Shown in pieces: positions 1 to 64,000 of a DNA stretch of 64,000 bases. The stretch spans positions 69,511,156 through 69,575,155 of the forward strand of contig NC_081185.1 in the NCBI RefSeq assembly GCF_029867415.1, in the 5' to 3' direction. How positions within the stretch are numbered: position 1 is the stretch's first letter; each line of letters opens with the position of its first letter. This DNA comes from Vicia villosa (lineage: Eukaryota; Streptophyta; Magnoliopsida; Fabales; Fabaceae). A model generated the notes under the pieces. It saw nothing but the letters and a program-made list of their open reading frames with translations, was not told the origin of the DNA and made no database searches. A program made the translations under genes and the position numbers.

Positions 1-14
1 CTCCAAAATCTCAT

Positions 15-2057
15 TTGATAAAGACAACCGTAACTGTTTCAGAACAACTCTACTTTCTTCCTTACAATACAATGTCAAATTTCGAACATGAAAACGGTAT
101 GGATCTAGATTCGAACATAGAAGACAGAAAATTCAGCAGGCATGCTTTCAATCCACCACTTCCGCCGCCGCAGAAACCACCCGATCCTGTTCTTGTTCTG
201 AACAGTTTCATCATGCCTCCACCACTTCTTTCTAAGGTAAATATTTCTCGTGGCTCTAAAAATCCTTTGCTGAACACCTTAGTTAGAAACACATTTTATA
301 CCATCATCAATTCTAAAACCTCAATTGATCCTCAAGTTGCCCATATTCTTTGCCGTGGAGAAAATGAATTATACAAATATGCCAACACTGTGTTTTCATC
401 TTTCGCCCACCAGCTGTTTGTTAAAATGTCTCTGACACCCATTTATGTGAACATTGCCCTCTTACAAGAATTGGAAACAATTTTGACTGGAAGCTTGCAT
501 TGCAACATCACTGAATTTATAATTTCTTGGTTCTTGCTTGGTCTCTATTTCATTAAGAGTTGTAGTGCTTTTGATGCATTTCCCCAATACTTGTATCCAC
601 CTCCAATGCTTGCACTTCCTAATGGACAACCATGGTCGTCCTTAATACGTCATAGTGATGCAGTTGTTACAGTAGTACATTCACTTGGGAAGTATATCGT
701 TGATGATTTTCACAAATTTGAAGATGAAGCATCTCAAGGAGAACCAACAAATGAACCCTTGAAATCTGAGGAGACTTATTCTCTTCTTCAATATTCAGCT
801 GACGAAATGAAGCCAGATCTAATATTGGACACTTCCTCTCATGAAGATTTTATGGTGAAACCGTTCCCTGAAGTTGGTAGTGACCAAAAATCTCTGCAAC
901 CTTCATCCATTCTGAAACACAAAAATACCCGCGTCCCTTCTTTTTCGTCTTGTGCAGAAATGGGAAATTTGTTATCAGTAACAACTCTTATGGAGGAATC
1001 TCATTCCAACGATGAAGTCAATTTCTCGATTCCACCGAAACCTCCAGATTCACACATCTCAAAGACTACGGTGAAATCCCACGATGCAAGGAGAAACACT
1101 GATGCAATCTTTGCAAAGAGGTTGATTGGAAGGAAATATAGTGTTTGGAAGGAAACACTGATGCAACTCAATATGGATTTGTTTGAAAAGTGTTTGGAGA
1201 TTGTGACGAGTTGTCTTACTAATGCTAAGATGGACAGAGGTAGTATAGACGACATTATACTTGTTGGTGGGTCTTCTAGCATTCCAAAAGTGCAGCAGCT
1301 ATTGAAGGACTTTTTTAAGGGAAAGGATATGTGCAGTAGTATCAACCCATATGAGGATGTAGCTTATGATGTAGCAGTTCAGGATGCTTTGCTTTGTGAA
1401 GGTATTAAAAATGTTCCAAACCTAGTTTCTTCACAACTTATTAAATTGACTTTGGAATTAGAAGAAACTAAAATGCCATTTATTTGGATTCTTATTAGTG
1501 ATGGAATGAGTAAAACAGAAGAGTTGGAAAGTGGACAAGTATTTGAAATAGCAATAGATGAAAGTTGGTTCACCACTATCTCATTTTGTAGGACTTTACT
1601 TTTCAAGCAGAACTTTAAACCTGTTCTTGAATTAAGTCCTCCAACTTCCAATATGTTTTCTGCAACTAGACAATTACTAAAGAAGCATCTAGAGGCCAAG
1701 TGGGTTATTACAGAACATGAAACACTACAAGACTTAGATGGCATCAAAAACATAAATGAATTCAAAAGAAATTATAAAGGTTGGTTGAAAAAAAAGGCTC
1801 TGCACTGTGTTACTAAGATTTTTGCTTCATCTCTCCTGAGCACATTCAACCACTGTTTTTGTTTTCACATGATCCATGTTGGAGTAATATCTTTTGAAGT
1901 AAATGCAAGAACATATGGTGATTTAGCAAAACATAAGAATACTCTAAAGCATGTTTTTTCACATGTTTGGCTGTTTGTGAAGATACATATTGATTATACT
2001 AGCCATGAAGATATGGAATGGATGATAGCTTGGATTTTGGAATATTTTTTCTGGTAA
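15..2057 (+). CDS. Chimeric ORF with HSP70 and probable UDP-glycosyltransferase fragments
   Basis: An open frame of 680 codons. The ATG at 72 is an alternative start, and the true start may lie left of the window. Residues about 25-65 are proline-rich (PPPQKPPDP). Residues about 361-376 match the N-lobe of HSP70 (AKRLIGRKYS). Residues about 385-465 match its C-lobe (FEKCLEIV, DDIILVGGSSSIPKVQQLL, INPYEDVAYD), with the middle of the ATPase domain missing between them. Residues about 470-505 (SSQLIKLTLELEE, PFIWI) look like a plant UGT73-type glycosyltransferase. The remainder, including the whole C-terminal third, I do not recognise. An HSP70 ATPase cannot work without the missing part, so any product would be a new chimera. 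The ORF may be expressed from the retroelement LTR or simply be untouched by mutation so far. Confidence 0.6.
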   Translation: MIKTTVTVSEQLYFLPYNTMSNFEHENGMDLDSNIEDRKFSRHAFNPPLPPPQKPPDPVLVLNSFIMPPPLLSKVNISRGSKNPLLNTLVRNTFYTIINSKTSIDPQVAHILCRGENELYKYANTVFSSFAHQLFVKMSLTPIYVNIALLQELETILTGSLHCNITEFIISWFLLGLYFIKSCSAFDAFPQYLYPPPMLALPNGQPWSSLIRHSDAVVTVVHSLGKYIVDDFHKFEDEASQGEPTNEPLKSEETYSLLQYSADEMKPDLILDTSSHEDFMVKPFPEVGSDQKSLQPSSILKHKNTRVPSFSSCAEMGNLLSVTTLMEESHSNDEVNFSIPPKPPDSHISKTTVKSHDARRNTDAIFAKRLIGRKYSVWKETLMQLNMDLFEKCLEIVTSCLTNAKMDRGSIDDIILVGGSSSIPKVQQLLKDFFKGKDMCSSINPYEDVAYDVAVQDALLCEGIKNVPNLVSSQLIKLTLELEETKMPFIWILISDGMSKTEELESGQVFEIAIDESWFTTISFCRTLLFKQNFKPVLELSPPTSNMFSATRQLLKKHLEAKWVITEHETLQDLDGIKNINEFKRNYKGWLKKKALHCVTKIFASSLLSTFNHCFCFHMIHVGVISFEVNARTYGDLAKHKNTLKHVFSHVWLFVKIHIDYTSHEDMEWMIAWILEYFFW

Positions 2058-2263
2058 TGTCTACATCGAAGAAAGCCAAGGAAAAAAGTTTTATCATATG
2101 AAGAGTTGAGGTCACATTTCTAACAATGAGACCTTAGTGGGTGGTCTTTTAATTATATGAGGAAGCAATGGAGTACATTTTAGTAGATGATATTAAATAT
2201 TTCTTTTGAAGTTTCTCTCACTTACAACCTTGAGGACAAGGTTGTTTTTGAAGGGGTGAGTAA

Positions 2264-2557
2264 TGATAGAGAGTAAAATTGTAGTTAAACAAATGAGTGA
2301 GATAAATTAAGTAAGAATATTAATTTAGTAAGTCTTGTATTATTAGTATGTTATTGGGCTTTTGTGTATTTGGGCTTTTAATTGAACATCCATTATGAGA
2401 ATTATATATGTAGTGTCTTTGACACAATTAAGGGTATCAAAGAAATCAAAATGAAATTTATCTTTATTCCTTTTATTTTATTTACTCATTTTAGTGTTCT
2501 TCCCCTTTTCTAGTAGAAACCCTAGATTATTAGTTTGGTAGGAATAACTTCCTATCA
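2264..2557 (+). repeat. R1 3' LTR (294 bp)
   Basis: It starts TGATAGAGAG and ends AACTTCCTATCA, an inverted TGATAG/CTATCA pair. The purine-rich GAAGGGGTGAG lies immediately upstream as polypurine tract. The last 40 bases (GAAACCCTAG, GTTTGGTAGGA, CTTCCTATCA) match the reversed LTR at 49125-49425. The 5' LTR and target duplication are off the window. Confidence 0.8.
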
Positions 2558-2654
2558 TAATGCATGCGGTAGCCAATTTTTATATACCATATATCAAGTT
2601 GTTTATTTAAAATAACGTGTATTTAAAAGAAGTTGTAAGCTTACATTGACATTT

Positions 2655-2933
2655 TCGTTAAAGGCAGACTCAATCGTTTGCCCTATGTTTGCATTGGCAA
2701 CATGGTCATGGCCACAATGAAGAATGGAAAGCCAAATCTATTTAAGAAGGTGTTCCCAGCTATTATTGTGTGTCAGTACAATCGATACCGCAATAATTTC
2801 ACGTACTTTGAAGAAAATGCTGGTGTGATTATCAATCGTAAAGGTGAAATTAAAGATTATGTTATTACTTGTCTAATTAGAAAGACAATGTTGTAGCTTA
2901 GGATTACAAGTGGTACTAATGCCCCCAATGCAA
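2655..2933 (+). pseudogene. RPL23: 60S ribosomal protein L23 (uL14) pseudogene fragment
   Basis: The translation from 2655 reads VKGRLNRLP, then [36 protein letters not shown] and [10 protein letters not shown]. This is the middle and C-terminal half of plant uL14 (family pattern: [22 protein letters not shown]...[24 protein letters not shown]). An in-frame TAG at 2894-2896 replaces the conserved tryptophan region, and weak similarity (LRITSGTNA for PRIASAANA) continues to about 2933. The N-terminal half is missing. No intron is seen across the span, so it may be a retrocopy. It sits about 100 bp after the R1 LTR. Not functional. Confidence 0.85.
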
Positions 2934-3588
2934 CAAGCCAACAACATAAGTAAATCTCAAATAAATAACATACAATGATGTATCCCTAAATCATAACAGA
3001 GTCCTTAGAATTTAGAATAACATTAAGTAAATGCATACTATCATTACTAGAAATACACGTATTACCTGCGGAATTTCCTGTGGAAAATTTTCTGCTAGTT
3101 TACCTGCGGATTTTTCTGGGACTTTCTTAAATAAAATAAATTCTCCTAAGGATCTAGAATTGACAGAAAATTCCGCAGGTATACATGCAGATTTTGCTGC
3201 GATTTATATATTTCAAACATAAAATGAAACTATAATGCAAAATCCGCAGGATAGTTTCATGCAAATTTTACTGCGGATATTTATTTTATTAAAACCAAAC
3301 TATTATACAAAATCCGCAGCTAATTTCGCAGAAAATGTTCCTGCGAATTTTGCTGCAAATTTAACTATTTTCTTAAAATAATAGTAATTTTTGTCTAATT
3401 TTTTTTAAAATTAATCAGTATATTTAATGGTTAATTATTTAATATTATTATATTAATTAATATTTTAATGTGAATTGTGTTATTTTTAAATTTTCATCTT
3501 AATTTTTTAATAAAATAAAAGGTATTAAAAATCTTGAGAATGGGTATTGAGGATTTTTTTATAATAATAAATTTTAAAAAAAAAATAC
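2934..3588. other. Non-coding stretch with CTGCGGA-type short repeats
   Basis: No gene is seen. Between about 3060 and 3360 the motif CTGCGGA/TCCGCAG and variants recur in both orientations about every 40-80 bases in AT-rich sequence, as in subterminal repeats of a degraded DNA transposon. The rest is AT-rich up to the target duplication AATAC (3584-3588) of element A. Confidence 0.4.
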
Positions 3589-3999
3589 TATTCTGGACCG
3601 GCCCAATCACTCTTATTGGGCCAATCCAGTCTTCGACCCAAGGCACCCTGGACACGCGCATGACAGCCTCCCCCGGTCTGCTCCGGGCAAACACCAGACA
3701 TAACCGAGCACGAGAGAGCCTCGTGCCCGGTAGCAGCCAGCTCATGCGTTGTCTAGATTCGCGCCTTGCAAAGTGGAGCCAATTTCTCTTGGGACTACCC
3801 TATAAATAGCCTTCTAACCTCAGAGGGCAAGGTAATCTTTTTCTTACCCCCAAAATCTCTCACTTTGTTGTACCTTTTGGATCACATACTTACTTTGGCA
3901 TCGGAGTGCCTTGCAAGTACAACCCTTTTTTCCCCTCTCAACAACTCCGGATTTGAAGCCTTCTTTGTTGCTGGCCATCTGATCTGCTCGGTAAGATCA
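3589..3999 (+). repeat. A 5' LTR
   Basis: It aligns base for base with 45707-46117. The first bases are TA instead of TG by mutation; the end is GGTAAGATCA. A TATA box (TATAAATAG, 3801-3809) sits in the middle and is changed to CATAAATAG in the 3' copy. Confidence 0.9.
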
Positions 4000-4000
4000 G

Positions 4001-4018
4001 TGGCGCCGTCTGTGGGAA
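4001..4018 (+). promoter_or_regulatory. A primer binding site
   Basis: TGGCGCCGTCTGTGGGAA begins two bases after the 5' LTR. This is the usual primer site of Tat-lineage elements, binding a tRNA 3' end to prime minus-strand DNA synthesis. Confidence 0.85.
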
Positions 4019-4111
4019 ATCCAGCTTCCCCGTTCCTCTTCTTGCACTTTCTTGATCTGTTCATGCCTCCTGCAAGAATCTAGGAACCAAAGTTCTAATC
4101 CACTATCATCC

Positions 4112-6513
4112 ATGACTGGCAATAATGAAGACTCCTCTTCATTTGACGCTACAATACCCAATAAGAACGACATCTCTGTCGTCATTCCTCCATCTAGAAA
4201 CACCGTCCCTCAGCACGGCATCACAGCATCTCCTTCCCCGAAAGATTTCCAAGATGATGCCCTCCATCATCTCGGAGACACCGGTGGCAGAGACAACCAC
4301 GAAGAGGTTCTGGAAAACCCTTTCTCTTCCAGGGGCCAAGATCCCCAGAACCAGACCATGACAGCCGTTCTGGCTGCCCTTGCGCAGACAAACGCACTTA
4401 TTCAGCAGCAGAGCGATAGGATCGGGGCACTTGAGCGGAAGCGCCGTTCAAAGACTCCCTCCGGCCACAAATCTCGCTCTCAGCGCGACATGGTTCCCAA
4501 AAAAAACGCCCTCATTCACCCTCCCCAAGGGGAACACGGGCCCCACTTCCAAGAAAGGGTTGAGCGACCACCGCTCCCGGCACCGCTCACATTCCCCTCG
4601 ACCAAAAAGAAGATCCAGGTCTCCTCCTGCGAAGCACGACGATAACCATAGGCGACACATGCGGAGTCACATCAGGTCCTCCACTCCTTCCGCCAGCGAT
4701 GAAGAAGAGGAGCGTCGGGGCCCTCTGTCCCACACGATCTTAGAAACACCCCTACCGGCCGGTCTTGAAAAACCCCCGCCGTTGGGCACAAACGACGTGA
4801 CCACCGACCCAGACGAGCATATAGAGAACATCGACGCCCTCCTAGACTACAGAGGGGTGCCCGGTGCAATCAAGTGCCGTTTATTCCCGACCACCCTGCG
4901 CAAAGGAACCATGACATGGTACAAAAGTTTGCCCGATGAATCCATTACTTCATAGAAAGTGCTGGGAAAACTCTTTCAGGCACTTCACGGCCTCCCGAAG
5001 ACATCCAAAATCAGAAGCATCCTTAGAGGCCATCGTCCACGGAAAAGATGAATCCCTCCGGGCCTACATAGAAAGGTTCAACAAAGAGGCCGTGCAAGTA
5101 TCCACGACATCCCACATGAAGAAGTTTCTACTTGAACGAGGCCTTCGACCACGTTCAGACTTCGCCAAAGCCGTCGGGATAGAAACGCCCGCCACTTTGG
5201 ACGAATTCTTCCTCAAGGCTCAAGCATATATACAATACGAGGAAAAGGAGGCAGCTCACGCAGGCCGCAACTCAAGACAGGAAGAGAACACTAAAGGTGC
5301 TTGTCAAGACGACTCCCGCCGAAGAACTGATAAGAGGAAAGAAGATAAAGGTCGGGAACCGAAAGACTACAAAGCACCAGCAGGGAAGTTTAGGGAATAC
5401 ACCCCGTTGAATGCATCCAGGGAACGCATTTTGAACGAGTGCGCAAACGCAGAATTCCAAACGGGCAAAGTCCGCTTCCCGAAGTCCATGCCTGTACGGC
5501 CAAACGCAGACAAATCGAAGTTCTGTCGGTTCCATAAGGGCCACGGGCATAACACAGAAGACTGCATCCACTTGAAAGATGCGATCGAAATACTAATCCG
5601 AGAAGGACACCTGAAGCACTACGCGAAGAAGCAAGAGGCCGCCAAAGAGACCAAGCCGGTCACCAAGGAAAAACCAGCGGAAGATACGCCCGCCATGCAA
5701 GTGGCCATGAGTATCACCAGACCAGAGGACTTTTACCTCCCCGACTGGGCCAGGATATCTTCCACCCATTCTCCTCACAGCCCATGGGAGATTTTCCCTT
5801 CCGCCATGGTTATATCCGGAGGGGGATTCAGCAAACTCACCGTCGGATCCGTAAAACGGAAATTCGACGAATTAATCTCAGCAAGTTCAAGCAAAGCCGC
5901 TACCCTCGACCTGGCCAAAGGTGGCTCATCTTCCATATCTTTCTACAGGGATGAACTGCCCGGAGGAGCGCCCAACGCGATCATCCCCCTCCTTATCCGG
6001 GCCCGAATGGCCAACTTTGACGTGCGCCGCATTTTGGTCGATCAAGGGAGTTCGGTGGATATCATGTACTCCCAATTATTCAAAACGCTGCAACTGAACG
6101 TCAGCTACCTCACCCCCTACGTAGGATCTGACCTACAAGGTTTTAAAAGCACCGTGACAAAACCATGGGGGTTCGTTGAGCTCATCGTCTCATTCGGGTC
6201 GGCGGAAACCGCAAGGGCCGTCAAAGTCCAGTTCCTAGTTATTGACTGCCCCTCTATCTACCAATGCATCTTGGAACGCCTGATGCTGGCCGAGCTAATC
6301 GCAGCCCCCTCAACCGTGCATCTCAAGCTCAAGTATTACACAGCCAAAGGGCAGGTTGCCACGCTCAACGGCGACATCAAAGCGGCTGGAAGGTGTTTCG
6401 AAGCCTCCGTCAAAGGCCTCAGCTCTATAAAGGCAGCTGCCCAGGACAAAGCAGCATGCAACACGGGTCCGAGCCCAACAAATCTATGCCCCGCATCGAT
6501 ACCATCGACCTAG
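4112..6513 (+). pseudogene. A gag-protease region (frameshifted)
   Basis: The gag start is taken at ATG 4112 (MTGNNEDSSS). The frame shifts near 4600 and again near 4950, where a TAG interrupts it, then runs on to 6513. Capsid-like sequence lies around 4800-5230. The zinc-knuckle region CRFHKGHGHNTEDC is at about 5521-5565. An aspartic protease with ILVDQGSSVDIMY lies at about 6030-6070, where DQGSS takes the place of the usual D-S/T-G-S. It would make the virus-like particle and mature it. The breaks mean no full polyprotein is made. Confidence 0.8.
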
Positions 6514-7976
6514 ACAGCCGCTTCCACAAAGAATCTGAAAGAAAAGCAGACGCGAAGACACTAGAGGAAGGTCTCCGCCCAATCCCCGACGGGGACTTCG
6601 AGCTAATAGCCCTCAGTGACGACCCGACCAGAGGAGTTAAAGTTGGTACAGACTTGCCCGAACTAGCCAGAAGGCAACTCAAGACCTGCCTCAGGGAGAA
6701 CGCCGACCTCTCCGCATGGAGCGCGACCGAGATGCCCGGCCTCGACCTAGAAGTAGCGTACCACCACCTGACGATCGATCCCGTGTGCAAAGTCGTCGCC
6801 CAGAGGAGAAGAATGCAATCCTCGAAAAAAACGGTTGCGGCCGAACTAGCTGTTAGGGACCTCTTAGAGGCTAAATTCATATCGGAAGCCAAATACACTA
6901 CTTGGCTCCCTAATGTTGTACTTGTAAATAAATCTAATGGAAAGTGGCGCATGTGCATTGACTATACCGACCTTAATAGGGCTTTCCCTAAAGACACTTA
7001 CCCTCTCCCTAGCATAGATAAATTAGTCGATAATTCCGCGTGTTTCAAACTTTTATCATTTATGGACGCGTATTCTGGGTACAACCAAATACCCATGTCT
7101 AAAACAGACAAAAAGTATACGGCCTTCATGACCGGGTTGGGCAACTACTACTATAACTTAATGCCCTTCAGTCTGAAAAACGTCGGAGCTACATACCAAC
7201 GAATGATGAACAAAGTATTCCAGGTGGAGATCGGCGATATGCTCGAAGTCTACATGGACGACATGGTCGTCAAGTCCCAAGAAGAGACCAACCATGCCGC
7301 CCACCTCTAGAAGGTCTTCGAACAAGCCCGGAAGTGCAAAATGAGATTCAACCCTACCTTCGAAGTCCGAGTAGGGAAATTCCTCGGTTTTTACCTAACA
7401 GAACGAGGGATCGAGGCGAATGCGGACAAATGCAGAGCCTTTTCAGAGTTCCCAACACCGAACTCCAAGAAATCCATCCAATCCCTAAACGGCATGCTCA
7501 CATCACTATCCAGATTCGTAGCCAAGTCGGCCCAGCATGCCCTCCCAGTTTTCAAACTCCTCCGAAAGGAGACAACTTTCAAATGGACAAGTGAATGCGA
7601 GCGCACTCTGTCGCACCTCAAACAAGCCTTCTCACACCCGCCCGTGCTCTCGAGGCCCGAATCCGGGGAAATCCTCTATCTCTACCTAGCTGTCGCAATA
7701 GAGGCAGTCAGAGAAACCCCGGAAGGCCAAAGGACCATTTATTTTACGAGCAAAACGCTCTAAGGCCCATAAATCAGGTACCAGCAGATCTAGAAAGTCT
7801 CCCTCGCACTGATCACAGCAGCCAGGATACTGTGGCACTACTTCTTGACACACACCGTAGTCGTGCGCACTGAGCAACCCATAAACAGGTGCTAGGTCGC
7901 CCCGATATGGCCGGAAGGATGCTCCGCTGGTCCCTAGAACTCTCGGAATTCGACATAAATTACGAGGGAAGAAAGG
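6465..7976 (+). pseudogene. A reverse transcriptase and first RNase H (broken by B)
   Basis: The frame changes from the protease frame at about 6465-6490. RT motifs are visible: WRMCIDYTDLNRAFPKD, FMDAYSGYNQIPM, LMPFSLKNVGATYQRMM and YMDDM (about 7254). A TAG at 7308-7310 cuts the frame; the RT thumb and connection follow (7311-7600). The first RNase H region (YFTSKTL then stop at 7763) is frameshifted. The segment ends in the middle of a codon series at the B target site AAAGG (7972-7976), and the same frame resumes after B at 19443. Confidence 0.8.
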
Positions 7977-9240
7977 TGTCATACCCCAAAATTTGCCCGA
8001 TCAGATCTATATCTTTTAATTCATCAAGGGTCAAAATTAAGAGTCATGGGGTTTGACATTCCTATTGTCAAACTCGCCCTCTTATAAAATATCCTGAGAA
8101 ATAAATGGGGTGCGATTAACAGGTGTTTCAAGGGTTTCATCATTTGTTAATATTATTTTTCTTTTACTAACATTTGCATTTTTTTGAATTATTATTTGTA
8201 ATTTTTATTACTTCTAACTATTAGTATTTAATATTATTAATTTTATTATTATTATTAATATTAATGTTATGTGATATTATTATTAATATTATCTAGAATT
8301 AGTATATTCTTATTTAGGTTAGAATTTTAATAGAATTATTGTTATTATTAGTATTTGTTCTTTATCATCTTATAATTATTTCTTTTACTCATTTAAAAAA
8401 AAATATAAATAATATAAAATATGAAATAAATTAAAATGAAAAGGGTTGTATTAACAAAAAAAAACGTGAAAAGAAGTTTGAGAAGAACCAAGAATGGCAA
8501 GTTTGGATCCATGAAATCTTGATTTGATTAGAGTTTCTTGACCTAATCCATGTACATATATAGTCAAAATCGTGCCAACAGAAGAGGGGATTGATAAGGT
8601 TTTGCAGCCAAGAACACCCTAAGAACTTCAAAAAAAAAAAACTCAAGAGCAATCAAACTCGGATTCAAGTTATCAGGAGGATTTAAGCCAAACAAAGGAT
8701 CTCAACTGGTTCCCAGGAACTTTCTGAAGCTACTACGATCATTGCTCTCAACCGAAGCACTCAGAACCGATTCCCATAACTCACGGTTTAAGCGTTTTAT
8801 TCTTGACTTCGATCTCATATATTTACGCCATTTTAATTGCATTCAATCATGTATTCAGGTTTGTCAGGGTGTTTCGATGGTGTCTAGTTGGTTTGATTGA
8901 AGTTTAGGTGCGGTATTAATCGGACACCATAGCTAGGGTTCTAAGTTCACAAATTAGGGGATTTTGATTAGAGTCCGAATTATCCCGAATTGATGATTCC
9001 ACCATGCTTAGGAGATGATGATTATATGATCTGGGTTGTTGTTTGGAGTTTATCGATGCTGTTTCGCCGGATTCGGAGAGGGAGGCTTACGGCTACAGAG
9101 GAAAAACGTGGCCAAAGATGTTCCCTTGTTGCAGAACCCACGAAGAAGACAAAGCTGGGCGGGGAAGATTGGCTTTTAAATTTTAGTGCAATTAATTTTT
9201 ACATATATTTGTCTCAGGGCGTATATCAAACGAAGCAAGC

Positions 9241-9310
9241 TACTAGCTGGGTTGGCAAAGGTGAAGCGCTGGTGATCCCCATGATGAGGGTTCGAACCCC
9301 ACGCGCGTCA
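9241..9310 (+). other. tRNA-like segment in B LTR
   Basis: CTAGCTGGGTTGGCAAAG resembles a pol III box A and GGGTTCGAACCCC a box B about 40 bases later; a second copy lies at 18129-18198. The acceptor stem does not close properly, so it is a tRNA-related remnant or SINE-head-like segment, not a working tRNA gene. Confidence 0.55.
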
Positions 9311-10243
9311 CAGAAATTTTATTATTTTATATGTAACAATTGGCTTGCAGATTTGGTTCAACTCTCTCACGCATGGTCACCATGCACCGGCGCATCTCCA
9401 CCACTAGATTGCCACTGGCGAGGATCTAAGGGAACCAGTATAAAGTCTCATGGTACACCATCAATAAGCAGTAGCACAGGAGTGATACCCAGGTTTCTTT
9501 GTTTTTTTATTTTATTTTATATATATTATTTATACAATTGTTAATTATATATATTAATGTGCATATAATTTAATTTTAAATTAGGATTAGAATATCAAAT
9601 TAGGATTAGGATTTAGGATTATAATTTTTTCCCGATTATTTTATCTCGATTATTCGAGTTAATTGATTTAATCTTAGTTGTTAAAAAAATCATAAAAAAC
9701 CCTAGAAGTTATGTGTTAGGGTTTGCCCAATCCCATTGCCCATTTGGCGGAACATTAACCTTCGATTAATTCTCTCCTCGACCCGACTAAATCTATTAGT
9801 CGCATTAGAAGAGAGATAAAACAATAAAACAAAAACCCTTTATTTAATTCTCTCATCGACCCGACTAAATCTATTAGTCGCTTTAGACGAGAGATAAAAA
9901 AATACATAAAACCAAAACACATTTAATTTGCTGCCCGCGACGATCAATCTATCGATCTGAGTAACCAGCAGTGCCCCTTAATCCGTTAGCTATACTGACC
10001 AAATCTATTGGTCATCGCATCTAATGGTGCCATATCAAATCAGGGTTGTATGCCCAAATCTAAAACACATTAAACCACGACACTACAGATTTCCATCTCT
10101 GCGATGTTCAAACTACGATAAGGTAATTCAAAATACCTTCAAACTTCCCATTTCAAAAACTACGATAGGCCACTCAAAAAGCCTTTAAAACAACTTCAAA
10201 CACCTCCATAATCAATTCAAAGGCGTACAACCTTGTGCCCGAA

Positions 10244-10506
10244 CTACGTTGACTCTGATTCTCCCTAAGGAGATACGTAGGCACTTGGATAACCAAGGCG
10301 AGTCCCCCTCCCTAAAATCTTATTCTTTTCCCTATTCAATTTCTTAGCTATTAACCTTAATAATTTTAGCCATAAAACTTGACCCTTAGATTCAAAGCCA
10401 ATAGGAAAGGGTTGAGGGTGCCTAACACCTTCCCTCGACCTGATTATAATAACTTACCCCGGATCTCTTAACTGCGTAGGGTTTCCTATTCGCCCTTCAG
10501 AATAGG
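10244..10506 (+). promoter_or_regulatory. Conserved hairpin cluster at the end of the B LTR
   Basis: Four stems: CTACGT/ACGTAG enclosing TCTCC-CTAA-GGAGA (10244-10280); CTTGG-ATAA-CCAAG (10284-10297); GGTTGAGGG/CCCTCGACC around a 13-base loop (10410-10440); CCTATTC/GAATAGG (10485-10506). The same positions in D and E keep pairing despite base changes. Likely an RNA element of the 5' leader; role unknown. Confidence 0.6.
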
Positions 10507-10549
10507 TGGCGACTCTAAAAGCTTAATTTTTAGGGCAGGTTGCTACAGC

Positions 10550-10567
10550 TGGCGACTCTGCTGGGGA
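10550..10567 (+). promoter_or_regulatory. B primer binding site
   Basis: TGGCGACTCTGCTGGGGA begins two bases after the LTR. It is the primer site typical of Ogre elements and is identical to that of D at 31007. Confidence 0.9.
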
Positions 10568-10839
10568 TAACTAAAAATGGTGAATTATTATGCTCCTAGG
10601 TTTTGGCAGGGTTTAGGTTTGGCAAATTATTTAGGTTTGTGGCTAGCTATTAGGGTTTGGCTAGTTTGCCCAAATTAGGGTTTGGTTTAGGATTTAGGTT
10701 TTCCTTTTTTATTAAATATTTAAATTTTTATTTATTTATTTATTCATCTGCTATTTATCCATTTACGTTCAATTTAATTAAATATTTTTATATTTGTTAT
10801 TTTATTGTATTCTGTTGGGATATTATAAATTGCTGTTAA

Positions 10840-11155
10840 GCCTAAGCGTGGGAATTATAATAATGACCAGAGGGGAATTACATTGCCTACGAGTCTTATT
10901 ATAATTCCACTCAGAGTGGGTTGAATATCCGGAAAGGTCTGATACGAGGCTTGACCTTGTTGAGGGCTAGACTTGGTATTTGGCTGATCTCTCTGGGAAC
11001 CTACCCCTAAAACTCGAACCTCATGGATAAATGAGTTGTTCTAAAATCAAAAGAGACAAAAAGTCTCGGCGGCTACGAACGACCCCATGAGACCTTCTAG
11101 AACATTCCTATGGGAAGGGTAGGCACCCTAAGTCGTTACGTCGAACCTATGAACC
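10840..11155 (+). promoter_or_regulatory. Structured 5' leader of B, conserved with D
   Basis: It aligns with 31264-31590 of D (for example GGGAACCTACCC, CTACGAACGACCCCATGAGA, ACGTCGAACCTATGAACC). Predicted pairings: GGAATTATAATAA (10851) with TTATTATAATTCC (10896), CCACT/AGTGG (about 10907-10919), and GAGAC-AAAAA-GTCTC (about 11053). A shared non-coding leader between a non-autonomous and an autonomous element is a good candidate packaging signal (inference). Confidence 0.55.
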
Positions 11156-11280
11156 TAGGGCTTATGTGCCTACGTGCTTATTATATATGTGCAATTTATA
11201 TACTGCGAATGCCTTGCATTCTAAATTTTGCAGGTATTCCTACGCGTTCCCTGGCCTACAGGAACCCCATTTCTAAGACA

Positions 11281-12075
11281 ATGTTCTTCCCACGAAGGAC
11301 ACCTTCATTTATAAACGTTGATTGGTCTCTCGATGGCCATGAAACTTAGTAACTGTCTTGAACGGTCACCCCGCACCTGCATTCATGCACCCCCTAGCCT
11401 GTAGGGATTTTCTTTTCATATCTCCGTATTATTCCAACTATATGCCCTTCCCACGAAGGACACTTCCATTAATGCACGTCGACTGGCCTCTCGATGGCCA
11501 TGCGATCCAGTGACTGTCTTGAACGGTCACCCAGTGCTCACCTCTACGCGTTCCCTAGCCTATAGGGATTCTTTTTTTTTAAAATCAAATCCTTCGTACG
11601 AAGGACATCTTCTTTAGCATACGTCGATTGGCCTCCCAATGGCCATGCGATTCAGTGACTGTCATGAACGGTCACCCCGTGCTTACATCTACGCGTCCCC
11701 TAGCCTGTAGGGATTCTAGTTCTAAAAAAATAACATCCCTCATACGAAGGACAACTTCATTAGCATGCGTTTGATTGGCCTCTCGATGGCTAAGAGATCT
11801 AGTGACTGTCCTAAATGGTCACTCCATGCTTATTCCCGCGCACCCTCTAACTTGTAGGGTTTGGATTTCCATTTACACATCCCATCCCTAGCCTGTAGAG
11901 ATTTCTCTTCATCCGATTTCGTCCTTAGATAGGTTGTGTTCCGCATAGAAAACCTTCCCACGAGGGACATCTTCGTTGGTACACGTTGAACGGCCTCTTG
12001 ATGGCCATGAGACTTGTGACTGTCTTGAACGGTCACCAGCCGCTACCTTCTGCATATTCCCTAATCTAAGGGATT
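11281..12075 (+). repeat. Five diverged units of about 150-165 bp in B
   Basis: Each unit carries ACGAAGGACA, then a GGCC...GGCC palindrome around CTCGAT, then GTGACTGTCTTGAACGGTCAC, then CCCTAGCCTGTAGGG. The unit starts lie near 11290, 11450, 11595, 11742 and 11958. Each therefore contains three short hairpins. No coding function. Confidence 0.75.
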
Positions 12076-14605
12076 TCCAATGGCATGTCATAACATCTAT
12101 CTTGCAAGGATTTCATGAGGGTATAATGTCGCCTCTAAGGCTATCCCTAGGATTATACGTCACACGTCTGCATTGCATACAAGGAGTTACAATACAAGGA
12201 GTCTCCCGCATATGCATGCATTGGCATTTTCATGCATTCATACATTTACATTCGCATCTTCGCCCGCATCTACACTTACCGTGCTAGCCGATTTCCCATG
12301 ACCCGCAAAGAAGACAATCAAAGGATCGTAAACTACGGAGAAAGGAGGATTAATTAATGGGAATGAGCTTGGTCTCATAAAAGGAAAAAAGGTTGCCTTT
12401 CATCATGTCAGCCGCATGTCCATGCCTTGTCATAACAGGATTGTAAATACAACTGAGGTCATCGTCAAGCAAAGATTAGTTCAACAAAAGAGTTCCCTCA
12501 TGGATACACACAAGGGTTATCTAGTCATAAGGGGGTTCATCTATGAACATAGCAAAACATATGTGGACGCTCTACGATAAATTGGGGGCAAGGGTCAGTC
12601 CAACTAGGGCAATACCCTGAACAAAGATGCCTATTTACAATGGAGGAAAGGCGACATATGTTAACTCCCCACCAAGGGACAAAGGGTCATAGGTGATACT
12701 ATCCTTAGGAGAAACAAAAGAGGTTCAGTCAAAGGAAACTCATGAAGTTCCGATACGACGAAAACCCACCGCTAACAATCTATTCCCGACAGGTTTGACG
12801 TGCCCAAGGAAAATTCGTGGTTGCCCTTACTTCTACAAGTCTAAAGAGCTAAGGAGTAAAACAAGATCAATGGATCTATAAAGGAGATTGTCCCTAGGAT
12901 CAATAGGTGTTTATCATGTCAGAATTTCAACCCCTATGATCGCTAAGTGTTTCTCAGGATAAAAGTTGTACCTTCGGATTAGCAATTCTAATGGGATGAC
13001 CATGCAGGTTTTGGAATCAATTCATTTCGCTCACTACTACGACTTTCCAGTTGCACACTTCTATTTTCAATTTAGGATTATTAACAAACTTAAGGGAGAA
13101 TGACAAATACAAATAACTAAGTCCAGCTAAACATATGCTTTCAAGGTAAGACCGAGCCAAGGATGTACAAGCATTGTTTCAATTCCCAAACAGTGGAGAT
13201 CTAAGGATGTTAATCCCTCGTCACCCCCTCGAGCCAGGAGTTGGAGTTTGTTTATACTTTTCAATTAAACCTTGATTTCAACCAGGGGCAGGGTATATTT
13301 CAATTAATTCAATGGTGTATTTTGGTTGTCAAGAGAATCAATCCGTCCAAGCAAGGATTCAAGCAAAGGTTCAAGCATATCTTCGTCCTCGCATTCATCC
13401 AAGATTGAGGAAGCAATGGAGATAACATTTACAACATCTTCTTCCTCAATATATCATTCGAGATCGAGGACGTATCAAAGACGAAGCTTGCAAATCAAAG
13501 ACATAGCAGTCACAATATTCAAAATCAATCTCAAAAGGAGCATTCAAAAAAAAAGGAGAAAAAGCGCCCGCTAAGTCAAAATGAAAAAAAACATAGAAAA
13601 ACGACTTAGGCAAAATTAGGGCATCCCAATGAGTCAAATCCGAAGGAATTGATTCATGCAAAAATAAGGGATAAAAACAAAGGCGAAATACAAAGGATAA
13701 TCTGGTGACTGCTAAATCATCAAAGCTTCTCATCAATGCTTGGATCTTCACAGCATTTTCCATCAGTGCTTGAATCTCTACTAAGGCTTATGCTCAACAT
13801 CAAAATAGAAACAATTCTCTTACAAACAAAGAACATTCATTGGATTAGGCGAATTTTTAGGATCTGGAGAACATCAAGGAGAAAGGGGTGGGGTAAATAA
13901 ACTTTGAGCCTTATATCCATTGTTTCTTAAAACATGAACCAGGCCAAGTTACAACATTCAAAAGTCCTATTTGAGGCAAGGTTAACCATGAAAGCATATT
14001 AAGCAGGATTTTGTTATACCGACTCCTAAGTTTGTTAAAACTGTTCCTAACCACTACGCTTCTTCAAGCATTCATTTCTAATCATCTAGTCCTAATTCAT
14101 AACGGACTTCGATTTCAAAACTTGCACACGCATCGCATTGGAGCTACTTCTCAAAAGGTACATCGCCATCCACGAGTATACACTTAGCATTCAAGGAAAT
14201 CTCAAAAAAAACTGGTTAATCAAAGGCGATCACCTCTGATAAAGACTCTGGAATAAGGGAACCACATCTAGGGGGTTCTCCTAAACAGGGGTAAAATTTC
14301 AAGGATTGCAGGGGCATACAACCAAAGATCCTATTTACTAGGGGGCATTCTCCCTAAGGTTCAATCGTCTTGGGGGCACATCTCGAAGCAATAACAAACA
14401 GGGGCATGTCAAACATGGGAAGAATTCAAATACGAAGGATAGAACACTATGGGTAGTCCTCCATATCCTGGAGATCAAGTGCATACACTTCAACCAAAAC
14501 GTCGAAGCATATGACAAGGTTATTTCTTGGAGCACTCCCTTCATAGCTTGGAGATCATAAGCATCTTTTCCCACTAAACACTGGGGCATTGGATATCAAA
14601 TCCAT
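12076..14605 (+). other. B interior, non-coding
   Basis: No gene, RT or gag motif is seen in any frame; the ORFs are short and repetitive. The composition is A-rich on the plus strand with many CAAAG/TTCAA words. Nothing else recognised. Confidence 0.6.
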
Positions 14606-14615
14606 AAGGTGAACA

Positions 14616-14735
14616 ATTCAAAGGTTAAAGGTGTGGAGAACCCCGAAAGGTTAAAGGTGTGGAGAACCTCCAAAGGTTAAAGGTGTGGAGAACATCCAAA
14701 GGTTAAAGGTGTAGTGAACCTCGAAAAGGTTAAGG
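14616..14735 (+). repeat. Tandem repeat of about 28 bp in B
   Basis: AAAGGTTAAAGGTGTGGAGA recurs four to five times with small changes, then decays into GGTGAAAGACGTGGAGA. Confidence 0.8.
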
Positions 14736-15044
14736 TGCGAATTACAAAAGGTGAAAGACGTGGAGAACTTCAAAATTCAAAAGCATGGAGTAATTCAAAG
14801 GGTCAAACTAGGGCAAGGCGCACAGCAAAAGGAAAAGGAGTTCTCATACTTTACAACCTCGAACCAATCTTTCTCATAACTACGATCTTCAAAGTTCAAA
14901 AACGGGGATTGGGGAGTCGCGCTAACATCCAACAACCTTACAACTTTATCAAGCTATATAAGCTTTGGTTATCAACAGCTAGCATTGGAGCATCATGCAA
15001 TTACATGTAAACCATGCATTGCATGCATTGGTTGATACATTACA

Positions 15045-15245
15045 CCATACCTTTTTAGGTAGTCTTTTTAAGACATTCTAAGAACCTTTCTAGGTGGTCT
15101 TCTTTAAGACAATTTGTCATCCTTTTCAGGAACCTCTTCAGGTAGTCTTATTTAAGACATTCTACGAACCTTTCTAGGTGGTCTTTTCCAAGACATTCAT
15201 TATCCTTTCCAAAAACCTTTTCAGGTAGTCTTATAGAAGACATCA
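15045..15245 (+). repeat. Tandem hairpin repeat, GTCTT/AAGAC type
   Basis: About five units alternate ACCT-n4-AGGT with GTCTT-n4-AAGAC; the loops differ while the stems persist. Related units at 16206-16335 include ATCTT-CTTT-AAGAT, a compensated stem. Confidence 0.7.
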
Positions 15246-15354
15246 TTTCGTTCCATTCATTATATCAATCAACATATGCATGAGCATAAGCATTACCCCA
15301 TACATCAAAACATCCAATTCAAAACTCTGGTGCTAAATGCGTATCGTCCACCTG

Positions 15355-15535
15355 CTTCCGGTAACCTTATCGATGACAGTAACCTTACTGCTGGTGTATT
15401 TCCAAACACCTGATTGATGCTTCCGGTAACCTTACCGATGCCAGTAACCTTACTGAGATATTCTTCCCAATCGCCTGATTGATGCTTTCCGGTAACCTTA
15501 CCGATGCCAGTAACCTTACTGATGATAGCAACCTT
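15355..15535 (+). repeat. Tandem hairpin repeat, ACCT loop
   Basis: About three units of about 66 bp. Each has CGGTA-ACCT-TACCG followed by CAGTA-ACCT-TACTG (for example 15359-15372 with a G.U pair, and 15377-15390). The two stems differ by a compensated pair around the same loop. Confidence 0.75.
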
Positions 15536-15744
15536 GTTGTTCATTTCCCTCATAAACAAACTACGCATATGCATAAGCATTATCCACATTACCAAGTCGG
15601 CATAAGCATAGTCGTGGTGTAGGTGCAAACATGGATTAAACAAGTTCAATGGGTTTAAGGAGATAAAATCTCGGGATTGCATCAGCATACATACATACGC
15701 ATTAGCATATGCACATCATCTATTACATTCACATATTACCAAAA

Positions 15745-15860
15745 GCCCAGTTTCCAACCCTCGTGTTATGACAGGTGTATTTTCCGACCCTCGTGTCGTG
15801 AGTTTCCAACCCTCGTGTTGTGACAGGTGTATTTTCTCCGACCCTCGGGTTGTGAGTCTA
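15745..15860 (+). repeat. Short repeat with CCCTCGTG motif
   Basis: TTTCCAACCCTCGTGTTATGACAGGTGTATTTTCCGACCCTCG-like units occur about twice, with further half-units. Part of the B tandem-repeat region. Confidence 0.65.
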
Positions 15861-15889
15861 CAAACAGATGAATCTTTTTTATGCAGGTA

Positions 15890-16220
15890 CGCTTGTCAGA
15901 ACCATGGTAGGTAATTCCTATGGTGCAGGTGAACTTGTCCGAACAAGGGCAAGTGACTCCAAATGGTGTAGGTGAAATTTGTCCGAACCAGGGCAAATGA
16001 TCCAAATGGTGCAGGTGAAATTTGTCTGAACCCGGGCAAATGATCCAAATGGTGCAGGTGAAATTTGTCCGAACTAGGGCAAATAATCCTAATGGTGTAA
16101 GTGAAATTTGTCCGAACTAGGGCAAATAATCCTAATGGTGCAGGTGAATTTGTCCGAACAAGGGCAAATGACCCAAATGGTGCAGGCGAGCTTGTCAGAA
16201 CTATGACAAGTAACCCTATC
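15890..16220 (+). repeat. Tandem array of about 41-bp hairpin units before the B 3' LTR
   Basis: About eight units of GGTGCAGGTGAA followed by a stem around a TCCGAACnAGGG loop. Stems are ACTTG/CAAGT (15933), ATTTG/CAAAT (15977) and CTTGTC/GACAAG (16191), so the pairing is kept while bases change. A related array with the same GGTGCAGGTGAA lead sits before the 3' LTR of D. Confidence 0.8.
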
Positions 16221-16850
16221 GGTGCAGGAACCTTTCCAGGCAATCTTCTTTAAGATATATTCCATCCTTCTCAAGAGTCTTTCCAGGCAGTCTTCTTTAA
16301 GACGTATTCCATCCCTTCTAGGAGCTTTTCCAGGCAAACGGGGTTTTACAAAGGATTTTAAAACAAAGATTTTCAAAAGGTTTCTCAATTGGGTTTATCA
16401 CGTTAGTCCCTCGGCAGTGATATTCTCCAAAACATCATCAATAACAATCAAAGGTGCTATCTTTCTTTTCAGAGCTACTAACATATTTTAACTGACAATC
16501 ATGCATCATTCAACTAACATACCTCATTCATACATAATGCATATACATACATCGCTCTAGTTTATTTTGAGAAGCTCACTGCATCATACATCGCATGCAT
16601 TATAACATTGCATAAAATTCAGGTTGCCTTTTTGGCCGTGCTACAATCGAAACACAGTGATTCCTTTCGAAAACATCTGCTTCACATTCGAAAGAGAGGG
16701 GTATTTACCTTGGGTGGCATCTGTAAGCCCATCTCCCATGGAATTCCTTCCATACAAAGGCAAATTTCAGGGCATTTCAGTGTTCAATCATCTTCTACCT
16801 TTAGATTACGATAGGCAGACGTGCCTATCCGACTCTTCAGGTTTAAGAAG

Positions 16851-16866
16851 ATTGAACAGGGGCAGC
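16851..16866 (+). promoter_or_regulatory. B polypurine tract
   Basis: ATTGAACAGGGGCAGC directly before the 3' LTR. D has AATAGGGGCAGC at the same place. It primes plus-strand synthesis. Confidence 0.75.
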
Positions 16867-19437
16867 TGTCATACCCCAAAATTTGCCCGATCAGATCTAT
16901 ATCTTTTAATTCATCAAGGGTCAAAATTAAGAGTCATGGGGTTTGACATTCCTATTGTCAAACCCGCCCTCTTATAAAATATCCTGAGAAATAAATGGGG
17001 TGCGATTAACAGGTGTTTCAAGGGTTTCATCATTTGTTAATATTATTTTTCTTTTACTAACATTTGCATTTTTTTGGATTATTATTAGTAATTTTTATTA
17101 CTTCTAACTATTAGTATTTAATATTATTAATTTTATTATTAATATTAATATTAATGTTAGGTGATATTATTATTAATATTATCTAGAATTAGTATATTAT
17201 TATTTAGGTTAGAATTTTAATAGAATTATTGTTATTATTAGTATTTGTTCTTTATCATCTTATAATTATTTCTTTTACTCATTTAAAAAAATATATAAAT
17301 AATATAAAATATGAAATAAAAAAAAAAGAAAAGGGCTGTATTAACAAAAAAAAACGTGAAAAGAAGTTTGAGAAGAACCAAGAATGGCAAGTTTGGATCC
17401 ATGAAATCTTGATTTGATTAGAGTTTCTTGACCTAATCCATGTACATATATAGTCAAAATCGTGCCAACAGAAGAGGGGATTGATAAGGTTTTGCAGCCA
17501 AGAACACCCTAAGAACTTCAAAAAAAAAACTCAAGAACAATCAAACTCGGATTCAAGTTTTCAGGAGGATTTAAGCCAAACAAAGGATCTCAACTGGTTC
17601 CCAGGAACTTTCTAAAGCTACTACGATCATTGCTCTCAACCAAAGCACTCAGAACCGATTCCCATAACTCACGGTTTTAGCGTTTTATTCTTGACTTCGA
17701 TCTCATATATTTACGCCATTTTAATTGCATTCAATCATGTATTCAGGTTTGTCAGAGTGTTTCGATGGTGTCTAGTTGGTTTGATTGGAGTTTAGGTGCG
17801 ATATTAATCGGACACCATAGCTAGGGTTCTAAGTTCACAAATTATGGGATTTTGATTAGAGTCCGAATTATCCCGAATTGATGATTCCATCATGCTTAGG
17901 AGATGATGATTATATGATCTGGGTTGTTGTTTGGAGTTTATCGATGCTGTTTCGCCGGATTCGGTGAGGGAGGCTTACGGCTACAGAGGAAAAACGTGGC
18001 TAAAGATGTTCCCTTGTTGCAGAACCCACGAAGAAGACAAAGCTGGGCGGGGAAGATTGGCTTTTAAATTTTAGTGCAATTAATTTTTACATATATTTGT
18101 CTCAGGGCGTATATCAAACGAAGCAAGCTACTAGCTGGGTTGGCAAAGGTGAAGCGCTGGTGATCCCCATGATGAGGGTTCGAACCCCACGCGCGTCACA
18201 GAAATTTTATTATTTTATATGTAACAATTGGCTTGCAGATTTGGTTCAACTCTCTCACGCATGGTCACCATGCACCGGCGCATCTCCACCACTGGATTGC
18301 CACTGGCGAGGATCTAAGGGAACCAGTATGAAGTCTCATGGTACACCATCAATAAGCAGTAGCACAGGAGTGATACCCAGGTTTCTTTGTTTTTTTATTT
18401 TATTTTATATATATATTATTTATACAATTGTTAATTATATATATTAATGTGCATATAATTTAATTTTAAATTAGGATTAGAATATCAAATTAGGATTAGG
18501 ATTTAGGATTATAATTTTTTCCCGATTATTTTATCTCGATTATTCGAGTTAATTGATTTAATCTTAGTTGTTAAAAAAATCATAAAAAACCCTAGAACTT
18601 ATGTGTTAGGGTTTGCCCAATCCCATCGCCCATTTGGCGGAACATTAACCTTCGATTAATTCTCTCCTCGACCCGACTAAATCTATTAGTCGCATTAGAC
18701 GAGAGATAAAACAATAAAACAAAAACCCTTTATTTAATTCTCTCCTCGACCCGACTAAATCTATTAGTCGCTTTAGACGAGAGATAAAAAAATACATAAA
18801 ACCAAAACACATTTAATTTGCTGCCCGCGACGATCAATCTATCGATCTGAGTAACCAGCAATGCCCCTTAATCCGTTAGCTATACTGACCAAATCTATTG
18901 GTCATCGCATCTAACGGTGCCATATCAAATCAGGGTTGTACGCCCAAATCTAAAACACACTAAACCACGACACTACAGATTTCCATCTCTGCGATGTTCA
19001 AACTACGATAATGTAATTCAAAATACCTTCGAACTTCGCATTTGAAAAACTACGATAGGCCACTCAAAAAGCCTTTAAAACAACTTCAAACACCTCCATA
19101 ATCAATTCAAAGGCGTACAACCTTGTGCCCGAACTACGTTGACTCTGATTCTCCCTAAGGAGATACGTAGGCACTTGGATAACCAAGGCGAGTCCCCCTC
19201 CCTAAAATCTCATTTTTTCCCGTATTCAATTTCTTAGCTATTAACCTTAATAATTTTAGCCATAAAACTTGACCCTTAGATTCAAAGCCAATAGGAAAGG
19301 GTTTAGGGTGCCTAACACCTTCCCTCGACCTGATTATAATAACTTACCCCGGATCTCTTAACTGCGTAGGGTTTCCTATTCGCCCTTCAGAATAATTGGC
19401 GACTCTAAAAGCTTAATTTTTAGGGCAGGTTGCTACA
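16867..19437 (+). repeat. B 3' LTR (2571 bp)
   Basis: Same length as the 5' LTR with about 46 scattered differences and small indels. Its last hairpin is damaged (GAATAAT in place of GAATAGG near 19391). Ends in TTGCTACA before the AAAGG target copy. Confidence 0.9.
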
Positions 19438-21240
19438 AAAGGCACTAAAAGCACAGGTCTTAGCAGACTTCGTAGCCAAAATGGCCTTCCCAGACACGAC
19501 GACATGCAGCGCTCAGAAATGGACCTTATACGTAGACGGGGCTTCCAGCTCCTCCGGAAGCGGAGCAGGCATCATTTTAGAAAACGGAGCAGGAATGCTG
19601 ATTGAAGTATCGTTATCACTCTCTTTCCAACCTCCAACAACCAAGCAGAATATGAAGCACTGCTTGCAGGGCTACGTCTCGCTAACGATTTAGACGCCGA
19701 GGAGATCGAAGTGCTCACTGATTCCCAATTGGTAACTTCACACATCTCGGGAGAATACCAAGTCAAAAGCGACCACCTCGCCAAATATCTGAGCCTCGTG
19801 CGCGAAACGATGGCCCGGTTCAGAAGCGCCAAAGTAAAACATATCCCAAGGGAACATAATTCCCGGGCGGACGTTCTGTCGAAACACGCCAGCACAAGAA
19901 ATAAGGGGGCAATAACTCCGTGATCCAGGAAATACTGCCCATACCCAACACCGAACCTCCAGCCGGGCTAACGCTCGTCAGCGCGATCGGAGACGCGTCT
20001 TGCTGGATGACCCCTGTGTACAACTATCTCACAAACAATATCCTGCCAAGCGACCCTAAGGAAGCCTCTGTAATTAGGAGAAGAGCCTGCTCGTATGCCC
20101 TAGTCGACGATCGACTCTATCGACGAGGTTTCTCCATACCCCTCCTTAACTGTGTTGACGAGGGCACCGTCCCCCACATACTCCAAGAAATACACGAAGG
20201 AATCAACTCCCAACACCTAGGAGGAAGATCCCTCGCCCGGAAAGCGCTCCGAGCCGGATACTATTGGCCCACCATGTAGGACGACGCTAAAGAATACATA
20301 AAGAAATGTGACAAGTGCCAACCCTTTGGGGACATGCACCTCGCGCCCCCAACGAACTCAAGTCTTTGTCATCGCCCTGGCCGTTCGCGTAGTGGGGCAT
20401 GGACCTCCTTGGCCCATTCGTGACAAGGAGCAATCTGAAAAAATAACTCATAGTCGCGGTCGACTACTTCATCAAATGGATCGAAGCCGAACCATTGGCC
20501 AAAGTCTCATCTCTAAACGTATAACATTTCTACAAAAGAAACATTCTCGCCCGGTTCGGAGTGCCCCTGGCCATCATCACCGACAACGGTACCCAGTTCA
20601 CCGACGAGCGTTTCCAAGAGTTCGTCACGAAATTAGGAACTAAACAACACTTCACATTAGGCGAACACCCCCAGACGAACGGGCAAGCCGAAGCCGCCAA
20701 CAGAGTAATTTGAGTGGCATCAAAAGAAGACTGGACGAAATCAAAAAGGCATGGGCCGAGGAGCTACACAGCATCCTCTAGGCCTACTGCACCACCCCCA
20801 TTCAACCACCGGGGAGACTCCCTTTCGACTTACATACGGGATAGAGGCCGTGATCCCCGTTGAAGTACATGTGCCCACTAGGCGCGTCGAGGAACCCCTT
20901 GAAACAGAGAAGAGCTCGAGGCAATTAGAGAAGAGCTCGAGGCAATCAGAGAAGAGCTCGAACTGGTCGAAGAAATTCGAACAGGGGCCGCTCTACGCGA
21001 AACTTCACTCAAACAAAAGATTTCCCTAAGACACGAAGCAAAGGTCATCAGATAGGAATTTGAGATAGATAGCTTGGTACTCAAAAGAAGCCACAAGGAT
21101 TCCCGCGAGGGCAAATTAGCCGCAAACTGGGAAGGCCCCTACCGTGTCCAAGAAAAGACCGAAAACGGGGCGTATTACAGCTAAATGCAGGTGCGGCCCA
21201 GGTACACGCTGAACACTTCATGATGAAACAAAAAGACAGA
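19438..21240 (+). pseudogene. A archaeal-type RNase H and integrase (broken)
   Basis: The frame cut by B resumes with KALKAQVLADFVAKM. The second RNase H is visible as YVDGASSSSGSGAG (19531), then after a frameshift LTDSQLVTSHISGEYQ and HIPREHNSRADVLSKHAS. The integrase zinc finger has HEGINSQHLGG and CDKCQPFGD with a stop between them (20277). The catalytic core, with DYFIKWIEAEP, TDNGTQF and NGQAEAANR, is spread over three frames with stops (for example 20712-20714). The end of pol is near 21240. Not functional. Confidence 0.8.
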
Positions 21241-22126
21241 AGCCCGCTCTCTTAAACGAGCCGACTCCTTGTCCTTCGGGGGGCACCAATACCGAGCACC
21301 CCGTCGTAATGAGTACCATGACGGCAGAACGCCCCGCTCGCAAGGGGACCGTTCACGCCATGAGGCTCAGAACTCAGCACAACGAGGCCTCACCCTCGCC
21401 AGACACGTGTCCCCGGCCATCGACCATAGTTCCACACACTTGGCGATCAATACATTACAGTCGAGCAAACCTCCTAATTAAGCAAAACAAAATATTACAA
21501 CAACAGTACTTTATTCATTATCCACAAGAGTCACAAAATACACATCAAATAAAAAAGAAATGCGTTATTCCGCCTGACGGGCGAACTCCTCCGAATGAAG
21601 ATATTGATACCAATCCTCATCCCACTCGTTCTCAGAACCATCAGCGTTGATCACGACTCTCATGCCCGAAGACAGAGCCTGCACGACCGAACCACGGACC
21701 CCCTGGGAACGAGAAACATAACCGGTCGAAACCTTCTCCTTCTCCTTCACCTCCTTCACTCCACGAGAGCATGAAGTTGAAGAAAGGTCCACGAGACCTC
21801 CTTTTATAGAAGAAGAAAGGGGACAGAAATGCTTGGGAAACGGACAACTCATTAATAAACAAAGACGTTGGAAACCAGCGACACGCCATTCAAAAAGTCA
21901 GAACGCATGCACACAGACTTCGAAGAAACGGGCACAATAAACATAGGTGTTAAAAATAAAGTACTTGCAAATTAAAACGGACACGTAGCCCGATAAGTGT
22001 GCCCGACTACGGCTGTGACGGCCGAGCCGGTAATATCATTACAAATCAAAAGCGGGGGGCATACCCCCGAAACATAACAACAAAAAACAATGGCACGCCT
22101 TCCAAAAACATAAACACAGAAAATCT
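21241..22126. other. A region between pol and the antisense ORF
   Basis: No supported gene. Short minus-strand frames at 21565-21889 may be remnants of the antisense unit but show no recognisable motif. Confidence 0.4.
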
Positions 22127-22599
22127 TCATACACCTTCTTCCATTTGAACTTCCCCGGTCTCCTGAGTCGCTGGCTCGTCCCCAAAGTTCGGAGAGACAA
22201 TCTGGTCGCCCTCCACGCGATGATACGGCCCGGTGCCCTCGGTCACCAATTCCACCCCAGGGTTCTTCAACTTAAGCTGGGCCACAGTGGAATTGTAGGT
22301 GTCCTCGGCAGCAGCAACACAATCACCCCCTAGGACTCTTATGTACTGGATCAGCTCTTCCCGGGTCAAGAGGGATTTCTCCTCCTCCATCTCGTCCTCA
22401 GCAGGAGCCTGAGATCGGCGAAGAGAAACCTTCTTCGCCGAGGAAGACAGTATCACCCCGTACATAGTCCGGTAGATAAAAGTATACTGGCCTTGCACAT
22501 CCGCCAGAGCATCCTCTTTAGCACTCAGCCGAGCCTTCAGAGCCGCCAGCTCCTCACCTTGCTCCTTCAGCTCCTGGTCTCACTCTGCCAGAGCGGACG
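22127..22599 (-). pseudogene. A antisense ORF, C-terminal part
   Basis: Reading leftwards from the C insertion, the frame gives a heptad-rich coiled coil (DQELKEQGEELAALKARLSA) after an in-frame TGA. It continues through the ORF 22498-22127 and ends in an acidic tail (MEEGV). It is in the same orientation as the part at 26085-27730 and joins it once solo LTR C is set aside. Antisense ORFs downstream of pol are known in Tat-lineage elements; their role is unknown. Confidence 0.6.
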
Positions 22600-25500
22600 T
22601 GTAACACGGTGGGAGAACTGACTTTTTAGAAATGTTACGGATAGCAAGAGTCGCCACCGACTTTTATTTTATCCAATTTATAGAAAGGCTAAAAGAACAG
22701 AAAAAAAAACCTTTTTGAAAGAGATTGAGTTCGGGGGGTAAGTTATATAAAGGGAAGGTGTAAGCACCCTTTGTATCCATGGTTATCCATGGGCTCTTAA
22801 TTGCTTAGCTCACTTTGTTTTCAAAATGTTTGAAGTGTAGGAAAAAAGTTTGAATAAGAACTTTAGCTTGTAAATAAGCATAGTATTTTTGAAAAGATCC
22901 TTTGAAAAGAAGTGGGAAAATATTTTGAATATTGAATTTGAATAGAGCAAGCAATCAGGAGCACCTACCCTAAGTTAGAAAAATTGTTCTTTTAGCTTTT
23001 CAGTTTGAAAGGGCTATCCATACCATATGAGGGTAGGAAGTCCTTTCATTGGATGTTATGGGTCATCGAGAAATTATCGTTCGCCACAAAACTGACCCTG
23101 TCATAAAGGGGGGCAGGTAGTCTTAGGGAAGGATATAATAGTCATTTTAGGCAACATGCGAGGATACCTTAGCAATGGGGACGATCATCATTTATAAGGC
23201 AACCTCGAGGGACAAATTTGATGATGATAATGAACTGAGGGCAACATTTGTTTTGCTTAGGTATCCTCGGAATTGAGGGACTTGACTATTTCAGAATCAT
23301 TAAAAGGCAACAGGCAACAAGGCAACAAAAGGGGTTACCCTAAAGGTGTGTGTGTGTGTGTGTCACAATCAAGTGATTCAATTCAGTTATATTTATCTTA
23401 TAATTTAGGAAAACTAAATTTATTAGCAGGCTTGCACTCCCTAGATTACTAACCACGCAGTTAAAAATAAAGGCAGAATTTAAAAGTCCTGCGCTATTAC
23501 AATAAACACCTGTGGGCAGAAAAATAAAGGCAAAAGGAAAAAAAGAGAATAATTAATTTAGGGTAATTAAATGGCTTAAGCCTTCATCGATCCTTGATCA
23601 ATCCTAAAAATTAAGAATGAATCAGAGAAAGGTTAGTGCATTAAAAACCTATTGATTATTTACACAAACCCTAATTTAAACCAAAACAGGTAAAGTAATT
23701 AATTTAACATTTTAGATAACCGTTTAAAAAAATAAGAAAATTGAACATGCGATTAAATATAATATTTACATGGTTTTAAACAATTATTGGATTAATTCTA
23801 ATTAATTAATCAATTTACAAAAAAAAACATATATGAAAATAATACCTTTTATTATAAAAAAACAATTATTTTTAATGTTGTAGGAAGAATCGAATCTTCG
23901 ATTAAATAAAATAAATGATTATAAAATTATTACATAATAAAAAATAAAGTGTTTAAATGAAATATGTTAAATAAAAATAAAAGAAAGAAAAAAGAATAAT
24001 AAAAAAGAATCTATGTAATTAAAAATAAAAAAAAAATTGGAAAAAAAACTTAGCTTTGATCAGGTGTGGGGCGCCTTTGAAGGTCCATGGTGGGGAGCAT
24101 CCCTGGATGCGTTGGATTTGCATGTCTGTCAATCCAATGGTGGACATCTAGAGAGTGTATGGTGTGTGCCTGTATGTGATTGACGTTGGATCAGTCAACG
24201 TGGATCCCAACGCTGGACCAATGAATGCGGAGAGAGAAAAAACCAATAGTTGACCAGCCAATGAGTTTCACGCGCGTGCACCAACGATGGATCAAGAAGA
24301 CAGCTCATCATCTTCTTCCTTGGGCATACCGATTAGCCACGATTTTGGCTTCTGAATAGCTACGATTTGGCCATGCTATTTTTGTGGTTAAAACCTGCAA
24401 AATGCAAACATAAAAAACGCGATTTGTTAGCTTCACAAAAGACACGGTCCGTTCCTAAATCTCCTTCTCCGGCCACTGGTGGTGTTGGTTTGGCTTGAAA
24501 ACACCTGAAAACGCGAGGATGAAACTTTATGTTTCCAAGCCCTAACCATGGCACTTCTCGTCCCAGATTCCAAAGTCCCGTGTAACCGATTAATAACTTC
24601 CCCAAATATCATCACAAACATGTTAACAATATCAAATCACGTCAACATTCAATAATATATGATATACGAATTTAAAAGTATGAATGAATAGGATGATTAT
24701 AATGCGTGAGTTTCAGGATGTTTTGGCCATGGCTATTGAACTGTTATCACCCTATATTACCTCAGTAACACAATGACGTGCTTGGAATCGATTGAAAGAG
24801 GCTGCAAGGTGAAGCTCGAAAGTGCAAGTTCTCTTGATTTTTTTTTGAATAAGAACCCTATTCTTCTGGATGCTCTCCTACTCTATCTTTTTTCTCTCAT
24901 GTTCTAAATATCCTCATGTATATAAAAGGGTTGGAATTAGGTTAGAAGATTGAAAAAAAATCAAATCTTTTTCTCAAGGAAATTTGATTGGAAAATATAT
25001 CATATTCTTCCTATTTTATCTCAATCTTGCACCAATACTTTTATCACGTTTTTTTCAGCCTTTTTTGAGTTTATTTGGACCTTAAAGAACTTAAGTCCCA
25101 AGCCCATAAACCTCGCACATCTTCCTTGTATTTTATTTTGATTAAATTTGAATTTAAATGGATAAATTCAAAAGAAATTAAAATAAAACAAAAAAATCTT
25201 TATAAATTAGTTTATGGACCCTTTATAAGCTTAACATCACGTGGATGACCCAAAATTATAGGTCCATTGCTTAAAGATTGGATTTTGTTCATTTAGGGTT
25301 TCATGCATTTCTCAAATTTTGCCTAGGTTGCACCAGTCATAACTCATTCGATATTTATCATATGGAGGTGATCTAGGAATTTTTGGAAATCCAAAGATGT
25401 CCTCTACAAGCCACTTTGGAAACCTTTTTGAATATGAGGATTTTATCTTGAGATATGGCTCCTGAGAAAAAACAGCTTTTTGTGAGCTTCTAGAAGGACC

Positions 25501-26084
25501 TGTAATGTTTTGACTTATATCTCTTAGGTGGATGCATTTCTTGACCTTGGGCCCAACATCAAAGTTGTAGAGAATTTAATTTCCTTGAGGTTTAGATTTG
25601 GTTGGGGAATTTCTGATAAACTATGAGATAGATATGATTGGTCAAAGTTGTGTTGACTTTCTTCTAGAAACCCTAATTTAGCAATTTCAAGTTTTGATGA
25701 TTTCTGAGCTTTCCTTGATGAATCATAATCATCCTTTGATCAAATAATGAATCTAACATTACAATGTTGATTATGACCAAAAATCATGAGTTTTGACTGT
25801 ACTTTGACCACAGTTGACTTCTAGATCAAACTAGTCGATTGTTGATCATTTGAGCAGTTGAATGAGCAATCTTATGAATCAGGGCTTGAAACTTGATGTA
25901 GGGATTCTTTGAGTCATGTGAGAGGCCATGAGGTCTACTTGAGGGGTCAAAACCTGATTTTACTTTGAGAGAAGCACAACTCTAGTTGTGGGTTGATTGC
26001 TTAGGAGAGAGATAGTCAAGCTCATATCTCAGTGCTTGAACCAAAATATTTTGAAATATGATGAGCAAATTTTGGGGTATGACA
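22600..26084 (-). mobile_element. C: reversed Ogre-type solo LTR (3485 bp)
   Basis: On the minus strand it starts TGTCATACCCCAAAATTTG (26084 downward) and ends GTGTTACA (22600). The flanks GGACG (22595-22599) and AGACG (26085-26089) are a target duplication with one mismatch. Near its end it keeps GGTGGCGACTC and GGTGCTTACACC, as in the other Ogre-type LTRs. No second LTR or interior is present, so it is a product of LTR-LTR recombination. It contains a short (GT)n run at 23346-23362. No gene seen inside. Confidence 0.8.
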
Positions 26085-27730
26085 AGACGCCTTAACCTTA
26101 GCATCCTCCTCGAGCAGCCTCTCCGCCTCCACGGACAAAGGCGCCGAACGAGCAGATAGGGTAGCTAGCTCGAGAACCCTGACCACGGCTGAAGCGTCTT
26201 GCACCAGGAACCTTTGACGGACAGACGACTCCAAACCTTCGATATGGAGAGACTCGGCCCGAGGAATAGTCAGAGAAGGCCCTCCCTCAAAGAACCGAGG
26301 CTGGAGAAAACATGAAGGCAAAGTGAAGATATCACCAACTTCTTCTCGGGTCAGATCCACAGCCTCGATCCTCTACCGCTTGTGACGAACCAGCGCATCC
26401 GGATCCGGCTGCTAACGGAGAGGAGAAGGAAGAACTGTGACCAGCCTCAGGGATTCACCCTGATCAGAAGCCTGTAGCGGGGAACCGACAACAGCCAGGG
26501 AGGAAGAGAAAGCGCCCGAGCCAGTCGCCGGGGACCTCTGCACAGCAGCCAACCTGGGACCAGCATTCTTTTCTACAGCCTTGCTCGCCTGTCTCAGCAT
26601 CCGGTCATGACACGCCCGATCTATTGACTGTAAAAGAAAACACACGAGAAATATGAGAATCAACCCGTCATAAGATCGCTACCATAAACTATAATAATAA
26701 TAATAATAAGTTAGACGCGAAACGAAAGAGGGGGGCAGATACCCAAGTAGGCCGTTGCTCACTCCTCGGTCCGACTGGCCAGAAGATCCTTTATGCTAAT
26801 CACACCCGGCTCTCTGATAATAACCCCGTCTTCATCACCACCCGGCTCTCTGATAATAACCCCGTCTTCATCAACAGCCAGTCTCCTCGACTGTTCCAAT
26901 TTCGCGATCGGGGGAAGGCCTTGCACGAACTTATGGAGAATGGCGTAGTCCGCCCGGGCATCTTCATCCAAATCTGATAGCTTGGTAATATATTGATCCG
27001 TCCCATACTCAAAATGATCCCGGGACCAGAAAAACCTGAACTTCTCCCTGCGGGTAGTGACGGAATCCCCGATATCATTGAGCACCGGACAACCATGAAT
27101 ATCCAAGGTCGGTACCCGAGCAAAGACGCTATTGAGGGCCTCCCGAGACTGGGGAAAGATAAGGAAGAAACAAGGCTTATAATTCTTCAGAGAGTCCGAG
27201 TAGGACTTGAAAATTTTCCTAGATTGCTTCAAATACACCCATCCGAAACGGCCATCCCTTACCATCTGCTGCACACAGAATATAAAAAAGAATAAAGGGA
27301 CTGCCGCCGCTATTTTTAAATGGGAACAGGTCAGCTTGAACTCCCGGATAAAAGCAATCGCGTTAGGATGGAGCTACCCGGGTGCAACCTCCAAGTGATT
27401 GAAAACAGCTATCTGAAACTCGGTGAAAGGCACGCGGAGCCCCATCTCTCGAAAGACCACCTCATACATCGGGATCTGGTCGAGAGCATACACATCGCAG
27501 ATACGGTCCTCCTCAGCGGGGATAAGGACCGACCACTCGGACCGAGACCCATCCCCAACAGGGTCTACGTGGCCTCCAATCTCCAGGAAGATATCCGAGC
27601 CGTCCTCCACGAAGTAACTTTCAATTTCAAGTGCCTCTTGTAGCACCCAAGATGACAGAGGCACCTCCTGTCGAGCCGGGGGAGTCGAGGACGACGAGCC
27701 CGATGTTGACTGACGCCCTGCTTCGGCCAT
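26085..27730 (-). pseudogene. A antisense ORF, N-terminal and central part (gypsy-type transposon domain)
   Basis: The likely start is the ATG at 27730-27728 (MAEAGRQSTSGSSS). The sequence then reads DQIPMYEVVFREMGLRVPFTEFQIAVFNHL, a TAG at 27374-27376, and in the same frame LHPNAIAFIREF, MVRDGRFGWVYLKQS, FFLIFPQSREALNSVFARVP and FFWSRDHFEYGTDQYITKLSDLDEDA. This resembles the 'putative gypsy type transposon' domain (PF04195-like) of plant antisense ORFs. A TGA at 26759-26761 ends it; a further segment (26663-26085) has SIDRACHDRMLRQASKA and a coiled coil (LSVEAERLLEEDAKVK) that runs into C. An 18-residue stretch VDEDGVIIREPG/DEDGVIIREPG is duplicated at about 26800-26875. Two nonsense changes make it a pseudogene. 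Confidence 0.65.
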
Positions 27731-28146
27731 GTTCACCTGAATAACAGGGGATAATAGTGAATTCGATAGTTCAATCAAATCTACCCTTCCACCACCATTC
27801 AAAGTGAAAGGGCGCGCCAATCGCCCGGGGACCGAAGGCCCCTCCTGCCTTGCCCCTGCCTAGAAAAATAATCATCGAGCAGAAGAAGACTCGCGCTAAA
27901 TGGAAAGACAAAAACCCATACTATGTCACGATGATCCATTTTCCTGGAAAAACACTAAGAACACACTAACACGTATTCAAGAATCCAAACGACAGTCAAC
28001 AAACCATAAAGTGGCTCAGAACGAACAACTCGGTCGCATGGAGCCACCTGCGGCGGAGAAGTTAGCTACCTCCGCCGTCTACCACCAACAAACTCCCAAA
28101 CCTTTATCAAAACCATTCCTAAGAACCTACCCTAACCGCATGCAAA
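27731..28146. other. A region upstream of the antisense ORF
   Basis: No gene. It would be 5' untranslated sequence of the antisense transcript. It holds an inverted repeat GGCGGAG...CTCCGCC at 28052-28077 and ends at the D target copy GCAAA (28142-28146). Confidence 0.45.
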
Positions 28147-29866
28147 TGTCATACCCCAAAATTTCCCTTCCACGCTTCTCTCATAACAAGGTTTAAGAAC
28201 AAACTCCAAAACCTTGCTCACTCAAATGATCCAGTCAACTGATTCAAACTTAAAGGTCAACTAATATCAAAGCATGATCCAAACCATAATCATTGGGAAA
28301 ACATCAAGTATAGGGTGCATAATCATCATTTTATCAAGAATTGATCATGATTCCATTAATAGAAACTCAGAGATGAACAAATGCAAAAAGGTTCAAATTA
28401 GGATTTCTTAGGAGAAAGTCAACCCAACTTTGACTGGGCATAACTTTCACATGGAACATCAAAAATTCCCCACTCAAAGCCTATTTTGAAGGAAATTGGA
28501 TTCTCTACAACTTTGTGTCTCACAAGCCAGGGCTAGAAATGCTTCATTTAAGAGATACAAAGCAAAAGATTACAGGTCATTTTCAGGCATCCTTCAAAAG
28601 CAGTTTTTTGTCAGAGAAGGTATGATCAAGATAAAAGCTTCAAATGAGAAATATGTTCCAAAGTGGATTGTAGAGGACCTCTTGAGGTTTCCAAAAAGTA
28701 TTAGAACACCCTCATAGCTTAAAAAATGAAGGAGATATGCTTGATCAAAGTTAGGTGATTTTTGGAGGTAAAATGTGAAAAAAGGAGGGTTCAAATTAAA
28801 GAATTTTGCTAATGGGCCTATGTTTTTATGGTACAAACTTGATCCACAAGCCATTAGCTTGTCCAAAACAAAAGGGCACGAAATTTATCATATTAATTGA
28901 TTTAATATTTTTTTTATTTCATTTTTATGATTTAATTAAGTATAAAATCAAATATTATGATAAAATATTCATAAAGGCCAATTTCAATCACAATTAATGA
29001 CCAAATACAATAACATTTTCGTGCATAATTAAATAAGGAAAAATTGATATGAAATAGGCTAGATATGGTAACTTATGAATCAAGAATAAATCAAATTTCC
29101 AAGATTGGCAAAAGAGATTTTTTGGATCCATGGGCCTTCAATTCGTGACCTAATGGAAGGCTATAAGTAAGTGAAGCTATGCACATGAATAGGGGTTGGC
29201 AAATCTGGGCAGAGCAAAGGTATTCGAGAACAAAATTTCCTCACAAAGCTCAAACTCGGTTTCAAGGATTCAGGGCGTTTCAATCCAATTTGAAGGTTGC
29301 AAAAGTTTCTTTGGAGGATTTAGAACGTGTCTGGATACTCGCACGACTTCAACACCCCCAGAAATTTCTCCATTTAACTCAGGTGGGTCATTCCAAAAAC
29401 TCACTCGATCTGAATGATTCATGCACTTACATTGAAATTTGAATGCATATTTGAGTTTGCCTTGTTGTTCTGATCATTGCTGAATTAATTGTTTGGAGTT
29501 TGTTTGTTTTAATCGTGTTCTGCCATTAGAGTTTGTTTTGAGTTTTAGGGTTTCAAATTGGGGGTTTTAATTAGGGATAAAATTGGAGTAAATTAACCAC
29601 AGGGTTGGGTTCGCGTGATCCATACGAGTAAGATAGATAGGTCGCGAAAGGTTTATAAGCGAGCATGTCGTATTCGCTATTTTCCTAGTCGGGTAGCCAT
29701 GAACGGATTCTGTAGCTAAATCGTAGCGAAATCTGCAGAGATTTACCAGTCTGGGGGTGGAAGACGATAACGTGTCTTGGCCTGGTTGGCTAGTTTGAAT
29801 TTGCGCGCGTGTTTTAGTGCTTTGCAGGATTGTTATGTTTCATTCGTTGAACGCGTCTTACAAACA

Positions 29867-29945
29867 TATTGTTAGCGCAGCTGAGTTGGTTAAAAGTGAC
29901 ACTTGGGAGTGGAGGGTCACAGGTTCGAACCCTCCCTCCAACATA
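29867..29945 (+). other. tRNA-like segment in D LTR
   Basis: TTAGCGCAGCTGAGTTGGTT fits a box A and CAGGTTCGAACCCTCC a box B. TGTT and AACA can pair at the ends, but the T-arm pairs only in part. Its copy in the 3' LTR is 44173-44250. Tail CAACATATT is shared with E, although the core differs. Confidence 0.6.
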
Positions 29946-30703
29946 TTATTTTTCTAAAAATTTCCTACATGATCCTGTGCGCTCCTCATCATAGCTCTCA
30001 CCGTACACCCTCTTAATCTGACCATACAATCCCATTAACTTCAGATCTAACGCCCCTGGTTGAGTCCCTATAACATGAGCCTCCTAAAATATCACACTTA
30101 ATCAAATCCCTAATAAAAACTTAATAAATTTTGATTATTGTATTATTTTTAATTAAAAAATTTATTTTTATATATATTAATTGTGTTATAATTATTTTTT
30201 AATAAAATCAATGCATGACATTTATATTAAAAATTTTTAATTTGTTATTCGCGCCGATTAAATCAATTGATCGCTGTGGTTAACAATAATTTTAATTAAA
30301 ATACTGTTAAATTAAGATAAAATCAAACTATATTCGATTAAATGGCTGCAATCATCTTATTGATTGTGGTGATTAATCCTGCCTCGTTCTATAATTAATC
30401 TGTTATTATTTGTGACCGTATTAACCGGTTATGAGAGGTAACAGTATAAAATAAAATTCATAAAATAATAAAATACAATAAGTCATTATTAGTGATAATC
30501 GAATCAATCGGTTTGAATTGGTAATGATGCAAACCCTTAATCTTGTAACTATGGTGATCAAACCTATTGATCATTGCGGTTAATTGTGCCAAATCAGGGT
30601 TGTACGCCCAAACCCTAAAATAATTCTAAAATCCATTCAAAAAGCCTCTAAAAAACACATCTCTAATCAAATTCAATTCTAATGGCGTACAACCTTCCCC
30701 GAA

Positions 30704-30964
30704 CTACGTAGACTCTGATCCTCCCTAAGGAGGTACGTAGGCACTTGGCAACAAGGCGAGCCCCCCTCTTCAAAATCTTAATCATCTCATTAAAATTCTG
30801 TTTGCCACATTTCTTTACAAACCCTGCCATGCAACCCTAATCTTTGATATATTAGCCTTTAGGAAAGGGCTGAGGGTGCCTAACACCTTCCTTCAGCCTG
30901 ATTATAATAACTTACCCTCAATCTCTTATCTGCGTAGGGTTTCCTATTCGCCCTTCAGAATAGG
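30704..30964 (+). promoter_or_regulatory. Conserved hairpin cluster at the end of the D LTR
   Basis: CTACGT/ACGTAG enclosing CCTCC-CTAA-GGAGG (30704-30740); CTTG-GCAA-CAAG, a GNRA-type loop (30744-30755); GGCTGAGGG/CCTTCAGCC around TGCCTAACACCTT (30868-30898); CCTATTC/GAATAGG (30943-30964). Compared with B, several pairs change on both sides. Confidence 0.6.
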
Positions 30965-31006
30965 TGGCGACTCGAAAGCTGAAATTTTTAAGCAGGTTGC
31001 TACAGC

Positions 31007-31024
31007 TGGCGACTCTGCTGGGGA
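31007..31024 (+). promoter_or_regulatory. D primer binding site
   Basis: TGGCGACTCTGCTGGGGA, two bases after the LTR; the Ogre primer site. Confidence 0.92.
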
Positions 31025-31263
31025 CTACACTATTAGGTTAATTATTATGCTCCTAAGGCTTGAGTGGGTTTAGGTTTGTGGTTTGTGGTTTAGGGTTTGT
31101 GGCGCATTTTAGGGTTGGCAAATTGCCACGTTTAGGGTTTGGGGGGAGGTTTATCTTTTAATGAATATTAAATTATTTATTTGTTTATTTGTTTTATGTT
31201 TTTTATCTGCCTGAAAATATCTGCTTTTATTATTATATATTTGCTCTATTTTTATGTCGGTTA

Positions 31264-31590
31264 AACCTTAAATGTGGGAGTTAACTTTGAGACCAAAAGG
31301 GGACATGAATCGCCTTACGAATCTCATTGATAACTCCACTCGGAGTGGGTTAGGTATTTGGAAAGGTCCGAAACGAATCTTGACTTTGTGGAGGGCTGGA
31401 CTGGATACTTAGCTGATCTCTCCGGGAACCTACCCAAAAATTCGAACCTCATGGATAAAATGAGTTGTTCCAAAATCCGAAGAGACGAAAAAGTCTCGGA
31501 GGCTACGAACGACCCCATGAGACCTTTTAGAACCCCCATATAAAGGTTGGCTCCCAAGAGCCCCCTACGTCGAACCTATGAACCTGGGTT
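31264..31590 (+). promoter_or_regulatory. Structured 5' leader of D
   Basis: GGAGTTA (31277-31283) pairs with TAACTCC (31331-31337), with inner GAGA/TCTC. Then come CCACT-CGG-AGTGG and GAGAC-GAAAAA-GTCTC. It aligns with the leader of B. The rest of 31025-31791 has no gene. Confidence 0.55.
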
Positions 31591-31791
31591 CTTTGAAATA
31601 CCATGTTTTTTTTGCTTAATTATTTTTTATGTTTGTATTATTATTATTTTTTTTTTTGTTGTTATCTGTTTGCATGCATCATCTAATCATTTGCATTTTT
31701 CATCATGTCTTATCCACAAATAAAAATAATAATACACATATATGTATATATATTTGGTAAAATGTATTTTGTTGGTGAATGTGTAGGAAGG

Positions 31792-33789
31792 ATGAGTACG
31801 AAGAAGACAATCGTGCACTTTACTGTTTCTACTCCAGACATTAAGAAATTGAAGATCATCAAAGAAAAATTGCCATCAGGTGCTTTGGGTAGGTTTGAGA
31901 TTCGCTATGGTAATATCTTGGATTTGCTAAGGGTAAAAGTGCAAGAAGAAGCTATCACCGCTTTGGTACAATTCTATGATCCGCCTTTGAGATGTTTTAC
32001 TTTCCAGGATTTTCAGTTAGCACCTACCATAGAAGAAATGGATGCTATGTTGGGTTTTTCGAGGATAAAAAAGGAATTCTATACTGGTGTGGGTAAGGAA
32101 GTTGACTTTTCAGATCTAGAAAAGGCTTTGGGAATGTCCGCTGCAGAACTAAAAGTTCATTATAAAACTGAGGGAGAAGTGCATGGGTTCAAAAGATCTT
32201 ATTTAAAAAATCAAGCATTAATGTTTGCTCAAAGGAAACAATGGGACATTTGTGGACATGTGTTAGCTCTCTTGGTTTTTGGTGTTGTTTTATTGCCAAA
32301 GAATATTGACTATGTTGATCCTACCGCTATTCATGCTTTCACTTCTTTTAGGCTTTTTGACAAAGATCCAACTCCGACTATCCTCGCTAACATTTACTAT
32401 GCTATTCATATGAGGTATGAAAGAAAGAGAGGAGTGCTAGTTTGTTGCGTTCATTTGCTCTATTCTTGGTTGACTTCTCATCTCTACAAAGCTAGTTGCT
32501 TTATCAAAGAATTAACTAGGAACGATTGGTCTAAAAAATTAAGGGCTCTTAAAGCGGACTCTATTCTATGGTATGCAAGAAAATTAAATTCAGATAAGAT
32601 CATTTACAAATGCGGAGAATTCAACAATGTGCCATTGATAGGAACTCTTGGTTGTATTAATTATAATCCTGCTTTAGCACTACGCCAATTGGGTCATTCC
32701 ATGGATAAGGAACCTTCTGAACAACGTATAAAAGAATTAATTTTGCATGACAATGGTAAAGGTGAACCAAGAACATGGAAAAAAGTAATTCAAGCTTGGA
32801 GTAATGTGCAAAGGAGAGACTTTGGGCCAAAGAATGTAATTGCAAAAGCATCTTATACCGCATGGGTTCAAGAAAGAGTTAAGAAAGTGTTGCTTCCTTT
32901 TGTTGTGGATCCCGCCTACAAGCCTGATTCTCCTGATCCTGTTCCTTTATCCATCGAAGAGATAGAAGGAATCAGGGCTGCCCTAGAGGCGTCCCGAAAG
33001 GAGAAAGAGAAATTAGAACTTGATTTGCATCAACTTACTAATGAAAGGAGCCAACTACGCTTTGACCTTAAAGAGAAAAATCAAGAACTCCAAGCGATGA
33101 AAGAAGAAAAAGATAGGCAAAGAAGTAAAAGAAAGCGTGCAACCGAAGGAGTTCTAAGTGCTAATTTTAATCTAGAATCGCATAATGAAAGGTTGGCACA
33201 AGCGGATGTAGAGATTGCAAAATGGAGAAGGCGTTATGAAAAGGCTTCCCATGACAAAGCGGAATCCGAAAAAAATCTAGAAGCTGTGGTCTTTGAATTA
33301 ACGGATAGAACTAAGGACCAAGAAGTAGAAATAAGGGATTTAAAGTTTGATCTTCAAGAGGCTCGCAATGCTGGACAAGAAGAACGCACAAGGAGGTTAA
33401 CCGCGGAAGAAGCACTTTTACAGCGCACTGATGAGCGTCATAGAGCACTTCAAGCTTTAGCCGTGCTTAGGCAATTACTACTAAGGCAAAAAGAGTTATG
33501 TGATGCTGCAAGGGATGAAAGGGATTATTGGGAGAGACAATACACAATTGTTTCTACTGCTTATGAGCACGTGAGTATGGTTCCCAAGATGCTCAAAGAC
33601 TACGAAAAATGCCGCGATAATTATGATAAGTTAGTTTATTTGTGCAATGACTTGATCCTAGACATTCCAAAAAGTTTGGCAAAGGCGGAATCATCTCTTG
33701 TTATCCTTCCCAAAGAAGTCAAGGAATTCATGGAGCTTTGTAGAGATATGGTGGATAAGTTCAAAGAAGACATCCAAAGGCGTTCTTAG
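31792..33789 (+). CDS. Ogre ORF1 protein (DUF7745-like, coiled coil)
   Basis: The start is taken at ATG 31792 (MSTKKTIVHF), because the 29 residues before it are a low-complexity run from the leader; that gives 665 residues. The N-terminal two thirds (about residues 40-400) match the plant retroelement ORF1 domain related to plant mobile domains: RYGNILDLLRVKV, LQFYDPPLRCFTFQDFQLAPTIEE with small variation, and KKVIQAWSNVQRRDFG. A long charged coiled coil follows (about 420-600: EASRKEKEKLELDLHQLTNE and onward). ORF1 upstream of gag is the hallmark of Ogre elements; its function is unknown. The frame is intact. Confidence 0.85.
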   Translation: MSTKKTIVHFTVSTPDIKKLKIIKEKLPSGALGRFEIRYGNILDLLRVKVQEEAITALVQFYDPPLRCFTFQDFQLAPTIEEMDAMLGFSRIKKEFYTGVGKEVDFSDLEKALGMSAAELKVHYKTEGEVHGFKRSYLKNQALMFAQRKQWDICGHVLALLVFGVVLLPKNIDYVDPTAIHAFTSFRLFDKDPTPTILANIYYAIHMRYERKRGVLVCCVHLLYSWLTSHLYKASCFIKELTRNDWSKKLRALKADSILWYARKLNSDKIIYKCGEFNNVPLIGTLGCINYNPALALRQLGHSMDKEPSEQRIKELILHDNGKGEPRTWKKVIQAWSNVQRRDFGPKNVIAKASYTAWVQERVKKVLLPFVVDPAYKPDSPDPVPLSIEEIEGIRAALEASRKEKEKLELDLHQLTNERSQLRFDLKEKNQELQAMKEEKDRQRSKRKRATEGVLSANFNLESHNERLAQADVEIAKWRRRYEKASHDKAESEKNLEAVVFELTDRTKDQEVEIRDLKFDLQEARNAGQEERTRRLTAEEALLQRTDERHRALQALAVLRQLLLRQKELCDAARDERDYWERQYTIVSTAYEHVSMVPKMLKDYEKCRDNYDKLVYLCNDLILDIPKSLAKAESSLVILPKEVKEFMELCRDMVDKFKEDIQRRS

Positions 33790-34298
33790 TTTTAGGCTTT
33801 TTTTTCCCTTTTATTGCATTTCAAGTATTTTCAATTTGTTATTTCAATTTCTATCTTTGTTAACCAACAATGGAGTTTTTTTTTTCTTTCAATAAAGTGT
33901 GTTTCTTTTTCGTTACTCATCGTTTCTATAAATATTCACCAACCTTGTTTACCTCTCTAAAAAAAAAGAGAGAAAACATATGTGTATATACATGTACAAA
34001 AGAAAAAAAAGAAAAATAAATACATATGCAAAAAATATATACATGATACATATGTGCAAAAAAAGAAAAATGTACATGTATATATAAAAAAAAAGAGAGG
34101 GATAAAAATAATATATAAATATATATGTGTATTATAATAGTGTGGATAAGACATAAACATTGCATAACCATATCATTCATAGCATGCATATCATATTTAT
34201 TTTTCAAAACATTAAAGCAAAAAAAAACTATCTTCATCTCCAGTCACACCATTGCAACTCAACCACAAATCAAGACCAGAGCTCAGAAGAAGAAAGCG
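33790..34298 (+). other. Spacer between ORF1 and gag
   Basis: AT-rich, with repeated GTATATACATGTA-like and AAAAAAGA tracts at 33960-34135. The upstream reading frame that enters gag from 34125 is low-complexity and probably untranslated. No other feature seen. Confidence 0.6.
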
Positions 34299-37200
34299 AT
34301 GGAACAACTAGAGCAGAATCAAGCCGCCCTTCGTGAAGAAATGACCCAGCTGAAAGGTACTGTTGAAGACCTCAAGGGAGAAATGACCCAAATGCTGAGC
34401 TTCATGAAAGACCTCAAAGATAAGCAAGACAAGGCTAAGGAGGTTCAGGATCAGTATGAGGAGATACCTCAGGATGGCAACCCATTGTTAGGGTATGTTC
34501 GAGGCCATGACCCTCACAAAACCAATGCTCACGCATCTAAAAGGGTCACTACGACCCATGAAGAGGGAGAGGCTTCTCGAGAAGGGTTTATTCCTACTGC
34601 TCAGAAAGAAGGGACGTCTCGCACAATTCGCATTCCTGTCAGTAACCCCCTTAGGGATGAAGACTACTTGGACTTGCAATATGGGGACAATGAGGATACA
34701 AATCAGGTCCCTCAACCCAAGCTGACTCCCCCTAACTCTGGGGATGACTCTAAAGATAGCGGACAAATCAAGGCACTGGAAGAGAGACTGAAGGCTGTAG
34801 AAGGGTATGATGCTTTTGACGTGGATACTTTTGAGATGAGCTTAGTCCCAGATCTAACAATTCCACACAAGTTCAAAGTTCCGAATTTTGAGAAATATAA
34901 GGGACTCACCTGCCCGAGGAATCACCTGCGCATGTATGTGCGAAAAATGGCCGCTTATGCTCATGATCAAAAACTGATGATTCATTTCTTCCAAGATAGT
35001 TTGAGTGGAGCATCGGTCGACTGGTACATGCAGTTAGAAAAGTCTCATATCCGAAGCTGGACCGACCTTGCTAACACATTCCTGAAGCAATATAAGTACA
35101 ATTTGGACATGGCGCCCAATCGGATGCAACTCCAAAATTTGTCACAAAAGAAAGAGGAATCATTCAAAGAGTATGCACAGAGGTGGAGGGAAATGGCTTC
35201 CCGAGTTCAACCTCCCCTGTTGGAAAAAGAGCTGGTGGATATGTTTATGGCTACACTACAAGGGCCATATTACGATAAGATGGTTGGAAGCGTGTCATCA
35301 GGATTTTCAGACTTGGTAGTCATCGGTGAAAGGATTGAGAACGGAATCAAGAATGGGAAGATACAAGGGGCATCATCTGGATCCTATCAGGCGAAGAGGC
35401 CTACCCCCAACTTCACAAAGAAGAAGGAAGGAGAGACTAATATTGTAGGGCATCAGGAGAACAGACCTCCCATGTCACATCCACCACTACAAAACCGGTT
35501 TCAGGAAGGACAAAGGAGATTCGATCCGCTACCTACTTCCAAGAAAGAAATTCTGAAATATTTAATAAATGAATCCTTGGTAGAAGTTAGGCCACTGCCA
35601 CCTCTTCCTCCAGGCAAGATCACACCCAACTACAAACCGAACGAAAGGTTTGAATTCCACGCCAATTCTCCGGACACACCTTGGAGAAATGTTGGGCCTT
35701 CAGGCACATCGTTCAAGATTTGATTGAATCAGGGGCAATTGCCTTTGACAAACCCAATGTGAAGACGAACCCGATGCCACACCATGATGGCGCAGTCAAT
35801 GCAATAGAAATTGTCAATGAGCAAGAGTTGGTTCAACAACGGAACTCCCCCATAGATGCCCTTAAGAGGTATCTTCTTATAAAGGGGTTTGTCCTAGAAC
35901 ACAACGAGGCTTTCAAAGACACTTTGCAAAGACTCACGGATCAAGGATTGATCCGGCTGGAGGAACATCCTGAAGAGGAGTATGTGGCAATGGTGGAGAG
36001 AAACGAACCTTTAATAATACCCGCACAAGGGGCAAGAAAGCCATTAATCATCCCGTGCTCAAGGTCACCAGTGATGATACCTACTCAAGAGCGCACCAAG
36101 ATCATCCCAATCAGAGGACCATACCCTCTAGATAAGATGAAAGCAGTACCATGGGAATATGAGGCCGATACTAATACTGCAGTATAAAACATCGTTGGAC
36201 CTGGGGGCATGACCCATAGTGGGCACATATTCAAAACTGCGCAAGCACAGCCAACGTCTAGTGGAAACTTGACACAATCTGGAGAACAAGCGGTTGTAAG
36301 ACCAAGTGATGGAATTGAACCTAAGGACAAAGAGGCTTCTAATAAGGACGCCGAAGAGTTTCTCGCTCTGATTAAGAAGAGTGATTATAGAGTGGTGGAT
36401 CAGTTGCAACAAACACCATCTAAGATATCGCTCTTATCACTATTGATACACTCTGAGAAACACCGAGATGCTCTAATGAAGATCCTAAACGCTGCCCATG
36501 TAACTAAGGACATCACAGTCAATCAATTTGACGGAATGGTGGCCAATCTAACTGCTGGGGCATGCCTAGGTTTCAGTGACAATGAGCTACCCCTACAAGG
36601 AAAGACACACAACAAAGCCTTGCATATCTCCACGCAATGTGGGAAGGCTCATCTAGCTAGAGTTTTGATCGACACGGGGTCATCTTTAAATGTGATGCCA
36701 AAAGTAACACTTGACAAGATAGCCTTAGAAGGACTGGTAGTCAGACCAAGTCGCCTGGTGGTAAAAGCTTTCGATGGATCACAAAGTCCGGTGTTGGGAG
36801 AAGTGGATCTTCCCGTTGTAATCGGTCCTCATACCTTCTGCATCAATTTCCAAGTGATGGAAATTGAGCCAGCTTATACCTGCCTACTAGGACGCCCTTG
36901 GATCCACGCAGCTGGGGCAGTCACCTCCACCCTCCATCAGAAATTAAAGTTTGTGAATGGGAATTCCATAGTGACTATCAATGGAGAAGAGGACATATTT
37001 GTCAGCAATCTAAACTCATACAGATATATTGAGGCTGGAGACGAAGCATTGGGTACTGCATTTCAAGCTCTAGAAATTGCAACCGCTATCACACTACCAG
37101 TGGAGAAGATAAGAAGGGCGGTGACATCATGGAAGGATCTACAAGACACAGACGTTAAAGGATGGGGCAAGCTACCAGAGGTGTCAGAGAAGAAAGACCG

Positions 37201-37428
37201 CTCAGGGTTAGGATACCAACCCACCAAGGTCACAAGCATTAAGAAAGAGGGACGACCATTTCCCCCAATAATGCAAACTTTTGTGACTGGCGGGTACGAA
37301 CATGTGGCTATGGTGTCCAACCAGGATTCTCGAGAAGGGACGTCCAATTTCATTCGAGAAATCAGGCCAGGAGAACAGCTTCAAAATTGGACAAGCCTGG
37401 AGATACCGAAGATAGTTTTCATTTCAAA
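34299..37428 (+). pseudogene. D gag-protease (one frameshift, one stop)
   Basis: The gag start is taken at ATG 34299 (MEQLEQNQAA), beginning a coiled coil. Capsid sequence is seen at 34830-35330 (PDLTIPHKFKVPNFEKYKG, FQDSLSGASVDWYMQLE). At about 35672 one base is missing in the HANSP...CWAFRH region, throwing gag out of frame. The right frame resumes with EKCWAFRHIVQDLIESGAI, and a TAA at 36185-36187 stops it again. The protease follows (VLIDTGSSLNVMPK, about 36664-36705, intact D-T-G-S). The last codon is split by the intron donor at 37429. Two small lesions in an otherwise clean sequence. Confidence 0.85.
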
Positions 37429-37705
37429 GTAATTTGCTTTTGTGTGTTTTATTTCCCTTTTTAATAAAGAAAAACAATAACGCTCATGCCTCGCCCGAAG
37501 CATAGAGCTAGTTTGTAAGGGCCCCATTTACTTTCAAGTTCGAAGTTTATTAATAAAATTGTCTTTGCATTTTGGTATTGAAAACATTGTCTTTTCTCGC
37601 ATTTATTCCTTTTTCATTTCTGAAAATGACAAATAAATTTCTTGCACAAACAAAGCACGTTCACATCTGCATACTAAAAGAAAACAAAACATAAAACATG
37701 TGCAG
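37429..37705 (+). other. Ogre intron between protease and pol
   Basis: The donor AAA/GTAATT (GT at 37429) and acceptor ATGTGCAG (AG at 37704-37705) bound 277 AT-rich bases with stops in all frames. Exon 1 ends with two bases of a codon and exon 2 starts with the third, so splicing puts protease and pol in one frame. Ogre elements are known to splice here. Confidence 0.75.
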
Positions 37706-40700
37706 ATCACCTTCTGACACCACCGATAATAATACTGCTGAGACTCTATACAAACTCGAGGCTCTCGCTAATCAGGCTGAAGAAGGGGATGAGGAAGACG
37801 ATGAACTTCCGGAAGAGTTGTCAAGGTTAGTGGATAAGGAATCCAAGAGCATGCTCCCTCCACAAGAGGCCATTGAAATCATAAACTTGGGAACGGATGA
37901 AGAACCCAAGAACATTAAGATTGGGGCAACGCTAGGCAAGGACGTAAAAGCAACGCTAATCAAGCTCCTCCACGAGTATGCAGAGATTTTTGCTTGGTCA
38001 TACCGTGACATGCCGGGGTTGGATACAGACATCGTGGTACACAGGTTACCTCTCAAAGAAGGATGTGCGCCGGTCATGCAAAAGCGCAGAAGGGTTCGAC
38101 CAGATATGGATAGTAAGATTAGGGAAGAGGTGCTCAAACAGTTCGATGCCGGGTTTCTTGCTGTAGTTGACTACCCACCATGGATTGCAAACATAGTGCC
38201 AGTTCCTAAGAAAGACGGGAAGGTGCGCATGTGTGTAGACTACAGAGATCTAAATAAAGCAAGTCCAAAAGATGATTTCCCACTACCACATATAGATATC
38301 TTAGTGGATAATACAGCACAAGCTTCGGTGTTCTCCTTTATGGATGGGTTCTCCGGATATAACCAAATCAAGATGGCCCCTGAGGATATGGAAAAGACCA
38401 CCTTCATGACATCTTGGGGCACTTTCTGCTACAAAGTGATGCCTTTTGGATTGAGAAATGCAGGGGCAACATATCAAAGAGCCATGGTCACACTATTCCA
38501 TGATATGATTCACAAAGAGGTCGAAGTATATGTAGATGATATGATTGCCAAATCTGGCACAGAAGAAGAGCATATTACAAATCTACATAAGTTGTTCGAG
38601 CGCTTAAAGAAGTACAAGCTAAGGTTAAATCCGAACAAGTGTACGTTTGGTGTAAGGTCGGGAAAGCTGTTGGGATTCATTGTAAGCCAACGAGGTATAG
38701 AGGTTGATCCTGATAAAGTAAAAGCCATACAAGCGATGCCCGTTCCAAAAACAGAAAAAGAGGTGCGAGGTTTCCTGGGCCGATTGAATTACATCTCAAG
38801 GTTCATTTCACATCTAACAGCTACATGCGAGCCTATATTCAAACTACTCAGGAAGGATCAACCTATCAAGTGGAACGACGATTGTCAAGTAGCCTTCGAA
38901 ACTATAAAGAGCTACTTACAAGAACCACCGATACTTTTACCTCCCGTACCCGGAAGACCGCTGATCATGTACCTCACAGTACTTGAAAGATCTATGGGGT
39001 GTGTACTGGGGCAACAAGATGAAACAGGCAGGAAAGAACACGCTATCTACTACCTCAGTAAGAAATTCACGGATTGCGAATCTCGGTATTCACCATTGGA
39101 AAAGACATGTTGTGCCCTAGCATGGGCCTCCAAACGTCTAAGGCAATATATGCTGAATCATTCCACATGGCTAATATCGAGAATGGATCCTTTAAAATAC
39201 GTGTTCGAAAAACAGGCACTCACGGGTAGAATTGCAAGGTGGCAAATGTTGTTGTCCGAATACGACATACAGTATGTAACTCAAAAAGCAATAAAAGGGA
39301 GTGTATTGGCAAAACATCTTGCTCACCAACCCCTCGAGGAATACCAATCTATGAAGTTCGACTTCCCCGATGAGGATATTATGCTAGTAAGAGACTATGA
39401 AATACCAGGACCCGACGAGGGACCCGAACCGGGTTTGGTATGGAAACTCATGTTCGACGGTGCCTCAAATGCACTAGGACATGGCATAGGGGCAGTATTG
39501 ACATCTCCCGATGACCGGAACTTACCCTTCACTGCAAGACTATGTTTCGACTGCACCAACAACATTGCAGAATACGGAGCATGCATATTGGGGTTAGAAG
39601 TTGCAATCGACCTAAGGATCAAACTCCTTGATGTATACGGAGACTCAGCATTGGTAATTCATCAAGTCAACAAAGAATGGGACACTCGAGATGCAAAACT
39701 AATCCCATACCGAGACCTTATACTGGAGTTGACGGCTGAATTTGATACTATCACTTTTACTCATATCCCGAGGGAAGAAAATCAAATAGCCGACGCGCTA
39801 GCAACGCTCTCCTCTATGTTCAAGGTGACCTGGCCAAACCATGAACCACGGATAACTGTTAGACACTTCGACGAACCTGCCTATTGCCTTGCGATTGAGG
39901 AGCAGTCTGACAACAAACCATGGTACCACGACATTAAAAAGTACCTGGAAAAACAAGAATACCCGGAGAATGCCTCAACAATTGATAAAAAGACACTGAG
40001 GAGACTTGCATCCAAGTTCTTCTTAAGCGGAAGCATCCTATACAAAAGGAACTATGATTCAGTGTTGTTGAGGTGTGTAGATAAAAACGAGGCCAAGGAG
40101 ATTATCAGGGAGGTACATGAAGGAACCTTCGGAACTCACGCAAACGGACATTCAATGGCTAGAAAAATACAGCGAGCAGGGTATTCCTGGTTAACAATGG
40201 AGGCCGACTGTTTCCAATATGCAAGGACCTGTCACAAGTGCCAGATCTACGCTGACAAGGTGCACGTACCACCAAACACGTTGAACGTTCTGAGTTCACC
40301 ATGGCCATTTGCAATGTGGGGAATCGACATGATAGGGATGATAGAACCTAAAGCTTCGAATGGACACCGATTTATATTGGTTGCCATAGACTATTTCACC
40401 AAATGGGTCGAAGCTGCCTCTTACACCAACGTGACGAGACAAGTAGTCACTCGGTTTATCAAACATAATATCATATGTCGGTATGGGGTTCCAAGCAGGA
40501 TTATCACCGATAATGGGTCGAATATGAACAACAACATGATGAGGGAGCTGTGCGAGGAGTTCAAGATCGAACACCACAATTCTTCACCATACAGGCCTAA
40601 TATGAATGGCGCTGTCGAAGCTGCGAATAAGAATATCAAAAAGATAATACAAAAGATGGTGAAAACGTACAAGGATTGGCACGAAATGCTCCCATTCGCC

Positions 40701-41168
40701 TTACACGGTTACAGAACCTCGGTGCGTACATCTACAGGGGCAACCCCCTTCTCCCTAGTCTACGGTATGGAAGTTGTCCTCCCAATCGAAGTGGAGATCC
40801 CGTCACTAAGAGTCATAGCTGACACAAAGTTAGAAGAATCGGAATGGGTAAAAACTCGTTTTGATCAGCTTAATCTCATTGAAGAAAAGCGACTGACAGC
40901 TTTGTGTCATGGACAACTCTATCAGAAGAGGATGAAAAAAGCGTTCGATAAGAAGGTCCGACCTCGAACCTACAAAGAAGGTGACATTGTCCTCAAGAAG
41001 ATATTGTTACCTCGACTCGACGCCCGTGGAAAATGGACACCTAACTACGAAGGTCCATATATTGTAAAAACGGTGTTCTCAGGAGGGGCATTAGTCCTCA
41101 CTACAATGGATGGGGATGAGCTACCGCACCCAATCAACTCAGACGCGGTCAAGAAGTACTATGCCTAG
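37706..41168 (+). CDS. D pol: reverse transcriptase, two RNases H, integrase
   Basis: The open frame runs from 37698, but the spliced exon begins at 37706. Numbering from ATG 37698: RT with RMCVDYRDLNKASPKD, FSFMDGFSGYNQIKM, MPFGLRNAGATYQR and YVDD at about 278-281. The first RNase H (about 400-540) has lost its acidic residues (LTVLERSMG, WLISRMDPLKY), as expected in Tat elements. The archaeal-type RNase H (about 580-715) keeps FDGAS, NNIAEYGA, YGDSALV and ADALATL. The integrase has the HHCC finger (HEGTFGTHANG, CHKCQ) and D-D-E at about 877, 937 and 973 (GIDMIG, ITDNGS, GAVEAANK). All frames are intact to the stop at 41168. Confidence 0.93.
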
Positions 41169-41834
41169 CAAAAGCAGGATTACCGGACATAAGCCGACGG
41201 CAAATTACGAAGGATAAGGGGTCGTGCAATCATCTACTTCTGAAGTCGAAGGATTATTGGGGCCCTCGATAACAAAAAAGAGCAACGGCAGTATTAATAT
41301 CATTTCTATTTGTCATTTTCTTTCTTCGCATTTCTGTACACTCGCCAATTCAAGGCAATATCAATAAAATTTCCTTTTTTTTGCATACTACGCTTCATTT
41401 CTAATTTCACTACCATTTGCAAAGGATAATTTATTTTTATAAACTTTAACATGGATTTAACATGAGAAACTTGCAAACTTGCAACACAAAAACAAAAAGA
41501 CAAAATCTCCGGAAGGCTACACACACCTGGCACTGGTGTTACCCCAGGTTGATCCTTTCACAAAAAAAAGGGGTCGGCAAGTCATTCGAATACGAACTGA
41601 GCCAGAGTTCACAGACAATTCAAAAGAGGTCAAACAAAGGCAATGGGTGATAAGGAGATGAGTGATAAGGAGATAAGGTGTCGGGGTTATCATACATACA
41701 TCATTGCATACGTTCATCAGTATACATACAACATATGCATGTGTAAGCATTCACACATACGCATTATACAAACAACAGGGGCATGTGCATAACGCATAAG
41801 CATGATGCATACACATTTACAAAACAAAATTCTA
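41169..41834 (+). other. D 3' untranslated region, unique part
   Basis: No gene. The short frames here are not supported. It leads into the hairpin array. Confidence 0.6.
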
Positions 41835-42270
41835 CATAGGTAAATTTCGCGATAACACTCGCGGATAACCCTATTGGTGGTACAGGTAAATTCTGCGATA
41901 ACACTTGCAGATAACCCTGGCGACATAGGTAAATTTCGCAATAACGCACGCGAATAACCCTATTGGTGGTACAGGTAAATTCTGCGATAACACTCGCAGA
42001 TAACCCTGGTGACATAGGTAAATTTCGCGACAACACTCGCGAATAACCCTATTGGTGGTACAGGTAAATTCTGCGGTAACACTCGCAGATAACCCTGGTG
42101 ACACAGGTAAATTCTGCGATAATATTCGCAGATAACCCTGTCGGTGCAGGTGAACTTGCTAGAATTATAGCAAGCAATCCTATTGGGGTCCACAAACTAC
42201 GGAAACTAACTAGAACTATAGTAAGTGGGGGTTCACAAACCGCGGAGGCTTGCTGACCATAGCAAGCCAA
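41835..42270 (+). repeat. Tandem hairpin array before the D 3' LTR
   Basis: Units of about 44 bp, alternating as about 89-bp pairs. TTCGCGA-n-TCGCG(A) stems (41848-41863) alternate with CTGCGA/T(C/T)GCAG stems (41893-41910). Last units are CTTGCTA-GAAT-TAGCAAG-like (about 42150) and GGCTTGCT/AGCAAGCC (about 42245). Pairing is kept while sequence changes. Confidence 0.8.
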
Positions 42271-42440
42271 TTACACAACCAACAAAAAGTCCTCGCTATG
42301 TAAGACTCAGGCCTTAGCAGGACATTTCACTTCACTCATACTCAAACTCAAGGCAAATTTAAGGGTCTTCCAGTATTTAATAACTCTTCGATCTGAACGA
42401 CGCGAGGCCCATACACTCTTGTCATTCGATCCAAGGTAAT

Positions 42441-42454
42441 TAAATAGGGGCAGC
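42441..42454 (+). promoter_or_regulatory. D polypurine tract
   Basis: TAAATAGGGGCAGC directly before the 3' LTR. Confidence 0.8.
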
Positions 42455-45310
42455 TGTCATACCCCAAAATTTACCTTCCACGCTTCTCTCATAACAAGGT
42501 TTAAGAACAAACTCCAAAACCTTGCTCACTCAAATGATCCAGTCAACTGATTCAAACTTAAAGGTCAACTAATATCAAAGCATGATCCAAACCATAATCA
42601 TTGGGCAAACATCAAGTATAGGGTGCATAATCATCATTTTATCAAGAATTGATCATGATTCCATTAATAGAAACTCAGAGATGAACAAATGCAAAAAGGT
42701 TCAAATTAGGGTTTCTTAGGAGAAAGTCAACCCAACTTTGACTGGGCATAACTTTCACATGGAACATCAAAAATTCCCCACTCAAAGCCTATTTTGAAGG
42801 AAATTGGATTCTCTACAACTTTGTGCTCACAAGCCAGGGCTAGAAATGCTTCATTTAAGAGATACAAAGCAAAAGATTACAGGTCATTTTCAGGCATCCT
42901 TCAAAAGCAGTTTTTTGTCAGAGAAGGTATGATCAAGATAAAAGCTTCAAATGAGAAATATGTTCCAAAGTGGCTTGTAGAGGACCTCTTGAGGTTTCCA
43001 AAAAGTATTAGAACACCCTCATAGCTTAAAAAATGAAGGAGATATGCTTGATCAAAGTCAGGTGATTTTTGGAGGTAAAATGTGAAAAAAGGAGGGTTCA
43101 AATTAAAGAATTTTGCTAATGGGCCTATGTTTTTATGGTACAAACTTGATCCACAAGCCATTAGCTTGTCCAAAACAAAAGGGCACGAAATTTATCATAT
43201 TAATTGATTTAATATTTTTTTTATTTCATTTTTATGATTTAATTAAGTATAAAATCAAATATTATGATAAAATATTCATAAAGGCCAATTTCAATCACAA
43301 TTAATGACCAAATACAATAACATTTTCGTGCATAATTAAATAAGGAAAAATTGATATGAAATAGGCTAGATATGGTAACTTATGAATCAAGAATAAATCA
43401 AATTTCCAAGATTGGCAAAAGAAATTTTTTGGATCCATGGGCCTTCAATTCGTGACCTAATGGAAGGCTATAAGTAAGTGAAGCTATGCACATGAATAGG
43501 GGTTGGAAAATCTGGGCAGAGCAAAGGTATTCGATAACAAAATTTCCTCACAAAGCTCAAACTCGGTTTCAAGGATTCAGGGCGTTTCAATCCAATTTGA
43601 AGGTTGCAAAAGTTTCTTTGGAGGATTTAGAACGTGTCTGGATACTCGCACGACTTCAACACCCCCAGAAATTTCTCCATTTAACTCAGGTAGGTCATTC
43701 CAAAAACTCACTCGATCTGAATGATTCATGCACTTACATTGAAATTTGAATGCATATTTGAGTTTGCCTTGTTGTTCTGATCATTGCTGAATTAATTGTT
43801 TGGAGTTTGTTTGTTTTAATCGTGTTCTGCCATTAGAGTTTGTTTTGAGTTTTAGGGTTTCAAATTGGGGGTTTTAATTAGGGATAAAATTGGAGTAAAT
43901 TAACCACAGGGTTGGGTTCGCGTGTCCATACGAGTAAGATAGATAGGTCGCGAAGGGTTTATAAGCGAGCATGTCGTATTCGCTATTTTCCTAGTCGGGT
44001 AGCCATGAACGGATTCTGTAGCTAAATCGTAGCGAAATCTGCAGAGATTTACCAGTCTGGGGGTGGAAGACGATAACGTGTCTTGGCCTGGTTGGCTAGT
44101 TTGAATTTGCGCGCGTGTTTTAGTGCTTTGCAGGGTTGTTATGTTTCATTCGTTGAACGCGTCTTACAAACATATTGTTAGCGCAGCTGAGTTGGTTAAA
44201 AGTGACGCTTGGGAGTGGAGGGTCACAGGTTCGAACCCTCCCTCCAACATATTATTTTTCTAAAAATTTCCTACATGATCCTGTGCGCTCCTCATCATAG
44301 CTCTCACCGTACACCCTCTTAATCTGACCATACAATCCCATTAACTTCAGATCTAACGCCCCTGGTTGAGTCCCTATAACATGAGCCTCCTAAAATATCA
44401 CACTTAATCAAATCCCTAATAAAAACTTAATAAATTTTGATTATTGTATTATTTTTAATTAAAACATTTATTTTTATATATATTAATTGTGTTATAATTA
44501 TTTTTTAATAAAATCAATGCATGACATTTATATTAAAAATTTTTAATTTGTTATTCGCGCCGATCAAATCAATTGATCGCTGTGGTTAACAATAATTTTA
44601 ATTAAAATACTGTTAAATTAAGATAAAATCAAACTATATTCGATTAAATGGCTACAATCATCTTATTGATTGTGGTGATTAATCCTGCCTCGTTCTATAA
44701 TTAATCTGTTATTATTTGTGACCGTATTAACCGGTTATGAGAGGTAACAGTATAAAATAAAATTCATAAAATAATAAAATACAATAAGTCATTATTAGTG
44801 ATAATCGAATCAATCGGTTTGAATTGGTAATGATGCAAACCCTTAATCTTGTAACTATGGTGATCAAACCTATTGATCATTGCGGTTAATTGTGCCAAAT
44901 CAGGGTTGTACGCCCAAACCCTAAAATAATTCTAAAATCCATTCAAAAAGCCTCTAAAAAACACATCTCTAATCAAATTCAATTCTAATGGCGTACAACC
45001 TTCCCCGAACTACGTAGACTCTGATCCTCCCTAAGGAGGTACGTAGGCACTTGGCAACAAGGCGAGCCCCCCTCTTCAAAATCTTAATCATCTCATTAAA
45101 ATTCTGTTTGCCACATTTCTTTACAAACCCTGCCATGCAACCCTAATCTTTGATATATTAGCCTTTAGGAAAGGGCTGAGGGTGCCTAACACCTTCCTTC
45201 AGCCTGATTATAATAACTTACCCTCAATCTCTTATCTGCGTAGGGTTTCCTATTCGCCCTTCAGAATAGGTGGCGACTCGAAAGCTGAAATTTTTAAGCA
45301 GGTTGCTACA
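42455..45310 (+). repeat. D 3' LTR (2856 bp)
   Basis: About 15 substitutions and two single-base deletions relative to 28147-31004. One substitution turns the weak hairpin CGATT/GATCG of the 5' copy into the perfect CGATC/GATCG. Followed by target copy GCAAA. Confidence 0.93.
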
Positions 45311-45315
45311 GCAAA

Positions 45316-45706
45316 CGGTTTCTAAAACAATCAAAAGCATGAAAAACCAAAAACGGAAGGAAACACAAACTTACGAGTTTGGGGAAAATGGCAACCCCTC
45401 ATATTTATAAGCAATTGAGAACATCACGTGCGCCGCACGTGAGCTCTGGGAAACTGTATGGCCATCATTAACCATAGCAGCCTACCAGTAGGGTAGCCAT
45501 CATTTCACATTAAATGCGACACGTCCCCCAACTAACAACTTTGAAGCGACACGCCTCCTAACTCCCGGCCTGACCCTTCCTCTCCCCGGAAGCTCAGGAA
45601 CGATCCCCCTCGAAAATGTTAGGCACGTATCCCCAGGAGGCCTCCTCGGATCAACGCCGTCTAAGTCGTCGCTCCCGCGAGCAGAAGCAACGACTTGGGG
45701 GACTCC
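45316..45706 (+). other. A sequence between D and the A 3' LTR
   Basis: No coding sequence. It contains the candidate antisense promoter described separately and ends with GACTTGGGGGACTCC, the likely polypurine region of A. Confidence 0.6.
45402..45441 (-). promoter_or_regulatory. Candidate antisense promoter of A (TATA box and paired G-boxes)
   Basis: On the minus strand TATAAATA occupies 45409-45402, with two CACGTG G-boxes at 45425-45430 and 45436-45441 in a near-palindrome just upstream. Without D, it would lie about 510 bp before the start of the antisense ORF at 27730. It is thus well placed to drive that ORF (inference). Confidence 0.4.
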
Positions 45707-46117
45707 TGTTCTGGACCGGCCCAATCACTCTTATTGGGCCAATCCAGCCTTCGGCCAAAGGCACCCTTGACATGCGCATGACAGCCTCCCCCGGTCCGCT
45801 CCGGGCAAATGCCAGACATAACCGAGCACGAGAGAGCCTCGTGCTCGGTAGCAGCCAGCTCATGCGTTGTCTAGATTCGCGCCTTGCAAAGCCGAGCCAA
45901 TTTCTCTTGGGACTACCCCATAAATAGCCCTCTAACCTCAAAGGGCAAGGTAATCTTTTTCTTACCCCCAAAATCTCTCACATTGTTGTACCTTGTGGAT
46001 CACATTCTTACTTTGGCATCGGAGTGCTTTGCAGGTACAACCCTTTTTTTCCTTCTCAACCGTTCCGGATTTGAAACCTTCTTTGTTGCTGGCCATCTGA
46101 TCTGCTCGGTAAGATCA
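45707..46117 (+). repeat. A 3' LTR
   Basis: 411 bp, TGTTCTGGACC...GGTAAGATCA, followed by target copy AATAC. About 26 differences from the 5' LTR. Confidence 0.92.
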
Positions 46118-46539
46118 AATACATAAGTAACTCATATTTCGAAAATATTACCTCAATAACCATTAAAATAGTTTACCGCAATTAACCGATTTTTTTAAAA
46201 AGTAGGTGGCGCCATATAGAATGGCGACTACGTGAAAAATACCTCTAAACATGGTTGACGATTTCTCAATGCATCCCATAGATCTTTTGGACACCGCGCA
46301 AAATTTCATTTATGCCCCCAGCTTCCGTAGATGTATATTCGGAAACACCCTTTTTAAAAAAAAATTTCGTTGGTATCAATTAAAAAATTAAATATATTTT
46401 GGTAAAAGATTTTAATATATATAGGAGTAGAATGTAATATATAAGCATATATCAAATATTCGTTGAGGAATTCATATTATTTAGACTATGATTTTTTAAA
46501 TTTTAAAGGAATATAATATATTTATGCGCTAAATATAAA
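46118..46539. other. Non-coding flank between A and T
   Basis: AT-rich. A short stretch with GTAGGTGGCGCCATATAG and TGTATATTCGGAAACACC may be remnants of other transposons. No gene seen. Confidence 0.4.
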
Positions 46540-46834
46540 AGTAATGCTATTCTTACACCCAACACTTACACCAATACTTACACCAAACATTGTTCACCGT
46601 ATTTATACGTGAACAGTGTTTTTTAAAATAAAATAAAAAAATTTATTTTTAATTTCAAAATTAAGGACGACACTGTTCATATACGGACGTGCATTAACCA
46701 ACTTCATTACTGCATTAACCAAGTCTTTACACGGCATTAACCAAGTTTGATGACTGCTAAAAAATATTTTTAATACCTGGATATTGTATTAACCAACTTC
46801 ATTATTGCATTAACCAAGTTTTTACATTGCATTA

Positions 46835-47264
46835 ACCAAGTTTAATGACTACTGTAAAGTACTGTTCCATAACAACTACATAAGGACCCTTAGCCTCAGT
46901 CACATACCCTAAACTAGCCAAAATAGTCTCTCTATTACGATGACAACAAAGATTAAGAGCAAACACAGAGATGAAGTAAACATACCTCCTCCGATCACAA
47001 AACTTCTTAGAGCTAAAACAAGTTGTCACTCGCTTAAAACCAAAGATTCGTATATGCGAAGGAAGGTTAGAATTAAGTTGGTCAACAAAGCCAGGAGGAT
47101 CAATATAAAACCTACCCGAGAGAACTTGTCCATAGCACTTACTCCTTTATCGGTTCTAGCGGATCGAGCCCAGTCATAGCGTTTAGAAAGTCCAGACCCT
47201 GTTATGGTACGACTCCCGACACATACAAGGCTTCTTCTAGTTCACCTTCTATAGTCTGCATACC
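46835..47264 (-). pseudogene. tRNA pseudouridine synthase (TruA/PUS1-like) fragment
   Basis: The minus strand reads [17 protein letters not shown], a stop (47204-47202), then YDWARSARTDKGVSA, which has the TruA catalytic-aspartate motif ARTDKGVSA. After a frameshift it reads RFYIDPPGFVDQLNSNLPS, IRIFGFKRVTTCFSSKKFCD and RRRYVYFISVFALN. This is an N-terminal half of a plant TruA-family enzyme, which makes pseudouridine in tRNA. One stop and at least one frameshift make it dead. Its first part is fused in frame to the kinase fragment. Confidence 0.8.
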
Positions 47265-47717
47265 TGCAGTGGAGACATGAGTCTGATCACCTGTTGGGCC
47301 CTCCCTAGCAAGACCAAAATCTGAGAGTTTGGGATAGAATTTCTTGTCCAAGAGAATATTTGAAGATTTAAATTCTTTGTAAATCACTTGAATCTCCAAA
47401 CCCTCATGTAGATACTGTAATCCTTGAGCAGCACCAAGCATAATCTGTAATCTTATGTTCCCAGGCAAAGTAGGTAAAGTATGACTGAAAAGATGATCCT
47501 CTAAACTCCCATTAGGCATAAACTCATACACTAACAACCGTTGGATCCCTTTTTCACCATCTAAATTACAGTCTCTCAAAAGCTTCACAAAATTTGGATG
47601 ATTCACAAATCCCAAAAATTGAACTTTTGCAAGCCACTCTATTATCATGTTTGTATCCTCCAATGTATGGCATGAAGCCTTCAGTAATGAATTCTTGCTC
47701 AAATTGAAGTAATCCAC
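47202..47717 (-). pseudogene. Kinase (PCRK/PBL-type receptor-like cytoplasmic kinase) fragment fused to TruA piece
   Basis: A 171-residue frame. Residues about 20-150 match kinase subdomains [99 protein letters not shown]. The catalytic aspartate of the HRD-type motif is a glutamate (YKEFKSS for YRDFKSS), so it would be inactive even if complete. The ATP-binding lobe and C-lobe are missing. From residue about 152 the frame switches to TruA-like sequence. No intron interrupts the kinase stretch, though such genes usually have introns there, which suggests capture from RNA. Confidence 0.82.
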
Positions 47718-48295
47718 AAATTAAAAAAATGTATTTCAAGACAATGCTCGACATACATCTGCCACCTTGGAAACCATCTATTGGAAAAAACGTAGTACAA
47801 GTTTCCCTCTTTCAAATTAATCAACTCAGACACGATATGTTTCTCTTCCTCTGGTGGAATCCGAAAACAGCTCGCGCCATTATCAATCCGGAAATCCGAA
47901 TCAGAATCCAACTCCAAATCATATTCCGAATCCGAGGAGTTATCTTCTTCATCGTCGCCTTCGTCATTGCTTTCTTGTAGGAAATTGTCAGCTAACAGAT
48001 AATTTCTGTCAGAAGATAAGTCTGAATCGAAACCAGAGTCATTTCCTCCATCGTCGAGTTCGAGGTGATGAGGCGGTGCATCTTCTTTGGATTCGAATAA
48101 GGAATACCTAAGAAGCTTAGTGTCGGCTTCTTCTAAGCTATTAAGAGAGAGTTGCTTCTTTGGAGCTGAGTAATAATAAATGTATTGAAAATTGGTGGAT
48201 GTATAAGAGTTGTCTGACAAATTCGGTCCCTTCCATTTTGAGTATTTCTCGAAGGCGTTGAGGCAGAAATTGGGCATCCAATCCGGTTCTGATTT
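47699..48295 (-). pseudogene. SufB fragment fused to a DUSP-type ubiquitin protease fragment
   Basis: The frame from 48277, extended upstream by EPDW, begins CLNAFEKYSKWKGPNLSDNS, NFQYIYYYSAPKKQ, LSLNSLEEADTKLLRY. This matches the N-terminal part of plant SufB (ABCI8), an iron-sulfur assembly protein of plastids. It then runs into an acidic serine/aspartate-rich stretch (DSSDSEYDLELDSDSD-like) and, at about residues 139-177, IPPEEEKHIVSELINLKEGN and LYYVFSNRWFPRWQMYV. That resembles the DUSP domain at the N-terminus of plant ubiquitin-specific proteases. One open frame of 192 residues joins them. SufB assignment is good, the protease assignment moderate. No catalytic part of either is present. 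Confidence 0.68.
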
Positions 48296-48517
48296 TAGGG
48301 TTGAGATTGATCTAATGGTGAAGGAATCAATGTCGATGTTGAAACCGAATTTTGAGTCCTAGTTGCAGTTGTGGAGGATTTCGCAGATTTTGTCATCGGA
48401 GGTGGTGTTGCGGGGTTCATAGCTGACGTCTGCGCAGATGTTGAGGGGTTTGTGTTTGAGGGCTTCTGAGATTGGGAAGTGGTTGGAGAATTTTGTGAAG
48501 GGGTGTTCGCCGATGTG

Positions 48518-48745
48518 TTAGGGGCGTATGGAAGAGAATATGCCATAGAGAACATTGCTCGTGGCTTCCTCGGTGACTTCGCTTGGTTGTGGTGATTGGG
48601 ATAAGTTGAGCTCGGGTGGTTTCAAGGGTGGCGACAGTTTTTGGATGATTTCTTGTTCTGGATATGAAATTTTAGGTTTTTGTTGGTATTGAGATGTAGC
48701 TGATATGGTCTTGCGAGATGTTTTCTTAAAACAGGGATGGGTCAC
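48518..48745 (-). CDS. Proline-rich ORF of the T/R1 family
   Basis: A 75-residue frame with SPPLKPPELNLSQSPQ, resembling the KPPDP-rich start of the R1 ORF. It lies between the LTR and the SufB fragment. A serine/threonine-rich frame (48295-48555) overlaps its end. I do not recognise a domain; it may be the remnant of the element's own leader peptide. Confidence 0.35.
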   Translation of the reverse strand: MTHPCFKKTSRKTISATSQYQQKPKISYPEQEIIQKLSPPLKPPELNLSQSPQPSEVTEEATSNVLYGIFSSIRP

Positions 48746-49124
48746 ATGAAGATACTTATCAAAATCTCTTCTATTTCTAGGGTGGGTTTGATATTGATGA
48801 AAAAGTGTAAAAGAGGTATTTGTTTGTTAGAGTTGTTGATGATAATTATTGTAGTCACGTGAATAAGGAGATGATGAATCTGGGTTAGGATGAGGTGGAT
48901 GTGGTGAATAACCATGATTTAGATACAACTTTGGTGATGATGAGCCAACATGAGTGTAACAAGGTGTAAACAGTTCCCATGGAAAAGATGGAAATGAAGA
49001 TGTGGTAGGAGATGTAAATGAGGGGTTTGTGGGCTAGGTAGGAGGAATACTCCATGGATTATATGAAGGTGTATGAAAATGATAATCTATAGGAGGATTT
49101 GAGTACATGGATGAAAGCACCAAT
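48746..49124 (-). other. Leader after the reversed R1-family LTR
   Basis: It begins ATTGGTGCTTTCATCC, identical over TTGGTGCTTTCATC to the sequence just after the F 5' LTR, so it is the equivalent of the primer-site region. No gene seen. Confidence 0.5.
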
Positions 49125-49425
49125 TGATAGGAAGCTATCCTACCAAAACTATGAAATTAGGGTTTCAAAAATAAAAGAGAAAGACATTAAAAACAAACTA
49201 AGAAAATATAGATAAAAGATAACTTCTGATTTCATTGATAATTTTGTCATCTCTCAATGAGTACATATATAGTAGTTGTAGAGGATAATAACTAAATGCC
49301 CAATAACTAATTAAAGTCCACCTCAATAATATTTTAAGGTCCTAAGAACATTCTAAAAAGCATTACAAATTAAATAACAATAATATAAATTATACTTATA
49401 ATTAATCATAATCCTTACTCTATCA
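49125..49425 (-). repeat. Reversed LTR of the R1 family (301 bp)
   Basis: On the minus strand it starts TGATAGAGTAAGG and ends GGATAGCTTCCTATCA. Its last 45 bases match the R1 LTR. It is the 5' LTR of a truncated copy; no 3' LTR lies at the other side of the gene fragments. Confidence 0.75.
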
Positions 49426-49811
49426 TTAACCTGAAATGAAAAACATTAAAATTAGAATTTCTTAATGCTGTCAAAGGCCACCAACAGGAGTGTTGTCAAG
49501 GAGAATGACTTCGTCGATGTCGAACGCAAGGGTTGTGGGAGGTGAGATGAAGAGTCAAGTAACGAGAGAGGGGGGTGAAGATGAAGAGAGATGAAAGGTT
49601 ATAAATATCAAAATGATTATTGAGAGTGGAGCAGTTGAAAACAAAGGGTTGTATAACCATTGCATAGTGGAAATTGAAGGGAGGGAGTGATAACGTTTGA
49701 AAATGGAATAGGGACGACGTGGAGGCTCCAGGTACAAAGTTGAAGGATGAAATACTCTTCTCACAGGAAGCCACATGGCGGCTGCAGAGTCAAAGTTGAA
49801 AAAGATAGATT
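49426..49811. other. Unassigned stretch in T
   Basis: Purine-rich on the plus strand. Two overlapping minus-strand frames (49496-49774 and 49555-49818) show no recognisable family. Possibly another captured fragment. Confidence 0.3.
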
Positions 49812-50286
49812 GTATCATTAACCAACTTCATAATTTTTTTAACCAACATTTTATATTTTATTAACCAACTTTATTTTATTATTAAAAGTTATTTTTAATA
49901 TCCGAATGTTTATTTACCTACTTTGTAATTTTATTAATCAACAGTTCACTTTATAATATAACGTTGTTTTACTACTAAAAATCATAGCTAATATATGAGC
50001 GTTTGTTAACCAACTTCATCACCTTAATAATCAATTATTTACTTTTTATTAACCTATTTTATTTTACTACTAAATTATTTTTAATATTTTGGCATTTATT
50101 AACCAATTTGATCACTTCATTAAACCCTTTTTTATATTTGATTAACCAACTTAATCACTTTTTACTGTTCACGTACATGTCATTGCTCATAAAAATATTT
50201 TTTATTTGAAAAGATAATATTCACCCTATAAATATGATTTAGGCATAAGTATTGATGTAAGAATTGAGTGTAAGAATATCATTACT

Positions 50287-51473
50287 TATAATTAAATGAT
50301 ATACAAATTAATTTTAGAAATATTTAGATTTATTCACAAAATTCTTGTAGGAGGTAATTCTGATGGTTATGAGACAAACAACAAACATAGACTCGTGTTT
50401 TTTTTTTTTAACTGATATTCTTAATGTTTTGAACACTAATCTTTTAAATATAAGAAATAAACTACTTGGGTAAGTTATATTGAGAACCATAAATTATTTA
50501 TAGAGTGATTTTTAATTAAAGTTTTCATTATAATAAAATGGTTTATAATGGAATCCATTCATATTTAACCTTATATCCAATTAATTAATTAATTTTTAAA
50601 AAAAATTAATTAAACTTCTAACCTTATTTAATCACTGAATTGTTTAAGATATTTATAAATATTCCAACACATATGTCACGTAATACTTAATTAGTGGGTT
50701 GTCAGCACATGCATTTATCATTATGCTATACCAATTTCATGATAAGTGGTTTACTTTCATTAGTTAGCACATGCATTTATTATTACGCTATACTCATGTT
50801 AGAATTAAAAGTGTTAGTAATTTAACCTATAACTATGGAACTCCTAAACTAAAAAAAATTGAGTTTTAAACATTTCATAAGTTGCCTCAAATTGTTGTGG
50901 TTTTAATTTTCTCCTATCTAAATTTTTTGATTAATTAATTTTATTTGTATACATAACTTGTTTAAGTCTCATCAATACAAACTTATATATATTTTTATTA
51001 GTGTTTTTCTTTATTTACTTTTTACACTAATAGAATTTTTTATATGAATTTAAGTGGAACTAGCTTTTCTTTTAATTTAAATTCCTCTTATAATTCATAA
51101 GAAGAATTTATAGTGGTTGTCTATGTGATTGTCATTTATAGTTTTTTAAGATTTTTCGAGCTAATCATTTTAAGATAAATTTACATGAGATAGTTTTTCA
51201 TAAATAAAAGTTAAAAAAATGATAGTAGCATTTACGAGGTGAATATGTAACTAATACAAAATTAATGTTTATTTATATAAGTTTTTATTCGAAAGTTTGG
51301 TTGTTTAAATTTTTAAATTTATATGTTTCTTAGTCTTTTTTGTGAATAGTCTGATGTTGAAAATTCGAGTCAATACTCGTCCATGGTTGTAGAATTTGTT
51401 GGGAATGAACATTTATTGTGTGACAGTTGTAAATTGTAATCTCAAAATTTATGTTTATTATGTCGATAAATAT
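50287..51473. other. AT-rich intergenic sequence
   Basis: Nothing recognised in either strand; ends in the hAT target copy ATAAATAT (51466-51473). Confidence 0.5.
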
Positions 51474-52016
51474 CAGGGGTGGCAAAACGGGTCGGGGCCC
51501 GCCGGACCGCCCGCGCACCCGCCAAAAATTGGCGGGTTGGGTTGGGATTTTAGGCTCGCCGCTCGCCAAAGCCCGCCCCGCCAAAACCCGCCGCCCGCCA
51601 TACCCGCCCTGCCAAAGCCCGCCGCTCGCCAAAACCCGCTCCTCCTCCAAAACTCACTCTTTTTTTAGTTAATTCTAGTAATTGCAATTCTTGATGGTTT
51701 ATTTTATACATTTATTTATAAATATATGTAATATATTTTAGAGTAAATTTGTTAAAAAATTACTTTTATAAAAAATTGTTTTAAAAAATAAGTGAAAAGT
51801 TTAATTAAAAGGTAAAAAAAGCATATTAATCTATTAAAAAAATATAAATAAAAATAGACGGGTAAGCCCGCCGCCCGCCAACCCGCCATCTTGGCGGGGC
51901 GGGCATGATTTTGATGCCCATTTTACTTGGCGGGCATGCCCGCCCCGCTCGTTTTTTGGCGGGCAAAAGGTGGGGCGGGCAGCGGGCGGGGCGGGCCGCC
52001 CGTTTTGCCACCCCTA
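51474..52016. mobile_element. hAT-like MITE (543 bp)
   Basis: Ends CAGGGGTGGCAAAACGGG and CCCGTTTTGCCACCCCTA are inverted copies. Identical ATAAATAT lies on both sides (51466-51473 and 52017-52024), the 8-bp duplication typical of hAT transposons. The arms are GC-rich runs of CCCGCC/GGCGGG and the centre is AT-rich. No transposase. Confidence 0.88.
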
Positions 52017-52024
52017 ATAAATAT

Positions 52025-54956
52025 ATAGTCTAATTGGTGATCCAATAATCTAAAATCTTGATTGGATTAAACTTTTAAAATTTTGATTTAGTGTGGAATT
52101 AAATTTCAAAGAAATATTTTATATTTTATGTAAAATTTAAAAGTAAGTATAAATGTGTTAAAACAATACAAAAATCATAAAATATAATTATTAACTAACA
52201 TGTTTAGGAAAAAAATAGTTATATCTAAGTTTACTATTTTCAAGTTATTAATTTTTTGACTAATTCATAACTAATATTTTGAGAAAAAAAAGTTAATCAT
52301 AAAAAACTAAATAAATAAAATGTAAAATTGGTGCAATGATTATATTGTTAACGTATGGTAAATGACTACCAATTGTTTTCAAAGATAGGGTGATTTTTTA
52401 AATTTTGTTGAGATACATGATAGAGTGAATTAAAAATAGAAACTAACAAATATTTAATGATAGCGGTAAATTTATAATCAGGTAAATGTATCCAATTTTT
52501 TTGGTTGGGTACGAAGTTATCCTTTTATATTAAATTGAGAAAAATATGAACGCTTCATTGTGTCGATCTCGCCAACTTGTCTACAAAGCTAAAAGTCAAC
52601 ACGTTAATTCCTACTTGGGGGTTGCATGGAGATCTATAAAACATAAACGAGTCGAGTGAGAAGAGAAACTCAAAGCTTGTGAAGTTAAAACTTATAAAGC
52701 TTGTTATTAATTCTAAGCGAGTTAAGATTCAGAGAGCTTGTGCTTCATGTATAAGGTGTGACTCGGACAGAGACATGGAAGGAGTGACACTTATAGCTTA
52801 ATTGACCATTATCTTAGATTATTTTTGGAATCTCTATATAAGCCAATTTCTTTTTTAGTTTCAGGGATCCGAAATTCTTATATTTCTTGAAGAAAGTCAA
52901 AGTATTCAACTTATAAATCGAAAAGAGTGTTACGTTAACCATGTATGTATACGTTCCATAAATTTCAAGCATTTAATTTACTTACACTATTTTATGCTTT
53001 TCTTCTTTATCTTTGTTAATATTTTTCCTTTGATCTTTACTGTTCTTAAAATTTAAGTTTTATAAACTTATAACACACAAAATACAACAAAAATTTACAA
53101 AATACATCAAAATTTGGCCTATGTCATACATTTACTAGTGGATCATGTAAGTAACCTTTAAGCAAGAGACTAGAGGTTGTTTACCAAAATCAAGATAAAC
53201 AAAACCCTTATCAAGTTAAAATTTAGAGAGCTTGAGCTTCATGTATAAGGTATGACTCGGGTAGAGATAGTGAAGTAAAAATCAAAAAAACTGTTAAGAA
53301 TGGTAACAATCTACCTAAATAACTTAACTTTCCATCTTCTTATAGACTCCCAATTGCAATTGTATACCTTTATACACAATTTAATTTGAGGAGAGCCTTC
53401 ATATTTTTATCCCTGTTAAGAAGAACTTTACTGAGAAAAAGCTGACTCACTAAAATAACTCTATTTTTCCTTGTCATCGTTTCTGTACAAGATAGTTTTA
53501 TCTGGCTGCATCTTTCTTATATCACATATCCCAATAAAACAAACAAAACCAAATCTCATCTCACCTTTTGTATACCTTTTTGCTGGATATGAACACCTCC
53601 ACTACTTCCCCAAATCTTAAATATGTTAATATGAGCACCTCCACTACTTCCCCAAATCTTAAATATGTTAAAAGAACACACATAGTACACCCACTAAAGT
53701 GACTCTAGGAAATTCGTGGGCAAAAATGATACTTAATCAAGACGAGCAACGCTAAACCCTTTGCTCCAAAGACTTGTCCAAAGGAAGCCATAAGGATGAA
53801 CCAAGTGCAAATGGCTAGTGTTTGAATGATATGTATGTAAGAGATTGGATGATATGAATGTAACTGTTTGAGACAAACAAGAAAATGATATATTTCAAAT
53901 TTGATACTTAGCGTATAAAAAAATAGAGTTATGTGCAAGAAAATGTGTGGTGATTCATACAAAATAACATATTATATGAGTAAGTAATGTGTAGTAATGT
54001 GTAATAAAAGTTCCAAATAATAAAGAAAAGTAAGTTAACATATAATTATTTTAAAGGATGAAAACCCAATTTTAAAATAAAAGAAAAGAAATCCAAATAT
54101 CTGGTCCATGGCATTCTTTCTGATGGTATTACGATATGTAACTAAAAAAGTAAAAAATGATGGAGCATATTGCTTTTGTAAAACAAAATGTTTTATGAGT
54201 AAAAACAAATGAATAATTTATTTTCACATAATTACAACTCACAATGACACAAAATTCTCGAGCAAGTTATATCTGATTTTCAGGTTGTTTTAACAATAAT
54301 TAAAAAATAAAGAGGTTTATTACGAAAATAATAATGACCATAGTCTTTTATCCTACGGAAAGGTTGGTTTCGCCCTTCCTAGAATAAAATATAATGATTC
54401 TCGACAGTTTTGGTTGCCTTATGAATCTCTTTGAAATTTATAATGGTTGGTGGTGAAGACTTTATTCACTATCCCAAAAAATATCTACCAGTTAAATTGT
54501 ATTCAGTCAGTAAACAACATCAGTTATGGTTGTAAGCCAAAATTGTATTGATGCCATTCAAGTGGAAAGTAATACATTTATTTTCCTATACAAAATAAAT
54601 GGCAAAAAATTAAGTTTCTTAATTTAAAAAAAAAATCAAAAAACAAAGTAAATAGTATTGAAACGTTTTACAATCAAATAAAAGAAGAAGAAAAATATAC
54701 CTTATTCACATAGGTTAAAAGAAAATTAATGGATCAATGAAAGTTACATTGCAAGCAAAATATGATAAATATTTTGATTCAATAATGTTCAAAACACAAA
54801 ACCTTCATGTTTCCTTCCTTTTGATTCCCAAAAAAGAAATAAATATCTATATATTTATTTATGAACAATCTGAACAATTTAAAATGAAATATTTCATCTC
54901 AACTCACAACTTCAAAAGAAAAAATATAAATTAGTACGACTTTAGTGGTTAAATCC
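52025..54956. other. AT-rich intergenic sequence with small duplications
   Basis: No supported gene. A segment at about 52717-52785 (GCTTCATGTATAAGGTGTGA, ACTCGG) recurs diverged at about 53212-53278 in the same orientation. Short frames are not conserved-looking. Confidence 0.5.
53591..53674 (+). repeat. Tandem duplication of 42 bp
   Basis: GA(A/G)CACCTCCACTACTTCC followed by CCAAATCTTAAATATGTTAA occurs twice, starting at 53591 and 53633. Confidence 0.85.
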
Positions 54957-54959
54957 TTA

Positions 54960-55338
54960 GGCTTTGTTTGAGAGTTTGGACGGGAAGGGAGGGGAGGACT
55001 TTGTAAAATAGGAAGAAATCAGTGAAAAGAATAAAATGATTTTGGGTAGGAGTGTTTGATTTTATTGATAACACCAAAAACCCCATAAAATGAGAGAACT
55101 CAAAAGTTGAATCGAATGAGAGTTTTGAAGGGTACAGGAGGGTGTACATAAATTTTACAAATATTTTGTAGGTTATTATAGTATTCTGAAAACTAAAAAT
55201 TTAGTAATGATAATGACTCTTTTATCATTCTAAATAAAATCATTTTTTCAATAAATGTCAAATATTTTCCTATATTTTTTAAAATTTCATTTTCGATATT
55301 CTTCTGCTCCTCTTCCCTCCAAACTCGCAAACAACGTC
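54960..55338. mobile_element. Tourist-like (PIF/Harbinger) MITE, 379 bp
   Basis: Starts GGCTTTGTTTGAGAGTTTGG and ends CCAAACTCGCAAACAACGTC, inverted with mismatches. TTA lies on both sides (54957-54959 and 55339-55341), the usual 3-bp target site. No transposase. Confidence 0.75.
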
Positions 55339-55341
55339 TTA

Positions 55342-56875
55342 AAGAGTAAAATGTGATATAACAAAGCTAAAGTTTGGTAAATTTTGGACCATGATTGGTT
55401 TTGTTGCATGCTTCATCAATCATTTTAAAAGTTGTATAAAACTCCACCCACTCTATTTCAAAAGTCGTAGACGCCAAAAAAAAAAACCTAACTTGATGAA
55501 GTTTCTTCACTCCGAGGTTATCATTTGCCTGTCATTTAAGTTTTAGTTATCTCGATTCTTTAAATGATAAGATGGATCCAATCATGGTGGTTTATCTTGT
55601 CATCGTCATTGTTAGTGGTTTACTTCTTTTCCTTTTTCAAGAGTCCATCTATATAATCTCTTGTATTGAATTTTAAACTCAATGTTTTAATGCGGGAGGG
55701 TAAAGTTGGATAAGTGTATAATCTCTGGTATAAAAGCTCATTTGATTAAATTGGAAACTAAGTGTTTGGGCCCCACTTAAAACAAAGCACAATCTTTAAA
55801 GGTTCTTTCATTTTGCTCGTTGGAAGACTTGTGAACAACAAAATTTTAACAAAGGATAAAATGGCCAACATAATATTTTAGATTCTAAATCTCTTAATAT
55901 ACGAGGATGTGGAACATAAGAGAATGATAATTATATGTTTTTGTGTGACTTTTTTAAAAATATTGAGCTTCTTTAATGGTTGGGTATATGTTGCATTCTT
56001 CCTAGAATGTCTTCTACTCATATTTTTCAATTTTGTGGTTATATGTTTCCGTAAATGATTTGATTTGCATACAAGAGTTATTTGAAATGTATAAAAAACA
56101 GTTACCTCTGTAAAATATTTCTTGGAAGCTGTTTTCTTTTTTCTACAAGAAAAATGCTTGCATTTTTTTTATAACAGAATTTATAAACTAAGAATTTGAG
56201 AATGTGTAGTACATAATAAATTATCATTAGATCATGAAATTAAAGGAAAAAAAGGCTACTGCCAACACATTTTTTTTTCCACATTCTCATGAGATTAAAA
56301 TGGGTAAGTTGAATTTACATACCCGGGCAAGATGAAATACACCAACAAACGCCCATCATTATATTGCTAGTAAATGTTGCCGATCTCTCTAACGCTTCTC
56401 AAGTTATTGTTGCAAGTGGTTATTTTTCTTGACTTCTTCAGCAATATATTCAGCTTATTGGATATTCGAAATTAAAAATATGATTGTTTATATCAAATTG
56501 AAAATTAGAATAATTTATCAAAACAATAACTGAAAGTACCCTTAATGGTAAACAAATTTCATCGATAGACAGATGGAATAAATTATTAATTTATTAGATT
56601 AGGCCGATGAAAAATACACTATAAAATTTTAAATAACAGTCGCGTGCGGTTGTTTAAAGTCGTTAGCCGTCATGTAAAGGCTTTGGTGATTTTGGTCCGT
56701 ATAAATGTTATCTTGCAACATTGAGTGCGGTCGTTGCGGCGGGGTTAATTTACCACAATTTTTTTGTCACAAAAGTATGAATAAAACTGTATTGGAATAT
56801 AAACCTTCCAATACCGTTTTGTCAAGACTATTTTCGTAATAATTGTTATTGCATAACAGACCTTGATTTTGAAAC
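55342..56875. other. AT-rich intergenic sequence
   Basis: No gene seen. A short stretch at about 56090-56150 resembles 62005-62070 on the other side of F. Ends in target copy GAAAC (56871-56875). Confidence 0.5.
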
Positions 56876-57216
56876 TGTAATGAAAACAAATGAGGCTCAG
56901 CTTCTAGAAAGGAATGAGTCATCACTTGTGCAAGAGGGCCCACACGAAGTGAGTGGAGGGAATAATTTCGTTACTAACCAACCGCAAGATACGGGATTAC
57001 GCAGAAGTGGGAGAGCACGCACTGAAAACGTGACGTTGAAGGACTATGTGACAGCGTGAGATTATAAGGCTTGTGAGAGGGGTAGTGTAGGGTTATGTGT
57101 GATTTGTGAAATTTTCTGCTATTCTCTCCCTCTCAACTCTGTATCAGCTTGCTGAGTTTATCACCCTTCAATCAATATATATTTCCTCTTTATCTTCACA
57201 TTTTATTACTGTTTCA
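56876..57216 (+). repeat. F 5' LTR (341 bp)
   Basis: TGTAATGAAAAC...TTACTGTTTCA. It carries the sequence that, in the 3' copy, encodes the end of the polyprotein. Immediately followed by TTGGTGCTTTCATC, the presumed primer region. Confidence 0.93.
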
Positions 57217-57234
57217 TTGGTGCTTTCATCAGCC

Positions 57235-60200
57235 ATGGCCACTCCACAATACAAAGAGATGCAGGAAGATCTCAGACGCAATACCGAGGAGATGAAGTTG
57301 TTTCAAACGGAAATCCTTGAGCGTATGGAACGACTGGAAGTTGGTAATGCGTCAAAGTTTGAGGAGATTCACACAGCACTCGATATACTCATCCAACAAA
57401 CACCGTCGAAGCAACGCCATGGTTCCGAACTCAATAACAGACCTCCATTTCAGGTGAGAAACATCAAACTAGAGTTCCCTCGTTTTGATGGCACTAACGT
57501 CCATGAATGGATCTTTCGTGCTGAGCAGTTTTTTGGGTACTATGATACTCCTGATCATGATAGATTAACCATCTCATCGGTGCATCTTGATAAAGATGTG
57601 GTGCCTTGGTTTCAAATGGTACAACGTTCAAACCCATTTCATTCTTCGCTAGAGTTTACGCGTGCGTTAGAGTTGGATTTTGATCCGTCCATTTATGAAT
57701 GTCCACGTGCTACCCTGTTTAAGCTCACCCAATCTGGTACTGTGGCTGAATATTATCTGCAGTTTACTTCATTAGCTAACAGGGTTTATGGCCTGAGTAA
57801 TGATGCCCTAATTGATTGTTTCATTAGCGGATTGAATGTTGATATCTGTCGTGATGTATTGATTCACACACCCACCTCCATTGTTAAGGCAGTATCTCTA
57901 GCGAAAGTTTATGAGGAGAAGTATACCTCCGTTTCCAAGCCACAAAAACCAAACACAACCAATTACGTCCCCAACAAACCATTCACCAACAAACCAGAAA
58001 ATAACCACAAAAATATGGCCCCCATCCTCAATACACCCCCAACCAGACCAATGAGTCAATACCAAAAAAATCCTAATATTAAGAGAATGTCACCAGCAGA
58101 AATGCAAGTGAGAAGAGACAAAGGACTTTGTTATTGGTGTGATGACAAATTCTCTTTCACCCATAAGTGTCCTAATCGACAATTGATGTTACTACAATAT
58201 GATGAAAATGATGCAGACCAGGTGCTCGACAAAATGGCTGAACCACCAGATATAACCTCAAATAACCTTATAACCAACCAAACTGAACATCACCTATCCT
58301 TTAATGCCATGAAAGGGACTAGTAAAATGGGTGTGTTAAGATTCTCTGGCTTTATCGATCATATTCAGGTGCAAATTCTCATCGACGGAGGTAGCTCGGA
58401 TAACTTTGTCCAACCAAGAATAGCCAAGTTTCTTAAGTTACCTGTGGAACCAGCACCAGTTTTTAAAGTATTAGTAGGTAATGGTGAGATCATGACTGCT
58501 GAGGGTGTGATACAAAAATTGCCAGTCGTAGTACAAGGACACAAACTAGAAGTGCCAGTGTTCTTACTGCCTGTGGCTGGAGCTGATGTCATATTGGGTG
58601 CATCTTGGTTAGCAACATTAGGCCCACATGTTGCTGATTATGCAGCATTGACTCTCAAATTTTTTCTAAATGGAAAATTTGTAACCTTGACAGGAGAAAC
58701 TAATACTACTGCACCTACTTCAGCTCAACTCCATCACTTTAAGAGACTGCAAACTACTGATGCAATTGCAGAATGTTTTACCATTCAATGGCTGAAATCT
58801 CACGAGTTGGAAGATATTTTCAATGAGCTACCTATTGACACTGAGCCAGAAATAGTTGTCTTGTTACACACATACAGAGAGATTTTTCAAGCCCCGTCAT
58901 TTCTACCGCCGGCCAGAGCACATAATCACACTAAACCATTATTAGAAGGTTCAAACCCTGTTAAGGTCAAACCTTACAGGTATCCGCATAGTCAAAAAAA
59001 CCAGATTGAGAACATGGTTCAAGAAATGTTGCAACAAGGAATCATTCAACCCAGTACTAGTCCATTTTCATCACCGATTATTCTGGTGAAAAAGAAGGAT
59101 GGAACATGGAGATTCTGCACTGACTATCGAGCTCTTAATGCTTTAACCATTAAAGATAGTTTCCCTATTCCGACAGTGGATGAATTGTTAGATGAGCTGT
59201 TTGGAGCTAAATTTTTTTCTAAGTTGGACTTAAGATCAGGCTACCATCAGATATTGGTACATCCAGATGACAGATACAAGACAGCTTTCAGAACACATCA
59301 TGGCCATTACGAGTGGTTGGTGATGCCGTTTGGTCTAACAAATGCTCCTGCAACATTTCAAAGTCTAATGAACCACATATTTCAGCATGCTTTAAGAAAA
59401 TATGTTTTAGTGTTTTTTGACGATATATTGGTCTATAGTACCAATTGGACAGAACACTTAAAGCATTTAGAGGCAGTCCTCAAAGTATTACAAGAGCAGA
59501 CGTTGTTTGTCAAGTTGTCTAAATGTGCTTTTGGAGTCAGAGAAATTGATTACTTAGGACACGTGGTGAATGGAGATGGTGTGCACATGGATAAAGACAA
59601 GGTTCGAGCTGTGTTGGAATGGCCAACTCCTACTAATATAAAACAATTGCGAGGATTTCTAGGCTTGACAAGGTACTATCGAAGATTCATCAAGTCCTAT
59701 GCTAACTTAGCTGGTCCCTTAACGGAATTGCTGAAGAAAGATAGTTATGAATGGAACCCACAAGCTGAAGAGGCTTTTCAACAATTAAAGTTAGCAATCA
59801 CTTCTGCCTCTGTGTTGGCCTTACTAAACTTTCAAAAGCCTTTTGCATTGGAGACTGATGCATCAGGTATTGGAATAGGCGTTGTACTCCATCAAGATGG
59901 ACATCCGGTGGCTTACTTTTCAAAGAAGTTAGTGCCTCGAAATCAGAAAAAGTCTGCTTACTTTAGAGAAATGCTAGCTATCTCGGAAGCCATTGCTAAA
60001 TTTAGACACTATTTACTGGGTCATAAATTTATAATTCGCACTGATCAGAAAAGCTTGAGGAACTTGATGGATCAGGCTTTGCAAACACCAGATCAACAGC
60101 AGTGGCTACATAAGTTTCTTGGCTATGACTTCACTATCGAATATAAGCCAGGAAGGGAGAATTTAGCTGCTGAACCTCGCGCAACAATAATTCAAGAGAT

Positions 60201-61824
60201 CAAAGTAGAATTACAAAAAAATCCAATCTTATTGGATATTATGAACAAATGCAGCACTGATAATCAATTAAAACAGCAGTACACAGTCAGGGAAGGCTTG
60301 TTATTTCGGAAGAATAAGATTGTGGTTCCCACTCCATCTGACTTGGTTCGAAAATTACTGCATGAATATCACAATTCACCAATAGGTGGTCATGCTGGCA
60401 TCACCCGAACAACTGCTAGAATTAAAGCCCAATTTTATTCGCCAACACTGCAGAAAGATATTAAAGAATTTGTTCAGACTTGCTCAGTATGTCAACAAGC
60501 TAAGGTGGCTAACACATTGCCTGCGGGGTTACTCCAACCTCTTCCGATACCCTCACAAGTGTGGGAGGATATAGCCATGGACTTTATTACAGGACTGCCT
60601 CCTTCACATGGCTATACTACTATTATGGTAATGGTAGATCGTTTGACAAAATATGCTCATTTTATGGCTATGAAATCTGATTACGCTAGTAAGTCAGTAG
60701 CAGAAGCTTTTATGCACAACATCATCAAACTACACGGTATGCCTAAGTCTATTGTGTCAGATAGAGACAAGGTTTTCACTAGTGCTTTTTGGCAACACCT
60801 CTTCAAATTACAAGGCACAACACTAGCCATGAGTAGTGCCTACCACCCTCAATCAGACGGCCAGACGGAGGTACTCAACAAAGGCTTGGAATTGTTTTTG
60901 AGATGCTTTACATTCAACAATCCCAAATCGTGGTTTAAGGCGTTAACATGGGCAGAGTACTGGTACAATACGGCTTTGCAAACGAGTATAGGCATGACTC
61001 CTTTCAAAGCTTTATATGGAAGAGACCCTCCTACATTGACAAGATATGTGTCTCGGGCTTCGGATCCTTCAGCACTTCAAGAGGAGTTGATGGAGAGGGA
61101 TAGAATCCTACAACAACTGAAAGATAATTTGGAGAAAGCTCAGCAATATATGAAAAAGCAGGCAGACAGACATAGAAGAGATGCCCATCTACAGGTAGGA
61201 GACTTGGTCTTAGTGAAATTGCAGCCTTACAGACAGCAATCTGTAGCATTGAGAAAGAATAATAAACTGGGAATGAGATATTTTGGGCCTTTTGAAGTCT
61301 TGGACAAGGTAGGAGAAGTTGCTTATAAGCAAAAATTGTCGGACCATGCTAAGATTCATCCAGTTTTCCACGTATCTCAATTGAAGCCTTTTAAGGGTGT
61401 TCCTCAAGATCAATACATGCCACTACCTCTTACTATGACCGATACAGGCCCAGTCATTTGGCCGGTAGAGATTTTGCAAGTTAGGACGATCACTAAAGGG
61501 TCACAAAGAGTTCAACAAGTTCTGGTTCAATGGGATCAGCAGCCTAGATCGGAAGCTACGTGGGAGGACATAGCTAGCTTACGACAGAAGTTTCCTCTTT
61601 TCAACCTTGAGGACAAGGTTGATTTTAAAGGGGAGGGTATTGTAATGAAAACAAATGAGGCTCAGCTTCTAGAAAGGAATGAGTCATCAATTGTGCAAGA
61701 GGGCCCACACGAAGTGAGTGGAGGGAATAATTTCGTTACTAACCAACCGCAAGATACGGGATTACGCAGAAGTGGGAGAGCACGCACTGAAAACGTGACG
61801 TTGAAGGACTATGTGACAGCGTGA
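57235..61824 (+). CDS. F gag-pol polyprotein with chromodomain
   Basis: 1529 residues from ATG 57235 (MATPQYKEM); the frame is open further up into the LTR, but this ATG is the first after the LTR. Domains: gag with an N-terminal coiled coil and capsid; zinc knuckle CYWCDDKFSFTHKC (about 298); protease LIDGGSSDNF (about 382; D-G-G is common in this clade); RT with VFFDDIL (about 727); RNase H with ETDAS (about 871) but AAEPRA where AADALSR is usual, so the last acidic residue is Glu; integrase HHCC finger and D-D-E at about 1114, 1175 and 1209 (MDFITG, SDRDKVF, GQTEVLN); chromodomain at about 1409-1462 (VLVQWDQQPRSEATWED) for targeting chromatin. The last 59 residues are encoded inside the 3' LTR. 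Confidence 0.95.
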   Translation: MATPQYKEMQEDLRRNTEEMKLFQTEILERMERLEVGNASKFEEIHTALDILIQQTPSKQRHGSELNNRPPFQVRNIKLEFPRFDGTNVHEWIFRAEQFFGYYDTPDHDRLTISSVHLDKDVVPWFQMVQRSNPFHSSLEFTRALELDFDPSIYECPRATLFKLTQSGTVAEYYLQFTSLANRVYGLSNDALIDCFISGLNVDICRDVLIHTPTSIVKAVSLAKVYEEKYTSVSKPQKPNTTNYVPNKPFTNKPENNHKNMAPILNTPPTRPMSQYQKNPNIKRMSPAEMQVRRDKGLCYWCDDKFSFTHKCPNRQLMLLQYDENDADQVLDKMAEPPDITSNNLITNQTEHHLSFNAMKGTSKMGVLRFSGFIDHIQVQILIDGGSSDNFVQPRIAKFLKLPVEPAPVFKVLVGNGEIMTAEGVIQKLPVVVQGHKLEVPVFLLPVAGADVILGASWLATLGPHVADYAALTLKFFLNGKFVTLTGETNTTAPTSAQLHHFKRLQTTDAIAECFTIQWLKSHELEDIFNELPIDTEPEIVVLLHTYREIFQAPSFLPPARAHNHTKPLLEGSNPVKVKPYRYPHSQKNQIENMVQEMLQQGIIQPSTSPFSSPIILVKKKDGTWRFCTDYRALNALTIKDSFPIPTVDELLDELFGAKFFSKLDLRSGYHQILVHPDDRYKTAFRTHHGHYEWLVMPFGLTNAPATFQSLMNHIFQHALRKYVLVFFDDILVYSTNWTEHLKHLEAVLKVLQEQTLFVKLSKCAFGVREIDYLGHVVNGDGVHMDKDKVRAVLEWPTPTNIKQLRGFLGLTRYYRRFIKSYANLAGPLTELLKKDSYEWNPQAEEAFQQLKLAITSASVLALLNFQKPFALETDASGIGIGVVLHQDGHPVAYFSKKLVPRNQKKSAYFREMLAISEAIAKFRHYLLGHKFIIRTDQKSLRNLMDQALQTPDQQQWLHKFLGYDFTIEYKPGRENLAAEPRATIIQEIKVELQKNPILLDIMNKCSTDNQLKQQYTVREGLLFRKNKIVVPTPSDLVRKLLHEYHNSPIGGHAGITRTTARIKAQFYSPTLQKDIKEFVQTCSVCQQAKVANTLPAGLLQPLPIPSQVWEDIAMDFITGLPPSHGYTTIMVMVDRLTKYAHFMAMKSDYASKSVAEAFMHNIIKLHGMPKSIVSDRDKVFTSAFWQHLFKLQGTTLAMSSAYHPQSDGQTEVLNKGLELFLRCFTFNNPKSWFKALTWAEYWYNTALQTSIGMTPFKALYGRDPPTLTRYVSRASDPSALQEELMERDRILQQLKDNLEKAQQYMKKQADRHRRDAHLQVGDLVLVKLQPYRQQSVALRKNNKLGMRYFGPFEVLDKVGEVAYKQKLSDHAKIHPVFHVSQLKPFKGVPQDQYMPLPLTMTDTGPVIWPVEILQVRTITKGSQRVQQVLVQWDQQPRSEATWEDIASLRQKFPLFNLEDKVDFKGEGIVMKTNEAQLLERNESSIVQEGPHEVSGGNNFVTNQPQDTGLRRSGRARTENVTLKDYVTA
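61621..61640 (+). promoter_or_regulatory. F polypurine tract
   Basis: AAAGGGGAGGG just before the 3' LTR, lying inside the coding sequence. Confidence 0.75.
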
Positions 61825-61981
61825 GATTATAAGGCTTGTGAGAGGGGTGGTGTAGGGTTATGTGTGATTTGTGAAATTTTCTGCTATTCTCTCCCTCTCA
61901 ACTCTGTATCAGCTTGCTGAGTTTATCACCCTTCAATCAATATATATTTCCTCTTTATCTTCACATTTTATTACTGTTTCA
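61641..61981 (+). repeat. F 3' LTR (341 bp)
   Basis: Differs from the 5' LTR at two positions (CATCACTT/CATCAATT and GGGGTAGTG/GGGGTGGTG). Contains the end of the gag-pol frame, stop at 61822-61824. Confidence 0.93.
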
Positions 61982-61986
61982 GAAAC

Positions 61987-62091
61987 ATGTGTGTAGTGCT
62001 TACATGTATAAAAAACTATTTTATCTCTCCAGAATCCTTCTTGGAGGTTGTTTTAATTTTTCTACCAATTTCAACATCGTAGTGTTGAAGG
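61987..62091. other. Short spacer between F and E
   Basis: No gene. TGTATAAAAAACTATTTTAT and TTCTTGGAGGTTGTTTT resemble 56090-56150. E's left target copy would be GAAGG (62087-62091). Confidence 0.5.
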
Positions 62092-64000
62092 TGTAGCAAC
62101 CTGCCTAAAAATTAATAACTTAGAGTCGCCACCTATTCTACCAAGGCGAATAGGAAACCTACGCAGTTAAGAGATCAGGGTAAGATACTATATTCAGGTC
62201 GAGGGAAGGTGTTAGGCACCCTCAACCCTTTCCTAAAGGCTAACATTCAAAGATAAAGATTTATGGCTAGGTTTATAAAGAAAGGTGACAGAGAGTAATT
62301 AAAAGTTAAAGGCTAATTATTTGAACATGATTAGAGTTTGGAAGAGGGGGACTCGCCTTGTTGCCAAGTGCCTACGTATCTCCTTAGGGAGAATCAGAGT
62401 CAACGTAGTTCGGGGAAGGGTTGTACGCCCTTAGAATTTGAATTAAATTTGATAGGATTTGAAGGCTTTTGAGTTGCCTATCGTAGTTTTGAATGAGGAT
62501 GAAAATCCGTATTTTGAAATTGAAGTGTTTTGAATATTTTAGATTTGGGCGTACAACCCTGATTTGGCACAATTAACCGCAATGATCAATAGGTTTGATC
62601 ACCATAGTTAAGAGATTAGGGGTTTTGCACCATTACCAATTCAAATCGATTGATTCGATTATCACTAATAATGAATTAATATGTTTTATTATTTTTTGTG
62701 AATTTTATTTTTGTATTGTTACCCCTCATAACCGATTAATACGATTACAAATAATAACAAGTTAAATTTAGAACAAGGGAGGATTAATCATCACAATCAA
62801 TAAGATAATTGCAACCATTTAATCAAATAGAAATTAATTGTATTTTATTTAAATAGTATTTTAATTAAAATCATTGTTAACCATAGCGATCAATCGATTT
62901 AATCGGCACGAATAACAAATTGAAATTTTTTAATATAATCATTATGTATTTATTTTATTAAAAAAATAATTATAATACAATTAATATATATTAAAAATAA
63001 GTATTTTAATTAAAATAAAACAAAATAATTAAAGTTTATTTAGTTTTATTAGGTTTGAATCCAGTGTGGCTAGGTTAGTGATACATACCATGGTCCTTAG
63101 CCAAGGGGTGTCAGATCTAGGTTGTTGATGTTTCTAAGGTTCAGATCTGAGGAATGCATGGTGAGCTGCTATACTGGCGCAACAGGTAATCAAGGAGCAA
63201 ACGAATTCATAAAAATATGTTGAAGGGGGGGTTCGAACCCACGCCCTTTCGTTTACACACGCCCCCACCAACCACTCAACCATACACGCCCTTTTGATAT
63301 AAGAAACGCACTCAACAAATAATATAAACAAGCAAAAAGATATGGGGAAAAAACGCGCGCGAAGTTTAAACAAACCAGTGACACGTTGCCACGCAATCAT
63401 CTTCCCCATAGAGACCTGTAAAACCCTGCAATTTTTGCTACGAATTCGCTACGAATTCCTTCGTAGCCAATCAACCTGCAAATGCTAAAAACCACATACT
63501 CGCACATAAACGATTCGCGACTGTCCTAACTTCTTCGTCCAAGGCTCCTGAGTTTGACTATACCCCTAATTTCTTCTAATTTTAACCAAAACAAAAAGCC
63601 CTAAATTCAAACTTGGAAACCCTAATTCGGCCTCCAATGGCCAAATACATTTTAAGCACCTAAAAGTTAATTAACCAGTCCAAAAACATTCAAGATGCCA
63701 AGACATAACAGAATATGCAATCAAAATACATGAACATGGCATGAATTCACACGATCGATTCAGTTTTTAAAGAGACTTACCGTGGCTTTAATGGGGGTGT
63801 TTCTGGGGGTATTGTCGCAGAGTAAGGATCCAGATACTTTCAGAATGCCTTGAGGAAGCTTTTGCACCCTTTACAATCTCTTGCAAGCCACGAAATCTCC
63901 AAATCTGAATTCCATTTTTTTGATGAATTTTTTTTGGTTCTTGAAGGTGTGCCTCTGCCCAGAATTTCCGTCCCCTAGTCCATTGCTTTGCATCAACTAC
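62092..64000 (-). repeat. E: reversed Ogre-type LTR, cut by the window end
   Basis: On the minus strand it ends ...GGCAGGTTGCTACA at 62092, as D does. It shares the terminal hairpins, the 9-base-loop hairpins (62583-62601, 62887-62905), and GGTGGCGACTC (about 62132). If as long as the D LTR it would end near 64950. Whether it is a solo LTR or part of a full element cannot be seen. No gene inside. Confidence 0.85.
63220..63297 (-). other. tRNA-like segment in E LTR
   Basis: Minus strand: TGGTTGAGTGGTTGG (box A-like) and GGGTTCGAACCC (box B-like) about 40 bases apart, then TTCAACATATT, the same right border as in D. The core differs from that of D although flanks align. Confidence 0.6.

Follow-up and report, generated by a model that had tools for sequence, protein, structure and literature searches.

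Predicted folds and paired changes in five hairpins (H1, H2 and H3 near the end of the long terminal repeat, LTR, and L1 and L2 behind the primer site) show that Ogre-type retrotransposons of Vicia villosa retain pairing inverted repeats while the paired letters vary, and we regard it as very probable that these constitute RNA structure selected on the sense strand. On balance, we favour the view that the hairpins of the LTR end (H0 to H4), the primer site and L1/L2 form a structured cis-acting leader signal of the Ogre-type genomic RNA.

Elements of the window

The window (i.e. the whole analysed stretch of 64,000 nucleotides) holds two complete LTR elements (B and D), each with a target duplication, a lone LTR (C) that belongs to a fourth lineage and had not been named in the preceding sequence-only reading, and the LTR end of E, for which an LTR start was sought and not found:

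7977-19437, plus strand: element B, with LTRs at 7977-10547 and 16867-19437 and target duplication AAAGG
28147-45310, plus strand: element D, with LTRs at 28147-31004 and 42455-45310, target duplication GCAAA and Ogre-type coding sequence
22600-26084, minus strand: lone LTR C, flanked by CGTCT and CGTCC
62092, minus strand: LTR end of E

The LTR starts of B, C and D are alike (TGTCATACCCCAAAATTT), the first 18 bases of C being identical to those of B and D. The LTR end of C is unlike those of B and D; it carries H3, an additional upstream hairpin and the sequence TGGCGACTC. Element D has a DUF7745 frame (31687-33786) upstream of its gag frame (34119-35720), an extra frame before gag being a mark of Ogre elements. 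Its pol frame (37695-41165) encodes RVT_1, RNase H and RVT_3 and then integrase, so that a second RNase H-like domain, the Tat/Ogre criterion given in passages of PMC6317226, precedes the integrase, as would be expected of a Tat-group member. Element B is complete in its LTRs and target duplication and is without nearly all of the coding sequence of D, which makes it LARD-like, as do the conserved RNA folds that it holds (in the LTR end and leader only). The ORF1, gag, 36188-37429 and pol frames of D have no match in its interior, and a single stretch of 76 residues matches the 35654-36184 frame of D at 38%. The sequence common to B and D lies mainly at 10170-11159 (i.e. LTR end, primer site and leader), with further common parts in the first LTR bases, in a tract before the 3' LTR and in shorter matches (9975-10065 and 12472-12537).

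Several other features were observed in the window. Stretches resembling pol (6585-7978 and 19621-21172; approximately 31-47% to the pol of D) flank B and suggest that it may have been inserted within another retrotransposon. A small element at 56876-61981 has direct repeats of 341 bases (99.4% alike) and one frame of 1573 residues with gag, protease, reverse transcriptase, RNase H, integrase and a chromodomain match below the cut-off. A direct repeat of 412 bases (3588-3999 and 45706-46117, 94% alike) has its second copy closely behind the 3' LTR of D, and tandem-like repeats occur inside B (11240-12075 and 15049-16336) and before the 3' LTR of D (41834-42146).

Layout of the hairpin array

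The array was delineated as follows:

10244-10249 with 10275-10280, plus strand: H0 of B, CTACGT/ACGTAG, an outer helix enclosing H1, from single-sequence and three-row folds
10260-10273, plus strand: H1 of B, TCTCC-CTAA-GGAGA, inside H0
10284-10297, plus strand: H2 of B, CTTGG-ATAA-CCAAG
10409-10441, plus strand: H3 of B, a 10-pair stem GGGTTGAGGG/CCCTCGACCT around a 13-base loop TGCCTAACACCTT (10419-10431)
10485-10506, plus strand: H4 of B, CCTATTC/GAATAGG
30704-30964, plus strand: array of D, with H3 arms at 30867-30876 and 30890-30899 (GGGCTGAGGG/CCTTCAGCCT)
62132-62408, minus strand: array of E, with H3 arms at 62228-62219 and 62205-62196, identical to those of B
22792-22777, minus strand: upstream hairpin of C, CCATGG-ATAA-CCATGG, directly before its H3
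22776-22767 and 22754-22745, minus strand: H3 of C, ATACAAAGGG/CCCTTTATAT, 9 of 10 positions paired

The four hairpins that the sequence-only reading had described, in one order in B, D and E, were recovered at 10260-10506 (B), at 30720-30964 (D) and, on the minus strand, at 62392-62132 (E), together with the H1 stem TCTCC/GGAGA of B and E against CCTCC/GGAGG in D (i.e. an outer pair T-A in the former and C-G in the latter), the H2 form of B against CTTG-GCAA-CAAG in D and E, the unchanged 13-base loop of H3 and the retained stem of H4. It had overlooked the H0 helix around the first hairpin, and the distinct H3 stem that it assigned to E (GGTCGAGGG/CCCTCAACC, plus strand) proved to be a strand error, since it is simply the stem of B in reverse complement. 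On its own sense strand E shows no substitution from B across 66 stem letters, and therefore only D among the three has stem substitutions (two pairs altered on both sides and two on one side), the length change in H2 being common to D and E. A further form of H2 (CTTG-GTAA-CAAG) occurs in L009, and the 3' LTR of B has one broken H3 pair (9 of 10 paired) and a damaged H4 arm. The stem of H4 is invariant in B, D and E, and these rows thus provide no covariation evidence for it; in all the rows counted, H0 and H4 are invariant and without covariation support.

Placement of the array in the leader of the genomic RNA, as the same reading had proposed, is plausible because TATA-like motifs lie upstream (1002-1032 bases before the LTR end in B, 562 and 836 in D and 899 in E, with others farther away) and the primer site begins two bases behind the LTR. 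The last 500 LTR bases of B and D hold no AATAAA, the nearest being 727 (B) and 540 (D) bases before the end; in C, L009 (plus strand), L021 and L028 this hexamer stands just upstream of a conserved GGTGGCGAC. Moreover, a motif like (A/C)TTACCCC follows H3 (10456-10462 in the window) and recurs at the same place across groups; it resembles the 5' end of U1 snRNA, and pairing with splice sites is an idea that it raises.

Fold statistics in three lineages

For B and D only the 5' LTRs entered the three-row and two-row alignments. The minimum-energy folds of the LTR ends of B (5' LTR), D and E each include H0 to H4, and local shuffling of the alignment places the three-row consensus fold 4.1 to 4.6 SD below the shuffles (for each of the three widths used, none of 300 shuffles was so low). 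Between B and D the 66 stem letters differ by 6 substitutions, which broke no pair and changed two on both sides (joint P 0.0033). Other measures were less distinctive: the whole stretch, when folded as single sequences, has modest energies (z -1.8 in B, -1.8 in D and 0.0 in E), the antisense alignment folds almost equally (z -4.2 against -4.7 in sense), and the RNAalifold covariation term of the LTR end is unremarkable (112 of 200 and 423 of 500 shuffles at or below it). The whole minimum-energy fold, when carried from row to row in six directions, gave joint P values of 0.003, 0.10, 0.012, 0.81, 0.19 and 0.007. Covariation from the three lineages alone is suggestive, and the three-lineage evidence overall is moderate; for H3 this mixed picture was resolved by the larger sample presented below.

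Identity between B and D (per 50 bases) is 0.82-0.94 at both hairpin blocks and 0.50-0.74 in the spacer between them, and reaches 0.78-0.94 again at 10900-11075, behind the primer site. Two longer-range pairings were considered. A possible closing helix, joining the start of the conserved stretch (GGCGTACAACCT) to the LTR end (AGGTTGCTACA), appears in the predicted folds of B, of D and of the three rows together and is absent from E's own fold; apart from a broken terminal pair in E it is invariant, and the LTR end doubles as the integration end. GAGTC, which follows H2, could pair with GACTC of the primer-site repeat; this pairing is broken in D, and we make no claim for it.

H3 across families of the genome

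The wider sample was the window's own genome (2,034,964,285 bases, i.e. 2.03 Gb, in 1888 contigs). Six LTR ends of this kind came from an arbitrary set of 20 stretches of 10 kb: L009 and L021 contributed two each, L022 and L028 one each, and in one of the six (L021, minus strand) an H3 arm is damaged. Sorted by eye, the fetched copies include a second subfamily (L022 and 12 loci from a pattern search), which differs in the letters of H1 and H2 and also of H3 wherever this was read, and a third group (clade 3: C, L009 plus strand, L021 and L028), with H3 arms ATACAAAGGG, ATGCAAAGGG or ATGAAAAGGG. The third group adds a hairpin just upstream of H3 (the one listed above in C, CCGTAG-ATAA-CTACGG in L028), and inspection by eye found no H4 in it.

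The loop of H3 is kept while the stem varies by family (GGGTTGAGGG/CCCTCGACCT, ATGCAAAGGG/CCCTTTGCAT and GCGTGAGGGG/CCCCTTGCGT). In an alignment of eight rows 98.8% of the cells are paired, 6 of the 10 pairs are changed on both sides, and none of 500 shuffles was as high for either the cells paired or the covariation score. A larger alignment, assembled from the same genome, comprises 15 distinct rows (related, and all but the window's from one genome, the counts thus not being independent events), in which 148 of 150 cells pair (98.7%, against a shuffle mean of 81.9%) with a covariation score of 0.602 (0.273 in shuffles), both above all 500 shuffles. Shuffles reached the count of double-sided pairs in 24 of 500 cases and that of pair types in 112 of 500, and sliding the partner by 1-3 columns left 44-60% of the cells paired. 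The cells divide into 135 Watson-Crick, 13 G-U and 2 A-C, a proportion which fits sense-strand RNA, since a G-U in sense is a C-A on the opposite strand. The earlier proposal that compensatory change points to selected RNA structure is thereby supported: the families differ widely in H3, yet the stem pairs, with departures that are mostly G-U.

This alignment omits the 3' LTRs of B (which pairs at 9 of 10 positions) and D, the first site of L006, L001-L005, L007 and L008 (B-like arms; L004 without a pattern match), L035 and L036 (arms as in L022), L021 minus strand (damaged arm), L042 (one inserted base; 5 of 10 paired without a gap), L029-L034 and L037-L040 (H3 read afterwards, and none found in L039), and further fetched copies with arms and loop equal to those of kept rows. 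When loop-like matches were collected with the stem outside the search, the five non-LTR sites paired at 2-4 of 10 positions and the 20 LTR sites at 9-10 of 10. A pattern that covered the 5' arm and loop and, of the 3' arm, just the three leading bases gave 11,881 matches (5967 + 5914), and its reversed form gave none. From 100 listed matches out of the 11,881 we picked 20 by hand, preferring unusual 5' arms: 18 pair at 10 of 10 positions, one has an A-C and one an inserted base. This set tests pairing more than covariation because most of its members fall in one group (11 of 30 arm swaps pair fully).

Two elaborations of the H3 loop did not hold. The palindromic loop TGCTAGCA, by which H3 might serve as a dimer hairpin, occurs in 3 of 13 loci of the second subfamily only, the loops of B, D, E and clade 3 being non-palindromic, and that proposal is thereby weakened. 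An inner stem GGTG/CACC is less stable than the open loop in six folded stems and absent from most copies of the second subfamily.

Within the second subfamily, H1 and H2 were aligned for 10 of the 13 loci (8 distinct rows; the remaining three loci equal L032 over the stretch). Here 99.3% of the cells are paired, and the covariation score (0.187 against 0.121) was matched by 1 of 500 shuffles; the counts of double-sided pairs and of pair types are not above shuffles. The two double-sided pairs, both in H2, represent one two-state compensated switch (TTAGG/CCTAA against TCAAG/CTTGA), while H1 varies on one side only and H0 is invariant.

Primer site and the domain behind it

The features around and behind the primer site are:

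10550-10567, plus strand: primer site of B, TGGCGACTCTGCTGGGGA, two bases behind the LTR end at 10547
31007-31024, plus strand: primer site of D, identical to that of B
10507-10515, plus strand: TGGCGACTC inside the LTR of B, repeating the primer site's first nine bases (10550-10558)
30965-30973, plus strand: the copy of TGGCGACTC inside the LTR of D (nine leading primer-site bases 31007-31015)
22648-22656, minus strand: TGGCGACTC inside the LTR end of C
62123-62131, minus strand: TGGCGACTC inside the LTR end of E
10851-10997, plus strand: second structured domain of B, with hairpins L1 (10851-10908) and L2 (10910-10997)
31274-31462, plus strand: structured domain of D (L1 and L2), behind the primer site

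We take the primer site of D to be complementary to tRNA-Arg. The repeat of its first nine bases occurs in every one of the window's six LTR ends, at a distance of 43 (B) and 42 (D) bases before the primer site. Eight matches were counted in the window against 0.2 expected by chance, and most other fetched LTR ends contain the repeat too (L028 has no exact copy). One may guess that it gives the primer tRNA an additional site on which to place its 3' end.

Behind the primer site, the leaders of B (10848-11144) and D fold with z of -3.0 and -3.6 in sense and -1.8 and -1.8 in antisense, and their two-row consensus fold lies approximately 7 SD below shuffles. Of the pairs in this consensus, 10 differ on both sides, 10 on one side and 66 on neither, with none broken (consensus folds avoid broken pairs by design). 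When the leader fold of D was imposed on B, 7 pairs were double-sided (1.8 expected) and 9 of 84 broken (13.7 expected; joint P 0.00017), and the fold of B imposed on D gave 5 double-sided and 14 of 92 broken (joint P 0.008). With four more B-like copies, 6 of 57 consensus pairs are changed on both sides. The RNAalifold covariation value of the leader exceeds all 200 shuffles, the direction of this score being ambiguous, and it carries no weight here. By blast, the leader block is present in 6 of the 8 loci of the first set and in none of L009-L040; leaders of the second subfamily have, by eye, different hairpins. Among these, L033 and L037 show repeated inverted repeats like GTCGAACCTCTGAATCTGGAGGGTTCGAC behind the primer site, and a ACGTCGAACCT motif at this place is common to leaders of the second subfamily (L033 and L037), B and D.

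Possible function and alternatives

We propose that selection would keep an ordered array (H0/H1, H2, H3, H4, primer site and L1/L2) as sense-strand folds while the letters drift, the signal region comprising the last ~300 LTR bases and the stretch behind the primer site. Such an array would act in cis on the genomic RNA, because it lies on either side of the primer site and forms the principal stretch that the coding-poor B and the coding D have in common. It may serve as a recognition and folding unit for packaging by Gag and for setting up reverse transcription (i.e. primer placement and dimer contact), in which the conserved loop of H3 may offer a contact surface. A role in packaging or in the set-up of reverse transcription, as opposed to transcript processing or translation, seems to us an evenly balanced proposition.

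Retroviral TAR and poly(A) hairpins provide a precedent for hairpins of the repeat (R) region that act at the 3' end of the transcript, where they could steer cleavage and polyadenylation at the downstream LTR or mask the signal of the upstream LTR. The LTR hairpins of the array are indeed present at both ends of the element, and C, L009 (plus strand), L021 and L028 have AATAAA just before GGTGGCGAC; we nonetheless hold this role to be unlikely, given that B and D are without AATAAA in their last 500 LTR bases and that L1/L2, which follow the primer site, are not part of the LTR. That the folds govern translation or splicing of a long leader (by ribosome shunting or the hiding of splice sites) would accord with the first long frame of D beginning only ~680 bases past the primer site and with the splicing of Ogre transcripts noted in passages of PMC12786077, but the retention of the array in B, despite almost no coding sequence of D, makes it quite improbable.

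The inverted repeats might also matter as DNA, i.e. as protein-binding sites or chromatin signals in the LTR, in keeping with the nearly equal folding of the LTR end on both strands and with the invariant H0 and H4 stems; a fixed binding site would, however, not allow H3 arms to be replaced between families with pairing kept, and since the departures from Watson-Crick pairs are mostly G-U in sense and the leader folds better on the sense strand, we judge this very unlikely. It is highly improbable that the hairpins are sources of host small RNAs directed against the element: L1 has a likeness to MIR8001 (23.5 and 21.5 bits, E 0.082 and 0.27) below the gathering score of 90, yet the stems of H1-H4 (5-10 pairs) are short for precursors of the microRNA type, and an element would not be selected to keep such hairpins. 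Scarcely credible, finally, is a coincidence of shared ancestry, in which young LTR ends hold chance inverted repeats with no selection on pairing. The hairpins were initially seen in few lineages, two with identical stems, and the whole-stretch energies are modest; against this, arms change in step (H3 in 8 and in 15 rows, and H2) and loop matches outside LTRs fail to pair. For H3, the 15-row test already contradicts coincidence.

Relation to known systems

Retroviral TAR, poly(A), dimer-initiation and packaging hairpins likewise stand in order before and after the primer site; they have no sequence relation to the Ogre array, in which a palindromic H3 loop is not general (3 of 13 loci of the second subfamily). 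Triticeae LARDs, noncoding LTR elements, reportedly keep RNA folds (Kalendar and others, in 2004); they belong to other plants and families, and B differs in retaining a short stretch like one frame of D. In yeast Ty3, likewise a Ty3/gypsy LTR retrotransposon, passages of PMC11381356 describe a 5' region of the genomic RNA in which the surroundings of the primer site are folded and a short hairpin close to the 5' end contains a candidate dimer sequence. That structure was shown by probing in yeast and has a bipartite primer site for tRNA-iMet (PMC11381356, in the same passages), whereas the Ogre hairpins lie in long plant LTRs, are known here by covariation and accompany another type of primer site. 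Stem-loop conservation in the R regions of LTRs is reported in passages of PMC3601003, according to which variation in LTR length prevented models of plant Metaviridae, and the Ogre lineage was therefore not modelled there. The barley element BARE2, which makes no Gag and is packaged into BARE1 particles (passages of PMC3735527), parallels the suggested use of a relative's particles in B and D; BARE1/BARE2 are Ty1/copia elements, and those passages describe no covarying hairpins.

No Rfam family reached its gathering score in the window (two matches to MIR8001 in 10200-11150 are below it). Among viral contigs neither the reverse transcriptase stretch nor the DUF7745 frame of D had relatives (8 pattern matches in one search, none confirmed); patterns of the LTR end had no match in the viral and general genome contig sets, and the LTR end none in the plasmid and phage sets. 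Searches of open-licence PMC papers brought up no description of such Ogre hairpins (the matches treat Ogre structure and classification or the folds of other retroelements) and little on cis-acting RNA signals of plant Ty3/gypsy elements; matches to the printed motif letters were unrelated by title. Structured leader RNA of LTR elements is a known kind, of which the Ogre instance seems new.

Significance

In some legumes, Ogre-type elements occupy a large part of the genome. A hairpin that covaries and is recognisable by pattern search (11,881 matches for one H3 class alone) provides a direct handle for chemical probing and for locating LTR ends, and lets one ask which noncoding derivatives rely on which coding elements. 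More tentatively, and with considerable doubt, we raise the possibility that H3 and its loop, with the TGGCGACTC repeat in the LTR, constitute a portable RNA tag by which a large group of plant elements is identified. If true, such a tag would be kept by coding Ogres, by coding-poor B-like derivatives and by the clade of C, so that the proteins of one element could package and copy the RNA of another, and a common cis-signal would lie behind the cross-mobilisation of a large part of the genome.
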